A stretch of 39,806 nucleotides of DNA from a virus: positions 1 to 39,806 of IMG/VR virus record IMGVR_UViG_3300025099_000053. One strand, written 5' to 3'. How positions within the stretch are numbered: the stretch's first letter is position 1; every line of letters starts with the position of its first letter. Under the pieces are notes generated by a model. That model was not told where the DNA came from. It saw only the letters and a program-made list of their open reading frames with translations, and made no database searches. Below, piece after piece: positions 1-39,806 of this stretch. The translations under genes and the position numbers were made by a program.

Positions 1-160
1 GTTTTTATGCTACACCTTAGAAGACGAATATAGAGCTACAAAAGTTATGCACGAAACAAGAATACCCGAAGGCAAGTACAAATTAACTCTACGTACTGAA
101 GGTGGATTTCATACACGTTACCTTAAAAAATATAAAGACTGGCATCGTGGCATGATTTAT
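1..160. repeat. Left copy of the 160-base terminal redundancy
   Basis: These 160 bases recur at 39647-39806. The only difference I see is A at 127 against G at 39773, a synonymous AAA/AAG lysine change. The copies lie inside one reading frame, so joining them restores an intact gene. This is the signature of a circular or circularly permuted contig with an assembly overlap. A genuine direct terminal repeat of a linear virion should be identical, so the mismatch suggests reads from slightly different population members. Confidence 0.95.
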
Positions 161-469
161 GTAAATAACGTAAAAAACTTTTCTTTTATCCTTTGGCATA
201 CTGGCAATGACGATTCTGCGACTAGCGGATGTCTCATTTTAGGTTCAAATCAGAATGAGAACATTGTAAAAAAAGATGGCTGGGTTGGAGCGTCAACAAC
301 AGCATATAAAAAAGTTTATCCACTTGTCAGAGATGCAATACTTAGCGGCGAGTCAGTAACAGTAAATTATATTGATTACGATTATGCAGAAGGCAAACCA
401 GTCAAGATACCTAAACCAAAAAGAATTAACAAGACCATGAGAAAAAGACCCCGATTCAGAAGATTATAG
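2..469 (+). CDS. DUF5675 family protein, 3' part (starts at 39564 across the junction)
   Basis: This is the 3' portion of a gene that begins at 39564. The joined product is 183 residues. It has the look of the DUF5675 family: TLEDEYR, TRIPEGKY, the Y..WHRGMIY block, then HTGN followed by SGCLILGS and a late AY..VY segment. The His and the SGC motif resemble the H...S.GC arrangement of YkuD-type L,D-transpeptidases, so a cell-wall role is possible, but this is inference and no activity is established for the family as far as I know. The tail is basic (KPKPKRINKTMRKRPRFRRL). An internal ATG at 47 is not the start, because the frame stays open through the left edge. Confidence 0.8.
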   Translation, partial: FLCYTLEDEYRATKVMHETRIPEGKYKLTLRTEGGFHTRYLKKYKDWHRGMIYVNNVKNFSFILWHTGNDDSATSGCLILGSNQNENIVKKDGWVGASTTAYKKVYPLVRDAILSGESVTVNYIDYDYAEGKPVKIPKPKRINKTMRKRPRFRRL

Positions 470-492
470 ACCACATCTAAAAAACCTCGATT

Positions 493-536
493 TTGCATAT
501 ATACCACAATGTGATACAATGGTATTGAAAGGATGG
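493..536 (+). promoter_or_regulatory. Promoter/operator cassette 1 with AAAGGATGG ribosome-binding site
   Basis: TTGCAT at 493-498, 16 bases, TGA-TACAAT ending at 520 (extended -10). The spacer holds TACCAC-AAT-GTGATA (502-516), a near-palindrome shared with cassettes at 3076, 28897 and 38758. AAAGGATGG at 528-536 is the ribosome-binding site for the ATG at 540. Confidence 0.65.
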
Positions 537-539
537 TTA

Positions 540-701
540 ATGAAAAAAAGTTATGAAGACTATGTTGCTAGTGGCGACTGGTACTTAGATACAGAAGCGC
601 CCGACTATCAAGAGAAGTTATTACAAGATGTCAAAGAGCAGCAACAAGCAGAGACTCCGCAAGAAGCTGCCGAAGAACCAAAAGAAGGATGGTACGAATA
701 G
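540..701 (+). CDS. Small acidic hypothetical protein
   Basis: A 53-residue product of unknown function. The ATG at 540 is chosen because AAAGGATGG lies 3 bases upstream. An in-frame ATG at 519 overlaps the -10 box of the promoter and cannot be the start. The C-terminal half is rich in Gln and Glu (KEQQQAET, EAAEEPKEG), probably extended or helical, with no transmembrane segment. It heads a run of small genes behind promoter cassette 1. Its last codons contain the AAGGATGG that probably serves the gene at 706. Confidence 0.6.
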   Translation: MKKSYEDYVASGDWYLDTEAPDYQEKLLQDVKEQQQAETPQEAAEEPKEGWYE

Positions 702-705
702 CCTA

Positions 706-927
706 ATGGCTGGTTATCAAGAAGAAGCAATTAGAAAAAGCAAGAAATACCCGCAGGGTAAGTATGGTCACGACCAATTGCACAAGATGGTAGAAGTCCA
801 CTTTATGCAGATGGCGACCAAACTCAAGCTTCATGGTTTAACACATGAGTTCAAAAAAGAACTAGAGACCATGACAAGAATCTACAAACCACTCATAGAG
901 TGTGAGTGTTTAAAGAAGGGAGAATAA
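706..927 (+). CDS. Hypothetical protein
   Basis: A 73-residue basic, probably helical protein I do not recognise. The frame stays open upstream to 628, but that part overlaps the gene at 540 and is Lys/Gln-rich shadow sequence. I place the start at ATG 706, 12 bases after AAGGATGG (686-693), the stereotyped ribosome-binding site of this phage. It stops immediately before the next ATG at 928. A HKMVEVHFMQMATKLKLHGL stretch looks amphipathic. The C-terminal CEC could be chance. Confidence 0.6.
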   Translation: MAGYQEEAIRKSKKYPQGKYGHDQLHKMVEVHFMQMATKLKLHGLTHEFKKELETMTRIYKPLIECECLKKGE

Positions 928-1449
928 ATGGCTAGACAAAAACCTAGAACATTTAAAAAACTATACAAGATAAAAATAATTGAGCATCGTACAGTTTTAG
1001 TAGAAGCTGATACTGAACAAGATGCTATTGACGCAGTAGAAGGCAACAAAGATAGAGTTATTGGAAGTGCTAGACAATTACGAAAAACTGACGAGCGTGG
1101 TCGAAAAAGAATCGTTCCAAGTGAAGTAATCAAGAAAACTGCAAAAGTAATTAGTGAGCAAGATTCTGCTGATGTAATTATTGCAAGAGCAAATCGTAAA
1201 GCTGCTTATGAAGCTGGTCAAGTTCTATGTACTACTTGCGGTAAGACTAGAGCAAAACATCATTTTTATGAAAGATACGATGAAATCTATTTAGGTAAAG
1301 AAGATGAACACGAATACTCCACAGTAGAAGGTATGAAGCGTTGGTTCGAGATGAATAAAGAAATCAATAAAAAGTATGGACACAATAACCAAACTGAATT
1401 TGATAAAGAAGAAACTGCAAGATTAAAAAAACTTGGGATAAGTGTTTAG
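928..1449 (+). CDS. Hypothetical protein with possible zinc-binding CxxC/HH site
   Basis: A 173-residue charged protein I do not recognise. The first half is basic (residues 1-60, including RKTDERGRKR). Around residues 100-115 there is a C-T-T-C followed by KHHFY, which could bind zinc as C2H2. The C-terminal half is acidic to mixed and helical (DKEETARLKKLG). The start ATG abuts the stop of the preceding gene and has AAGGGAGAA upstream. It ends 2 bases before the next ORF, so the genes at 540-1676 look co-transcribed. A nucleic-acid-binding role is possible but unsupported. Confidence 0.6.
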   Translation: MARQKPRTFKKLYKIKIIEHRTVLVEADTEQDAIDAVEGNKDRVIGSARQLRKTDERGRKRIVPSEVIKKTAKVISEQDSADVIIARANRKAAYEAGQVLCTTCGKTRAKHHFYERYDEIYLGKEDEHEYSTVEGMKRWFEMNKEINKKYGHNNQTEFDKEETARLKKLGISV

Positions 1450-1451
1450 GC

Positions 1452-1676
1452 ATGCCTAAGTTTAAATTATCAGAAGTCTTTAAGGTAGACTTTACAATAG
1501 AAGCTGTTGATGAAGCAGCTGCGCGTAAGGTCTACAGCAAACTGTTCGATAAGAACATAAAGCTAGGTCACTCCGACTGGAAAGGCTTAGACAAAGAGAT
1601 ACAAGGCGGTAAGTTCTACGTTTATACCGAATCAGAAAACGGAGTTCCAACGCTTGAGAAATTTACAGAATTTTAG
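1452..1676 (+). CDS. Hypothetical protein
   Basis: A 74-residue soluble protein of unknown function. The pattern VDFTIEAVDEAAARKVYSKLFD looks like a beta strand followed by an amphipathic helix, and the end (KFYVYTES) like another strand, so a small alpha/beta fold is likely. It sits 2 bases downstream of the previous gene and is the last gene before promoter cassette 2. There is no obvious independent ribosome-binding site, so translational coupling is likely. Confidence 0.55.
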   Translation: MPKFKLSEVFKVDFTIEAVDEAAARKVYSKLFDKNIKLGHSDWKGLDKEIQGGKFYVYTESENGVPTLEKFTEF

Positions 1677-1684
1677 TATTTGTG

Positions 1685-1737
1685 TTGCATAGTGTGATAC
1701 AGATGCTAACCTATAAATGTATGTTAAAAAAGGATGG
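1685..1737 (+). promoter_or_regulatory. Promoter cassette 2 with AAAGGATGG ribosome-binding site
   Basis: TTGCAT at 1685-1690, then 16 bases to TGC-TAACCT (1707-1712), a weaker -10, with CTATAAAT just beyond it. The spacer carries the GTGATAC half-site but not a full left arm. AAAGGATGG at 1729-1737 precedes the ATG at 1744. The arrangement is most like the cassette at 28268. Confidence 0.5.
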
Positions 1738-1743
1738 TAAATA

Positions 1744-1866
1744 ATGAATCAAGTAATTTATAAATTAAAAAAACAAATCCAAGAATGTTTAAATAATGGC
1801 GACTATGTAGGCGCTAAGAATCAATTAGACAAACTTGTTAGCTTTACAGAAACAGAGGTATTGTAA
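1744..1866 (+). CDS. 40-residue hypothetical protein
   Basis: A short ORF (begins MNQVIYKLKKQIQ) with the ribosome-binding site AAAGGATGG 6 bases before its ATG. Its stop overlaps the ATG of the next gene (TAATG). It is probably one or two helices (KLKKQIQECLNN, AKNQLDKLVSF). Promoter cassette 2 and the coupled junction are what make it credible. Function is unknown. Confidence 0.55.
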   Translation: MNQVIYKLKKQIQECLNNGDYVGAKNQLDKLVSFTETEVL

Positions 1867-2393
1867 TGGCTGGCGGAGACTGCGTCAGAGCAACATTCAG
1901 AGAGTACTTAAATGTTCATGGTAAAAAGAAAGACCAATACAAATATGTAGTTGTGCTGCGTCAAACTTTTGGTGTTGAAAAATACGACTTTCACTGTTTA
2001 TTAAAGAAAACAAATCCAGTCGACAAAAAAGTTTATATGATTGATGCGTCTAACTCTGCAAAGATGGTCAACGATGGCGAGAAATTAGTTATGACTTGGG
2101 ATGAGTGGGTAGAGCGTGACAAGCCAATTTTAGATGGTAAATACACTTACTTAGAGTGGACATGGCTAGAAATCCTAGATATAATGCTTGACGAAGACGA
2201 TAGGTCTTTCATAAAAGCAACAAGAATTGCAAAAGACCGTTGGGATTTAAAGCCAAAAGAATTTAATAAGTTGTTCCCCGAATTTGAATCTTATCAAGAT
2301 TACATGCAGAACTACTTCTTACCAACACACCAGCCACAGATGATGCAGCTAATGGCAGAAGCTGACGAGTTAAACAAAAAGAAAGTAGGTTAA
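1866..2393 (+). CDS. Hypothetical protein
   Basis: A 175-residue acidic protein I do not recognise. It is Trp- and Asp-rich in the middle (MTWDEWVERD, EWTWLEILDIMLDEDD) and ends with a helical MMQLMAEADELNKKK tail. No membrane segment or metal motif is visible. It starts on the overlapping TAATG of the 40-residue gene and ends 1 base before the next gene. Together with 2395 and 2784 it forms a four-gene unit behind promoter cassette 2. Confidence 0.6.
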   Translation: MAGGDCVRATFREYLNVHGKKKDQYKYVVVLRQTFGVEKYDFHCLLKKTNPVDKKVYMIDASNSAKMVNDGEKLVMTWDEWVERDKPILDGKYTYLEWTWLEILDIMLDEDDRSFIKATRIAKDRWDLKPKEFNKLFPEFESYQDYMQNYFLPTHQPQMMQLMAEADELNKKKVG

Positions 2394-2394
2394 T

Positions 2395-2784
2395 ATGTCA
2401 GAAGGAATAGAACGAACAATAGGTTTTGTTAAAGCAACAAAGCTATGGCTACGTGCAGGATTAGATTACACAGATTCTAAAGCATACGAAGTTACAGAAA
2501 TACCGACAATACCCGAAGCATTAAGTCAAGGTGGTTTAGTTTGCCAATTTGATACAAACTCTATTAGTGTTATTTTAAATGGCAACAATAGTTGGTATTT
2601 ACAAATTATAAATACCTTTACAAATGAAGCACATAGATTTAATAATTTAAATGATGAAGACATTGTAGAAGTATTGGTCAATGCTAAAACTCATGTCGAT
2701 GTAACAAAAAAAGCTATGCTAAAATTTCTTGCAGGTCATTTTGGTAGCAGTGAACAAACAGTCGATTCAGATAAACCGTTCTAA
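2395..2784 (+). CDS. Hypothetical protein
   Basis: A 129-residue protein of unknown function. The region around residues 40-85 alternates polar and hydrophobic residues (LVCQFDTNSISVILNG, WYLQIINTF), which suggests a beta-rich core. The C-terminal part is helical (KKAMLKFLAGHF). It is followed by an overlapping ATG for the SET-domain gene, so the two are probably translated in a coupled way. It could be a substrate or partner of the SET protein, but only position suggests this. Confidence 0.55.
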   Translation: MSEGIERTIGFVKATKLWLRAGLDYTDSKAYEVTEIPTIPEALSQGGLVCQFDTNSISVILNGNNSWYLQIINTFTNEAHRFNNLNDEDIVEVLVNAKTHVDVTKKAMLKFLAGHFGSSEQTVDSDKPF

Positions 2785-3074
2785 TGTCTTACAAGCCATT
2801 ACCCGAATACTTAACAATACAGCCCAGTAAGATACAAGGACTTGGGCTGTTTACCTTAGTTGATTTAGAAAAAGGTAAAATGCTAGGCATCACACATGTA
2901 GAAGATGTATTAACAGGTAAGCTTATACGAACACCACTTGGTGGATTTATAAATCATTTAGACGACCCTAACTTAGAACGTTATGAAGTGCAACGTTACC
3001 ATTACATACGAACTTTAAAAGATATTGCACGAGGTCAAGAGCTTACGTTAAAATACAGATTATATAATTTATGA
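2784..3074 (+). CDS. SET-domain protein, putative lysine methyltransferase
   Basis: A 96-residue minimal SET domain. Visible motifs in order: IQGLGLFTLVDLEKG near the N terminus (the GxG strand plus the first SET strands), FINHLDDPN (the NHxxxPN cofactor-binding pattern), and the C-terminal DIARGQELTLKYRL, matching the (I)xxGEELTxxY end of SET domains. SET enzymes use S-adenosylmethionine to methylate lysines. There is no Cys-rich pre-SET or post-SET region, as in small viral SET proteins. The target is unknown; it could be a host or a virion protein. It starts overlapping the stop of the previous gene and is followed by promoter cassette 3. Confidence 0.8.
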   Translation: MSYKPLPEYLTIQPSKIQGLGLFTLVDLEKGKMLGITHVEDVLTGKLIRTPLGGFINHLDDPNLERYEVQRYHYIRTLKDIARGQELTLKYRLYNL

Positions 3075-3075
3075 G

Positions 3076-3127
3076 TTGCATACATATCACAAAGTGTTAC
3101 ACTATTAGTATATAAAAAAAAGGATGG
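3076..3127 (+). promoter_or_regulatory. Promoter/operator cassette 3 with AAAGGATGG ribosome-binding site
   Basis: TTGCAT at 3076-3081, 16 bases, TGT-TACACT at 3098-3103. The spacer contains TATCAC-AAA-GTGTTA (3085-3099). AAAGGATGG at 3119-3127 precedes the ATG at 3136. This is one of the clearest copies of the recurrent cassette. Confidence 0.7.
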
Positions 3128-3135
3128 TTAAAAAA

Positions 3136-3309
3136 ATGATTAGTAAAGAACTAATTCTAAAAGCTAAAAAACAATTTTCGTTAGACGATGAAAAAAAGTT
3201 TGACGAAATGGTACTAAATGGAAAGACGCTAGAAAATGCGTTGCAAACTACAGCAAAAGATTTTTATGCTGGTTATAACATTACTAAATGGGTAAAGGAG
3301 AATCAATAA
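3136..3309 (+). CDS. 57-residue hypothetical protein
   Basis: A small, charged, helical protein of unknown function (begins MISKELILKAKK, later MVLNGKTLENALQTT). The start is ATG 3136. An in-frame ATG at 3124 is part of the AAAGGATGG ribosome-binding site itself, which in sister cassettes is never the start. Its stop overlaps the next ATG (TAATG). It is the first gene of the unit 3136-4248. Confidence 0.6.
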   Translation: MISKELILKAKKQFSLDDEKKFDEMVLNGKTLENALQTTAKDFYAGYNITKWVKENQ

Positions 3310-3818
3310 TGTCAGATTACGTAATACCAAAAGCGCCAAGAATTAGTAGGTTCGCTAAAGGCAGAACTTATACTATTGCAGGCATAAAAGAAAACATGAA
3401 AGCGCCGCAAGAATCTTATTTGCTTGCTTTAGTGGAAATGCTTAAAAAACTAGAATCTAATGCAGAAGCTTATTTTAAAGGCATGAACTGGAGTTTAAAT
3501 AATGAATTAGAGCGCGGGGTTACATTCGGCGAAAAATGGGATAAAGTTTGGGTTATGCGTAAAGGCGAGAGAGCAAGAATTATTTGTTTTATTGATGCTG
3601 ATACAGGCGAGATTTACAAACCAGCTGGTTTAAACAAACCTTATCCAAAGGTTAGAGCAAATATGTTTGAGCCAAAATCTTATGAGTTTGCAGACCCGAA
3701 CGGTGGTTGGTTATATGCAGGTTTTGATGCAGAAGCCAAAAAAAGAAGAAATTCTTTATTATTTGAAAACAAACCTAGAAGTACAAAAGAAATACTAGAA
3801 CATGGAGAAGCAAAATGA
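3309..3818 (+). CDS. Conserved phage hypothetical protein
   Basis: A 169-residue protein. The central ARIICFIDADTGEIYKPAG followed by PKVRANMF resembles a widespread conserved phage protein (a pattern of the type F-D-x-x-T-G-x-I-Y-K-P-A then RxN), whose function I do not know. ATG 3309 is preferred over the upstream in-frame ATG at 3288, because AAAGGAGAA precedes it and it couples to the previous stop. It overlaps the transglycosylase-like gene by 17 bases. Confidence 0.6.
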   Translation: MSDYVIPKAPRISRFAKGRTYTIAGIKENMKAPQESYLLALVEMLKKLESNAEAYFKGMNWSLNNELERGVTFGEKWDKVWVMRKGERARIICFIDADTGEIYKPAGLNKPYPKVRANMFEPKSYEFADPNGGWLYAGFDAEAKKRRNSLLFENKPRSTKEILEHGEAK

Positions 3819-4248
3819 GTTATCCATCATAATTGAATGTCTGATAGGGATGGCGGCTTTAACACCCGCCACTCTTTCGGACTATCAAACATGTAAATGG
3901 TATCAACAAGCTGCTGAAGTCACTGTTGAACACCACCACGCATTCGAGTTGTACTTACCCGAAAAAGAATATCTTTGGGCTATAGGTACAACTTTTTGTG
4001 AATCTAGCGGACGTACTGATGCTGTATCTGTAACAGGAGCAAGAGGTATATGGCAATACGTAAGGCGAAGTGAGAACTGGTTAGAAGAAAAACTTAATGA
4101 AGATTTTGATGTAACAAGTGCTTATGACTCAACATACATGACAAGTTGGTTATTAAGAAATGACACAAATCCAAAAAGACATTGGTACGAATCCAAACAC
4201 TGCTGGAATAAAAATATGCCCAAAAACTCTTATAAATTACACTATTAG
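3802..4248 (+). CDS. Lytic transglycosylase-like protein
   Basis: A 148-residue protein. A hydrophobic N-terminal segment (residues 8-24, IIIECLIGMAALTPATL) could be a signal peptide or anchor. The core FCESSGRTDAVSVTGARGIWQY around residues 66-87 matches the E-S-x..A-x-S-xxG-A-x-G-(I/L)-W-Q signature of goose-lysozyme/SLT transglycosylases, with the Glu as likely catalytic acid. Such enzymes cleave the MurNAc-GlcNAc bond. It is separate from the main lysis region and directly upstream of the scaffold/capsid genes, so it may act in the virion or in lysis. It starts inside the preceding gene and has no strong ribosome-binding site. Confidence 0.6.
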   Translation: MEKQNELSIIIECLIGMAALTPATLSDYQTCKWYQQAAEVTVEHHHAFELYLPEKEYLWAIGTTFCESSGRTDAVSVTGARGIWQYVRRSENWLEEKLNEDFDVTSAYDSTYMTSWLLRNDTNPKRHWYESKHCWNKNMPKNSYKLHY

Positions 4249-4269
4249 GTCTATTATATCAGTAAGCAC

Positions 4270-4312
4270 TACATCGACAGGTTCGATGTAATAAACAACT
4301 AACAGGAGTAGT
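4270..4312 (+). promoter_or_regulatory. Tandem CAGG-loop hairpins in the scaffold/capsid leader
   Basis: Hairpin 1: TACATCGA (4270-4277), loop CAGGT, TCGATGTA (4283-4290), 8 perfect base pairs and no T-run, so not a terminator. Hairpin 2: ACTA (4298-4301), loop ACAGGAG, TAGT (4309-4312). Its loop holds the ribosome-binding site of the scaffold gene. The small-terminase leader has the same layout with different stems. Confidence 0.55.
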
Positions 4313-4315
4313 GAT

Positions 4316-4984
4316 ATGTCAGAAGAAAAAGCTGAACAAGTGCAAGATAGCAATGTAGATAGCGTTGCAGATTCTGCGAAGGAAGAAGCAACAGTTACAG
4401 AGTCAGAGGAAAATGTCGTAGTCGATAATCCAACTGATGATGAACTTGATAAGCGAATACAAAGAGCTAACAAGGAAGCCGCAAAGTTTAGAGTAGAGAA
4501 GAACGAGGTCGAAGGTAAATACGATGACCTAATTCAAAATCTAGGAAAAGCTTTAGGTTTTGTTGAAGAAGATAATGCAAATAATGCAGATGCTTTAGCG
4601 GATGAAGTTCAAAAACTTCAAGACGAAAATAAAAATCTAAAGTTAATGCAAGCATTTAACAACGTTGTAACGACTGAAGGAGCAGATGACGAGCTTACTT
4701 GGTCTTACTTAATGGCGAAGGGCGAGCTGACAGAAATGGACGCTAACGACCCCGAACTAAAGGCTAAATTGTCTGAAAAGATTAAAGCAGCTATAGAAGT
4801 AAAACCAGTACTTAAATCTGACTTGCCGCCTACAGTCAAGAAGAGTGGAAGTGATATGTCTAACGAGTCACAGCCGCTTGACACTGAATCAAGAATTAGA
4901 CAACTTGAAGCAGATAAAAATTTTAAAGAAGCAAGACTACTAAAAAGTTCTAGGTTATACGAAATGACCAAAGAACAACAGTAA
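4316..4984 (+). CDS. Capsid scaffolding protein
   Basis: A 222-residue, highly acidic protein directly upstream of the major capsid gene. It has an acidic disordered N terminus (residues 1-45), a helical segment RANKEAAKFRVEKNEVEGKY typical of phage scaffolds (A..EA..FR...), a coiled-coil region around residues 90-110, and a charged C terminus. Scaffolds direct prohead assembly inside the cytoplasm and leave or are degraded before packaging. No protease is encoded next to it. Its ribosome-binding site CAGGAG lies in a small hairpin loop. Confidence 0.8.
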   Translation: MSEEKAEQVQDSNVDSVADSAKEEATVTESEENVVVDNPTDDELDKRIQRANKEAAKFRVEKNEVEGKYDDLIQNLGKALGFVEEDNANNADALADEVQKLQDENKNLKLMQAFNNVVTTEGADDELTWSYLMAKGELTEMDANDPELKAKLSEKIKAAIEVKPVLKSDLPPTVKKSGSDMSNESQPLDTESRIRQLEADKNFKEARLLKSSRLYEMTKEQQ

Positions 4985-5035
4985 AAGTATTAATTTAACA
5001 AGTTGATTATTAAATCAAAAAGGAGATAGCCAAAA

Positions 5036-5983
5036 ATGGCAGGAATTACAGGGCAAGGTCAAACATTTAACTTACCTAATTACGTAGGCGACTTATTTGA
5101 GTTGACCCCAAGTGATACACCGTTCCTTAGCTTAATTGGTGGACTTAGTGGTGGCGAAAGCACATCCAGTCCGTCATTTCAATGGCAAGCTTATGACTTG
5201 AGAGCCGCAGCTGTAGATAATGCAGCACTTGAAGGTGCAGATGCGCCTACAAGCGAATCAAGAGTTAGAGCTAACTATTACAATGTATGTCAAATCATGC
5301 AAGAGTCCATCGAGGTCTCATACAGCAAGATGGCAGCCATCGGAGCTTTTAGCGGAGAAAACATTGCTGGAGATAATCCAGTGACAAACGAAATGGATTT
5401 TCAAGTTGAGCAAATGCTTAAGCAAATTGCAAGAGACGCAGAAAAATCATTCTTAGAAGGCGCATTTAACGACCCAACAGATAACACTACTGCAAGAAAA
5501 ACAGCAGGTATTGCTAATGTTGCGGGCAACAGTGCAGACATGGGAGACGCTGCCCTTACTGAAGATAAAGTCTTAGACCTTATGCAAGCAGTATGGGAAG
5601 ACGGCGGAATCCAAGTATCGGAAACAGCAACACTTATGTGTAACGCGAATGTTAAAAGACAGCTTACAAAAATATTTGTAACTGACAAAAACTATCGTGA
5701 AGAATCACGTAACGTAGCTGGTGTAAACGTAACAACAATTGAGACTGACTTCGGTAAAGTCAACGTATTGTTAAACAGACACGTGAACACAGAACAACTT
5801 TATGTTGTATCAGCCGAGTTATGCGCGCCAGTATTTATGAACATCCCCGACAAAGGATTCTTATTTGTTGAACCACTTTCAAAAGGTGGAGCATCAGAGA
5901 AGTTCCAAATCTACGGAGAAGTTGGACTTAAATACGGTAACCCTAACGCACATGGTAAAATCGTTAATATTGCTGCTATCTAA
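5036..5983 (+). CDS. Major capsid protein (SU10/DUF5309-like)
   Basis: A 315-residue protein with the start typical of the SU10-type major capsid family: NLPNYVGDLFELTPSDTPFLSLIGG near residues 10-40, then FQWQAYDLRAA and NVCQIMQESIEVSYSK. The C-terminal part (TDFGKVNVLLNRH, EPLSKGGASEKFQIYGEVGLKYGN) matches the conserved spine and P-domain end. It forms the HK97-fold shell. AAAGGAGATAG is a strong ribosome-binding site, and a strong terminator follows the gene, as expected for the most abundant protein. Confidence 0.9.
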   Translation: MAGITGQGQTFNLPNYVGDLFELTPSDTPFLSLIGGLSGGESTSSPSFQWQAYDLRAAAVDNAALEGADAPTSESRVRANYYNVCQIMQESIEVSYSKMAAIGAFSGENIAGDNPVTNEMDFQVEQMLKQIARDAEKSFLEGAFNDPTDNTTARKTAGIANVAGNSADMGDAALTEDKVLDLMQAVWEDGGIQVSETATLMCNANVKRQLTKIFVTDKNYREESRNVAGVNVTTIETDFGKVNVLLNRHVNTEQLYVVSAELCAPVFMNIPDKGFLFVEPLSKGGASEKFQIYGEVGLKYGNPNAHGKIVNIAAI

Positions 5984-6004
5984 GTAGTAATAGATTCATA
6001 GTTA

Positions 6005-6036
6005 AGACCCACTTAATCGGTGGGTCTTTTCTTTTT
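6005..6036 (+). terminator. Rho-independent terminator after the capsid gene
   Basis: AGACCCAC (6005-6012), a 7-base loop, GTGGGTCT (6020-6027), then TTTTCTTTTT. It is a perfect 8-bp stem with a T-run. It would cap the capsid message and leave the downstream head-tail genes to read-through or to the weak promoter before 6055. Confidence 0.9.
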
Positions 6037-6039
6037 GTA

Positions 6040-6054
6040 TGCTAAAGTAACAGC
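6040..6054 (+). promoter_or_regulatory. Putative leaderless promoter
   Basis: TGC-TAAAGT (6040-6048) lies 6 bases before the ATG at 6055, which has no Shine-Dalgarno sequence. It fits the extended -10/leaderless arrangement seen at six other genes here, but no -35 is recognisable. Confidence 0.35.
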
Positions 6055-6192
6055 ATGGATTATAAAGATAAAGACGGCGTTGTTTATAAAGGCTTATCAG
6101 ATGAGCAGGCTGAAAAATGGGGCTACGTTCCAGTTAAAGAGTCTGTCAAAGTAAAAGCAACACCAAAAAAAGTAGAAGAAGAACAAGAATAA
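6055..6192 (+). CDS. 45-residue hypothetical protein (head region)
   Basis: A small charged ORF just after the capsid terminator (begins MDYKDKDGVVYKGLSDEQA). It ends in a Lys/Glu-rich tail. Similar short ORFs between capsid and neck genes are common in siphophages, where some are head decoration or head-tail proteins, but I see no defining motif. No ribosome-binding site precedes it. An extended -10-like TGCTAAAGT 6 bases upstream would make its message leaderless. It ends 1 base before the next gene. Confidence 0.55.
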   Translation: MDYKDKDGVVYKGLSDEQAEKWGYVPVKESVKVKATPKKVEEEQE

Positions 6193-6193
6193 A

Positions 6194-6376
6194 ATGGGTT
6201 GGTATATGCTTAACGGCGATGCTATCTTTTTTGAAGACGATACACGCATACCTAAAGATATGCACAAAAAGATAGAAGCCATTGAAGCGCCCGATTCAAA
6301 AGGCGGAGCGTGGAAAACTAAAACTGGAGACAGGAGAGTTAAACCACAAAAGCTTAAAACACTAGAGGAAGAGTAA
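6194..6376 (+). CDS. 60-residue hypothetical protein (head region)
   Basis: A short basic/acidic protein with an N-terminal WYMLNGDAIFFEDD strand-like stretch and a charged C-terminal half. It lies between the capsid gene and the first head-tail connector, and its stop immediately precedes the connector ATG. The syntenic position suggests a minor head or neck component, but nothing in the sequence proves it. Confidence 0.5.
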   Translation: MGWYMLNGDAIFFEDDTRIPKDMHKKIEAIEAPDSKGGAWKTKTGDRRVKPQKLKTLEEE

Positions 6377-6823
6377 ATGGTTAACAACGTCTATTTAAGA
6401 CCAAGTTACTGCACAACTGATGAATACGATACTGCAACTGGTAGGTCTTATTCTACAGATTCAGTGACAACACAAAAGCTGCAATTAGCGTCAGATATAA
6501 TTGATTATCACGTTAACGTTGCATTTAAAATTGATTCAAGCGGTAATCCAACTAATTCTGATGTACATGACATACTAAGAGATGCTACAGCGTATCAAAT
6601 GGAATACATGGTTGAACTTGGATTAGAAGATTTTGACAAACTAGAGTTGACTGGTTCTGTCCAATTAGGCGGATTAAGTTTAGATAAATACCCCGACATA
6701 TTAGCGCCAAGAGCTAAGAGACTTATGGTCAACTACGGCTTCTTTGGTTACAGGAGTGCAGTCTTTTATAATTATGACGATAGCTTACCTAAAGCTATCT
6801 CTGATGACCAAGTTCACGAATAA
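6377..6823 (+). CDS. Head-tail connector (adaptor) protein
   Basis: A 148-residue, mainly helical protein in the canonical position of the adaptor (the gp6/gp15-type ring that binds the portal). It begins with YLRPSYCTTDEY, followed by a helix (KLQLASDIIDYHVN), and its helix-rich C terminus (APRAKRLMVNYGFF) fits adaptor proteins. Identification rests on gene order: capsid, adaptor, stopper, gp10-like protein, tail terminator, tail tube. It overlaps the next gene by one base. Confidence 0.6.
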   Translation: MVNNVYLRPSYCTTDEYDTATGRSYSTDSVTTQKLQLASDIIDYHVNVAFKIDSSGNPTNSDVHDILRDATAYQMEYMVELGLEDFDKLELTGSVQLGGLSLDKYPDILAPRAKRLMVNYGFFGYRSAVFYNYDDSLPKAISDDQVHE

Positions 6824-7143
6824 TGGGTATCATCAGTCCGCTGCTGCAACAAACAGCAACGAGAAGTTCTCTACAAGGCATGTCTGCATACGGCGAAGTC
6901 TTTGATACAAGTGAATCAATACGATGCAGAATAGAACCATCTAAATCAAGAGTATCAACAGATGAAGGCAATGAAACAATTGCTAATGCAAAACTCTTTT
7001 GTGAGAAAGACCAAACAATACAAATCGGCGACAAGATAATCTTTGATTCAGTAACTTACTTTGTATTAACCGTTAATAAAATATACGGACTAAGTAATGT
7101 AAGTCACATAGAAGCAGACTTAGGAGTTGATTCAAATGGCTAA
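6823..7143 (+). CDS. Head-tail joining/stopper protein
   Basis: A 106-residue, beta-rich protein (CRIEPSKSR, FCEKDQTIQIGDKIIFDSVTYFVLTVNKIYG) of the size and position of head closure proteins such as SPP1 gp16. The GDKI...YFVLTV... pattern is typical of this group. It would plug the portal channel after packaging and dock the tail. It overlaps the next gene by 8 bases. Confidence 0.6.
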   Translation: MGIISPLLQQTATRSSLQGMSAYGEVFDTSESIRCRIEPSKSRVSTDEGNETIANAKLFCEKDQTIQIGDKIIFDSVTYFVLTVNKIYGLSNVSHIEADLGVDSNG

Positions 7144-7483
7144 ATACTATAACGTAAATTGGTTTGGAGATGATGTTAAGAAAAAAGTAATGACTGCTAA
7201 TGAAAAAGCAATAACATTAGGATTAGAATTTATAAAACAAGAATCAGTAAAAGTTGCGCCTAAAGATACTGGACTTATGGAGAAGTCCGCACAAGTAACA
7301 ATTGCAGCTGACCGTAAAACAGGTTACGTGTCTTACGACACACCTTATGCAATTAGGCAGCACGAAGAATTAGATTACCGCCATGCGGAAGGTCGTATTG
7401 CAAAGTACTTAGAATTACCCTTACAACAAAACTCAAAAAAAGCATTAGAGATTATGGGTCGTGTTCTTAAAGGTACTTTATAA
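7136..7483 (+). CDS. HK97 gp10-like neck protein
   Basis: A 115-residue protein. The KVAPKDTGLMEKSAQV segment followed by YVSYDTPYAIRQHEE is the recognisable pattern of HK97 gp10-like putative tail-component proteins (xxxPxDTGxL...S......V.Y..PYA...HE). The start is ATG 7136, because AGGAG lies at a normal distance from it, whereas the upstream in-frame TTG at 7127 is too close to that site. The gene overlaps the stopper gene at its start and the terminator gene at its end. Confidence 0.7.
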   Translation: MAKYYNVNWFGDDVKKKVMTANEKAITLGLEFIKQESVKVAPKDTGLMEKSAQVTIAADRKTGYVSYDTPYAIRQHEELDYRHAEGRIAKYLELPLQQNSKKALEIMGRVLKGTL

Positions 7484-7899
7484 TGTTGGCTGCTGAAGTA
7501 GCCGAATGGATAGGCACTAATGTCACTAACTGTAGTTTTGACACAAGTGGTGTTAGCGGTAATGTTTTTATAAGCACAATGCCGAGCAGCCCCGACACAG
7601 TCGTCATGGTATCAGAGTACGGCGGCGTTGCAGATGACAAGCACGCATACAATGACATAAACGTACAGTGCAGAGTAAGAGGCACAAGAGACCCTAGAGT
7701 TAGCTATAATATTGCAAAAGAAATATTTGATGAGTTGTTAGGACTTACAAATACTACGCTAATATCTAGTGGTAGTCGTGTTATAAAAGTTATTGCACAA
7801 AACACACCAATTGACATTGGACGTGATGACAATGGCAGACACGAATGGACAGTCAATTTTCAAATTGAAGTCTATGATACAAGTACTAACAGAAGTTAG
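7483..7899 (+). CDS. Tail terminator protein
   Basis: A 138-residue alpha/beta protein. The middle CRVRGTRDPRVSYNIAKEIFDELLGL followed by RVIKVIAQNTPIDIGRDDNGRHEWTVNFQIEV matches the minor capsid/tail terminator family of Gram-positive siphophages (VRG..P..SY..A..I...L, then P...G.D..GR......F). It caps the tail tube and joins it to the neck. It lies directly before the tail tube gene, as expected. Confidence 0.7.
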   Translation: MLAAEVAEWIGTNVTNCSFDTSGVSGNVFISTMPSSPDTVVMVSEYGGVADDKHAYNDINVQCRVRGTRDPRVSYNIAKEIFDELLGLTNTTLISSGSRVIKVIAQNTPIDIGRDDNGRHEWTVNFQIEVYDTSTNRS

Positions 7900-7916
7900 A
7901 AAAAAAGGAGAATGAA

Positions 7917-8345
7917 ATGGCACAAGCTAAAGTAGCAGCAAAAACTGCTTCATGGATGGCTTCTACAGACGGTGGTTCAACATTTACCGCTGTTTTAGGA
8001 ATAACCGACTTTTCAATGTCGAACAGTCCAACTGATGCTGATGTAACAGATTTCGCCAGTGGTACAGCCACCGAACATAAGGTAATAAGAAGAGCAATTG
8101 AGTTTACACTTAATGGTTTTTGGTTAGAAGATGACGCTACAGGTGCTGTCTCTGACGGCTTAGAAATGCTTTATGATAACGGTAAAGGCGATACAGCAAT
8201 TGATTATAAATTAACTACTAATGGTGGTTCAGTTATATCTTTTGCAGGTACTACAGTGTTTACTCTGTCGGGCGATGTCAACAACGTAATGACATGGAGC
8301 GCGACAATTAGAGCAACAGGCGCAGTCACATATACTGACGCATAA
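7917..8345 (+). CDS. Major tail tube protein
   Basis: A 142-residue, beta-rich protein with many Thr, Ser and Gly residues (MASTDGGSTFTAVLGITDFSMSNSP, RRAIEFTLNGFWLEDD, VMTWSATIRATGAV). Size, composition and position between tail terminator and tail chaperones identify it as the tube subunit. A strong AAAAAAGGAGAATGAA ribosome-binding site fits high expression. No Ig-like C-terminal extension is present. Confidence 0.8.
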   Translation: MAQAKVAAKTASWMASTDGGSTFTAVLGITDFSMSNSPTDADVTDFASGTATEHKVIRRAIEFTLNGFWLEDDATGAVSDGLEMLYDNGKGDTAIDYKLTTNGGSVISFAGTTVFTLSGDVNNVMTWSATIRATGAVTYTDA

Positions 8346-8357
8346 GAGAGGTAAAAT

Positions 8358-8729
8358 ATGAGCGGACAATTTAAAGATTTTGATGCAGCGTGGGCTGAAC
8401 AACAAGATGAGCCTATAAAGGTCAAAATCCGAGATAAAGAATACGATTTACCATCTTCAGTCTCCGCTGCTTTTATGTTAGAAGTCACAAAGATTTCAAG
8501 TCGTAAGGGCAGCGAGGATAATTTAACTACAGCCGATATGGGCGTTTTATTAAATGCTTTATTTGGCAAAGTTGTTATTGAAGACTGGTTAGAACAAGGT
8601 ATATCATTACCACAGTTAAACGATATTTTAAGTTATGTATTAGAGATATATGGATTAACAGGTGGTGGTGCTGACCCAAAAGCGACATCGAAAGTCGATT
8701 CGATAGAGAAGCCCGTAAAGGACAAATAA
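8358..8729 (+). CDS. Tail assembly chaperone, short form (gpG-like)
   Basis: A 123-residue acidic helical protein between the tail tube and tape measure genes, the fixed place of the G-type chaperone. It contains the slippery heptamer C CCA AAA (8675-8681) in the right phase. Zero-frame translation ends at 8729. Chaperones of this kind coat the tape measure protein during tail assembly and are absent from the virion. Confidence 0.8.
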   Translation: MSGQFKDFDAAWAEQQDEPIKVKIRDKEYDLPSSVSAAFMLEVTKISSRKGSEDNLTTADMGVLLNALFGKVVIEDWLEQGISLPQLNDILSYVLEIYGLTGGGADPKATSKVDSIEKPVKDK

Positions 8730-8980
8730 ACAAGTTCTTTAATAACTGGAACTTACTTGAAGCAGACTTTCAAAGAGAATATCAAATTGATTTAATGGCA
8801 AACATTAAAGATGGCTTGTCATGGCGCAGGTTCATTTTGTTGTACAATTGTTTAAGCAGTGCAAGTGTTACTGTAGAATTGATAAGAAATGAACAACTTA
8901 AATTACAAAGTGGCGAGAGTCAAATTGACACGGATAAACAACTGGATTTGTTTTTACGACAACAGTTTAAAGAGGAATAA
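8675..8980 (+). CDS. Tail chaperone frameshift extension (gpT-like part of gpGT)
   Basis: The -1 frame opens exactly at 8675, right after an in-frame TGA (8672-8674), and runs to 8980. A -1 slip on CCCAAAA (8675-8681) would fuse 108 residues of the upstream gene to 99 residues here, giving a 207-residue GT fusion. The extension includes INKFFNNWNLLEADFQREY and LSWRRFILLYNCL, similar in style to T-domains. The ATG at 8795 lies within this frame and has no good ribosome-binding site, so frameshifting is more likely than independent initiation. Confidence 0.8.
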   Translation, partial: PKSDIESRFDREARKGQINKFFNNWNLLEADFQREYQIDLMANIKDGLSWRRFILLYNCLSSASVTVELIRNEQLKLQSGESQIDTDKQLDLFLRQQFKEE

Positions 8981-8983
8981 ATA

Positions 8984-11860
8984 ATGGCATTAACAGTAGG
9001 AGAGTTAAACGCAATTCTTACAGTTGATGACAAAAACTTTTCGTCTGCATTAAAGGAAGCTAAAAAAACATTAGAAAGGGCTGCCGACTCCGCAGATGAA
9101 TTTGGAGATGAGACCAAAAAATCATTCGACAAAGGTACTAAAGCTGCTGACAGATTTGAAAAAGAAGTTGGCAAAGGTCGTAAAGAAATACAAAAAGCTA
9201 CGACACCTATGGAGAACTTCGGTAAGAAAATAGGAACAGCTTTTAAAGTCGGTGCAGTAATTGCGGTCGGTAAAGCTTTAGCAGATTTAACAATGGAGAT
9301 GGCTAACTTAGCCCTTGAAGCTGAAGAATCCGCAGCTGCGTTCGAGATTACATTCGGCGGAGCTACACAAGAAGTAACAAGATTTGTAAATCAGATGGCA
9401 CATGCTTTTGGTATGACAAGAGCAGAGATGCAACAGCAGATGGCTGTAACTGGTTCGATTATACAAGGTATGGGCTTCACTTCAGATGCAGCAGCAGAGA
9501 TGTCTGTAAATATTATGAATCTTTCGGGAGACCTTGCTGCCTTTATGAACATTCAAGAAGGAGCTGTAGTTCCCGCGCAAGCAATAACTAAAGCTTTAAC
9601 AGGCGAGCGAGAAATGCTTAAATCTATGGGTATTGTTCTTCGACAAGTAGAAATTGAACAAAAAGCCATGAACATGACAGGAAAAGAGGCTGTCAAAGAA
9701 TTAACAGACCAAGAAAAAGCTGCCGCCAGCCTTATGTTAGTTGAAGAAAAAATGGGTCATATCAAGGGTCAGTTATCGAGAGAAATGCAGGGCGCAGCAA
9801 ACCAAATGAGAAGTTTAAAGGCAGAGTTTAAAGAAGCCAAAACAGAAGTTGGTCAAGCGTTACTACCAGCATTCGCAGAATTAATACCAGTAGTAAGAGA
9901 TTTAATACCTTCATTTAAAGAAGTTGCAGGTTCTGTTGCAAACTTAGTAGAAGTTGTAGTTAGAGCATTTCAGCCAGTAATTGAGTACATGGTACAAATA
10001 CTTTCTGCACTTATGCCTATAGTCGATGTCTTAGTACAAATGTTTGGTACAGCATTAACTGCTGCATTTAGTGCTGTCTTTGCAATACTTAGTAATACAG
10101 TTTTACCAATACTTGAAGCATTATCTTTTGTTATTCAAACAGTTGCAAATAGTTTTGGAATATTAACAACAGCACAAGAAGCTGAATTGCGTTCTGCTGA
10201 AACATTAGAAGGTGTTATTTTTAGGCTAAATGAAGCAATAGAAGCAGGTATACCAAAACAAGATGCAATGAATGCTGCAATGGCTGAAGCAGCAGGATTA
10301 GGTATAGATGAAGCAGAAGCTTTTGACGCAGCAACAGATGCTGCTTATGGGTTTAGCGATGCTAAAAAAGTTGAAATCGAAGCACTTATAGCTTCTAAAC
10401 GTGCATTAAAAGAAAACATACAGGCTGGTAACTCTGCTGCTTATAACTCTTATATACAAGCAGACGCAGTAAAAGACCTAGATGATGAAATTAAAGAATT
10501 AGAACAAGACCTTATTGCTAACAGTTACGCACAATATGCCTACGCAAGGTCACAAGATGAATTTGTTAATGGTACTTATGAAGGTGCAGATGCAATTGAA
10601 GAAGAGTCTGATGAAATACGTAAAAATACTATAGAAGTAAATAAAAACACACAAGCTAAATTAGATGCACTAAGTATACAAAACGAAGCAGTAACAGCAT
10701 TAATGAACCTAGTTACAGCAGTTACTAACGCCAATGAAATAGTTAAAAGACAACAAGTTGAAGAAGACAAGTTAAATCAACTGTATCGAGAGCGTGCAAA
10801 AATTATGGAAATAATTAATGCTGAACAAGGTGTTGGGGAACAACAAACTGAAGTAGAACTTGCACAGATAGCAGCATTGCGTAAACAAGAAGAAATGCTT
10901 TTAACACAACAACAAAAAGGTTTAGATTTAAAACTAGAAATAGCTGTAGCAGAATTAGATGTTGCTGACGCAATACATACTAAAAATGAAATGGGCGATG
11001 AAGCAACTGCAAGGGAAGACTTAGCAATTAAACAAGCAGAGCTAAGATTAACAACTTTAAAAAATGAACAGGCTACATCAAAAGATGTAACACTAGAACT
11101 AGCAAACGTACAAAAGAATTTAGCTAGTGCTGTTAATACATCTACACAAGCTACACAAGCCTACATATCAGCTGAACAAGCAAGACAAAAAATTGATGAA
11201 GCAATAGGTAAACAACGAACCGCATTTAACGAAGCTGAAATTGATACGACTGAAGAACAGTTAGAACTAGCAAGTGCAAGATTAGCAGTTCAATCTGCAA
11301 TGGCTTTTGCTAATGACAGAGGTGTTATGGGAGAAGCAAGAGCAGCTTTAGCACAAACACTTGGCATAAGCCAAAATGGTGTATCTGATATATTTAGAGA
11401 TTTAGGTATTACAGATGCTTTTATGAAAGCACAAATGTTTAGAAACTTTGAAAATGATTTTAGAGACAATCCACCACCATCAGCACCACCAAGTAATGAT
11501 AGCAGCGGTGCTGGAGATAGAGCGTCCGAGACTGGTATCGGCGATGACAGTTCCTTAATTGGCGGCGGTGGTGGCAATGCTTTATTTAACAGTCCAACAA
11601 TAAGAACAGATAGTGGTATTAATTTAACATCAACAGAAAACTTAGCACTTAGTAAGGTTGCTAAGAATGTGTTACCAATGCTAGATTCTTTTGACCAATC
11701 TGCTTTACGTTCATCAGCAGTAAATCAATTCTTAGGCGGGAGTACCCCTAATGTTGTAGTTAACATAGACCCTTCATTAGATGCTGAAGCACGCATAGAT
11801 AAACAAATGGCTGACATAAATAACAGATTACAAACTGGAAATAGATTTAGGGTTCTGTAA
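8984..11860 (+). CDS. Tape measure protein
   Basis: A 958-residue protein, the second longest in the window, just after the chaperone pair. It is predominantly helical with coiled-coil stretches (residues 20-80 and 560-780). Hydrophobic segments near residues 80-110 and 320-395 are typical of tape measures that insert into the host membrane. A Pro/Ser/Gly-rich linker (PPPSAPPSNDSSGAG, GGGGG) precedes the C-terminal domain. It sets tail length and is ejected ahead of the DNA. No peptidase or transglycosylase domain is visible. Its stop overlaps the next ATG. Confidence 0.9.
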   Translation: MALTVGELNAILTVDDKNFSSALKEAKKTLERAADSADEFGDETKKSFDKGTKAADRFEKEVGKGRKEIQKATTPMENFGKKIGTAFKVGAVIAVGKALADLTMEMANLALEAEESAAAFEITFGGATQEVTRFVNQMAHAFGMTRAEMQQQMAVTGSIIQGMGFTSDAAAEMSVNIMNLSGDLAAFMNIQEGAVVPAQAITKALTGEREMLKSMGIVLRQVEIEQKAMNMTGKEAVKELTDQEKAAASLMLVEEKMGHIKGQLSREMQGAANQMRSLKAEFKEAKTEVGQALLPAFAELIPVVRDLIPSFKEVAGSVANLVEVVVRAFQPVIEYMVQILSALMPIVDVLVQMFGTALTAAFSAVFAILSNTVLPILEALSFVIQTVANSFGILTTAQEAELRSAETLEGVIFRLNEAIEAGIPKQDAMNAAMAEAAGLGIDEAEAFDAATDAAYGFSDAKKVEIEALIASKRALKENIQAGNSAAYNSYIQADAVKDLDDEIKELEQDLIANSYAQYAYARSQDEFVNGTYEGADAIEEESDEIRKNTIEVNKNTQAKLDALSIQNEAVTALMNLVTAVTNANEIVKRQQVEEDKLNQLYRERAKIMEIINAEQGVGEQQTEVELAQIAALRKQEEMLLTQQQKGLDLKLEIAVAELDVADAIHTKNEMGDEATAREDLAIKQAELRLTTLKNEQATSKDVTLELANVQKNLASAVNTSTQATQAYISAEQARQKIDEAIGKQRTAFNEAEIDTTEEQLELASARLAVQSAMAFANDRGVMGEARAALAQTLGISQNGVSDIFRDLGITDAFMKAQMFRNFENDFRDNPPPSAPPSNDSSGAGDRASETGIGDDSSLIGGGGGNALFNSPTIRTDSGINLTSTENLALSKVAKNVLPMLDSFDQSALRSSAVNQFLGGSTPNVVVNIDPSLDAEARIDKQMADINNRLQTGNRFRVL

Positions 11861-13326
11861 TGAGTATCACTGTAAATATTGGTGGTGCTAACTATAATGC
11901 TTTAGAAAATAAAGTAACTATAACAGACAATGCTGAAAGAAGGTCAGATGCAATCATACATATATTTGATGAGAAGACTGGCGGGAACTTTTTTAGTTTT
12001 GAACCATACCAGTCAGTTTCTATTACAGATACAAATGGTCATGTAGCTTTTAAAGGTGTAATAATAAAACCAGTAGCACAGCTGCTAAGTCCAACTACAA
12101 GAATATGGAAATTACAATGTACAGACAATCACTTCTTTGTTGATAAAAGAATTATTGCTAGGGGCTACACAACAATGACAGCTGGTGCAATAGTAAGAGA
12201 TTTAATAACTAATGTATTTAGTGCTGAAGGTATAACTGCTGGAACTATAGATGACTTAGCTACAGTCGATAAAATGATATTTAACTATGTAAATGGGGAT
12301 AGAGCATTACGAACATTATCGGAATATACAAATGCCGTTTGGTATGTTGATGAAAATAAAGCGTTACATTTTTATGAACGTACTTCTAATAATGCAAGTT
12401 TTGATGTCAGAAGCGCAGACGTTTTAACTAAACCAATGCCCTTCTTTGATAAGGCGAACTTTAAATATAGAAATAGCCAGTTTGTAACAAACATTAAAAA
12501 TGTTACAGATTCGCAGCAAGAGTTTTTTATTGGAGATGGCACAAGACAGACATTTAGTGTAGGTTATCCCTTTCACGAGATACCAACAGTAAGAGTTAAT
12601 ACTGGTAGCGGTTATGTTGCAGCTACAGTTGGCATTAGAGGACTAGACACAAATAAAGATTATTATATGGCTTTAGGTTCTACAGAGTTAGTACAAGAAT
12701 TTACAGATACACCGTTAGGTACTGGGCATTCTTTAGAAGTGACGTATAAAGGTCAATATCAGTTAGTAGCATTAGCTAGAGATGATGCAGAGGTAGATAG
12801 AATACAAGCACTCGAAGGTGGTAGCACTACAGGTTTTGTTGACGCTGCAACTACACAATCGGGTATAGCTGGAACGGATGCGGGTATAGACGTGGCTGCA
12901 AGTTACTTAGACAGATTTGCACAAACAAGTACACTGTTAAGTTTTACTACAACAAAAAATACACCATCTAGGTTAAGAGCAGGTCAAGTATTAGATTTTG
13001 AAATGACTGACCAAGATATATCGGGCATATTTCTTATTGATTCTATTCGTATACGATTTAGGAATGGCGTTACTTACTATGACGTAAAGTGCGTTGCATC
13101 TCCGCCCGAATATACTTTTGAATCATTTATAAGAGATATAGATGACAAAATATCAGATGCTTTTATTGAAATATCAGAAAACATTGATACAGAAGAAGTT
13201 TTAGTTGTAAGAGCTGACGGTGGTATAGAATCTAGTACAATAACAGAAGCAGATACCGAAACAGTATTAGCATGTCCATTACCAAGTGGCACAACAGTAG
13301 TTAGCGGAAGTTTAGTAGTATGTTAA
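11860..13326 (+). CDS. Baseplate hub / tail-associated protein
   Basis: A 488-residue beta-rich protein immediately after the tape measure. AGAIVRDLI...EGITAGTIDD, then FNYVNGDRALRTLSE and NAVWYVDENKALHFYER, follow the pattern of baseplate hub (gp27/Tal N-terminal-like) proteins that close the distal tail. A second half with YKGQYQLVALARDDAEVDRI and LRAGQVLDFEMTDQDI also occurs in hubs. It has no obvious hydrolase motif. A separate distal tail protein is not recognisable, so this protein may combine roles. Confidence 0.7.
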   Translation: MSITVNIGGANYNALENKVTITDNAERRSDAIIHIFDEKTGGNFFSFEPYQSVSITDTNGHVAFKGVIIKPVAQLLSPTTRIWKLQCTDNHFFVDKRIIARGYTTMTAGAIVRDLITNVFSAEGITAGTIDDLATVDKMIFNYVNGDRALRTLSEYTNAVWYVDENKALHFYERTSNNASFDVRSADVLTKPMPFFDKANFKYRNSQFVTNIKNVTDSQQEFFIGDGTRQTFSVGYPFHEIPTVRVNTGSGYVAATVGIRGLDTNKDYYMALGSTELVQEFTDTPLGTGHSLEVTYKGQYQLVALARDDAEVDRIQALEGGSTTGFVDAATTQSGIAGTDAGIDVAASYLDRFAQTSTLLSFTTTKNTPSRLRAGQVLDFEMTDQDISGIFLIDSIRIRFRNGVTYYDVKCVASPPEYTFESFIRDIDDKISDAFIEISENIDTEEVLVVRADGGIESSTITEADTETVLACPLPSGTTVVSGSLVVC

Positions 13327-13766
13327 ATTGGCAAGGAAGTATAAAGATTAAAGCACTTGATGCTAAAGGTAATGTTGTGCAAGAAAATACTATAAACAAT
13401 ACTATTACATCAGCAGGTAAAAACTTGTTAGCAAAAGCACTAAGAGAGTCCACAGACTGCGAAATTAAATTTATAGGAATAGGTTCAGACAGCACTACGC
13501 CTACTTCAAGCGATACGAAACTAGGTACAGAGACGTTTAGAAAAGCAGTTACTTCACAAGTTGCTGGTAGCACAGGTGTTACTGTTACTAATCTTTATGT
13601 AGCGCCCGAAGAAGCAGTAGGAACAATTGCAGAAATAGGTTTTTTTAGTGGTAGTACTGCAAGTGCAACAACAGATAGCGGCACACTTTATGCAAGAGTT
13701 TTGTATTCAAGAACCAAAACTGCGGTAGAATCTATACAGATAGAAAGGACAGATACTATTGGCTAA
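13320..13766 (+). CDS. Tail/baseplate protein
   Basis: A 148-residue protein. The N-terminal NTINNTITSAGKNLLAKALRES, followed by FIGIGSDSTTPTSSDTKLGTETFRKAV, is a pattern common in siphophage tail proteins (N.ITdaGk.lla..l.......I.iG.g...p...dt.L..E..R). Function is structural by context, probably at the baseplate or as a fibre connector. It overlaps the hub gene by 7 bases and the next gene by 8. Confidence 0.6.
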   Translation: MLNWQGSIKIKALDAKGNVVQENTINNTITSAGKNLLAKALRESTDCEIKFIGIGSDSTTPTSSDTKLGTETFRKAVTSQVAGSTGVTVTNLYVAPEEAVGTIAEIGFFSGSTASATTDSGTLYARVLYSRTKTAVESIQIERTDTIG

Positions 13767-14007
13767 TGTAGGCGGATATTATACACAAACAACTTGGCAA
13801 GCTGGTGTAACACCTCTTAGCGAAGCAGCATTAAATAACATTGATGCAGGAATAGAAGGAGTACAAAAACAAGGTGTATTCAAAAATGGTACTAACATAG
13901 CAACTGACACAACACTATCGAGTGGAGAAAACTACATGCTTGTAGCCCCGATAACTGTTGATGACACAAAAACTTTAAACGTACAAGGAAGACTTAGATT
14001 ATTATGA
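13759..14007 (+). CDS. Small tail protein with TTG start
   Basis: An 82-residue protein. TTG 13759 is preferred because AAAGGAC lies upstream and it overlaps the preceding stop. The N terminus (MANVGGYYTQTTWQAG.TPL.E..LN.ID.GI) resembles N-terminal attachment segments of tail fibres, which read like W..G.TPL.A..LN.me.gI. The C-terminal half is a short beta motif (VDDTKTLNVQGRLRLL). It is probably a fibre-base or linker protein. Confidence 0.55.
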   Translation: MANVGGYYTQTTWQAGVTPLSEAALNNIDAGIEGVQKQGVFKNGTNIATDTTLSSGENYMLVAPITVDDTKTLNVQGRLRLL

Positions 14008-14942
14008 GTGAATTAAATGTAGATACAATAGCGGGTTCGACAGGTACTACGGTAACTGTAAAAACTGGACATACGCTTACACTTGTTGCAAACATGAATG
14101 CAGCAACAGCAAAGATTACAAATTTAGGCGACCCTTCATCAGCACAAGATGCAGCTACTAAGAATTATGTAGATACACAGTTATTATCTTTAGATACTTT
14201 AGGCGAGTTAACTAATGTAACTATTACATCAGTAGCTGATAATGAAGTATTAGCTTATGACAATGGAACATCAGAATGGATTAACCAAACTGCATCGGAA
14301 GCAGGATTAGCGACAAGTGGTAACCTAACTACACATACATCATCAAGTTCTAATCCGCACAGTGTTACAGCTTCACAAGTAGGAGCGACAACAACAGCTA
14401 ATAAAATACATGATTTTGCCGCGCCAACAAGTGCTTTAGCAATGAACGCACAAAAAATAACTGGTGTAGCAGACCCGACAGCTGCGCAAGACGCATCTAC
14501 AAAAGCTTATGTTGATTCACAAGTACAAAGCAAAGATGCTTTATCAGAACTTAGTGGAAATACAGATGACGTATCTGAAGGTTCATCTAATCTTTACTTT
14601 ACAAATGAAAGAGTAGATGACAGATTAAACGATGTTTTACAAGATGGTAGCGGATTAACAGCTACTTATAATGATGGGTCAAACACATACACATTAGATG
14701 TTGCAGGTTTAGTTGACTCAAACATTGCAGGCGGTGCAGCAATAGCACAATCTAAATTAAATTTAGCAGTAACTACGTCAGAAATAGCAGCTGCAACTTT
14801 AGTAACCGAATCAGAAGGAATATCAAGTAATGATAATGATACAACTATACCAACTTCGGCAGCAGTTAAAGATGCTGTCGATACAGCAGTAGCTGCAATA
14901 CCATCGGGTGTTAGTTTAGGTTTAGTTATAGCATTATCATAA
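14004..14942 (+). CDS. Tail fibre protein
   Basis: A 312-residue Ser/Thr/Ala/Asn-rich protein. Two fibre-shaft repeats are visible: ITNLGDPSSAQDAATKNYVD (near residue 46) and ITGVADPTAAQDASTKAYVD (near residue 153). They are followed by SSNLYFTNERVDDRLNDVL and LTATYNDGSNTYTLDVAG, both common in long tail fibres. AAVKDAVD near the C terminus is also a fibre motif. It probably forms a trimer carrying or adjoining the receptor-binding proteins encoded downstream. Confidence 0.8.
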   Translation: MSELNVDTIAGSTGTTVTVKTGHTLTLVANMNAATAKITNLGDPSSAQDAATKNYVDTQLLSLDTLGELTNVTITSVADNEVLAYDNGTSEWINQTASEAGLATSGNLTTHTSSSSNPHSVTASQVGATTTANKIHDFAAPTSALAMNAQKITGVADPTAAQDASTKAYVDSQVQSKDALSELSGNTDDVSEGSSNLYFTNERVDDRLNDVLQDGSGLTATYNDGSNTYTLDVAGLVDSNIAGGAAIAQSKLNLAVTTSEIAAATLVTESEGISSNDNDTTIPTSAAVKDAVDTAVAAIPSGVSLGLVIALS

Positions 14943-14955
14943 GAAAGGAACATAA

Positions 14956-15282
14956 ATGGCTGATACACTACATAGCGAACAGGGCGTTTTAGGCACAGGT
15001 TCTACTGCAATATTAGATGCAGTGGCTTCTTCAACGACCGAAACTGTAATAGGTATCTATCTTGCTAACATTAGTGGGTCAAGCGCTGACGTAACCGTTG
15101 ATTTAAGTGTTACCAAATCGGGTGGTTCATTAAGAAAGATTCTTAATGATGTATCTCTTCCGTTTGGAGCAACTATTGAGATGAATACAAAAATTGTATT
15201 AGAAACTGGCGATACTTTACAAGGTTTAGCTAGCGCAGCATCAAGCGTAGATTTCAACATAGCTTATTTGAAACAAACATAA
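14956..15282 (+). CDS. Small beta-rich tail protein
   Basis: A 108-residue protein with a likely beta-sandwich pattern (TVIGIYLANISGSSADVTVDLSVTKSGG, DVSLPFGATIEMNTKIVLETGDTLQG). This resembles small phage tail or head fibre proteins in which a strand-rich domain reads TVlgi.laN.s......v.....g......l....vp.g.........l..GD.l. It sits between the fibre and the duplicated receptor-binding cassette, so it may link them. AAAGGAAC precedes its ATG. Confidence 0.65.
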   Translation: MADTLHSEQGVLGTGSTAILDAVASSTTETVIGIYLANISGSSADVTVDLSVTKSGGSLRKILNDVSLPFGATIEMNTKIVLETGDTLQGLASAASSVDFNIAYLKQT

Positions 15283-15291
15283 GGGGTATTT

Positions 15292-15894
15292 ATGCCCTAT
15301 ATAGGCGAACAAGTTAATAACGTAAAACAGAATACAGGTTTATATACACCTAATGAAATACTGCAATTAGAAAAAGATGGTCATTGGGGTGGTTCGTTAG
15401 AACTCATTGCTGAAGATACTTGCACAGGTAAGACAACTATAGAATTTACTTCTATAAAAGAAAATGCTTATGATACGCATTTTATAGAGTTTATAGGTTT
15501 AGAAAGTGCTTCTAATATGTACAACGAAATACAGGTGTCCAATGACGGTGGTAGTTCTTATGAAAATGCTAATTATGATAGGTCAGTTCAATATATGTCA
15601 GCTACCACAAGTGGTACTTTTGGCGAAAATAGATTTGATGGAACGGATAGATTTAGTCTTTTAGGTTTTGGATTAGCAGGTTCTCCAATAAGCAACAATG
15701 TTTACTTGCACAATTTGGGTAATGCTAATTTATTTACACACTTAACAAGTCGCAGTACACCAAGCGACCAATGGGTTTATTTTGGAAGTCAAATGTACTT
15801 AGTCGCTGAAACTATAAACGCGTTAAAAATTTTTAATAATGCAGCTGCTACTTGGACAGCAGGTGTCGTAAAACTGTATGGTGTTAAAAAATGA
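15292..15894 (+). CDS. Tail receptor-binding candidate A1
   Basis: A 200-residue beta-rich protein. Its N-terminal NTGLYTPNEILQLEKDGHWGGSLELI and TIEFTSIKENAYDTHFIEF align with protein A2 (16936), which has NTGIFSPNDIYDL, QLELI and SIEFTDLKENEYNTHLFTF. It ends in VKLYGVKK, a C-terminal strand shared in form with its neighbours. The position at the distal end of the tail gene block and the fast divergence outside the motifs suggest surface recognition. There is no catalytic motif. It has an AAGGGG-type ribosome-binding site. Confidence 0.6.
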   Translation: MPYIGEQVNNVKQNTGLYTPNEILQLEKDGHWGGSLELIAEDTCTGKTTIEFTSIKENAYDTHFIEFIGLESASNMYNEIQVSNDGGSSYENANYDRSVQYMSATTSGTFGENRFDGTDRFSLLGFGLAGSPISNNVYLHNLGNANLFTHLTSRSTPSDQWVYFGSQMYLVAETINALKIFNNAAATWTAGVVKLYGVKK

Positions 15895-16406
15895 GTAACC
15901 TAAGATTAATAAAACAAACAGAAGCAGATTCTGTTTCAAGTATATCTTTAACAAATTGTTTTAGTGCAGACTTTGATGTTTATAAAATTGATGTAGTCAT
16001 GGACGGCACAACTACTAACAAACATATTATGTTACAATACATAAACAGTAGTGGTGCAATAGACACAACTGCAAATTATTCAACAGGTGCTTTGTTTATG
16101 AGCAGTTACACTGACTTTATACAACTTAGGTATAACGGTCAATCTAGCCATTTAGTAACAGGATATAATTATGACGGTGGAACAGGTATTGAATACACTA
16201 TATTTAATCCTTTTTCATCATCACTATACACGGCTTTAATTTCTCAATCATCGGGGGCTTATAACAGTAGTGGTGTAAAAATGGTCGGAACAACAGCAGT
16301 AGGATTACACTTAAGTAAGACATCTATGACAGGTATTAACATTGTTCCTAGTGCCAGTACTTTAAAAGATGTAAAGGTAAAAGTTTATGGATATAGGGTA
16401 GATTAA
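15891..16406 (+). CDS. Tail receptor-binding candidate B1
   Basis: A 171-residue beta-rich protein. SVSSISLTNCFSADFDVYKIDVV near residue 15 corresponds to GVSNISMTNCFTEQFDSYMVQVS in B2 (17583). Both also have an (F/I)NP(F/Y)xSS(L/S) motif, an L/I-H-L/K segment, GIN(I/L), and a final KVYGY/NMFGI strand. It overlaps A1 by 4 bases and C1 by 1. It is likely part of the same distal complex as A1 and C1. Confidence 0.6.
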   Translation: MSNLRLIKQTEADSVSSISLTNCFSADFDVYKIDVVMDGTTTNKHIMLQYINSSGAIDTTANYSTGALFMSSYTDFIQLRYNGQSSHLVTGYNYDGGTGIEYTIFNPFSSSLYTALISQSSGAYNSSGVKMVGTTAVGLHLSKTSMTGINIVPSASTLKDVKVKVYGYRVD

Positions 16407-16936
16407 TGGCAAACTTAGTACAAGTAAAAACAACAACAATAACAGGCAATCCAAGTTCGGTAACCCTAGACGGAATTGATACAGATGATGTTTATGTCTT
16501 AATAGGTAGTTTTACAATATCGGTTGATACTGGATATGCGCACTTTCGCATTACTAAAGATGTAGGTGGAACGACAACAACACAAGCAGCTACTAATTAT
16601 GCGTGGGCTACCAAGATTATTACACCTTATACAACTTTTGAAGATAATAGATTTAACACAAATAGGAATTGCATGTATTTTTCTAACAGTCCTATGGGTG
16701 CATCAGCAGGCGAAAGTCATAGTCTTTATTACGAATTACATAATTTTAATAATGCAAGTAAAGAAAGTTACGTTATTATAAAGGAAAATATTTTTAACTC
16801 AACTGCGTCTAATTCTTATGGCTCACAGGGTGGGCTAAAGTATATGGTTGCAGAGGCTCATAATGGTATAACAATTTCAGGCGATGCTTCAACCTTGACA
16901 AGTGGTACACTAACACTTTATAAGCAGGTTTCATAA
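16406..16936 (+). CDS. Tail receptor-binding candidate C1
   Basis: A 176-residue beta-rich protein. ITGNPSSVTLDGIDTDDVYVLIG corresponds to ASGNPSTLTVTGITSDYDVYMVD in C2 (18089). Both continue with a (H/E)(F/W)RITK strand, carry SQGG or GQGG, and end with xxLTSGTLTLY or RTFTSGELHLY. The wider similarity to B-type proteins (an S.(I/V)(S/T)L...(F)D.Y.(I/V) opening) suggests that A, B and C share one fold. It overlaps its neighbours by one base at each end. Confidence 0.6.
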   Translation: MANLVQVKTTTITGNPSSVTLDGIDTDDVYVLIGSFTISVDTGYAHFRITKDVGGTTTTQAATNYAWATKIITPYTTFEDNRFNTNRNCMYFSNSPMGASAGESHSLYYELHNFNNASKESYVIIKENIFNSTASNSYGSQGGLKYMVAEAHNGITISGDASTLTSGTLTLYKQVS

Positions 16937-17586
16937 TGAGTGAATTTGGATATATACCAGAAAGTCCTGCTCAAAGTTTTGGGAATAATACAGGTATCTT
17001 CTCGCCGAATGATATTTATGATTTAACTAGAGCAGATAAATATACTAACTATGGACAATTAGAATTGATACAAACAATAGTTAGCGAGAGTAATACAAAT
17101 TCAATAGAATTTACAGATTTAAAAGAAAATGAATATAATACTCATCTATTTACTTTTAGTAATATAAAAAGTGCAGGGGCAGGTCAGTTACACTACAATG
17201 TTTACACTTCACAATATGGATATGATACTAACGGACATTACACAAGTTCTTTGCAAAGATGTAGTGCAAGTGGCTCGTTTAGTGATTTTAGACAAGTAAA
17301 CGTTGCTTTTCCTTATGTACAAGGACACCCGTTATCTAGTGTGTCTAACCAATCAATGAATGCGTATTGGTATTTTAATAATTTTGGCGATAGTACAAAA
17401 CAATCTCAAGCATACGGACAAACAGTTTCGGCTCATAGCTCATCTTTATTTAATGTAAGTGAATACGGACTTTTAAATTATCATAAGCCAAGACCAATAA
17501 CAAAAATAAAATTTAAACTTGGTGGAGGCACAATTGCTTTTGTTGATGGCTCTACCATAAGTGTATATGGAATTAAATTCTCGTGA
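16936..17586 (+). CDS. Tail receptor-binding candidate A2
   Basis: A 216-residue protein, rich in Ser, Asn and Tyr, paralogous to A1 at 15292. Shared features are NTG(I/L), PN(D/E)I, LELI, IEFT.(L/I)KEN.Y(N/D)TH, and the terminal strand ISVYGIKFS. The middle (residues 70-180) is unlike A1 and aromatic-rich (NAYWYFNNFG), as expected of a ligand-facing region. It starts on the overlapping TAATG of C1. Confidence 0.6.
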   Translation: MSEFGYIPESPAQSFGNNTGIFSPNDIYDLTRADKYTNYGQLELIQTIVSESNTNSIEFTDLKENEYNTHLFTFSNIKSAGAGQLHYNVYTSQYGYDTNGHYTSSLQRCSASGSFSDFRQVNVAFPYVQGHPLSSVSNQSMNAYWYFNNFGDSTKQSQAYGQTVSAHSSSLFNVSEYGLLNYHKPRPITKIKFKLGGGTIAFVDGSTISVYGIKFS

Positions 17587-18092
17587 AAAGTTTACATTTT
17601 ATTAATTCAGTAACAGGCACAGGAGTTTCAAATATTTCTATGACTAATTGTTTTACAGAGCAGTTTGATTCTTATATGGTACAGGTTTCAAAACTTCTTT
17701 GTTCTACACAAGCTAATATAGATATAAGATTTATTGACAATAGCGATAGTGTTATCTCTGATAGTGATTATTGTTATGCTACGCACCAAATTCTATCAAG
17801 TGGGTTTTCAGAACGTAAAGATAACAGTGGTACAAGTATTTCAAGGTTAATTGCTTTTGGTAGCGACAACACAAACGAGGGTGGAAGTGGTTATAGTTAT
17901 ATTATTAACCCTTATGATTCGTCAAGTTTTACTTTTACTTCGGGTAGTAGCGCAACAGTCGAGGGTGGTAACTATAACGGAGATTTTCAAATAGGAATAC
18001 ACAAGGTTAAAGAAAGAATCACAGGGATTAATCTTTTAACAAGTGGTGGAACTATGGATATTACGGTTAATATGTTTGGAATAAAAAGATGA
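17583..18092 (+). CDS. Tail receptor-binding candidate B2
   Basis: A 169-residue paralogue of B1. The start codon is the GTG at 17583, overlapping the A2 stop. The opening GVSNISMTNCFTEQFDSYMV and the later YIINPYDSSSFTFTS and ITGINLL match B1 positions, and it ends VNMFGIKR. Beta-rich, no catalytic motif. Confidence 0.6.
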   Translation: MKSLHFINSVTGTGVSNISMTNCFTEQFDSYMVQVSKLLCSTQANIDIRFIDNSDSVISDSDYCYATHQILSSGFSERKDNSGTSISRLIAFGSDNTNEGGSGYSYIINPYDSSSFTFTSGSSATVEGGNYNGDFQIGIHKVKERITGINLLTSGGTMDITVNMFGIKR

Positions 18093-18592
18093 GCTTAATA
18101 AAAATAAATGAAACTATTGCTAGTGGTAATCCTAGTACATTAACTGTTACAGGCATAACGTCTGATTATGATGTCTACATGGTTGATGTGGTTAACTTAG
18201 TACCAAATGCAAGTGGGCGAGTTGAATGGCGTATAACTAAAGGGGGTACTATTCAAACAGATAGTGAATATGACAATTCTAGAAAAGATATGCCTACTAA
18301 TGCAGGTTTTCAAGATAACGAAAATGTTAACGATAGTAAAGTTACAAACGCAACAGTTGATGAAAACGGAAGTTGGAATGCAACATTTTATTTATTTTGT
18401 TTTCAATTATCAAGTGAATTAAGTTATGGAACATTCAAACATACTACTTATGTAGATAGCCCACAGGGTTTTGGAGGACAGGGTGGTTTTACTCATACTA
18501 TTGCTAGTGCCTCTGACGGATTAAGTTTTCATTGGGGAGATAGTAGAACTTTTACAAGTGGAGAGCTACATTTATACGGTTTAAAGAAGTAA
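18089..18592 (+). CDS. Tail receptor-binding candidate C2
   Basis: A 167-residue paralogue of C1, with SGNPSTLTVTGI, DVYMV, WRITK, GGQGGF and the end FTSGELHLYGLKK. It starts inside the B2 stop (ATGA overlap). It is the last gene of the duplicated block. After it comes an intergenic AAGATAGGAGAA ribosome-binding site for the next gene. Confidence 0.6.
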   Translation: MSLIKINETIASGNPSTLTVTGITSDYDVYMVDVVNLVPNASGRVEWRITKGGTIQTDSEYDNSRKDMPTNAGFQDNENVNDSKVTNATVDENGSWNATFYLFCFQLSSELSYGTFKHTTYVDSPQGFGGQGGFTHTIASASDGLSFHWGDSRTFTSGELHLYGLKK

Positions 18593-18626
18593 TAACAAAA
18601 AAAGTATGTTAAGATAGGAGAATATT

Positions 18627-18938
18627 ATGGCAACATTAGAACAATTAACAACAGCAGCGCAAGCTGCAATAGACGCAAAGAAAACCGCTAACGGTGGCGA
18701 TGGAATGTGGGCTTCTGTTAATGGCGTAAGACGAGAGTTTACAGAAGCTGAATATGACCAAGCAGTTATTGATAAAGCTAATAGCGATTTTGACCAACAA
18801 GAAAATGGTTATAAAAGAGCTAGGCAAGAAGCATACCCTAGTTATGGAGAGCAACTAGATTACATTTTTCATAACGGACTTGACTCATGGAAAGCTGACA
18901 TCATACAGCCAATTAAAGACAATAACCCAAAACCTTAA
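18627..18938 (+). CDS. Tail fibre-associated protein
   Basis: A 103-residue protein. The C-terminal AYPSYGEQLDYIFHNGLDSWKADIIQPIKDNNPKP is a pattern seen in small proteins at the end of tail gene blocks of many marine phages (YP....QLD...H.GLD.W...I..IK..YPKP). Function is unknown but a fibre assembly or tip role is likely from position. The N terminus is helical and Ala-rich. AGGAGAA precedes the ATG by a normal distance. Confidence 0.6.
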   Translation: MATLEQLTTAAQAAIDAKKTANGGDGMWASVNGVRREFTEAEYDQAVIDKANSDFDQQENGYKRARQEAYPSYGEQLDYIFHNGLDSWKADIIQPIKDNNPKP

Positions 18939-18959
18939 AATATTTAATTAACAAAAACA

Positions 18960-18975
18960 TGTTACAATTTCATTT
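18960..18975 (+). promoter_or_regulatory. Putative leaderless promoter of the lysis region
   Basis: TGT-TACAAT (18960-18968) lies 7 bases before the ATG at 18976, and no Shine-Dalgarno sequence is present. Transcription would begin at or next to the start codon. It stands between the tail block and the lysis genes, where a new transcription unit is expected. Confidence 0.5.
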
Positions 18976-19107
18976 ATGGAATACATCACAGGTTTTTTGT
19001 TTGGTTACTTTTTAAAAGAAATTAGTAATACTCTTAAAAGAATAAGTAAATACGACAATGACAACAGAGAGACGTGGGATTTTTTAACCTACGATGACCT
19101 ACCATAA
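18976..19107 (+). CDS. 43-residue membrane-proximal hypothetical protein
   Basis: A short protein whose N terminus MEYITGFLFGYFLKEI is aromatic and hydrophobic and could form a short membrane helix. It is followed by a charged soluble tail. Its stop overlaps the next ATG (TAATG). It probably starts a lysis transcript with a leaderless message. It may be a minor lysis or membrane protein; no family recognised. Confidence 0.5.
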   Translation: MEYITGFLFGYFLKEISNTLKRISKYDNDNRETWDFLTYDDLP

Positions 19108-19316
19108 TGGATTACACTAACAAATCAACGCAGCCGCAGCCAAATGGCTTTACCACGAAAGAAATGTTAATAATGATATTAGAAGGTCAAAAAGAAATTA
19201 ATAATAGAATCGATGAACTACACGAAAAAGTAAATACAAAAATTAGCAGACAAGAGTTGAGCGGTTGGTTAGTTGCAGTATCTGCACTAATAGTCATTAT
19301 CAACTCTGTAATGTGA
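19107..19316 (+). CDS. XhlA-like membrane protein (putative holin accessory)
   Basis: A 69-residue protein: a soluble N terminus, an amphipathic coiled-coil-like helix (MLIMILEGQKEINNRIDELHEKVN, heptad-like), then one C-terminal membrane helix (WLVAVSALIVIINSVM). This architecture and size resemble haemolysin XhlA proteins, which act with holins at the cytoplasmic membrane. It lies in the lysis region and overlaps the next start. Confidence 0.55.
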   Translation: MDYTNKSTQPQPNGFTTKEMLIMILEGQKEINNRIDELHEKVNTKISRQELSGWLVAVSALIVIINSVM

Positions 19317-21154
19317 AGATATTTACAAGTTTACTAACTCTACTTTTATTCTTACCAACAACTGTTTTAGCAGAAGAAGTACCTAACGAAGTTACAGTCA
19401 ATGAAGATTTTAGTGATAGCAGTTATCAAGAAGGTTTAACTATAAACGGTGGCAATCAAGCTGCATATATTTATTCAGCAGAACAAGGTTCTTATAACAC
19501 AACAGGGTCTGCATTAGCAATAACAAGTGGTACTTATTTATTTGAATTTACAGAAGATGTTTATGAAGTAGGTTTTATAATAGGCGCAGTAAACAATGCG
19601 TACTCTGTTACTTGGAATTATGCAGACAACACAAGCGAAACTGAAAACAAATCGGGGCAAAGTACTTCTAATGGTTACGACAATATGTATGACAGCTTTT
19701 ATAAATCATTTACTGATTACAACAATGATGAAGCTAACACAGACAAATTTATAAGTTCATTCGCTGTAACGTTAACTGATATATCTTTACTAGATACTTT
19801 GTACTGGCAATATAGAGTAATTACTGTTACTACAACATCTAGTACAACAACATCTAGTACGACAACAAGTACTACGACTACAAGCACTACAACGACCACT
19901 ACTACTTTACCGCCACCGCCTATTGTTTATGAGCCACCACCACCGCCACCACCACCCGAACCAGTAACTATTATTGTAATTTTAGACAATGGAGAAGAAG
20001 CAGAGTATGAAGAATATGAAGTAGAAGATGGTACAGTTGATAGAGATAACGAAAGAAAAAAGAATTTTGAGCTGCATGGAGTGGAATTAACAGATGCACA
20101 AATTGAAAGAGGAGATTTAGAACTTTATGACATACAAAAAGAAGATTTGGAAGAAGTCAGAGAAGAGCTTTCTGATGATGATTTTATATATGATGACTTG
20201 GAAGATGACTATGTTGACGAAGAATACATTGAACTTACTGAAGAAGAGATACTTGAGCTTGAAAAACAAGTTGAAATTGAACTTAAGGAACTTGCAGAAG
20301 AATCTATTATTTTGGTGGACTCTGCGGAAATCATAGAAGATTTAAAACTTGAAGGCGAAGACCTACAAGATTTTATAGACACTATACAAGAGTTAGAAGA
20401 AATAGATTTTGAAGAAGAATTTGCAATAGAAGAAGAAGAGTTTGTACTAGAAGAAATAATATCAGAAGATATAATAGTTGTTGATGATAAAGAAATTAAA
20501 GAAAAAGATATTTTTATTGAAGCAGAAGAAGAAAGCCAAGATTTGGAGCTTGCAGATGAAGTTATATCTACTGAAGAACAAATTCAAGAAGAAATAGCTG
20601 TAGAAGTTGCCGAAGTAGAAGAAATTATACAAGATATTGTTATTGAAGAAGTAACTACTGAAGAAGTAATAGAAGTTATTGAAGAAGTAAATGACATTGG
20701 TGTACAAAACTTAGAATTTGCAACAGAAGAAGTACAAGAAATAGTACAAGCAGTTGTTGTTGAAGCTATTGAAACAGTAGAAGAACTCACAGAAGAACAG
20801 GTAGAAGTAGTAGCTGAAGTATTACAAGTAGAATCAACAGAAGATGTTAAAGTATATGCCGCAGCTGCAAAATCTGAAAAAAGCGTTGAAGTTGCAATAG
20901 AAGAATATGTAGACCGAAGTATTGCAAATGCTAATGTAGAAAACTACAACATTGCTGACGTTGTATCTGAAGTAAACGTAGAGTTGTTTTTAGCATCGCC
21001 AATAGATGCTATTATTAATGTAGATTTAAGCGGCATAGAGTTATCTAACATCGGTGCGGATATGGCAGATACTCAAAAAGAAAAAGCACAAGAAGTATTT
21101 GCGCCAGTTGTATTAACACAAATAGTAGCAATTACTAGAAGAAGGTTATTTTGA
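19313..21154 (+). CDS. Secreted, extremely acidic protein with Thr/Ser-Pro linker
   Basis: I place the start at GTG 19313, overlapping the previous stop. This gives 613 residues with a clean signal peptide (KIFTSLLTLLLFLPTTVLA, cleavage after ALA). Residues about 20-170 look like a beta-sandwich. About 170-195 is a nearly pure Thr/Ser tract, followed by proline runs (LPPPP, EPPPPPPPPEP). The remaining 400 residues are dominated by Glu, Asp, Ile and Val in an EEV/EEI cadence, ending VVLTQIVAITRRRLF. Export from the infected cell is predicted; function is unknown. Thr-Pro linkers of this type are typical of actinobacterial surface proteins. The position between lysis genes suggests a late envelope role. 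Confidence 0.7.
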   Translation: MKIFTSLLTLLLFLPTTVLAEEVPNEVTVNEDFSDSSYQEGLTINGGNQAAYIYSAEQGSYNTTGSALAITSGTYLFEFTEDVYEVGFIIGAVNNAYSVTWNYADNTSETENKSGQSTSNGYDNMYDSFYKSFTDYNNDEANTDKFISSFAVTLTDISLLDTLYWQYRVITVTTTSSTTTSSTTTSTTTTSTTTTTTTLPPPPIVYEPPPPPPPPEPVTIIVILDNGEEAEYEEYEVEDGTVDRDNERKKNFELHGVELTDAQIERGDLELYDIQKEDLEEVREELSDDDFIYDDLEDDYVDEEYIELTEEEILELEKQVEIELKELAEESIILVDSAEIIEDLKLEGEDLQDFIDTIQELEEIDFEEEFAIEEEEFVLEEIISEDIIVVDDKEIKEKDIFIEAEEESQDLELADEVISTEEQIQEEIAVEVAEVEEIIQDIVIEEVTTEEVIEVIEEVNDIGVQNLEFATEEVQEIVQAVVVEAIETVEELTEEQVEVVAEVLQVESTEDVKVYAAAAKSEKSVEVAIEEYVDRSIANANVENYNIADVVSEVNVELFLASPIDAIINVDLSGIELSNIGADMADTQKEKAQEVFAPVVLTQIVAITRRRLF

Positions 21155-21333
21155 TTAAAAAATTTATTGATTATGTTATAGATGCAATTAAAGAAACTAT
21201 TGCATTGAGCTGGACTTTAGCTGGTATGCTTATCGGTTATTTTACGTTAAGTGGTAGCGCAAAAAGCATAACTGGTATAGGTATTGTGATAACATTATCT
21301 ATATGGCTAGCAACTATAAGACTAAGAGCATAG
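21151..21333 (+). CDS. Two-helix membrane protein (possible holin)
   Basis: A 60-residue protein starting at TTG 21151 inside the stop of the acidic-protein gene. Two hydrophobic segments are visible: residues 14-33 (AIKETIALSWTLAGMLIGYF) and 40-56 (SITGIGIVITLSIWLATI), separated by a short turn and ending in RLRA. The size and topology fit a class II holin or antiholin. A better holin match exists at 23545, so this may be its partner. Confidence 0.55.
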   Translation: MIKKFIDYVIDAIKETIALSWTLAGMLIGYFTLSGSAKSITGIGIVITLSIWLATIRLRA

Positions 21334-21345
21334 GAAGGACTAATA

Positions 21346-21393
21346 ATGGCTTACAACGGATGCTGTGGCGGCGGATGCTGCGGAACTAAATAA
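21346..21393 (+). CDS. 15-residue Cys/Gly peptide
   Basis: A tiny ORF, MAYNGCCGGGCCGTK. TAGGAAGGAC is a good ribosome-binding site 7-8 bases before its ATG, and the stop overlaps the next ATG (TAATGG), so its translation is plausible. The CCGGGCC core could bind a metal ion or form disulphides. It may instead serve only to couple ribosomes into the next gene. It is too short for family assignment. Confidence 0.5.
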   Translation: MAYNGCCGGGCCGTK

Positions 21394-21665
21394 TGGCAAT
21401 AGAGTACAGAGGACAAAAGTTTAGCGGCTATAACAAGCCGAAACGTACTCCAAGTCATAAAACTAAATCACATGCTGTCTTAGCGAAAAGCGGAGACAAA
21501 GTAAAACTAATTAGATTTGGTCAACAAGGTGTAAAAGGAGCGGGTAAAAACCCTTCTAGTAAATCACAGAAGGCACGTAAAGCGTCTTTTAAAGCAAGGC
21601 ATGCTAAAAATATAGCTAAAGGTAAAATGTCTGCTGCTTATTGGGCAAATAAAACTAAGTGGTAA
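21393..21665 (+). CDS. DUF6321-like conserved phage protein
   Basis: A 90-residue, strongly basic protein. HAVLAKSGDKVKLIRFGQQGVKGAG and the C-terminal KASFKARHAKNIAKGKMSAAYWA are the hallmark segments of a conserved phage family that I know as DUF6321, found in many marine phages. The basic charge suggests binding to nucleic acid or to anionic envelope polymers; the true function is not known to me. It is coupled to the 15-residue peptide upstream. Confidence 0.75.
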   Translation: MAIEYRGQKFSGYNKPKRTPSHKTKSHAVLAKSGDKVKLIRFGQQGVKGAGKNPSSKSQKARKASFKARHAKNIAKGKMSAAYWANKTKW

Positions 21666-21668
21666 TAC

Positions 21669-21724
21669 ACACAATATTGTGTAATTGATAACAACGACCA
21701 CTCGATATGGTATCATATTGATTA
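21669..21724 (+). promoter_or_regulatory. Palindrome and putative leaderless promoter of the endolysin gene
   Basis: ACACAATATTGTGT (21669-21682) is a perfect 14-base palindrome. Downstream, TGG-TATCAT (21708-21716) forms an extended -10 that lies 8 bases before the ATG at 21725; no Shine-Dalgarno sequence is seen. TTGATA (21685-21690) is 20 bases upstream of TATCAT. The palindrome shares the CACAA core of the cassette operators and may bind a related repressor. Confidence 0.5.
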
Positions 21725-22270
21725 ATGTATGAAGTAATAAGCCGTGAGACAGCTGGTCTTTTTGACACGCGTGGTAATACTGCTATTAATCAAACCTATA
21801 TAAAAGGTTTATCCGTACATTACACAGGAGCTGCGATTATGCCATCTATGAAATCCATAGATGATGTATTTACTTATCTAACTAACTTACAGAATGTTTA
21901 CGTAAACATGAATGGTTTTGTTGACATACCTTATTCTTTTGCAATAAGTAATGTTACTGACGAAATAATTGAGTTAAGAGGATTTGGAATACAGTCAGAA
22001 CATCATCATAATAACCAATTAAACGATACATTTATGTCTGTTTTATGGTTGGGCGGAGTAAGGGATGTTCCTAACGATAATGCTAAGAGTGCTTTAGAAC
22101 GTTTAGTAGATATTATATCTGAACGTTATGACAGAAAAATCTTAGTGTTAGCAGATGATTGCGGTAAACCTATGTACGAGTTTATAACAAGTACAGAACC
22201 TAAATGGATGACACCAAGAAGGAAGGTAAGACAGTGGTCAAAAAAGAAACAAATTACAAAGAAGACATAG
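21725..22270 (+). CDS. N-acetylmuramoyl-L-alanine amidase-like endolysin
   Basis: A 181-residue protein resembling amidase_2/PGRP-type endolysins of Gram-positive phages. SVHYTG (His32) fits the first zinc ligand. VDIPYSFAIS...IIELRGFGIQSEHHHNNQLN (His93-95) fits the substrate loop and second region, then SVLWLGG with a following helix (SALERLVDIISERY), and DDCGKP (Cys146) at a third-ligand position like the Cys of T7 lysozyme. The basic C terminus (RRKVRQWSKKKQITKKT) may bind the wall. It would cut the amide between muramic acid and L-Ala after the holin opens the membrane. Confidence 0.65.
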   Translation: MYEVISRETAGLFDTRGNTAINQTYIKGLSVHYTGAAIMPSMKSIDDVFTYLTNLQNVYVNMNGFVDIPYSFAISNVTDEIIELRGFGIQSEHHHNNQLNDTFMSVLWLGGVRDVPNDNAKSALERLVDIISERYDRKILVLADDCGKPMYEFITSTEPKWMTPRRKVRQWSKKKQITKKT

Positions 22271-22485
22271 ACGCTTTTGCAGCAGAAAAAGTTAAAGCTG
22301 TTGTTTGGAAAACACCCGAAGGTATAGAGCAATTAAATAGCGTCATTGCCTACAAAAAAGATAACCCAAGCATACCAACTAATACATTAGTTGCTTTCTT
22401 AAAAGATAAATGCGGTTGGGATTATACAAACAGATATATATTTGACATCATTGTTCAAGAAATGGAAAAACAAAATGACAAGTAG
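22234..22485 (+). CDS. 83-residue hypothetical protein
   Basis: I place the start at GTG 22234 behind GAAGGAAGG. A further upstream in-frame ATG lies deep inside the endolysin gene. The protein overlaps the endolysin C terminus. It is helical and charged, with IPTNTLVAFLKDKCGWDYTNRYIFDIIVQEM resembling a small HTH-like or DNA-binding helix pair, but I do not recognise a family. Confidence 0.55.
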   Translation: MVKKETNYKEDIDAFAAEKVKAVVWKTPEGIEQLNSVIAYKKDNPSIPTNTLVAFLKDKCGWDYTNRYIFDIIVQEMEKQNDK

Positions 22486-23542
22486 CCTTGATAAGTTTGT
22501 AGAAGAACATGAAGACGACCGTAAGTTAGAAGACCTAAAAAAAACTATAACCCGCTTACATAAGCAATTAGATAAAGAACGTGACAAAACAGTCATACTA
22601 CAAGAGACAGTGACAAGTGCAGTCAAAGATAGTATTGCAGATATAGATATACCTAAAGTAAAAGCGCCTAAGAAAGATACTAGAAAAAAAGGCGAAGAAG
22701 TAGCTGTAGCTGTATTAAGTGACTGGCAGTTAGGCAAGATTACAAAAACGTACAACTCTGAAATTGCTGCTGAACGAGTAAAAGTATATGCAGAAAAAGT
22801 TGTTGAGTTAACAAACATACAACGTGCTAGTCATCCAGTAAAAAAAGTTCACGTATGGGCATTAGGAGACTTAATAGAAGGTACTGATATATTTGCAGGT
22901 CAACAGTGGTTAGTAGATTCGGGTTTATATAGACAAATATTTAAAAACGGCGCGACAATGCTTGCAGAGTTTTTACGACACATGTTAGCAAACTTTGACG
23001 AAGTACACTTTGCTGGAGTTATTGGTAATCACGGAAGACTTGGTAGATTTGGTCAACATCATTATGAAGATAACGGAGATAGATTTTTATATGAGACTGT
23101 TCGCCTAATCCTTGCAGAAGAAAAACGAATCACGTGGGATATACCAGAAGGTTCTGATGGCGATAGGGCGTGGTACACTATCGACCGCATTGGTAATTAC
23201 AGCTGCATGCTTATACACGGAGACCAAATTCGCGGGTCACTTGGTATACCGTTCTATGGAGTTCGCAAAAAGGTATTAGGATGGAAAGCAGCGGCAATGG
23301 ACGGGCAGATGCCCGACTTCAAAGACTTAGCCTTTGGACATTGGCATCAGCTTTACCAACAAGAGTTTAACGGTATAACAGTTAGGTGTTCGGGTTCAAC
23401 TGAATCGTCTAATCATTATGCGTTAGAAGCACTAGCGGCACAGGGTAGACCAACACAAAGATTAATGTTTGTCCACCCACAAAAAGGATGTACTACAGTA
23501 GAATATCCAGCGGTCAGATTAGACGATAACGAAAAGGAGTAA
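22475..23542 (+). CDS. Calcineurin-like metallophosphoesterase
   Basis: A 355-residue protein from ATG 22475 (overlapping the previous stop). Residues 1-60 form a charged coiled coil. Phosphoesterase motifs follow: LSDWQLG (about 82), LGDLIEGTD (about 132), GNHGRLG (about 184), IHGD (about 248) and FGHWHQL (about 288). In motif I the usual D-x-H reads D-x-Q, which I recall from related actinophage proteins. The family binds two metal ions; the phage substrate may be DNA (SbcD/Mre11-like) but is unproven. It lies between endolysin and holin. Confidence 0.8.
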   Translation: MTSSLDKFVEEHEDDRKLEDLKKTITRLHKQLDKERDKTVILQETVTSAVKDSIADIDIPKVKAPKKDTRKKGEEVAVAVLSDWQLGKITKTYNSEIAAERVKVYAEKVVELTNIQRASHPVKKVHVWALGDLIEGTDIFAGQQWLVDSGLYRQIFKNGATMLAEFLRHMLANFDEVHFAGVIGNHGRLGRFGQHHYEDNGDRFLYETVRLILAEEKRITWDIPEGSDGDRAWYTIDRIGNYSCMLIHGDQIRGSLGIPFYGVRKKVLGWKAAAMDGQMPDFKDLAFGHWHQLYQQEFNGITVRCSGSTESSNHYALEALAAQGRPTQRLMFVHPQKGCTTVEYPAVRLDDNEKE

Positions 23543-23544
23543 TT

Positions 23545-23763
23545 ATGACAGCATCAATTTATTGGAAGAATGCCTTAATTAGAGCTGCGAGAACTTTTAT
23601 ACAGGGTTTTCTCGGTGGATTATCAGCAAACTTGTTAATAGGTAATGAAGCAGAAATGCTATACGCAGCCTTTATGGGTGGCGCAGCTTCTGCTATTTCT
23701 TTATTGCAGAATGCTATAGAAGATAGTCCAAATAAATGGGGTAATACTATACCAAAAGGATAG
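23545..23763 (+). CDS. r1t-type holin
   Basis: A 72-residue membrane protein. NALIRAARTFIQGFLGGLSANLL followed by EMLYAAFMGGAASAISLLQNAIE fits the r1t-like holin family, with its W..al.RA..TF.Qg opening and second small-residue helix. Two membrane segments are expected, with a polar C terminus ending NKWGNTIPKG. It forms lesions in the cytoplasmic membrane to release the endolysin. A strong AAAAGGAG site precedes it. Such holins are typical of Gram-positive, especially actinobacterial, phages. Confidence 0.75.
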   Translation: MTASIYWKNALIRAARTFIQGFLGGLSANLLIGNEAEMLYAAFMGGAASAISLLQNAIEDSPNKWGNTIPKG

Positions 23764-23766
23764 TAA

Positions 23767-23931
23767 ATGTCTTTATACGCAAGAAAAAAAGGCATAAAGG
23801 GTCGTAAGCCAAAAAAGAATTACGATGAGCGTATATGTGAAAAAGAAACTTGTGATATAAAGCTATCTATTTACAATAAAAAGAAATTTTGTTATACTCA
23901 TACTAAGCCAGTAAAGCGCTGGTCTAAATAA
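23767..23931 (+). CDS. Small basic protein with putative C-C-C-H zinc site
   Basis: A 54-residue ORF. The N terminus is Lys/Arg-rich (ARKKGIKGRKPKK). It is followed by CEKETC, then LSIYNKKKFCYTH, a C-x4-C...C-x2-H arrangement. The C..C...LS.YN....C..H pattern occurs in small zinc proteins of actinobacteria and their phages. It may bind nucleic acid. It is the last gene of the lysis unit, ending before weak and strong hairpins. Confidence 0.55.
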   Translation: MSLYARKKGIKGRKPKKNYDERICEKETCDIKLSIYNKKKFCYTHTKPVKRWSK

Positions 23932-24050
23932 TATAGAAAGTAAAAACTTTCTGTCTTTATTTTGGTACTAAACATAGTGGTTACGTAAGTAATTGTTTGT
24001 GATAGGACATGCGTACGTAAATCGTATAGTAGGGGTACTATACAAAACAA
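23932..24050. other. Non-coding region with two inverted repeats
   Basis: After the last rightward lysis-region gene. AGAAAGT-AAAA-ACTTTCT (23935-23952), followed by GTCTTTATTTT, could be a weak terminator. GTATAGTA-GGGG-TACTATAC (24024-24043) is a perfect 8-bp inverted repeat with a G4 loop and no T-run. TTACGTAA- and GTACGTAA-like words also occur. No ORF is visible. It could hold an operator, a small RNA, or a replication or packaging site, but none is demonstrated. Confidence 0.45.
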
Positions 24051-24076
24051 AAACCACCTTTGCAGGTGGTTTTTTG
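24046..24076. terminator. Bidirectional terminator between convergent genes
   Basis: AAACCACCT (24051-24059), loop TTGC, AGGTGGTTT (24064-24072), then TTTTG. The reverse strand reads a similar stem followed by TTTGTTTTG. It lies between the rightward lysis operon and the 3' end of the leftward gene (24152), so it probably stops both. Confidence 0.85.
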
Positions 24077-24151
24077 TTTATCGGTTGCCCGACTATTAAG
24101 CAAAGGATGGTTTAGGTTCTTTACTCAAAATAGAGAATACACTAAATGTAT

Positions 24152-24772
24152 TTAATTTAGTATATCAGCTTTACGTTTTAATGTATCAGCAAGTTCTATA
24201 ACGTCAGATTCGCCTAGTTTGTATAAATGGTCTTTAGCTTCGTCTAATGTTTTGACTAATACTAATTCACATTCTTCTAATGAAGTGTTAAGTAGTTGTA
24301 GTAAGTCTTTACCCTTTACAGTCTGTTGTATTGTCTGTAATGCAGCAATTGCATTATTGGTACGTTCTGTTACAACATGGGCATGAGATTTTTGAACGTC
24401 AGCTTTTGCAACAGACTGTTTAGGTTTTGAAGTAGCGTTGGGAACTACGCTAACTACATCTTCCATTTCTTCGCTAGTAACACCAGCACTAAGTAAAACG
24501 CGTAAGCAACGACCACGTGCTACAGTCTCTGCTTTTTCTAGTTTTTTATCTTTTGCTATTTTTTCTGCACCATGACCAGTACATATAGCATCAGAGTCTC
24601 CATCGTAAAAAGTTGCTTTAAATATAATTGTGCCATCTACTATGTCAACAATTTCTGTAAGAAGTTTACCGTTAGGATATTCTTTGTTCATTTGTTCAAT
24701 AAGTTCGTCTACGTTTACGTAATCATCGTAGTAACTTGGTTTATTATATTTTAAGTTTGTTCCTTGTGTCAT
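24152..24772 (-). CDS. Putative single-strand annealing/recombination protein
   Basis: The only leftward gene. The start is taken at 24772, because AGAAGGATGG (reverse strand, 24787-24778) then falls 5 bases upstream; the ATG inside GGATGG at 24781 is in frame but is part of the ribosome-binding site. The 206-residue product has an N-terminal YVNVDELIEQMNKEYP..., then IIFKATFYDGDSDAICTGHGAEK, and LEKAETVARGRCLRVLLSAG. That AET-A-GR-L block is typical of phage ERF/Rad52-like annealing proteins (often ETSAIGRALA). The C-terminal half is helical. Placement beside the initiator module supports recombination or replication; other DNA-metabolism roles are possible. Confidence 0.45.
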   Translation of the reverse strand: MTQGTNLKYNKPSYYDDYVNVDELIEQMNKEYPNGKLLTEIVDIVDGTIIFKATFYDGDSDAICTGHGAEKIAKDKKLEKAETVARGRCLRVLLSAGVTSEEMEDVVSVVPNATSKPKQSVAKADVQKSHAHVVTERTNNAIAALQTIQQTVKGKDLLQLLNTSLEECELVLVKTLDEAKDHLYKLGESDVIELADTLKRKADILN

Positions 24773-24981
24773 CTGTTCCATCCTTCTCTAATATAAGTAT
24801 TAACAATTCTGCTATCGATAACATCAATATAGAATTTGTATCTACTTTTTTTGTTTTTGTAAAAACGTCAGCTACGTTAGCTACGTTATTTTTTATATCT
24901 TTTAATTGCATAACTAAAATTGTAATACATGTAGCATTATATGCAACAACTGTTACAATAAATTTTACGGAAGGAGCGGAA
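24773..24981. promoter_or_regulatory. Divergent control region between recombination and HTH genes
   Basis: 209 bases between back-to-back starts, very AT-rich. Rightward: TGT-TACAAT (24951-24959), an extended -10, then GGAAGGAG (24969-24976) before ATG 24982. Leftward: TTTACA and TACAAA on the reverse strand (24863-24858 and 24839-24834). An imperfect inverted repeat with two AGCTACGTT units lies at 24864-24887. This is the best candidate for an early control switch. Confidence 0.55.
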
Positions 24982-25164
24982 ATGGAAAACTACTTAACAT
25001 GTCAAGACATTGCAAAGATGTTTAACGTAAAGTTAAGAACAGTATATGTATGGATTCAAAGGTCAAAAAATGGTAACCACTTTTTACCCGAACCCGATAT
25101 GCGTATAGATAATAAACCGTTATGGAAAACAAGTACCATAGCAGCAGTAAAAGAAAGAGTATAG
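24982..25164 (+). CDS. Excisionase/MerR-type HTH DNA-binding protein
   Basis: A 60-residue protein. LTCQDIAKMFNVKLRTVYVWIQR is a helix-turn-helix of the HTH_17/excisionase type, followed by a short wing with LPEPDMRIDNKPLWKTSTI, the usual continuation in these small proteins (the W..s.i segment). It binds DNA, either as a transcription regulator or as an accessory protein in replication. No integrase is present, so true excision is unlikely. GGAAGGAG precedes ATG 24982; the longer upstream frame is control region. Confidence 0.75.
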   Translation: MENYLTCQDIAKMFNVKLRTVYVWIQRSKNGNHFLPEPDMRIDNKPLWKTSTIAAVKERV

Positions 25165-25178
25165 ATAAAGGATGGTAA

Positions 25179-25466
25179 ATGGAATTATTACGAGGACAAA
25201 TAGTACCTACTAGCACAGCGTATAAAAAAGTTAGTCAAAAGGATAAGGTCGAGTGGGCTTTAAAAACTTTTAAAGAAGTTACAGGCGATGAGTTTACTTA
25301 TGACTTGAGAATCAAAAGATACGGCGCTATCATTTATGACCTAAGAGATGACGGTTGGGATATTAAAACACTCGAACCTAAGAATCAAAAAGATAAGAAG
25401 TGGGCATTTAAACTTATAAGTGAACCTTCTACAAAAGAGGATGGTCAAAGAATGTTAGCATTATGA
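25179..25466 (+). CDS. Winged-helix (HTH_39-like) DNA-binding protein
   Basis: A 95-residue protein with AAAGGATGG just before the ATG. FTYDLRIKRYGAIIYDLRDDGWDIKTLEP followed by KKWAFKLI resembles the HTH_39 winged-helix family (R..RI.dLR..Gw.I.t......g...Y.L). It is probably a regulator or a replication accessory protein acting with the initiator encoded next, whose ATG overlaps its stop region. Confidence 0.6.
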   Translation: MELLRGQIVPTSTAYKKVSQKDKVEWALKTFKEVTGDEFTYDLRIKRYGAIIYDLRDDGWDIKTLEPKNQKDKKWAFKLISEPSTKEDGQRMLAL

Positions 25467-26245
25467 AAGAACGTATAAGTGCTTCCGAGTACTTTGCAAT
25501 ATTACCCGAATCAGTATTGTTTGCAGCAATAAGCAGTAATGCTGTAAGACTATATTGTATCTTAAGAAGACGAGCAGACGAGAAATCTAATGCTTGTTAT
25601 CCTTCGCAAAAGTATTTAGCAGACTCAATGTATTGCAGTACTAGAACTGTACAAAGAGCATTAGAAGAGTTAATAAAGATAGGCGCAGTAACAGTAGAGC
25701 ATAGAATGATTGAAGGCACAGATGCTTTTACATCTAATATGTATTACCTACATGCCACAATTGCGCAAGGTAGCGCGCCCGTGCGTAAGGGTAGCGCATC
25801 TAAGTCGCAAGGGTCACGCGCCCGTGTCGTACAAAACAAAGCCATTAAACATAGCCAAGAAACAAGTACGAAAAAGAAATCACGTAAACGTGATTTACTT
25901 TTTGAAGAAATGTGTAAAGGGTTAGGGTTTAATTGGAAGGAAGGTATGACTGATTCTGAAAAAGGAAGAGTCAATAAAGCGTGCGGAGAACTTCGCAAAG
26001 CTAATGCAACACCCGAACAAGTTGCAGCTGTAATAACACACTATAAAAAAAATTGGAAAGATGTTATTTTAACTGCTACTGCAATATCAAGTAATTGGAC
26101 AACACTTAAAAATGAAATTAAAGAAACTAAACCAGTAAGAACACACGATTGTAAAACTGACGGTTGCAACTGGATTGATACAGACTACAGCGGGGCGTAT
26201 AAATTATATATATGTCAATTCTGTAGAAAGGAGAAAAAGGAATGA
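25463..26245 (+). CDS. Replication initiator-like protein (HTH_36 domain, C-terminal zinc finger)
   Basis: A 260-residue protein. The N-terminal domain (residues 20-90), with YCILRRRADEKSNACYPSQKYLADSMYCSTRTVQRALEELIKIGAV, is an HTH_36-type winged helix common in phage and plasmid replication initiators. A basic linker (residues 100-145) follows, then a helical middle (KGRVNKACGELRKANATPEQV, reminiscent of DnaD/DnaB-loader-type regions). The C-terminal HDCKTDGCNW...YICQFCRKEKKE has four cysteines that could bind zinc. No polymerase or helicase is encoded, so it probably recruits host replication proteins. Confidence 0.65.
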   Translation: MKERISASEYFAILPESVLFAAISSNAVRLYCILRRRADEKSNACYPSQKYLADSMYCSTRTVQRALEELIKIGAVTVEHRMIEGTDAFTSNMYYLHATIAQGSAPVRKGSASKSQGSRARVVQNKAIKHSQETSTKKKSRKRDLLFEEMCKGLGFNWKEGMTDSEKGRVNKACGELRKANATPEQVAAVITHYKKNWKDVILTATAISSNWTTLKNEIKETKPVRTHDCKTDGCNWIDTDYSGAYKLYICQFCRKEKKE

Positions 26246-26427
26246 AGAAATTTGACGTATACCTAACTGGTAGAATTGGTGTACAAGCACCGAACAAAAA
26301 AGATGCTGAAAGAATTGTAAAGCAAAAATTAAATGTGATACATCCGATGTTTAACATACAAATAATGATTACTAAAGAAGATTATTTAGACGCTGGAGAG
26401 GATTATAGACCCGAAGGTACAGAATGA
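26242..26427 (+). CDS. 61-residue hypothetical protein
   Basis: A small protein with a beta-alpha-beta look (FDVYLTGRIGVQAPNKKDAERIVKQKLN, then FNIQIMITKEDY), like the short VxVxAxxxxeAxxxV domains seen in many phage proteins. Function is unknown. It sits between the initiator and the HNH gene, overlapping both by a few bases. The upstream GAAAGGAGAAAAAGGA provides a ribosome-binding site. Confidence 0.55.
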   Translation: MKKFDVYLTGRIGVQAPNKKDAERIVKQKLNVIHPMFNIQIMITKEDYLDAGEDYRPEGTE

Positions 26428-26744
26428 ACGACACAACATATCCTTATGGTGGCATACCGCCAAAGGATAGAGCGACTAGACGTAAGTTATTAAGAGAAGC
26501 TGTTGTATTAGAATCTAAAGGCGTTTGTGAGTGGGCAGAGTGCAGCAGCAGAGGTACTGACATGGCACACATCAAAGCAGCTGGTATGGGTGGCGCTATC
26601 TCTAATGACACTTTAGACAACGTTGCATTCTTATGTCACTTCCACCACGATGTACTTGATTTTCGTATGTCTATGAAACAAAGAAGTTTTGCACTACAAC
26701 AATTAGTAAGAAGTTATGTATTAGGTAACAGAAAAAAAATCTAA
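26424..26744 (+). CDS. HNH endonuclease
   Basis: A 106-residue protein with the HNH order: CEWAEC (first Cys pair), DMAHIKAAGMGG (catalytic His region), DTLDNVAFLCHFHHDVLD (Asn plus second Cys/His region). These metal-dependent nucleases cleave DNA and in phages act in packaging, replication or as free-standing homing enzymes. Packaging-related HNH genes usually neighbour the terminase, but this one lies beside the initiator, so a replication or recombination role is more likely. Confidence 0.8.
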   Translation: MNDTTYPYGGIPPKDRATRRKLLREAVVLESKGVCEWAECSSRGTDMAHIKAAGMGGAISNDTLDNVAFLCHFHHDVLDFRMSMKQRSFALQQLVRSYVLGNRKKI

Positions 26745-26748
26745 AAAC

Positions 26749-26786
26749 TTTACACATTGTATTACAAAGTGCTACAATAATATTGT
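26749..26786 (+). promoter_or_regulatory. Promoter with operator-like palindrome, leaderless
   Basis: TTTACA (26749-26754) and TGC-TACAAT (26770-26778), with TATTAC-AAA-GTGCTA at 26760-26774, a diverged copy of the cassette operator. The ATG at 26787 is only 8 bases from the -10 and has no Shine-Dalgarno sequence. Confidence 0.55.
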
Positions 26787-27662
26787 ATGAAAAAAGAAAA
26801 ATCAGCTTTCAGAAGACTTGAGGTTTTAGAAAAATACGAACTTACAAAGTTCGAGTACAACGACCTTATGACTCAAAAGCACATGTACGATACAGAGTAT
26901 CAAGGTACTAACTGTTTCTTCTGCGGTAGTTTTATTATGTACCCAGTAGTTTTCAATTATCCTAACGAACAACGTAAATTCAATGCAGGTACAGATTGTG
27001 CAGACATGGTACATCAAGGTACTAACTTTGAGGCACTAAGACTTCAAGCAGCAAAAGCAAGAGAACGTGCAAGAATACAACAACAATACTTAGATACCAT
27101 AGAAGAATTTAAAAAAGATTATCCGCAGTTAGCACAAGCAGCAGAATATTTTAGTAACGAGAATATGTTATTAGCTGATGTATATGACAAAGCTAAGTTC
27201 GGTTTAACAGAAAAGCAAATAGCATTCTTAGAAAAACTATGTTTAGAACAATGGCAAAAAGAAGTTGATGCGTTTGCAAAACTTATTAACAAAGCAAATG
27301 TACCAGCTTTAACAATTGGCGAAATAACAACAGAAGTTACCATAAGCAAATACTATTACAAAGAACAAGCATTTTACGGTCAAGAAAAAGCAATTATAGA
27401 AACTAAAGAAGGTCAGACATTGTTTACTGGTAAGACCAAAGCATTAGTTCAATGGTTAAATACTGACGAGTACAGAGAAGATGTTGCAGAGTTTTGGGAA
27501 CAAGATAAAAAAGAACGCAAAGGTGTTCTAACTTGGAACAAAGAATACTACAAAGAACATACAAAAGGTATTGCAACACTAGAAGTTACTTTTGTTGTTG
27601 AAGAAGATAATACAAAAGGTACTGCAAAAATTAAAAACTTTTACCCTATAGGTAAAGTATGA
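26787..27662 (+). CDS. Hypothetical protein with Cys-rich N-terminal motif
   Basis: A 291-residue protein I do not recognise. NCFFCGSFIMYPVVF...KFNAGTDCADMVHQGT near residues 40-75 has C-x2-C and a later GTDCAxxxH, a pattern of zinc-ribbon-like domains ending G.DCA. The middle (residues 75-150) is helical and charged. The C-terminal 100 residues (KAIIETKEGQTLFTGKTKALVQWL, IATLEVTFVVEEDN) look beta-rich. Its message appears leaderless. It overlaps the next gene by 4 bases. Possibly a nucleic-acid-binding accessory protein. Confidence 0.6.
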   Translation: MKKEKSAFRRLEVLEKYELTKFEYNDLMTQKHMYDTEYQGTNCFFCGSFIMYPVVFNYPNEQRKFNAGTDCADMVHQGTNFEALRLQAAKARERARIQQQYLDTIEEFKKDYPQLAQAAEYFSNENMLLADVYDKAKFGLTEKQIAFLEKLCLEQWQKEVDAFAKLINKANVPALTIGEITTEVTISKYYYKEQAFYGQEKAIIETKEGQTLFTGKTKALVQWLNTDEYREDVAEFWEQDKKERKGVLTWNKEYYKEHTKGIATLEVTFVVEEDNTKGTAKIKNFYPIGKV

Positions 27663-28054
27663 GATACGATTTACAAGGTATATATGCAGAAGACCTAGAC
27701 GGTTATCCGCTAGAACTTAATACTGACAACTACTTATCAAAAGAATGTAAACACATGGGTTTAGCTGCATTATCAGAAGCAAGACATGATTTACTAAACT
27801 TAGGTATTGGTTCAGAACCAACAGAAGGTTTACATGTATTTGACCTTGAAGCTTATGAAGAAGAACTTAAAAAAGATGCACTTTGTAGTTTTGCTTTAGC
27901 AGGAGTTTACACAATAGAAGCTACACATCAATATAAAGATAACTGCGAGTGTAGAGATTGTGTGACTGACAGGCTTATAGATTATGGTTTACCAGTCAAA
28001 GAAGCTTTTGAACTTAGTTATTTGCAAAAAACTTATAACAAAAAAGCTGCCTAA
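27659..28054 (+). CDS. Hypothetical protein
   Basis: A 131-residue acidic protein, helical (ALSEARHDLLNLG, EEELKKDALCSFALAG). CECRDC with a preceding TIEATHQYKDN near residue 95 gives three cysteines and one histidine that could bind a metal. Function is unknown. Its ATG overlaps the stop of the preceding gene, so the pair is one transcriptional unit. Confidence 0.55.
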   Translation: MRYDLQGIYAEDLDGYPLELNTDNYLSKECKHMGLAALSEARHDLLNLGIGSEPTEGLHVFDLEAYEEELKKDALCSFALAGVYTIEATHQYKDNCECRDCVTDRLIDYGLPVKEAFELSYLQKTYNKKAA

Positions 28055-28063
28055 TCATATATT

Positions 28064-28082
28064 GTGATACAATATTAGTATT
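28064..28082 (+). promoter_or_regulatory. Putative leaderless promoter with GTGATAC half-site
   Basis: TTGTGATACAAT contains TGA-TACAAT (-10 at 28068-28073). The ATG at 28083 is 9 bases beyond and has no Shine-Dalgarno sequence. Only the right half of the cassette operator (GTGATA) is present. Confidence 0.5.
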
Positions 28083-28253
28083 ATGAACGCACCAAAAGTG
28101 TATGTTGTAAGAGCTGTTGCTTTAACAGGTCGTGTTTGGATTCACGAGTATGAATCTAAATCCGATGCTTTAAACAAAGTAAGAGAATACAAAGACAATG
28201 GCGGCTACATAGTATCTCAAAGCTTTTATACCAAAACTCTTATTAATCAATAA
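28083..28253 (+). CDS. 56-residue hypothetical protein
   Basis: A small protein, YVVRAVALTGRVWIHEYESKSDALNKVREYKDNGGYIVSQSF in its core: strand, strand, helix, strand, like many small phage proteins of the form V.a....f..ka.A...l. It has its own -10 upstream and lies between two promoters, so it may be transcribed alone. No family recognised. Confidence 0.55.
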   Translation: MNAPKVYVVRAVALTGRVWIHEYESKSDALNKVREYKDNGGYIVSQSFYTKTLINQ

Positions 28254-28267
28254 ATCTTTAAATTGTG

Positions 28268-28321
28268 TTGCATAACGTGATACAGTTACTATAATCTATT
28301 ATGTAAGTTAAAAAAGGATGG
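28268..28321 (+). promoter_or_regulatory. Promoter cassette with AAAGGATGG ribosome-binding site
   Basis: TTGCAT (28268-28273), 16 bases, perfect TATAAT (28290-28295). GTGATAC (28277-28283) lies in the spacer directly after TTGCATAAC, so the palindrome right arm is shifted relative to the -10. AAAGGATGG at 28313-28321 precedes ATG 28328. By sequence this should be one of the strongest promoters in the window. Confidence 0.7.
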
Positions 28322-28327
28322 TTAAAA

Positions 28328-28621
28328 ATGGCGTTTCAAGAATGGTTAAAAACCTTTGTTGATGAAACAGACAAAATAAAATTGACTGATGAATTTGCAG
28401 TTGAATACAATGTTCAAGGTCAAAAAGGTGTTATGGAATACAAGATGGATGAAATCGTTGAGTTCCTAAATACTGCTGATGAAGGAATACAATTACGAGT
28501 CAGAGATGACATTGTAAAAATGGATTTCTACAATGTGCCAGCTAAAGACTTTAAGTTCTACTTCACACAAGTAGCAAAAGCAATGGCAAATGTTTACCAA
28601 GTAAATTACGCAAAATGTTAG
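28328..28621 (+). CDS. Hypothetical protein
   Basis: A 97-residue acidic, mostly helical protein of unknown function (FQEWLKTFVDETDK, MEYKMDEIVEFLNTADEGI, FKFYFTQVAKAMANVY). It is the first gene behind the strong cassette at 28268, so it is probably expressed early and at a high level, a behaviour typical of host-takeover proteins, but this is only inferred from the promoter. Confidence 0.6.
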   Translation: MAFQEWLKTFVDETDKIKLTDEFAVEYNVQGQKGVMEYKMDEIVEFLNTADEGIQLRVRDDIVKMDFYNVPAKDFKFYFTQVAKAMANVYQVNYAKC

Positions 28622-28634
28622 AAGGGAAATAACA

Positions 28635-28904
28635 ATGGCAAAACCATTAACAGACGATGAATGTAAAGATATATTAATACAAGCAATGGAATGGTCAAAG
28701 AATACTAGCGTTACAGTATTTAATGATTTTGTTAACATTGCACATAATTCTTTTAGTGAAGATATTAACTACAGCAAAGTTGATTTTTTTAAGTATGGAT
28801 ATAAAGAGCTTGTTATGTTTGGAGAATGTCTAAGTTTATTTAACGATAGAGGTTACCACCAAGTAACAAAGTTAATAGATTATGTTTTAGATTATGTTGA
28901 ATAA
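28635..28904 (+). CDS. Hypothetical protein
   Basis: An 89-residue acidic protein, second gene behind the cassette at 28268. It has AAGGGAAA as ribosome-binding site. It appears helical (DDECKDILIQAMEWSKN, YKELVMFGECLSLFNDRG, VTKLIDYVLDYVE). The end of the gene contains the TTGAAT -35 of the next promoter. No family recognised. Confidence 0.6.
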   Translation: MAKPLTDDECKDILIQAMEWSKNTSVTVFNDFVNIAHNSFSEDINYSKVDFFKYGYKELVMFGECLSLFNDRGYHQVTKLIDYVLDYVE

Positions 28905-28945
28905 ATATCACAACGTGATACAATAGATTGTGAAAGAAAGGATGG
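28897..28945 (+). promoter_or_regulatory. Promoter/operator cassette with perfect palindrome
   Basis: TTGAAT (28897-28902), 16 bases, TGA-TACAAT (28919-28924). TATCAC-AAC-GTGATA at 28906-28920 is a perfect inverted repeat, the best copy of the operator. AAAGGATGG at 28937-28945 precedes ATG 28951. Confidence 0.75.
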
Positions 28946-28950
28946 AAAAA

Positions 28951-29517
28951 ATGGTTGAGACAATTAATCATGCTGCCCAGCAGAAATTGTTAAAAGCTAC
29001 TGGTCTTAAGAAATTTACTAAGTTTCTAAAGACTGTTGGCTATACATACGAATTTGTTGGCAGTCTTCAGCCCGTAGAAGACAAAGAAAGAAGTTCGGGA
29101 GAAGGTGGTTTGCTGCCAAGAACATTGCCGTTTACAATGTACCCAGCAGATTTCGAGGTCTTTAACGCAGAAGGTAAGCCAGTTGCTTATGTTAAAGCTG
29201 CGTTTAGAGCTGGATATGACTACAAAAAAGGTAAAGAGGAAGGTACACTTCCGTATTACGTATTTACTGAATTGCAAGAAGCTGCAAAGCTTAGTGCGGA
29301 GAGCATAAACAATACCAAACTAGAACTAGAGTTTGTCTATTTCTATGATGGTAATTACGGTAAAACAATAGAAGACATTGACGAGGTAACAGAACAATAC
29401 GGTTACTACAAATATGTCAGAGGTAAAACAAAAAGACTAGCCCAAAGAGGTTATGCACTTACGTTTGCAGCTGCGCAAGAAAAAATAGTTAATGACCCAA
29501 CAAGAGTGTTTGTGTAA
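28951..29517 (+). CDS. Hypothetical protein
   Basis: A 188-residue protein. ATG 28951 is used because AAAGGATGG ends 5 bases before it; an in-frame GTG at 28930 would sit upstream of that site. The N-terminal third is basic (QQKLLKATGLKKFTKFLKTVGYTYEF). The middle FTMYPADFEVFNAEGKPVAYVKAAFRAGYDY is beta-rich. The C terminus is helical (ALTFAAAQEKIVNDP). No family recognised. Confidence 0.6.
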   Translation: MVETINHAAQQKLLKATGLKKFTKFLKTVGYTYEFVGSLQPVEDKERSSGEGGLLPRTLPFTMYPADFEVFNAEGKPVAYVKAAFRAGYDYKKGKEEGTLPYYVFTELQEAAKLSAESINNTKLELEFVYFYDGNYGKTIEDIDEVTEQYGYYKYVRGKTKRLAQRGYALTFAAAQEKIVNDPTRVFV

Positions 29518-29759
29518 TGTTGGTATTTATAGAACTGTTTATTAATCAGTGGCAAGGTCAGTCGTGGGATTGGAAAGTGTTTTACGGATTAGCAATATTC
29601 TTTTTTGTTAATTTGTTTTATATGATTAGCAAACTTATGTTTGTCTCATTAAGACTTTACATAGCAGAAAAAAATGCGCCTAAGTCTACGCCTAAGTCAG
29701 ACTTTATACAAAGAATGATTGACGGAGAAGAATTAGACGCAAAAAATATGTTTAAGTAA
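29517..29759 (+). CDS. Small membrane protein
   Basis: An 80-residue protein with one long or two short membrane helices (residues 18-50, DWKVFYGLAIFFFVNLFYMI then KLMFVSLRLYI) and a charged soluble C-terminal tail (APKSTPKSDFIQRMIDGEEL). It overlaps its neighbours at TAATG junctions on both sides. As an early-region membrane protein it could act in superinfection exclusion, but there is no direct evidence. Confidence 0.55.
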   Translation: MLVFIELFINQWQGQSWDWKVFYGLAIFFFVNLFYMISKLMFVSLRLYIAEKNAPKSTPKSDFIQRMIDGEELDAKNMFK

Positions 29760-29875
29760 TGCGTAATTATCAGTCGAGACATAGAGTTAAGTATCAGTAT
29801 TGGAAACCGCCAAAAAAAAATAATTACAAAGGATATATAGCTAGCAGCGCTACGACCGAAGCATTATACAAATAA
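29759..29875 (+). CDS. 38-residue basic hypothetical protein
   Basis: A short Tyr/Lys/Arg-rich ORF (begins MRNYQSRHRVKYQYWKPPKK) coupled to the preceding gene by a TAATG junction. No fold or family is evident. It could be a small nucleic-acid-binding protein. It ends 73 bases before the ParB-like gene. Confidence 0.45.
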   Translation: MRNYQSRHRVKYQYWKPPKKNNYKGYIASSATTEALYK

Positions 29876-29936
29876 CACTTGAGCGGCACAGTCATAGCGC
29901 TTATCTAATGTTAGCCATGCTTTTGAAAACCTACGC

Positions 29937-29948
29937 TATAATGTACGA
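29937..29948 (+). promoter_or_regulatory. Putative leaderless promoter of the packaging operon
   Basis: A perfect TATAAT (29937-29942) stands 6 bases before ATG 29949, which lacks a Shine-Dalgarno sequence. No clear -35 or TGN extension. It would drive the ParB-like, terminase, portal and minor capsid genes. Confidence 0.5.
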
Positions 29949-30542
29949 ATGGAAACAAAAGTAACTTATGACAGACTACACCTCTTTACATTCGAGGAAC
30001 AAAATCCTAAAGACCATAACTTAGGAGAAATAGAATTTTCTATAAAACGTTTTGGATTTATAGAACTGCCCGTAGTAAATGACACTACGGGTATTTTAGT
30101 TGCAGGACACGGAAGAATATCTGCGCTGCAAGGAATGTATCAAAGACAAGAAGACTTACCAAGATACATAGACTTAGAAGAAGAGACTAATGAATGGTTA
30201 GTGCCAACACTACATGTTACTTTTGATACAGATGAAGAAGCAAAAGCTTATTTAATTGCTAGTAACTCTTTAACAATAGATGGCGGCTGGAACGAAGCAA
30301 TGCTTATGGAAATGTTATCTGAAATAGATGCTTCAACAGGTTCACTCTTAGGTACAGGTTTTGACCAACAAGCAGTAATGGATATGCTGCATGCTAATGA
30401 CAAACCAATGTTTGAAGAAGATTTTGGGCAACAGACACACAAGATAGTTGTACCAGCAACAGATATAGCGCAGGCTGAAGAAATTAAATACGCAATAGAA
30501 GAAATGGGGTGGGAATGCCAAATCAAGACGACCACCAAATAG
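29949..30542 (+). CDS. ParB-like nuclease-domain protein
   Basis: A 197-residue protein. NPKDHNLGEIEFSIKRFGFIELPVVND followed by LVAGHGRISALQGM is the ParB/Srx N-terminal domain (HN...I..SI...G....PVV....g.ivaGHgR..A). Such domains bind or hydrolyse CTP or ATP in some members. In phages the gene often lies beside the small terminase and may act in DNA packaging, modification or nicking. The C-terminal part carries a KIVVPATDIAQAEEIKYAIEEMG strand-helix unit. It precedes the packaging genes. Confidence 0.75.
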   Translation: METKVTYDRLHLFTFEEQNPKDHNLGEIEFSIKRFGFIELPVVNDTTGILVAGHGRISALQGMYQRQEDLPRYIDLEEETNEWLVPTLHVTFDTDEEAKAYLIASNSLTIDGGWNEAMLMEMLSEIDASTGSLLGTGFDQQAVMDMLHANDKPMFEEDFGQQTHKIVVPATDIAQAEEIKYAIEEMGWECQIKTTTK

Positions 30543-30844
30543 AAATACCTATACAAATAAAAGAAGCAATGCAGACTTATATATCTTTTTTAACTGCAAA
30601 CTTTGCATACGATGAAGTAGAAGAAGTAGAATTTCGTATGTTAAGAGAATCAATTATAGATGCAATGTTTTTACAAGGAGATTTAGCAGTTATGGAGCGT
30701 AACGGCATCGAGATAACAGGCAACGATTTATTTAACGCTGCGTGCATATTGATGACAGATTTGCTATATAATGCTACAAGCGGCAATAACGAAGTCGTAA
30801 AAGAAGTTCTGCGAGATGTAGGACTAGCGGTAGTTAACAGCTAA
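30515..30844 (+). CDS. Hypothetical protein
   Basis: A 109-residue acidic helical protein between the ParB-like and small terminase genes. I use ATG 30515 (MPNQDDHQ...), with GGGGTGGG as weak ribosome-binding site; an in-frame GTG is 6 bases upstream. It overlaps the ParB-like gene by 28 bases. Segments such as FRMLRESIIDAMFLQG and DLFNAACILMTDLLYNA suggest a helical bundle. Function is unknown, possibly packaging related. Confidence 0.55.
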   Translation: MPNQDDHQIEIPIQIKEAMQTYISFLTANFAYDEVEEVEFRMLRESIIDAMFLQGDLAVMERNGIEITGNDLFNAACILMTDLLYNATSGNNEVVKEVLRDVGLAVVNS

Positions 30845-30885
30845 AACTAAACAGGCTTTAGTTTGTTGACCTAACAGGATTAGGT
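30844..30885 (+). promoter_or_regulatory. Tandem CAGG-loop hairpins in the terminase leader
   Basis: Hairpin 1: AAACTAAA (30844-30851), loop CAGGC, TTTAGTTT (30857-30864). Hairpin 2: ACCTAA (30869-30874), loop CAGGA, TTAGGT (30880-30885). The second ends 4 bases before ATG 30890, and the only ribosome-binding candidates (AGGA in its loop or AGG in its 3' arm) lie within it. Confidence 0.6.
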
Positions 30886-30889
30886 AACA

Positions 30890-31333
30890 ATGGCAGGAAG
30901 ACCAACGAAACTTACAACAGAATTAATGAATGAGATAGCACAATATCTTCGTGCTGGAAATTACATAGAAACAACAGCTGCATTAGTAGGTATTAATCGT
31001 GACAGTATTTATGAATGGATAAAGCGCGGCAACAAAGAACAAGAGCGATTAAAACAGAATCCTAGAGCTAAAATACGTAAAAAAGAATCTCTTTTTGTTG
31101 AATTTTCCGACACAGTAAAAAAGAGTCAAGCACAGTCAGAAGCAATGTTAGTTGGATTAATAGGTCAAGCTGCACAAAAGAACTGGACAGCTGCTGCATG
31201 GCGATTAGAACGCAAGTTCCCCGATAAGTGGGGCAAAACAGAACGTAATGTTGCAACAGCGCAAGATGACCCAGTAAAAGAATTAGCTAAACAAATAGAG
31301 GACTTACGCAATGATAAATCTTCAGAAGGGTAA
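30890..31333 (+). CDS. terS: Terminase small subunit
   Basis: A 147-residue protein. RPTKLTTELMNEIAQYLRAGNYIETTAALVGINRDSIYEWIKRG is the N-terminal helix-turn-helix that recognises phage DNA. The C-terminal KNWTAAAWRLERKFPDKWGK is the conserved end of this small terminase family. It forms a ring that loads the large subunit at the packaging start site. Its only ribosome-binding site lies within hairpin 2 of the leader. It overlaps the large subunit gene by 23 bases. Confidence 0.9.
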   Translation: MAGRPTKLTTELMNEIAQYLRAGNYIETTAALVGINRDSIYEWIKRGNKEQERLKQNPRAKIRKKESLFVEFSDTVKKSQAQSEAMLVGLIGQAAQKNWTAAAWRLERKFPDKWGKTERNVATAQDDPVKELAKQIEDLRNDKSSEG

Positions 31334-32528
31334 GCAACTCGATTCTATATTAGATTCGACAGCACGTATAAATATATGGCAAGGTTCGGTATCTAGTGGC
31401 AAGACAATATCATCTCTTATCAGATGGATAGAATTTTGTCAGACTGGGGCAAAAGGTAACTTATTAATGGTAGGTAAGACCGAAAGAACGCTAAAAAGAA
31501 ACGTTATCGACGTTTTAGGCGAGTTAATGGACGGTTCGGGCAGTTTAATTACACGAACTGGCAGCGGAGAGATACAAATAGGCAACAGAACTATCTATAT
31601 CGTAGGTGCTAATGACGAAAGAGCTGAAGCAAAGATACGCGGGCTGACACTTGCTGGGGCTTATGGAGACGAAGTAACACTATGGGCTGAATCTTTTTTT
31701 AATATGCTTTTATCTCGATTACGTGTACAGAACGCACAAATGTTTTTAACAACTAACCCCGATAGTCCGAACCACTGGTTAAAAAAGAAGTTTTTAGATA
31801 GAGAAGATGAACTTGACATAAAAAACTTTGCTTTTGAATTAGACGATAATCATACACTTGACCCTAAGTATGTAGAGTCACTTAAGGCAGAGTACAGCCC
31901 AGCATCTAGTTTATGGTACAGAAGGTTTATAAACGGCGAGTGGGTTATGGCAGAAGGCGCTGTTTATGATTGCTTTGATAGATTACATAATGTTGTTAAT
32001 GAGCTGCCAAAGATGAGAGAGTACTGGGTAGGTATTGACTATGGCACAACTAATCCGTTTACCGCTATTCTCATAGGCGAAGGAGAAGACGACAAGTTAT
32101 ACGCAGTCAAAGAATACTATTATGATTCTAAAAAAGGACAAAGACAATTATCTGATGCGGAATACTCAAGAGAGCTGACAAAGTTTTTAGAGGGTTATGA
32201 CGTAAGGCGAATATTTGTTGACCCTTCTGCTGCTAGTTTTATAACGCAGCTGTGGAGAGATAATCATTTAGGTGTATCAAAAGCGAACAACAATGTACAA
32301 GATGGTATTAGAATAGTATACAACTTATTAGGAAGTCGTAAGCTGCAAGTTCATAACAGCTGTACTAACTTAATCGAAGAGATTGAGTCGTATGTTTGGG
32401 ATGTCAAGCAACAAGAAAAAGGCGAAGATAAACCTTTAAAACGTAATGACCATGCAGTAGATGCGCTAAGATATGCAATGATAAGTTTAGGCGCTATATG
32501 GCGACATTGGATTACAAGGAGTGAGTGA
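31311..32528 (+). CDS. terL: Terminase large subunit
   Basis: A 405-residue packaging motor. ATPase motifs: Walker A GSVSSGKT (residues 25-32) and Walker B region LAGAYGDEVT (about 115), with the coupling FLTTNPD further on. Nuclease domain: VGIDYGTTNPFTAILIG (about 240), FVDPSAASF (about 300) and NDHAVDALRYA (about 382), the three acidic clusters of the RNase H-like fold. The length is normal for PBSX-type terminases. It cuts concatemeric DNA and pumps it into the prohead. Confidence 0.95.
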   Translation: MINLQKGKQLDSILDSTARINIWQGSVSSGKTISSLIRWIEFCQTGAKGNLLMVGKTERTLKRNVIDVLGELMDGSGSLITRTGSGEIQIGNRTIYIVGANDERAEAKIRGLTLAGAYGDEVTLWAESFFNMLLSRLRVQNAQMFLTTNPDSPNHWLKKKFLDREDELDIKNFAFELDDNHTLDPKYVESLKAEYSPASSLWYRRFINGEWVMAEGAVYDCFDRLHNVVNELPKMREYWVGIDYGTTNPFTAILIGEGEDDKLYAVKEYYYDSKKGQRQLSDAEYSRELTKFLEGYDVRRIFVDPSAASFITQLWRDNHLGVSKANNNVQDGIRIVYNLLGSRKLQVHNSCTNLIEEIESYVWDVKQQEKGEDKPLKRNDHAVDALRYAMISLGAIWRHWITRSE

Positions 32529-32532
32529 ACAG

Positions 32533-32610
32533 ATGCCAAAGAAAAAAGGTTATCCTAAAGCACAAAAGGCAAAGAAAAAAGGAATGCCTAAAAAAAAGAA
32601 AAAATATTAA
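32533..32610 (+). CDS. 25-residue poly-lysine peptide
   Basis: A tiny ORF, MPKKKGYPKAQKAKKKGMPKKKKKY in content (about half Lys), between the terminase and portal genes. AAGGAG lies a normal distance before its ATG, and its stop overlaps the portal ATG (TAATG), so translation is plausible. It may bind DNA or only deliver ribosomes to the portal gene. Short basic peptides at this place occur in other phages. Confidence 0.5.
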   Translation: MPKKKGYPKAQKAKKKGMPKKKKKY

Positions 32611-34097
32611 TGTTAAATCTACCCGCAAACGGGTCGGCTTATCCGCCCGAAAACCACAAACAAATATTTAGGGTTTATCAAGAACATTCTGCATGGCATG
32701 CGGGAGACCCAGCTGTACTTAGAAAGACGTATGCTGACGTGCCACAAGACTATAGACCAAGACGTTATATGTTTTGGACACGCAAGGGCGCAACAGAGCT
32801 GCAAACAGACAGACACCAAATACACGTACCTTTAGCTGGAGACATAGCACAAACAAGTGCTGATTTATTATTTTCTGAACCACCTAACTTTGTTATACAA
32901 GATGAAGAAGCATCAGACCAAGATACAATAAAAACGCAAGATGCACTGAACAATTTAATAGATTACTGCGGACTTAAAAATAAACTACTAGAAGCTGGGG
33001 AGACATCATCAGCAATGGGTGGTGTATTTTTAAGATTAGTTTGGGATAGTAGATTTATGGATTCTCCAAAGATACAAGTAGTTAACCCCGACAGGGCTAT
33101 TGCAACGTTTATGTATGGAGAGTTAGTCGCCGTAGGATATGTTAGCGAATATGAACCAGTAGATGGACAAGGTGTTTATCGTCATATAGAACATCATAAA
33201 GACGGCAGAATAGAACACGCATTGTATCATGGTACTAAGACAAATATGGGTGTAAGGGTTGAGCTTACAAAATTAGCAGATACAGCTGACCTTGAAGAAG
33301 AAGTATTATTACCGTTTCAAGGACTTGCTTCTGTTTACGTACCTAATCAAAGACCATTACGAAGATTAAAAGGTTATGAATATGGTCGTTCTGACTATGA
33401 CGGCATAGAGGGATTATTTGACGCTATTGATGAATCTTACACATCATGGATGCGAGATATTAGACTTGGTAAATCAAGAATAGTTGTGCCTACAGAATAC
33501 TTAGAAAGAAGGGGTCGTGGGAGAGGTACTACTTTTGATATAGATGCAGAAGTATTTACTGGATTAGAGATAGACCCTAACGGAGAATCTAAAGGCATAC
33601 AGCCAATACAATTTGATATTAGAGATGCAGCACACAAAAATACCGTGATGGAACTTATAGATAGAGCCGTTACAGCTGCTGGTTACAGTCCACAGTCATT
33701 CGGCATTAACATTGAAGGTAGAGCAGAGAGCGGTACAGCACTTAAACTTCGTGAAAGAAAATCATTTACAACACAAGGTAAAAAGCAAAGATACTACACA
33801 CCACCATTACAAGACATACTGTATAAATTACAACTTATTGATGTAGAGATATTTAGTAAACAATACAAACCACTTAAGCTACGTATTGAATGGCAAGATG
33901 CAGTACAACAAGATGTCAGAGAATCTGCAACAGTAATTGAATCACTACATAGAGCGCAAGCTGCATCATTAGATACAAAAGTTAGATTACTTAACCCCGA
34001 ACTATCAGAAGAAGAAGTAGAACAAGAAGTACTTAAGATAGCAACTAATTTTAACTTGTCTGACCAAAACGTATCTGATGTCCTAGACTTACCATGA
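32610..34097 (+). CDS. Portal protein (SPP1 gp6-like)
   Basis: A 495-residue protein after the large terminase. HVPLAGDIAQTSADLLFSEPPNF is the usual early segment of SPP1-type portals (lp..i....a.llfgE.p.i). ETSSAMGGVFLRLVWD and the YGRSDYDGIEGLFDAIDE block (D..gl...iDe.y) followed by RAVTAAGYSPQSFGINIEGRAESGTALKLRE confirm it. It forms the dodecameric portal at one capsid vertex and the docking site for terminase and neck. Confidence 0.9.
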   Translation: MLNLPANGSAYPPENHKQIFRVYQEHSAWHAGDPAVLRKTYADVPQDYRPRRYMFWTRKGATELQTDRHQIHVPLAGDIAQTSADLLFSEPPNFVIQDEEASDQDTIKTQDALNNLIDYCGLKNKLLEAGETSSAMGGVFLRLVWDSRFMDSPKIQVVNPDRAIATFMYGELVAVGYVSEYEPVDGQGVYRHIEHHKDGRIEHALYHGTKTNMGVRVELTKLADTADLEEEVLLPFQGLASVYVPNQRPLRRLKGYEYGRSDYDGIEGLFDAIDESYTSWMRDIRLGKSRIVVPTEYLERRGRGRGTTFDIDAEVFTGLEIDPNGESKGIQPIQFDIRDAAHKNTVMELIDRAVTAAGYSPQSFGINIEGRAESGTALKLRERKSFTTQGKKQRYYTPPLQDILYKLQLIDVEIFSKQYKPLKLRIEWQDAVQQDVRESATVIESLHRAQAASLDTKVRLLNPELSEEEVEQEVLKIATNFNLSDQNVSDVLDLP

Positions 34098-34098
34098 T

Positions 34099-37000
34099 AT
34101 GGCTTATGACCCAGTTAATAATGAACAGCTAGTTGAATCGCAAGCTGAAGTATTCAGAGACATCTCTGAATTTTTAACAGAGCTTACAGCCAATGAAGTA
34201 CTAGATGGCAATACAAATGCAGAATATTTATCTTCTGTAGAGTCATGGCTACAATTTAAACAAAAGTCATATCAAAAACTATTTGAAGAAGCAGCAAAAC
34301 AAGCTGACAAAGCAATTGCTGCAATACCAACATCCATAACTAATGCAGTAGAAATTGCTTACTCTATTGGAGAACAAACAGCAGCAGCAGAATTACTTGC
34401 AGCAGGTATTACGCCCGATGTGAGTGGTGGATTTCAAACATTATCACAATATGCACTAGATGGTTTAATGGATGCTGCAATAAATAGAATGGGTAATCGT
34501 GTTAACAAGCTAAATATAGTTAATGGCGTACAAGATGCCTTTAGAGAAGCTACAGAGTCCGCAGCAGCGCTAGTTTTAAGCGGTGGGGCAACATTAGAGG
34601 ATGCAACAGAAATAGCCGTTAACAGCTTATTAGACAAAGGTTTAAAGACTATAAATGTCGGCAATAGGAAGATGGGGATAGATGCTTACGCTGAAACGTC
34701 AATCAGAACTATTGCTGGTAATGCACAAGTACAAGGTTCTATAGATAGATATGAAGATGCAGACCAATATCTTAGTTTTGTAACTGACAGTCCGATGGAA
34801 TGTGATTTATGCAGACCATACGAAGGCAAAGTTATACGTACAACTAATGACTTAGAAAAGATACCACCAAAATTTCACGAAGTACCTAGTTTAGATACAG
34901 CAAAAGCTGATGGTTTATTTCATCCTAACTGCACGCATTCATTGCAGGTATATATTGACGGCTACTCCGAACCACCAACAGATACAGACGACAGTGTTAA
35001 TGGAGATAGGCGTAGTAAGATACGTAGATTACAAAAGCTAGAAAAAACTAACAGACTAAAAGAAAAAATATACAGAGAGAATGGCAGCAAGAATCGTGCA
35101 GCTGGCGCAAAAAAAAGAGCTGCAAAATATAAAGCCGAACGTAGAAGATTAGAAAACTTGCTTGAACGTAACTCATTAGGTTGGTTTACTGGAGAACAGA
35201 GACTAAGACGTTTAGCTGAATCTGTTAATATACCAGTAGAAGTACTTGACAAAGCAAAAGGTAACTTACCGCAGCTAAACAAGTTAGTTAGTCAAGCAGG
35301 TGGATTTACTGGCATAGACCCAAGACTTATTAGCCCACAAGTTAGAGCAGATGTCGCAGCTGTACTTGAACCACCAAACATAAAAGATTACGGTGTAGAT
35401 AGTTTTGATAAGTTAACAGTACAGCAGCAAAAAGATTTACGATATGCTTTTTATAAATTTTATGAAGCAGACGTTGGTGTTATGAACTACTTAGAAGATA
35501 ATGATAGTTTTCATAAACCGCCACCATTACCGAAAGAAGTAAAGAGTAAAAAACAATTTGATGACTTTGTAAGTTCAAGAAGTGGTACTAAACATTACTC
35601 TAATGATTACGGTCAATGGCAATGGGATAACAACAAAGGTAAACCAGTTATTGCATGGCAAGATGATTTAAAAGAACAATGGGCTGACACTATAGATAGA
35701 AAAATACTAGAACAAAAAGCAGCTGGCGCTAGAACAGATGGGCAACAGGTCATAGCTGGTGGTTTACCTTCATCGGGTAAAACATTTACATTAGCTAATA
35801 AAGGTAAAGTTGATTCTATAAGAACATACAACTTAGATGACTATGTCATATTAAACACTGACGACTTTAAGACAGAAATCATTATAAGAGATTATGCAAG
35901 TAAAATTGATAAAAATATAGATAAGAAAATGTCAGAGTTGTTTATCGCAGCAGATGCAACGGCAGCAGGTTCTAAATTAGAAAAAAGCCATCCATTGTAT
36001 AAACTTATAAATGCAACACACCCCGATATAGCAAAAGATATTTTAAACAAAGATTTTAGTAAAGATATTTTGACTGAAGTACGTGAAGCTATTGTAGCAA
36101 GAACACCCATTGGTAATACAGGGTTATTTGGATTTGAAGCTGCAAACATTATACACAGTGAATCATCCGCAATGCTTAAAGTAGCAACTGATGAAGTAGG
36201 TAAAGAAAGATTAAACATTATACATGACGTTACATTAGGTTCAAAAAGACCTATAGAAGCTGCAACTAAATTAATAGAAAAAAATAACTATGCAAAAGCA
36301 GATGTTATGTTTATAAACTTTACTAAAGAACAAGCAGTTGATTCTGTAGTTGACAGGTACATAAAAGGAAACTTTAACAACGTTCTTACGACAGGTAGAG
36401 GTGGTCGTTATGTTACTAAAGAGGTATTAGATGGTATGACATCTAAAATAAACAAAACTGATAGTGCAGGTAAGCAGCTGCGTGAAAAAACTTTAGATTT
36501 ACTTGGTAGAGAAGCAATGGCTGATAACGAAGGATTCTTAGTAGATTTACTAGAATCAGACATCATATCAGAAGATTTAGAAGATATACAGATAATTAAC
36601 AGGTACAGCGAAATAGACCCGTCTACTGGACAAGCAATACCGCAACGTATTGACCTTGAAATTAAAGATGGCAAGATAGTCGCTAAGAGAGCTGCTAGGG
36701 GAGCTGACGGACTAAAGGTTAAAACAAGTAAAGCAACGCAAAAGGTTGTAAGAAAAAACAATGTACCTACAGATAGGCTTGATGAAATGATAGATTATCA
36801 AACAAATGCAGATGGTTCTGTCAACCAAGCTTACCTTGCAAAAATAGAGGCAAGAAAAGCACTATTTAAAAGTCAAGGCTTAAAACCCGATGATGCACCT
36901 TTGTATATAATTGCTGAACAACAAGGCTTTACTGGTAAACCAAAAACATTACCTACAATGGCAGCTTTACAAAAAAATGGCGTTAGAAGTGATTATCAAG

Positions 37001-37959
37001 ATATAAACATTGTTAACAACAAACTAGACAATGATGTTGTTGTACTACGTGGATTATCTGACCAAGTTGACGTTACAAGCGAACGAGTCGCACAACGTAC
37101 AAAAACAGCAGCTGCTAAACGACTAGATTATATATCTAATGGATTTGCACCGAGTGACAACGTGCCGTACGTTGAAGAACGTGGACTTGTATTTTATAAA
37201 TCAGAAGATTTTGTAAAAGAATTAAAAAAACATGTAAGTGACCAAAACATCGTAGGCTTTGATTTAGAACTTATAGATGCAGATGCGCTTGATGAAGCGT
37301 TTGAACGCTTTGGCGTATTAAATGATTCTGATTACAATAAAAAATTTATAATGCCGCCGAAGGGGTACATAGAACAGTCTATGTTTAGTCATCCTATGTT
37401 TAGAGATATATATGATGATGTGCTGTTTGAATTAGAACTTGGTGTACAAGAAGTTAAACGCGCACCAATACTTAAGACTGGACTTCAAATGCACGAAGAA
37501 TTTATAAATGGAGAGTTTTATGCAGGTTTTGGGGTTTACGGACAAGGAACATATACCGATATAGATATATCTGTTGCTGTACAATATGCAAACCAATTTG
37601 GCGAATCAGAAGGCTACGGAGAAGGTGGCGTAGTACAGGCAATACTATTACCAAAAGGTATAAGAATGCCTAGTGACGAAGTATTGCAAAAAGTAGCTAA
37701 AGAAGCGCATGAAGCAAGGATGGGTTATTACGACAAATTTGAAATGAAGGGTAGATATAGCGCTAGTAATACTAAAATGTATAGAGAGGCAAATGCCCTA
37801 GTAGAAGTTGACATTGGTCGACGTTTAACTGCAATGGGTTATCAAGCATACCCCGTCAAACCTTTAGACGGTAGTAAAAATCATGTTGTTATATTAGATA
37901 GAACAGCAGTAACTGTTGCAGAAGCACCAGTTTATATAGACGGAAAGTTAAATAGTTAA
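34099..37959 (+). CDS. Minor capsid protein fused to zeta-toxin-like kinase and ADP-ribosyltransferase-like domains
   Basis: 1,286 residues, directly after the portal. Residues 1-290 match Phage_min_cap2-type minor capsid proteins: helical start, then SIRTIAGNAQVQGSIDRYED, MECDLCRPYEGKV (about 233) and GLFHPNCTHSLQVYIDGY (about 272). Residues about 540-780 resemble zeta toxins: Walker A GGLPSSGKT (about 553), NTDDFKTEI, and a late LIEKNNYAKADVMFINF strand. From about 980 an ADP-ribosyltransferase-like domain: VVVLRGLSD, GVYGQGTYTDIDISVAVQYA (about 1145), then NHVVILDRTAV (about 1261). The head domain would place the two enzymatic domains in the virion for delivery into the host. The third catalytic residue of the transferase cannot be assigned by eye. 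Confidence 0.85.
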   Translation: MAYDPVNNEQLVESQAEVFRDISEFLTELTANEVLDGNTNAEYLSSVESWLQFKQKSYQKLFEEAAKQADKAIAAIPTSITNAVEIAYSIGEQTAAAELLAAGITPDVSGGFQTLSQYALDGLMDAAINRMGNRVNKLNIVNGVQDAFREATESAAALVLSGGATLEDATEIAVNSLLDKGLKTINVGNRKMGIDAYAETSIRTIAGNAQVQGSIDRYEDADQYLSFVTDSPMECDLCRPYEGKVIRTTNDLEKIPPKFHEVPSLDTAKADGLFHPNCTHSLQVYIDGYSEPPTDTDDSVNGDRRSKIRRLQKLEKTNRLKEKIYRENGSKNRAAGAKKRAAKYKAERRRLENLLERNSLGWFTGEQRLRRLAESVNIPVEVLDKAKGNLPQLNKLVSQAGGFTGIDPRLISPQVRADVAAVLEPPNIKDYGVDSFDKLTVQQQKDLRYAFYKFYEADVGVMNYLEDNDSFHKPPPLPKEVKSKKQFDDFVSSRSGTKHYSNDYGQWQWDNNKGKPVIAWQDDLKEQWADTIDRKILEQKAAGARTDGQQVIAGGLPSSGKTFTLANKGKVDSIRTYNLDDYVILNTDDFKTEIIIRDYASKIDKNIDKKMSELFIAADATAAGSKLEKSHPLYKLINATHPDIAKDILNKDFSKDILTEVREAIVARTPIGNTGLFGFEAANIIHSESSAMLKVATDEVGKERLNIIHDVTLGSKRPIEAATKLIEKNNYAKADVMFINFTKEQAVDSVVDRYIKGNFNNVLTTGRGGRYVTKEVLDGMTSKINKTDSAGKQLREKTLDLLGREAMADNEGFLVDLLESDIISEDLEDIQIINRYSEIDPSTGQAIPQRIDLEIKDGKIVAKRAARGADGLKVKTSKATQKVVRKNNVPTDRLDEMIDYQTNADGSVNQAYLAKIEARKALFKSQGLKPDDAPLYIIAEQQGFTGKPKTLPTMAALQKNGVRSDYQDINIVNNKLDNDVVVLRGLSDQVDVTSERVAQRTKTAAAKRLDYISNGFAPSDNVPYVEERGLVFYKSEDFVKELKKHVSDQNIVGFDLELIDADALDEAFERFGVLNDSDYNKKFIMPPKGYIEQSMFSHPMFRDIYDDVLFELELGVQEVKRAPILKTGLQMHEEFINGEFYAGFGVYGQGTYTDIDISVAVQYANQFGESEGYGEGGVVQAILLPKGIRMPSDEVLQKVAKEAHEARMGYYDKFEMKGRYSASNTKMYREANALVEVDIGRRLTAMGYQAYPVKPLDGSKNHVVILDRTAVTVAEAPVYIDGKLNS

Positions 37960-38133
37960 ATGAAAGTTAGCGCAATGACTAGCAGGCGTTTGGCACGGTT
38001 AATACAAACTTTGCCACCCGATGCTATGCAAGAATACATGATTCATATATCCAATGGTGGAGATAGAGAAGTATGGCTATTGCAATACGAAATAAAACAA
38101 AGAGAAAGAATAGATAAAAAATATGAGCTTTGA
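37960..38133 (+). CDS. 57-residue hypothetical protein
   Basis: A small basic protein right after the minor capsid gene (begins MKVSAMTSRRLARLI). It has a helical N terminus, an acidic middle and a charged C-terminal helix (QYEIKQRERIDKKYEL). No family recognised. It overlaps the next gene by 11 bases in another frame. It may still belong to the late transcript. Confidence 0.5.
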   Translation: MKVSAMTSRRLARLIQTLPPDAMQEYMIHISNGGDREVWLLQYEIKQRERIDKKYEL

Positions 38134-38362
38134 AACAGCGTTAGTGTTAGAAATAGCACTAGATACTTGGGAAGATAAGAAAACAAAAGATAATTGGGAA
38201 AAAGTTTTAGCAGCTGGCACTAAACATACTTTTACAGATACAGAGACTGACGTATATGCTGATGTAAATACAACGCTTACAGATTCAGAATCTATTTATG
38301 CACGCTTACGATTACCGAAAAAAAAAGCTATAGAGTTAGTCAATCACATCAATAACTCATAG
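38123..38362 (+). CDS. 79-residue hypothetical protein
   Basis: A small acidic protein (begins MSFETALVLEIALDTWEDKK; contains YADVNTTLTDSESIYARLRLPKKKAIELVNHI). The alternation suggests a helix, two strands and a final helix. No known family. It starts inside the preceding gene and ends 12 bases before the next. Confidence 0.5.
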   Translation: MSFETALVLEIALDTWEDKKTKDNWEKVLAAGTKHTFTDTETDVYADVNTTLTDSESIYARLRLPKKKAIELVNHINNS

Positions 38363-38374
38363 TAAGATAGGACA

Positions 38375-38629
38375 ATGACAATTCAAGTAGGAGATGCAAG
38401 AGCAGACATCACAGTACTTAATGTATATGAAGAGATAGAAAGGGAAGGGCAAGCATTTTATGTTTGCAAAGTCCAGTATAAATCAACACACGCGGGCGTA
38501 GGGCATAGACGTTCTATCTTAACAAGAAACAATTTAGATGAAATTGTAGAGTGCGGCAATGTTAAGAGACTTACAGACTCTGCTGACTTTGACAGAATTA
38601 TCGATGCTTACTTAGAAATATATGGCTAA
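38375..38629 (+). CDS. 84-residue hypothetical protein
   Basis: A beta-rich small protein: MTIQVGDARADITVLNVYEEIEREGQAFYVCKVQYK reads like several consecutive strands of an SH3-like or OB-like barrel. It ends with a short helix (FDRIIDAYLEIYG). Function is unknown. AAGATAGGA precedes the ATG. Its stop overlaps the next small gene. Confidence 0.5.
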   Translation: MTIQVGDARADITVLNVYEEIEREGQAFYVCKVQYKSTHAGVGHRRSILTRNNLDEIVECGNVKRLTDSADFDRIIDAYLEIYG

Positions 38630-38756
38630 ACCAAAATGCGAATCATGCAAAAAACAATTAAAGTTCTTAAACAATAATAAATGGATGTGCGACCAATCGC
38701 CGTCTGTATGTGAAAGTTCACTAAAAATAATCTATGAAAAATTAGAGGAAGAATAA
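38622..38756 (+). CDS. 44-residue zinc-ribbon-like protein
   Basis: A short ORF with CESC near the N terminus and CDQSPSVC after a turn, a C-x2-C...C-x6-C arrangement that could coordinate one zinc ion. The C terminus is helical and acidic (IIYEKLEEE). Overlap with the previous gene and the following promoter cassette support it as the last gene of its unit. Confidence 0.55.
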   Translation: MAKPKCESCKKQLKFLNNNKWMCDQSPSVCESSLKIIYEKLEEE

Positions 38757-38757
38757 C

Positions 38758-38811
38758 TTGCATTAGTATCACAAAGTATTACACTATGTAGGTAAGACAA
38801 AATAAGGATGG
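38758..38811 (+). promoter_or_regulatory. Promoter/operator cassette with AAGGATGG ribosome-binding site
   Basis: TTGCAT (38758-38763), 16 bases, TACACT (38780-38785), with TATCAC-AAA-GTATTA at 38767-38781. ATAAGGATGG at 38802-38811 precedes ATG 38818. Nearly the same sequence as the cassette at 3076. Confidence 0.7.
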
Positions 38812-38817
38812 TAAAAA

Positions 38818-39087
38818 ATGAGTGCGCAAGGTATTTTCATTTTAGACGGAATGGACTCAAGACCTAAAAGCAAAGCCCAGCTTAAAAAGATATTAGCTGC
38901 TGGTAAATCTGAAATGTTAGCGATAGAACAAGTCAGTGCTTTTGGCGAACAGTTTCAAGGTAAGTTAACTAAAAAAGCTTTAGAAGAGTGGGGAGAAATT
39001 ACTTTTGTAGTTCCTAGCCCTTACACTGCAAGAAACAGCTTCGGTAAGTTTTACTTAAACAAACAAGGAGAAATCGCTGTCAAGTAA
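38818..39087 (+). CDS. 89-residue hypothetical protein
   Basis: A mixed alpha/beta protein of unknown function: FILDGMDSRPKSKAQLKKILAAG, then MLAIEQVSAFGEQF, and a C-terminal FVVPSPYTARNSFGKFYLNK. It follows a full promoter cassette and an AAGGATGG site, so it is a confident gene even though the family is not recognised. Confidence 0.6.
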   Translation: MSAQGIFILDGMDSRPKSKAQLKKILAAGKSEMLAIEQVSAFGEQFQGKLTKKALEEWGEITFVVPSPYTARNSFGKFYLNKQGEIAVK

Positions 39088-39121
39088 CATTGTTTACACG
39101 ACTGAAACACGGAAGGAAGGA

Positions 39122-39304
39122 GTGTGCTATTGTACGGAAGATGGCACATTTCATTCTCCGCAATATCCATACCGAAGCATTATCTGCTTATGTAATATCT
39201 GCGTAAGTTGTTATTGTATGGAAGATTCTTATATGCAGGTATATCACGTTTTAGATTATGTAGAAATAGAAAAAGGAAGGAAACCATCGTTTGACCCGAA
39301 TTAA
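39122..39304 (+). CDS. 60-residue Cys-rich hypothetical protein
   Basis: GTG 39122 behind a GGAAGGAAGGA tract. The product contains CYC near the start and CLCNICVSCYC in the middle, eight cysteines in all, plus two histidines, so it may bind one or two zinc ions or an iron-sulphur cluster. The C-terminal third (VYHVLDYVEIEKGRKPSF) lacks cysteine. No family recognised. Confidence 0.45.
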   Translation: MCYCTEDGTFHSPQYPYRSIICLCNICVSCYCMEDSYMQVYHVLDYVEIEKGRKPSFDPN

Positions 39305-39539
39305 AAAATTAATAAAACAGTATAAGCTTCAGAGGTTACTAAAAAGGCTTATACCTAAACAAGCTAGACCACCAGCATTTTATACAGATGTAATAATAGT
39401 TAATAAGGTATTGCTTAAGTATTGGTTAACTAAAAATAATTTACATGCAAAGTATCATGTTAAGTCATGGCTTAAATCTAAAAATCAAGAAAAATATAAT
39501 TCTAAAATTGACTGGTATTTAGAAGGTGCAGGTTATTAA
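39291..39539 (+). CDS. 82-residue basic hypothetical protein
   Basis: The start is TTG 39291, overlapping the Cys-rich gene by 14 bases and preceded by AAGGAAGG. Very basic and Tyr/Leu-rich (IKKLIKQYKLQRLLKRLIPKQ, KYHVKSWLKSKNQEKY). Probably helical and able to bind nucleic acid or membranes. Function is unknown. Confidence 0.45.
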   Translation: MTRIKKLIKQYKLQRLLKRLIPKQARPPAFYTDVIIVNKVLLKYWLTKNNLHAKYHVKSWLKSKNQEKYNSKIDWYLEGAGY

Positions 39540-39548
39540 ACAAATTTC

Positions 39549-39563
39549 TGATAGAATAATTTT
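39549..39563 (+). promoter_or_regulatory. Putative leaderless promoter of the DUF5675 gene
   Basis: TGA-TAGAAT (39549-39557) lies 6 bases before ATG 39564, and no Shine-Dalgarno sequence is present. Same design as at 18960, 21708 and 26770. Confidence 0.5.
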
Positions 39564-39806
39564 ATGGATTTAGAAGTATTAAGAATAAGTTCACAGGAAG
39601 ATTCTACTAACGGTATTTTATTTGATGTGACTGGCGGCAAGCGTAAGTTTTTATGCTACACCTTAGAAGACGAATATAGAGCTACAAAAGTTATGCACGA
39701 AACAAGAATACCCGAAGGCAAGTACAAATTAACTCTACGTACTGAAGGTGGATTTCATACACGTTACCTTAAGAAATATAAAGACTGGCATCGTGGCATG
39801 ATTTAT
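39564..39806 (+). CDS. DUF5675 family protein, 5' part (continues at position 2)
   Basis: The first 81 codons of the gene, open to the right edge, beginning MDLEVLRISSQEDSTNGILF. The last part repeats the left end of the window, so the complete gene is 39564-39646 joined to 1-469 (183 residues). See the entry at 2-469 for motifs. It has no Shine-Dalgarno sequence; the -10-like TGATAGAAT upstream suggests a leaderless message. Confidence 0.8.
   Translation, partial: MDLEVLRISSQEDSTNGILFDVTGGKRKFLCYTLEDEYRATKVMHETRIPEGKYKLTLRTEGGFHTRYLKKYKDWHRGMIY
39647..39806. repeat. Right copy of the 160-base terminal redundancy
   Basis: Matches 1-160 apart from G at 39773 against A at 127. Circularising at this overlap gives about 39,646 bases and restores the DUF5675 frame. 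Confidence 0.95.

Follow-up and report, generated by a model that had tools for sequence, protein, structure and literature searches.

Six adjoining genes of a siphovirus-like phage, in the order A1-B1-C1-A2-B2-C2, encode two sets of three related proteins, which co-vary within each set and vary almost independently between sets. It is considered fairly probable that each set builds one heterotrimeric receptor-binding head at the phage tail, with A1-B1-C1 in the first and A2-B2-C2 in the second. The window, i.e. the whole stretch of DNA that was analyzed (39,806 nucleotides), is a complete IMG/VR virus record of 39.8 kb; the virus infects bacteria and is probably of marine origin.

Gene organization of the window

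The gene order is siphovirus-like, with genes for the major head protein (position 5036), the major tail protein (7917), the tail assembly chaperone (8358), the tape measure (8984), the terminase (31311) and the portal (32610). A 488-aa protein, assigned to no family and referred to below as the hub, is encoded 3' of the tape measure gene. Three tail-fibre-like genes on the + strand (148, 82 and 312 aa; 13320..14942) have PHROG tail fibre matches; they show 84-99% identity in contigs of the same species, and no counterpart was matched in the remaining loci described below. It is probable that they carry the module, being themselves outside it.

The first gene of the module encodes a conserved 108-aa protein, the anchor (14956..15282), directly 5' of A1. 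A1 (15292..15894, 200 aa) consists of a plug at the N-terminus (roughly the first 40 residues) and a jelly-roll core; B1 (15891..16406, 171 aa, with a 4-nt overlap with A1) and C1 (16406..16936, 176 aa) are jelly-roll head domains alone, without plug. A2 (16936..17586, 216 aa) combines a different plug (residues 1 to about 50) with a jelly-roll core, and B2 (17583..18092, 169 aa), which co-varies with A2 and C2, and C2 itself (18089..18592, 167 aa) are again head domains alone. All six genes, like that of the anchor, lie on the + strand, and neighbours among the six share overlaps of 1 or 4 nt. The gene at the downstream border (18627..18938, + strand, 103 aa, phrog_9114) moves with the module: a homologue is present in 29 of 31 arrays, and the identities are 38-70%. 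An earlier note on this DNA had placed the six open reading frames at these positions, and had described them as a tandem duplication of a three-gene cassette with order and overlaps preserved between the copies; both points were borne out.

A single protein family with a common fold

The two copies are pairwise paralogues, as had been proposed: the blastp E-values are 3e-13 for A1-A2, 6e-21 for B1-B2 (30% identity) and 5e-18 for C1-C2 (31% identity), and the local alignment scores of the pairs lie 14-21 standard deviations above those of 500 shuffles, none of which scored as high. Likeness extends to different classes: A1 matches B1 with E=7e-8 and C1 with E=1e-7 (blastp), the class HMMs match members of the other classes with median scores of 67-88 bits, and phrog_14820, composed of phage proteins of unknown function, is common to all classes, being matched at E<=1e-3 by 24 of 63 A, 2 of 59 B and 29 of 63 C members (best 3e-14). 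This cross-class similarity is real, and the hint of the earlier note that A, B and C descend from one fold is therefore correct. On the tree, the three classes are pure clades (68/68 each).

The link to phrog_14820 emerged only from scanning many relatives: the window's own six proteins stay below its threshold, yet they align with the members that match it. Searched singly against PHROGs and Pfam, the six gave nothing significant, and no Pfam family at E<=1; the 63 C members had a single Pfam match, DUF4274. The phage tail collar domain PF07484 was unmatched, by sequence profile, in the six window proteins and in the 63 C members. Sequence searches returned no significant relative of solved structure, and tblastn of B1 against phages found nothing; the C consensus, used as query, retrieved pelagiphages.

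Monomer models were obtained by running AlphaFold2 on family alignments. Those of A1 (pLDDT 87) and C1 (pLDDT 92) are jelly-rolls of eleven to twelve strands and, with B assigned by sequence, they agree with the common jelly-roll fold anticipated in the earlier note. The A model is longer at its N-terminus by about 35 residues, which include one helix; in the C1 model the first strand starts already at residue 3, and B aligns with C from the first residues onward. The best match of A1 among solved structures is the C-terminal beta-sandwich of GH32 (Z 8.7 over 124 residues, rmsd 3.6), where a Z below 9 denotes a common arrangement; that to galectin (Z 7.2, 102 residues, rmsd 3.3) is a generic beta-sandwich likeness, and the PDB matches of C1 resemble those of A1. 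The first Foldseek match is the CBM2 of the Dit protein of Lactobacillus phage J-1 (E=1.6e-4). The solved structures matched are common beta-sandwiches of the types found in sugar-binding proteins, and the models are compatible with such folds in an unspecific way. The tip fold of T4 gp37 is not among the structural matches listed, an absence which carries no weight. Predicted viral structures gave strong matches (E down to 6e-22, TM 0.7-0.9 in the best rows), including proteins annotated as tail fibre or containing collagen or Stf repeats; in these proteins the domain probably caps a homotrimeric fibre.

Arrays of six and of three genes

A search of IMG/VR with the anchor protein as query gave 153 related stretches, of which 80 loci were kept. 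The arrays visible to both ends are all A-B-C-A-B-C, with one broken exception (L059, the same contig as L103), in which B1, C1 and A2 are truncated; shorter arrays each break off at most 200 nt from a contig end. The same picture came from a search with the N-terminus of A as second query; the complete arrays pooled from both queries are 76, of which 55 distinct, and the layout is not peculiar to the window. The copy-number variation foreseen by the earlier note was not found in this lineage, where complete arrays always hold six genes, the broken contig being the lone exception, but it is found in a sister lineage, in the form of three or six members only.

Trees built by FastTree for each class split copies 1 and 2, with 2/68 (A), 6/68 (B) and 4/68 (C) misplaced tips, and the position labels require no more than 3 (A), 5 (B) and 4 (C) changes, versus about 23 in shuffles. 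The joint tree failed to separate A1 from A2 by a bipartition, because trimming had taken out the N-terminal plugs; the class-wise tree separates them. The split between the two copies runs across phages, and the triad duplication, on the evidence of these trees, is therefore older than the phages themselves, with few position switches afterwards; one example is the second-position B of L039, 67% identical to B1 of the window. The class trees support an ABC ancestor that was doubled as one set. The copies are deeply diverged, as had been stated, but most of this divergence lies between alleles: each of the two copies is orthologous across dozens of phages.

The sister lineage includes the cultured pelagiphages HTVC010P, HTVC019P and HTVC034P, each with three members in tandem, about 205 aa long. 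Each triad is preceded by a gene with the annotation 'virion structural protein'; by tblastn, this gene is an anchor relative in HTVC010P and HTVC034P. Scored against the A and C class HMMs, the triad members reach 43-73 bits. All nine proteins fall into a single clade with support 1.0, so that their triplication, on this tree, is separate from that of A/B/C. In 80 IMG/VR loci found with the first HTVC member, a survey biased to arrays containing member 1, the closed runs of stand-alone members comprised 53 of three, 2 of six (L211 and L239) and 2 members standing singly; runs of two, four or five did not occur. Longer proteins (about 240-360 aa), with the same domain behind another N-terminal part, were considered extra genes and left out of this count. 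Members 1-3 all start with a short N-terminal stretch, unlike B and C of the window, so docking may differ from that of the A/B/C lineage. No virion proteomics for the pelagiphage triads was found among the open-access papers searched.

Exchange and portability of the module

Four loci (L006-L009) belong to the phage species of the window, with identities of 98-99% for the hub-region protein, 97-99% for the fibre and 100% for the anchor; in L007 the genes at 19304-23542 are 94-100% identical. Their A1-C2 proteins share with those of the window only 26-51% identity, and such a cassette, lying between flanks that are near identical (93-99.9% at DNA level in the phages compared), has the make-up of a hypervariable (metaviromic) island. 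The DNA match with the same-species loci (92-94%) extends up to 15404-15474, inside A1, and this 5' breakpoint sits just past the conserved A1 N-terminus; in L007 homology returns at 18578, 15 nt short of the C2 end, which marks the 3' border of exchange.

Exchange within a species was followed in metagenome contigs, some of them short and some compared at contig ends: L007 and L009 are 99.9% identical upstream and 99% in A1, versus 50% in B1 and 44% in C1, and breaks of like kind are found in L046/L050 and L027/L028. In L014/L052, B1 is 91% identical, with A1 and C1 below 60%. Targeted diversification was rejected as a source of this variation, which consists of whole-allele replacement; no reverse transcriptase serving it was found among the scanned window proteins, a subset of the genes.

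The remaining loci keep the anchor at 70-90% identity, while their head, tape-measure and hub proteins are mostly without detectable similarity to those of the window. The L036 and L069 backbones are siphoviruses with different major head and tail protein families, and the L072-type backbone, in which no tape measure was found, is possibly podovirus-like. The anchor is kept while the backbones differ, and thus anchor, A1-C2 and the 103-aa gene constitute a portable module; to judge from these protein comparisons, the hypervariable module is carried by unrelated virions. No relatives turned up when cellular genomes were scanned once with the anchor. Position, fold and hypervariability together suggest that A, B and C bind glycans or surface receptors.

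Conserved plugs and the anchor

Across the recovered loci, the anchor shows 70-100% identity and lies directly 5' of A1, for which it is a candidate socket or adaptor. The commonest-residue frequency is 0.80-0.84 in residues 1-40 of A1 versus 0.25-0.67 in the core, and 0.70-0.86 in residues 1-50 of A2 versus 0.26-0.75 in the core. The two plugs are unlike each other in sequence, and would be docking elements for two different sockets. In pairwise distances, the anchor is correlated with the A1 plug (r 0.36, p 0.002), possibly through close linkage, hardly with the A1 core (0.12) and not with the A2 plug (0.09, p 0.12).

The restriction of the plug to A, along with the distinct clades formed by A, B and C, would also suit a stacked head, in which the three proteins were different layers (e.g. 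plug ring, middle and tip) and not a pseudo-threefold trimer. Their equal size, same fold and equal number favour the pseudo-trimer, however, and the three pelagiphage members are alike and belong to one clade; the stacked arrangement is regarded as quite improbable.

Co-variation within triads

Co-variation was measured by correlating pairwise distances over 53 dissimilar arrays. The correlations within set 1 are 0.43 (A1-B1), 0.47 (A1-C1) and 0.57 (B1-C1), and those within set 2 are 0.59, 0.67 and 0.60, all with p=0.002, whereas those between sets range from -0.01 to 0.31, the neighbouring C1 and A2 reaching only 0.17. Among the ten possible splits into two triples, ABC1/ABC2 alone gives a clear gain (0.43, versus 0.004 for the next), and the pattern holds unchanged for pairs below 60% identity. 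The independence of the sets is incomplete, A1 being weakly correlated with A2 (0.31) and B2 (0.22).

Chromosomal linkage as the sole cause was rejected, because the adjacent C1-A2 pair is uncorrelated while the non-adjacent A1-C1 and A2-C2 are correlated, even when conditioned on the middle gene (significant partial correlations of 0.30 for A1-C1 given B1 and 0.48 for A2-C2 given B2). Recent crossovers fall inside triads, so block-wise exchange alone is insufficient for the coupling; old exchange of whole triads is unlikely to be its sole cause, and may contribute to the distance correlation in place of contact.

Two co-varying triads are in keeping with the two related adhesive complexes envisaged in the earlier note. 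Its other suggestion, a single A1B1C1A2B2C2 heterohexamer at the tail tip, is unsupported because the triads vary almost independently, the correlations of B1 and C1 with B2 and C2 (-0.01 to 0.14) not being significant; arrays of just three in the sister lineage also speak against it. Siphovirus tail tips contain 3- and 6-fold parts, which would accommodate a hexamer, as would the constant six genes of the A/B/C lineage and the A1-A2 correlation, but on balance it is judged very improbable indeed.

Six independent homotrimeric receptor-binding proteins, set side by side for a wider host range and forming no heteromers, would account for the presence of a complete head domain in every gene and for single genes swapping alone, as B1 does in L014/L052. 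They would not explain why gene number and order are fixed, why runs in the sister lineage are exactly three or six, why co-variation within triads persists when conditioned on the middle gene, or why the plug is present in A and missing from B and C, and are deemed unlikely.

Proposed mechanism

Phage receptor-binding heads are homotrimers in nearly all views. In the two heterotrimeric heads favoured here, three related jelly-roll subunits would stand where an ordinary homotrimeric tail fibre has three identical heads. The unit comes in threes only, its subunits are of equal size and their fold probably caps fibres elsewhere, which is most simply explained by a heterotrimeric head with a (pseudo-)threefold axis; both the trimer and its docking are inferred. 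The conserved N-terminal plug, which only A possesses, would probably attach each head to the virion, at or close to the 108-aa anchor protein for A1 and at a different socket for A2, and B and C would assemble on A. Head domains are swapped among phages, both as single genes and as whole sets, within the conserved frame, so that host specificity could be reshuffled with the virion unchanged.

A more tentative extension, possible rather than probable, is that of combinatorial receptors: phages would draw the subunits of both heads from a large shared pool and derive specificity from their combinations, with within-triad co-variation reflecting which subunits are still able to assemble. Given the strict 3-or-6 rule, heterotrimeric heads would then be a strategy general to abundant marine phages, at which the A/B/C and pelagiphage lineages arrived independently.

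A large family of probable adhesins, akin to that of cultured SAR11 phages, comes in co-varying threes, exchanged between unrelated virions. If the heads are confirmed, host range would be set by the combination of three (or twice three) subunits, and proteins whose present annotation is hypothetical would gain a function, among them three each in HTVC019P and HTVC010P.

Comparison with known systems

Three consecutive related genes form a conserved unit here, as for heterotrimeric tail adhesins, and two systems offer precedents, by analogy, for heterotrimers made from three consecutive tail genes (PMC13252515, PMC12724248). In mycobacteriophage Mysterious, according to the available part of a 2026 preprint, gp35, gp36 and gp37 form a baseplate heterotrimer with a beta-sandwich-like domain, docked via N-terminal arms in six copies per baseplate (PMC13252515). 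Mysterious is a siphophage with hosts unrelated to those of the present case and with one triad only; the likeness is one of description, and that part of the preprint mentions neither hypervariable exchange nor a doubled triad or a rule of three (PMC13252515).

Virophage DSLV2 has three consecutive paralogous tail genes, each in an orthologous position across relatives, and the co-expressed proteins gave a 1:1:1 complex which bound Synechococcus cells (PMC12724248, 2025). These proteins resemble the T4 gp37 tip and have the collar domain PF07484, unlike those of the window, which have no PF07484 match; they form one triad, proposed to be on the capsid, versus two triads, at the tail, for the six genes of the window (PMC12724248). 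The beta-sandwiches of galectin, the GH32 C-terminal domain and the J-1 Dit CBM2 are generic jelly-roll likenesses of the window proteins, which show no significant sequence match to solved structures.

The triads of HTVC010P, HTVC019P and HTVC034P belong to the same family as A/B/C and are likewise in tandem after fibre and anchor-like genes; they have three (or twice three) members in a clade of their own, versus twice three distinct A, B and C in the window, and are annotated as hypothetical proteins only. In the metaviromic islands of marine phages, host-recognition genes differ between otherwise near-identical phages (Mizuno et al. 2014, PMC3909814). The words tandem and paralog do not occur in that text; the present analysis adds a map of the exchange borders, of the triad structure and of co-variation. 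The doubled triad and its co-variation within sets appear to be new, as do the mapping of exchange borders that follow a conserved plug and the finding of a 3-or-6 rule in two branches.

Array variants and neighbouring genes

The sole irregular array was found at 10337-12861 of the related locus L059 (one and the same contig as L103), where the first-cassette B and second-cassette A genes have lost their middle, while retaining both ends, and the first C gene is truncated; either a real deletion or an assembly error accounts for it. At another related locus, L039, the B gene in second position (9379-9888) is 67% identical to the first-position B1 of the window, and represents a position switch from one cassette to the other.

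Next to the module, 29 of 31 arrays have the 103-aa border gene (phrog_9114; 18627-18938, + strand), whose product is possibly an assembly factor. A large Glu-rich protein, with Thr/Ser- and Pro-rich linkers and a probable signal peptide, is encoded at 19265-21154 (+); weak similarity to it is seen in a few other loci. Its counterpart in L007, a contig of the same species, is 94% identical, despite lying immediately past the exchanged stretch.

Elsewhere, the terminase small subunit gene (30890) is preceded at a short distance by a gene for a ParB-like/nuclease domain protein (29949-30542, +). The 1286-aa protein at 34099-37959 (+) shows a minor-head/head-morphogenesis match confined to its first 360 residues, the other 900 having no PHROG match.

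Upstream of the pelagiphage-type triads of L172 (3825-4784), L198 (812-1783) and L092 (HTVC034P; 4450-5523), longer proteins are encoded, in which the head domain of the triad members is preceded by a different N-terminal part; they may be a homotrimeric counterpart to the triad within one genome.

What the first reader, a model, noticed from the sequence alone, without database searches (positions are those of the whole stretch)
34099..37959. Virion-borne minor capsid protein carrying both a kinase-toxin-like and an ADP-ribosyltransferase-like domain
One 1,286-residue polypeptide joins a Phage_min_cap2-type head domain (CDLC...FHPNC) to a zeta-like P-loop domain (GGLPSSGKT, NTDDFK) and a C-terminal transferase-like domain (VVLRGLSD, GVYGQGTY, HVVILDRTAV). 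Single toxin-type tails on MuF/minor capsid proteins are known as polyvalent proteins. Two different enzymatic modules on one chain would deliver two activities with the DNA. No antitoxin-like gene is evident next to it. About 240 residues between the head and kinase domains (300-540) and about 190 between kinase and transferase (780-970) remain unexplained and may hold processing sites or a further domain.
Basis: partly seen in the sequence, partly recalled or inferred. Interest (0 to 1): 0.8.

Follow-up and report, generated by a model that had tools for sequence, protein, structure and literature searches.

The report
Phage head protein with swappable effector
An environmental phage encodes a minor capsid protein that carries a zeta-toxin-type kinase plus a C-terminal domain with the ADP-ribosyltransferase fold (apparently without the usual catalytic glutamate), and related phages exchange that last domain together with part of a tiny downstream gene, much as bacteria exchange toxin cassettes.

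Summary
Window 34099-37959 encodes a 1286-aa MuF2-type (Phage_min_cap2) minor head protein directly after terminase and portal. The zeta-type kinase is firm: Pfam, 13 of 13 aligned members, and fold. The C-terminal module matches no sequence family tried, but its model (pLDDT 80) aligns best to ADP-ribosyltransferase (ART) folds, well above unrelated rows. Inferred mapping puts invariant R984 at the strand-1 catalytic position and invariant H1262 where ARTs carry Glu, so ART chemistry is unproven.

New here: the ART module is exchanged as a cassette. Kinase and ART trees conflict (AU p 7e-6 and 2e-9). DNA identity falls from about 95% to 49-70% between ~36.7 and ~38.05 kb, then recovers. The tract ends inside a conserved 57-aa ORF that starts directly after the stop codon and whose type follows the ART type. 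"No antitoxin-like gene" is therefore doubtful, although immunity is untested. Residues ~361-520 stay unexplained.

MuF-zeta fusions, MuF-ART fusions and multi-enzyme polyvalent proteins are already described, so this is a new variant of a known kind. Packaging, injection and both enzyme activities are inferred.

The parts
30890..31333 (+). small terminase subunit gene (context)
   Evidence: phrog_4102 E 7e-37
31311..32528 (+). large terminase subunit gene (context)
   Evidence: phrog_2 E 2e-50; 50% identical to Streptomyces phage TerL
32610..34097 (+). portal gene, immediately upstream
   Evidence: phrog_533 E 4e-90
34099..37959 (+). whole gene: MuF2-type minor head protein with kinase and ART-fold modules, 1286 aa
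34222..35151 (+). Phage_min_cap2 (MuF2) head domain, residues 42-351
   Evidence: Pfam E 2.8e-31; phrog_581 E 3e-40
34990..35178 (+). helical hairpin at the end of the head domain, residues 298-360
   Evidence: AlphaFold2 model, pLDDT mostly 73-91
35179..35658 (+). conserved linker of unknown fold, residues 361-520
   Evidence: conserved in 13 members but pLDDT mostly under 50; no match in phage records
35719..36714 (+). zeta-type kinase, residues 541-872
   Evidence: Zeta_toxin in 13/13 members; Z 11.6-11.9 to zeta/PezT
35758..35784 (+). Walker A GGLPSSGKT, residues 554-562
   Evidence: invariant in 13 members
36736..36768 (+). left exchange boundary, about residues 880-890, low-confidence linker
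   Evidence: identity drop; pLDDT under 50
36766..37956 (+). exchangeable ART-fold module, residues 890-1286
   Evidence: model pLDDT 80.3; fold comparison; conflicting trees
37048..37050 (+). R984, invariant, inferred strand-1 catalytic position
   Evidence: inference from range ends
37546..37560 (+). GTYTD 1150-1154, invariant, inferred second ART motif with Y1152
37882..37899 (+). HVVILD 1262-1267; H1262 at the inferred place of the ART catalytic Glu
   Evidence: inference from range ends
37960..38133 (+). 57-aa ORF directly downstream, candidate partner or immunity gene, co-exchanged over about its first 36 codons

Best explanation
A MuF2-type minor head protein acts as carrier for a conserved zeta-type kinase and an exchangeable C-terminal ART-fold effector. 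Shown here: gene order terS-terL-portal-minor head gene; the head domain; the kinase family and fold; the ART-like fold by model comparison; cassette exchange of the ART module with a tract end inside the adjacent 57-aa ORF. Inferred: the protein is built into the head, ejected with the DNA and acts early in infection. The kinase would phosphorylate a nucleotide-linked metabolite, most simply UDP-N-acetylglucosamine as zeta/PezT do. The ART-fold module would bind NAD and act on a host target that differs between hosts, which would explain its faster evolution and its exchange. The 57-aa product would keep the module harmless in the producing cell.
For: Head domain, gene order and family hits. 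Kinase in 13/13 members and zeta fold at Z 11.6-11.9. ART folds head the list (Z 4.0-6.8) with the next unrelated row at 3.1. Kinase tree and ART tree conflict with full support; reverse groupings rejected at AU p 7e-6 and 2e-9. Sharp identity block 36.7-38.05 kb. Synonymous distance L009-L015 is 1.2-1.4 in head and kinase but 0.41 in the ART module. The small ORF's type follows the ART type. Published MuF proteins with ART or zeta tails are taken to be head-packaged effectors (PMC5512222, PMC9503650, PMC5576092).
Against: No virion or activity data. ART fold rests on one model with moderate Z; Foldseek itself found nothing significant in PDB and no sequence profile matched. The inferred Glu position holds His in all members, so ordinary ADP-ribosyl transfer may be absent. 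The exchange groups were named after seeing the alignment.
Confidence: 0.55

Rival explanations
1. The ART-fold module is a NAD-consuming or NAD-binding enzyme rather than a protein ADP-ribosyltransferase, for instance a NAD glycohydrolase or phosphorylase or an RNA-directed transferase, and the kinase may also act on NAD.
For: Invariant His at the inferred Glu position. MbcT, a NAD-degrading ART-fold toxin (function from general knowledge), is among the fold matches at Z 5.0. AvrRxo1, a zeta-fold kinase that phosphorylates NAD (PMC5491322, PMC5087710), matches the kinase at Z 9.7. Some viral ARTs are proposed to degrade NAD (PMC9503650).
Against: Zeta and PezT fit the kinase better than AvrRxo1 (Z 11.6-11.9 against 9.7). 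Closest fold rows of the module also include protein-modifying ARTs.
Confidence: 0.25
2. Both modules are enzymatically dead or dispensable and now serve as structural parts of the head or of DNA ejection, as proposed for the inactive PBECR domain of phage Mu F.
For: The catalytic Glu of ARTs appears replaced. The best fold row is a phage pre-ejectosome protein. An inactive effector domain on Mu F is described (PMC5512222).
Against: Walker A, the DD motif and the H-x-ESS and GGRY blocks of the kinase are invariant. The module evolves faster than the head part and is exchanged, unlike a structural part.
Confidence: 0.15
3. The 57-aa ORF is an unrelated head-region gene, and its partial exchange merely reflects where a homologous recombination tract happened to end.
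For: All relatives share gene order, so co-occurrence in 18 contigs is not independent. The ORF has no family match. Other local identity dips occur in the region.
Against: It abuts the gene in every complete locus, from 4 bases overlap to 30 bases apart, and its type follows the ART type against the kinase tree. [quoted passage not shown]
Confidence: 0.4

Closest known systems
MuF polymorphic toxins, MuF2/PF06152 branch (PMC5576092)
   Same: MuF2 head domain, position right after portal, long C-terminal extension, small ORF directly downstream, exchangeable C-terminus
   Different: Two enzyme-type modules on one chain, with the kinase kept constant; the ART-fold module matches no known toxin profile; no integrase found
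MuF fused to zeta-type kinase and MuF fused to ART (PMC5512222, PMC9503650)
   Same: Same carrier and the same two enzyme superfamilies
   Different: Those papers report each tail separately in the passages read; here both sit on one protein, and the residue pattern of the ART-fold module is R...Y...H
Polyvalent proteins with ART-PolyVal / Tox-ART-HYD2 domains (PMC5512222)
   Same: Several enzymatic domains in one probably injected phage protein
   Different: No match to PF18760 in Pfam scans of all 14 members; strand-1 residue is Arg, not His; carrier is a MuF2 head protein
Phage T4 Alt
   Same: Head-packaged, injected ART in the published model
   Different: R-S-E active site, separate protein, no kinase; comparison from literature only
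Zeta/PezT kinases (1gvn, 3q8x, 2p5t) and AvrRxo1
   Same: P-loop kinase fold and Zeta_toxin profile
   Different: Fused to a capsid protein; about 80 extra residues between the P-loop half and the H-x-ESS half; no epsilon/PezA-type antitoxin recognised

Membership tests
MuF2 (PF06152) minor head proteins | PF06152 profile match | tested here: met
   E 2.8e-31, 109 bits against cut-off 26.3
MuF2 (PF06152) minor head proteins | gene immediately downstream of portal | tested here: met
   portal ends 34097, gene starts 34099
MuF polymorphic toxins | C-terminal extension with a toxin-type domain | tested here: met
   Zeta_toxin over cut-off; ART fold by model only
MuF polymorphic toxins | cognate immunity gene | tested here: inconclusive
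   conserved, co-exchanged 57-aa ORF; no functional test
MuF polymorphic toxins | temperate phage | tested here: inconclusive
   no tyrosine integrase or serine recombinase match; ParB-like gene leaves plasmid-like lysogeny open
Zeta toxin kinases (PF06414) | profile match and P-loop kinase fold | tested here: met
Zeta toxin kinases (PF06414) | phosphorylation of UDP-N-acetylglucosamine | not testable with these tools
   substrate unknown; AvrRxo1-like NAD use not excluded
ART superfamily | ART fold | tested here: met
   pLDDT 80.3 model; ART entries fill the top of the list at Z 4.0-6.8, next unrelated row 3.1; moderate Z, no Foldseek or sequence support
ART superfamily | canonical R-S-E or H-Y-E catalytic residues | tested here: inconclusive
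   Arg at strand 1 and invariant Tyr present, but inferred Glu position is His; mapping from range ends only
ART superfamily | NAD-dependent activity | not testable with these tools
   needs an assay
ART-PolyVal (PF18760) | profile match | tested here: not met
   no match in Pfam scan of all 14 members; the genome search was also empty but its controls were silent

The most novel reading that the evidence does not exclude
A virion-delivered two-enzyme effector in which a zeta-type kinase and an ART-fold module with unusual R...Y...H residues act on linked nucleotide substrates such as NAD, the ART module and a cognate 57-aa inhibitor being exchanged between phages as a toxin-immunity cassette, possibly in a virulent phage group.
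Probability: 0.12. Interest if true: 0.8.

Novelty: new variant of a known kind. Interest (0 to 1): 0.52.

Why it matters
If true, polymorphic-toxin logic (constant carrier, exchangeable effector, tracking small gene) operates on a phage head protein that already carries a second enzyme. It gives a sharply bounded, testable pair, the ART module plus the 57-aa ORF, and adds an ART-fold family that current sequence profiles miss and whose apparent lack of the catalytic glutamate leaves its chemistry open.

Tried and rejected
Sequence routes to ART gave nothing significant: Pfam, PHROGs, NCBIfam, PDB profile search, phage tblastn. Foldseek against PDB gave no ART at useful E. Foldseek against viral models gave five hits under E 0.001, all uncharacterised phage proteins; the SP-15 one could not be linked by sequence. 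PADLOC gave one weak match, not significant. Scans of the bacterial/archaeal genome collection with kinase and ART profiles found no relative, so no host was identified. Chance was rejected: conserved layout and dN/dS under 0.45. A further domain in residues 361-520 was neither found nor excluded, because the model is poor there. No paper on the cyanophage A4 ejectosome structure was found in the library.

Full report
What is there. It follows the small terminase, large terminase and portal genes. Residues 42-351 match Phage_min_cap2 (E 2.8e-31) and residues 681-786 match Zeta_toxin (E 6.5e-12), both over Pfam cut-offs. PMC5576092 calls PF06152 the MuF2 domain and places it in the MuF superfamily. 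The window looks like a complete, circularly permuted genome: its ends overlap by 160 bases with one mismatch, giving about 39.65 kb. TerL is 50% identical to Streptomyces phages and the capsid protein 55% to a Mycobacterium phage, so an actinobacterial host is likely (inference).

Relatives. Scans of IMG/VR found 20 contigs with the C-terminal module, one of them 100% identical to the window. Full-length copies are about 1282-1323 aa and keep head, linker, kinase and ART modules in the same order. Neither the kinase nor the ART profile found a relative in the collection of 84,980 bacterial and archaeal species.

Kinase. All 13 aligned members hit Zeta_toxin. The model of residues 296-880 is weak overall (pLDDT 62), but its kinase part aligns to zeta and PezT at Z 11.6-11.9 over 215-225 residues, and Foldseek reaches E 1.5e-3 with probability 1.0. 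A profile comparison with a zeta protein of another viral contig (L041) aligns the H-x-ESS, LN-x-I and RY...GRYV blocks (E 1.1e-11). AvrRxo1, a zeta-fold kinase that phosphorylates NAD (PMC5491322, PMC5087710), aligns at Z 9.7, so the substrate is open.

C-terminal module. No sequence library recognises residues 866-1286. The AlphaFold2 model has pLDDT 80.3 and pTM 0.66. Foldseek against PDB finds nothing significant. In the second-look alignment of the 759 chains that Foldseek ranked highest, the top 21 entries (Z 4.0-6.8) are a pre-ejectosome protein of cyanophage A4, SAIP, diphtheria- and exotoxin-type catalytic domains, MbcT, PARP12, tankyrase 2 and PARP4; the next row is unrelated at Z 3.1. 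I read this as real support for the ART fold, with the caution that Z below 8 can reflect a common arrangement, and that the ART-like nature of the cyanophage protein is itself my inference. The residue mapping is also an inference, from the printed range ends plus general knowledge of ART active sites. In row 1ddt model residue 106 pairs with 8 and 417 with 168; if ungapped, this puts R984 on the strand-1 histidine and H1262 on the catalytic glutamate. The tankyrase row agrees within one residue. R984, Y1152, H1262 and D1267 are invariant in all 14 sequences.

Exchange. Window and L009 are about 97% identical in protein over residues 1-880 but 47% beyond. L009 and L015 show the reverse: 68% before and 76% after alignment column 900. 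In DNA, window against L009 falls from about 95% to 49-70% between about 36,700 and 38,050 and then returns to 95% or more. L009 against L015 rises from 58-70% in the kinase to 73-91% across the module and drops to 59% after it. Trees of the two modules conflict with full support, and the reverse groupings are rejected at AU p 7e-6 and 2e-9; these groups were chosen after seeing the alignment. Synonymous distance between L009 and L015 is 1.2 in the head domain and 1.4 in the kinase but 0.41 in the ART module.

The small ORF. A 57-58 aa ORF starts between 4 bases before and 30 bases after the end of the stop codon in every relative examined where the region is complete. All 18 contigs that carry it also carry the ART module. 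Over its first 36 codons window and L009 are 64% identical while L009 and L015 are 94%; over the last 21 codons the values are 90% and 95%. The exchanged tract thus ends inside this ORF. [quoted passage not shown] Immunity is thus a reasonable hypothesis here. It is not shown: one recombination tract could have carried a bystander.

Mechanism. Most likely the protein is built into the head and ejected with the DNA, as proposed for MuF and polyvalent proteins (PMC5512222, PMC9503650). The kinase is the constant arm and the ART-fold module the variable arm. Shown: architecture, kinase family, fold resemblance, exchange. Inferred: packaging, injection, chemistry, targets and the role of the 57-aa protein.

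Novelty. MuF-zeta fusions, MuF-ART fusions and multi-enzyme polyvalent proteins are all described. In the papers searched, a limited library, I did not find this combination, the exchange with its tracking ORF, or this ART sequence family. I file it as a new variant of a known kind.

Lifestyle. No tyrosine integrase or serine recombinase family was found in the window, and no tyrosine integrase in four related records, three of which encode the kinase. Published MuF toxins are almost confined to temperate phages (PMC5576092). This may be a virulent group that uses the protein for takeover, but plasmid-like lysogeny is not excluded: a ParB-like gene lies at 29949-30542.

Noticed in passing
1-160 and 39647-39806: The window's ends overlap by 160 bases with one mismatch, so the record, classed as linear, looks like a complete circularly permuted genome of about 39.65 kb.
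   Followed up: yes
37960-39806 and 1-4984: Across the junction, about 6.7 kb of mostly small genes of unknown function separate the minor head gene from the major capsid gene at 5036-5983; usually these lie close together.
   Followed up: partly
35430-35690: A second local divergence: in residues ~450-520 L003 and L004 differ from the window while L005 and L009 do not, a possible smaller exchange in the linker.
   Followed up: no
19265-21154: A 629-aa ORF with TTG start has no convincing family match.
   Followed up: no
24152-25466: The only sizeable minus-strand gene found (24152-24781) is divergent from two HTH genes (24736-25164, 25179-25466), a possible regulatory switch in a genome without a recognised integrase.
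   Followed up: no
L041 5221-7107: A 629-aa protein of an unrelated viral contig joins an Mrr_N-like stretch to a strong Zeta_toxin domain (E 8e-29).
   Followed up: no
PDB 9k3a_B residues 1267-1606 against window residues ~928-1283: A cyanophage A4 pre-ejectosome protein is the best fold match of the C-terminal module, hinting that ART-like folds may be more common in ejected phage proteins.
   Followed up: partly
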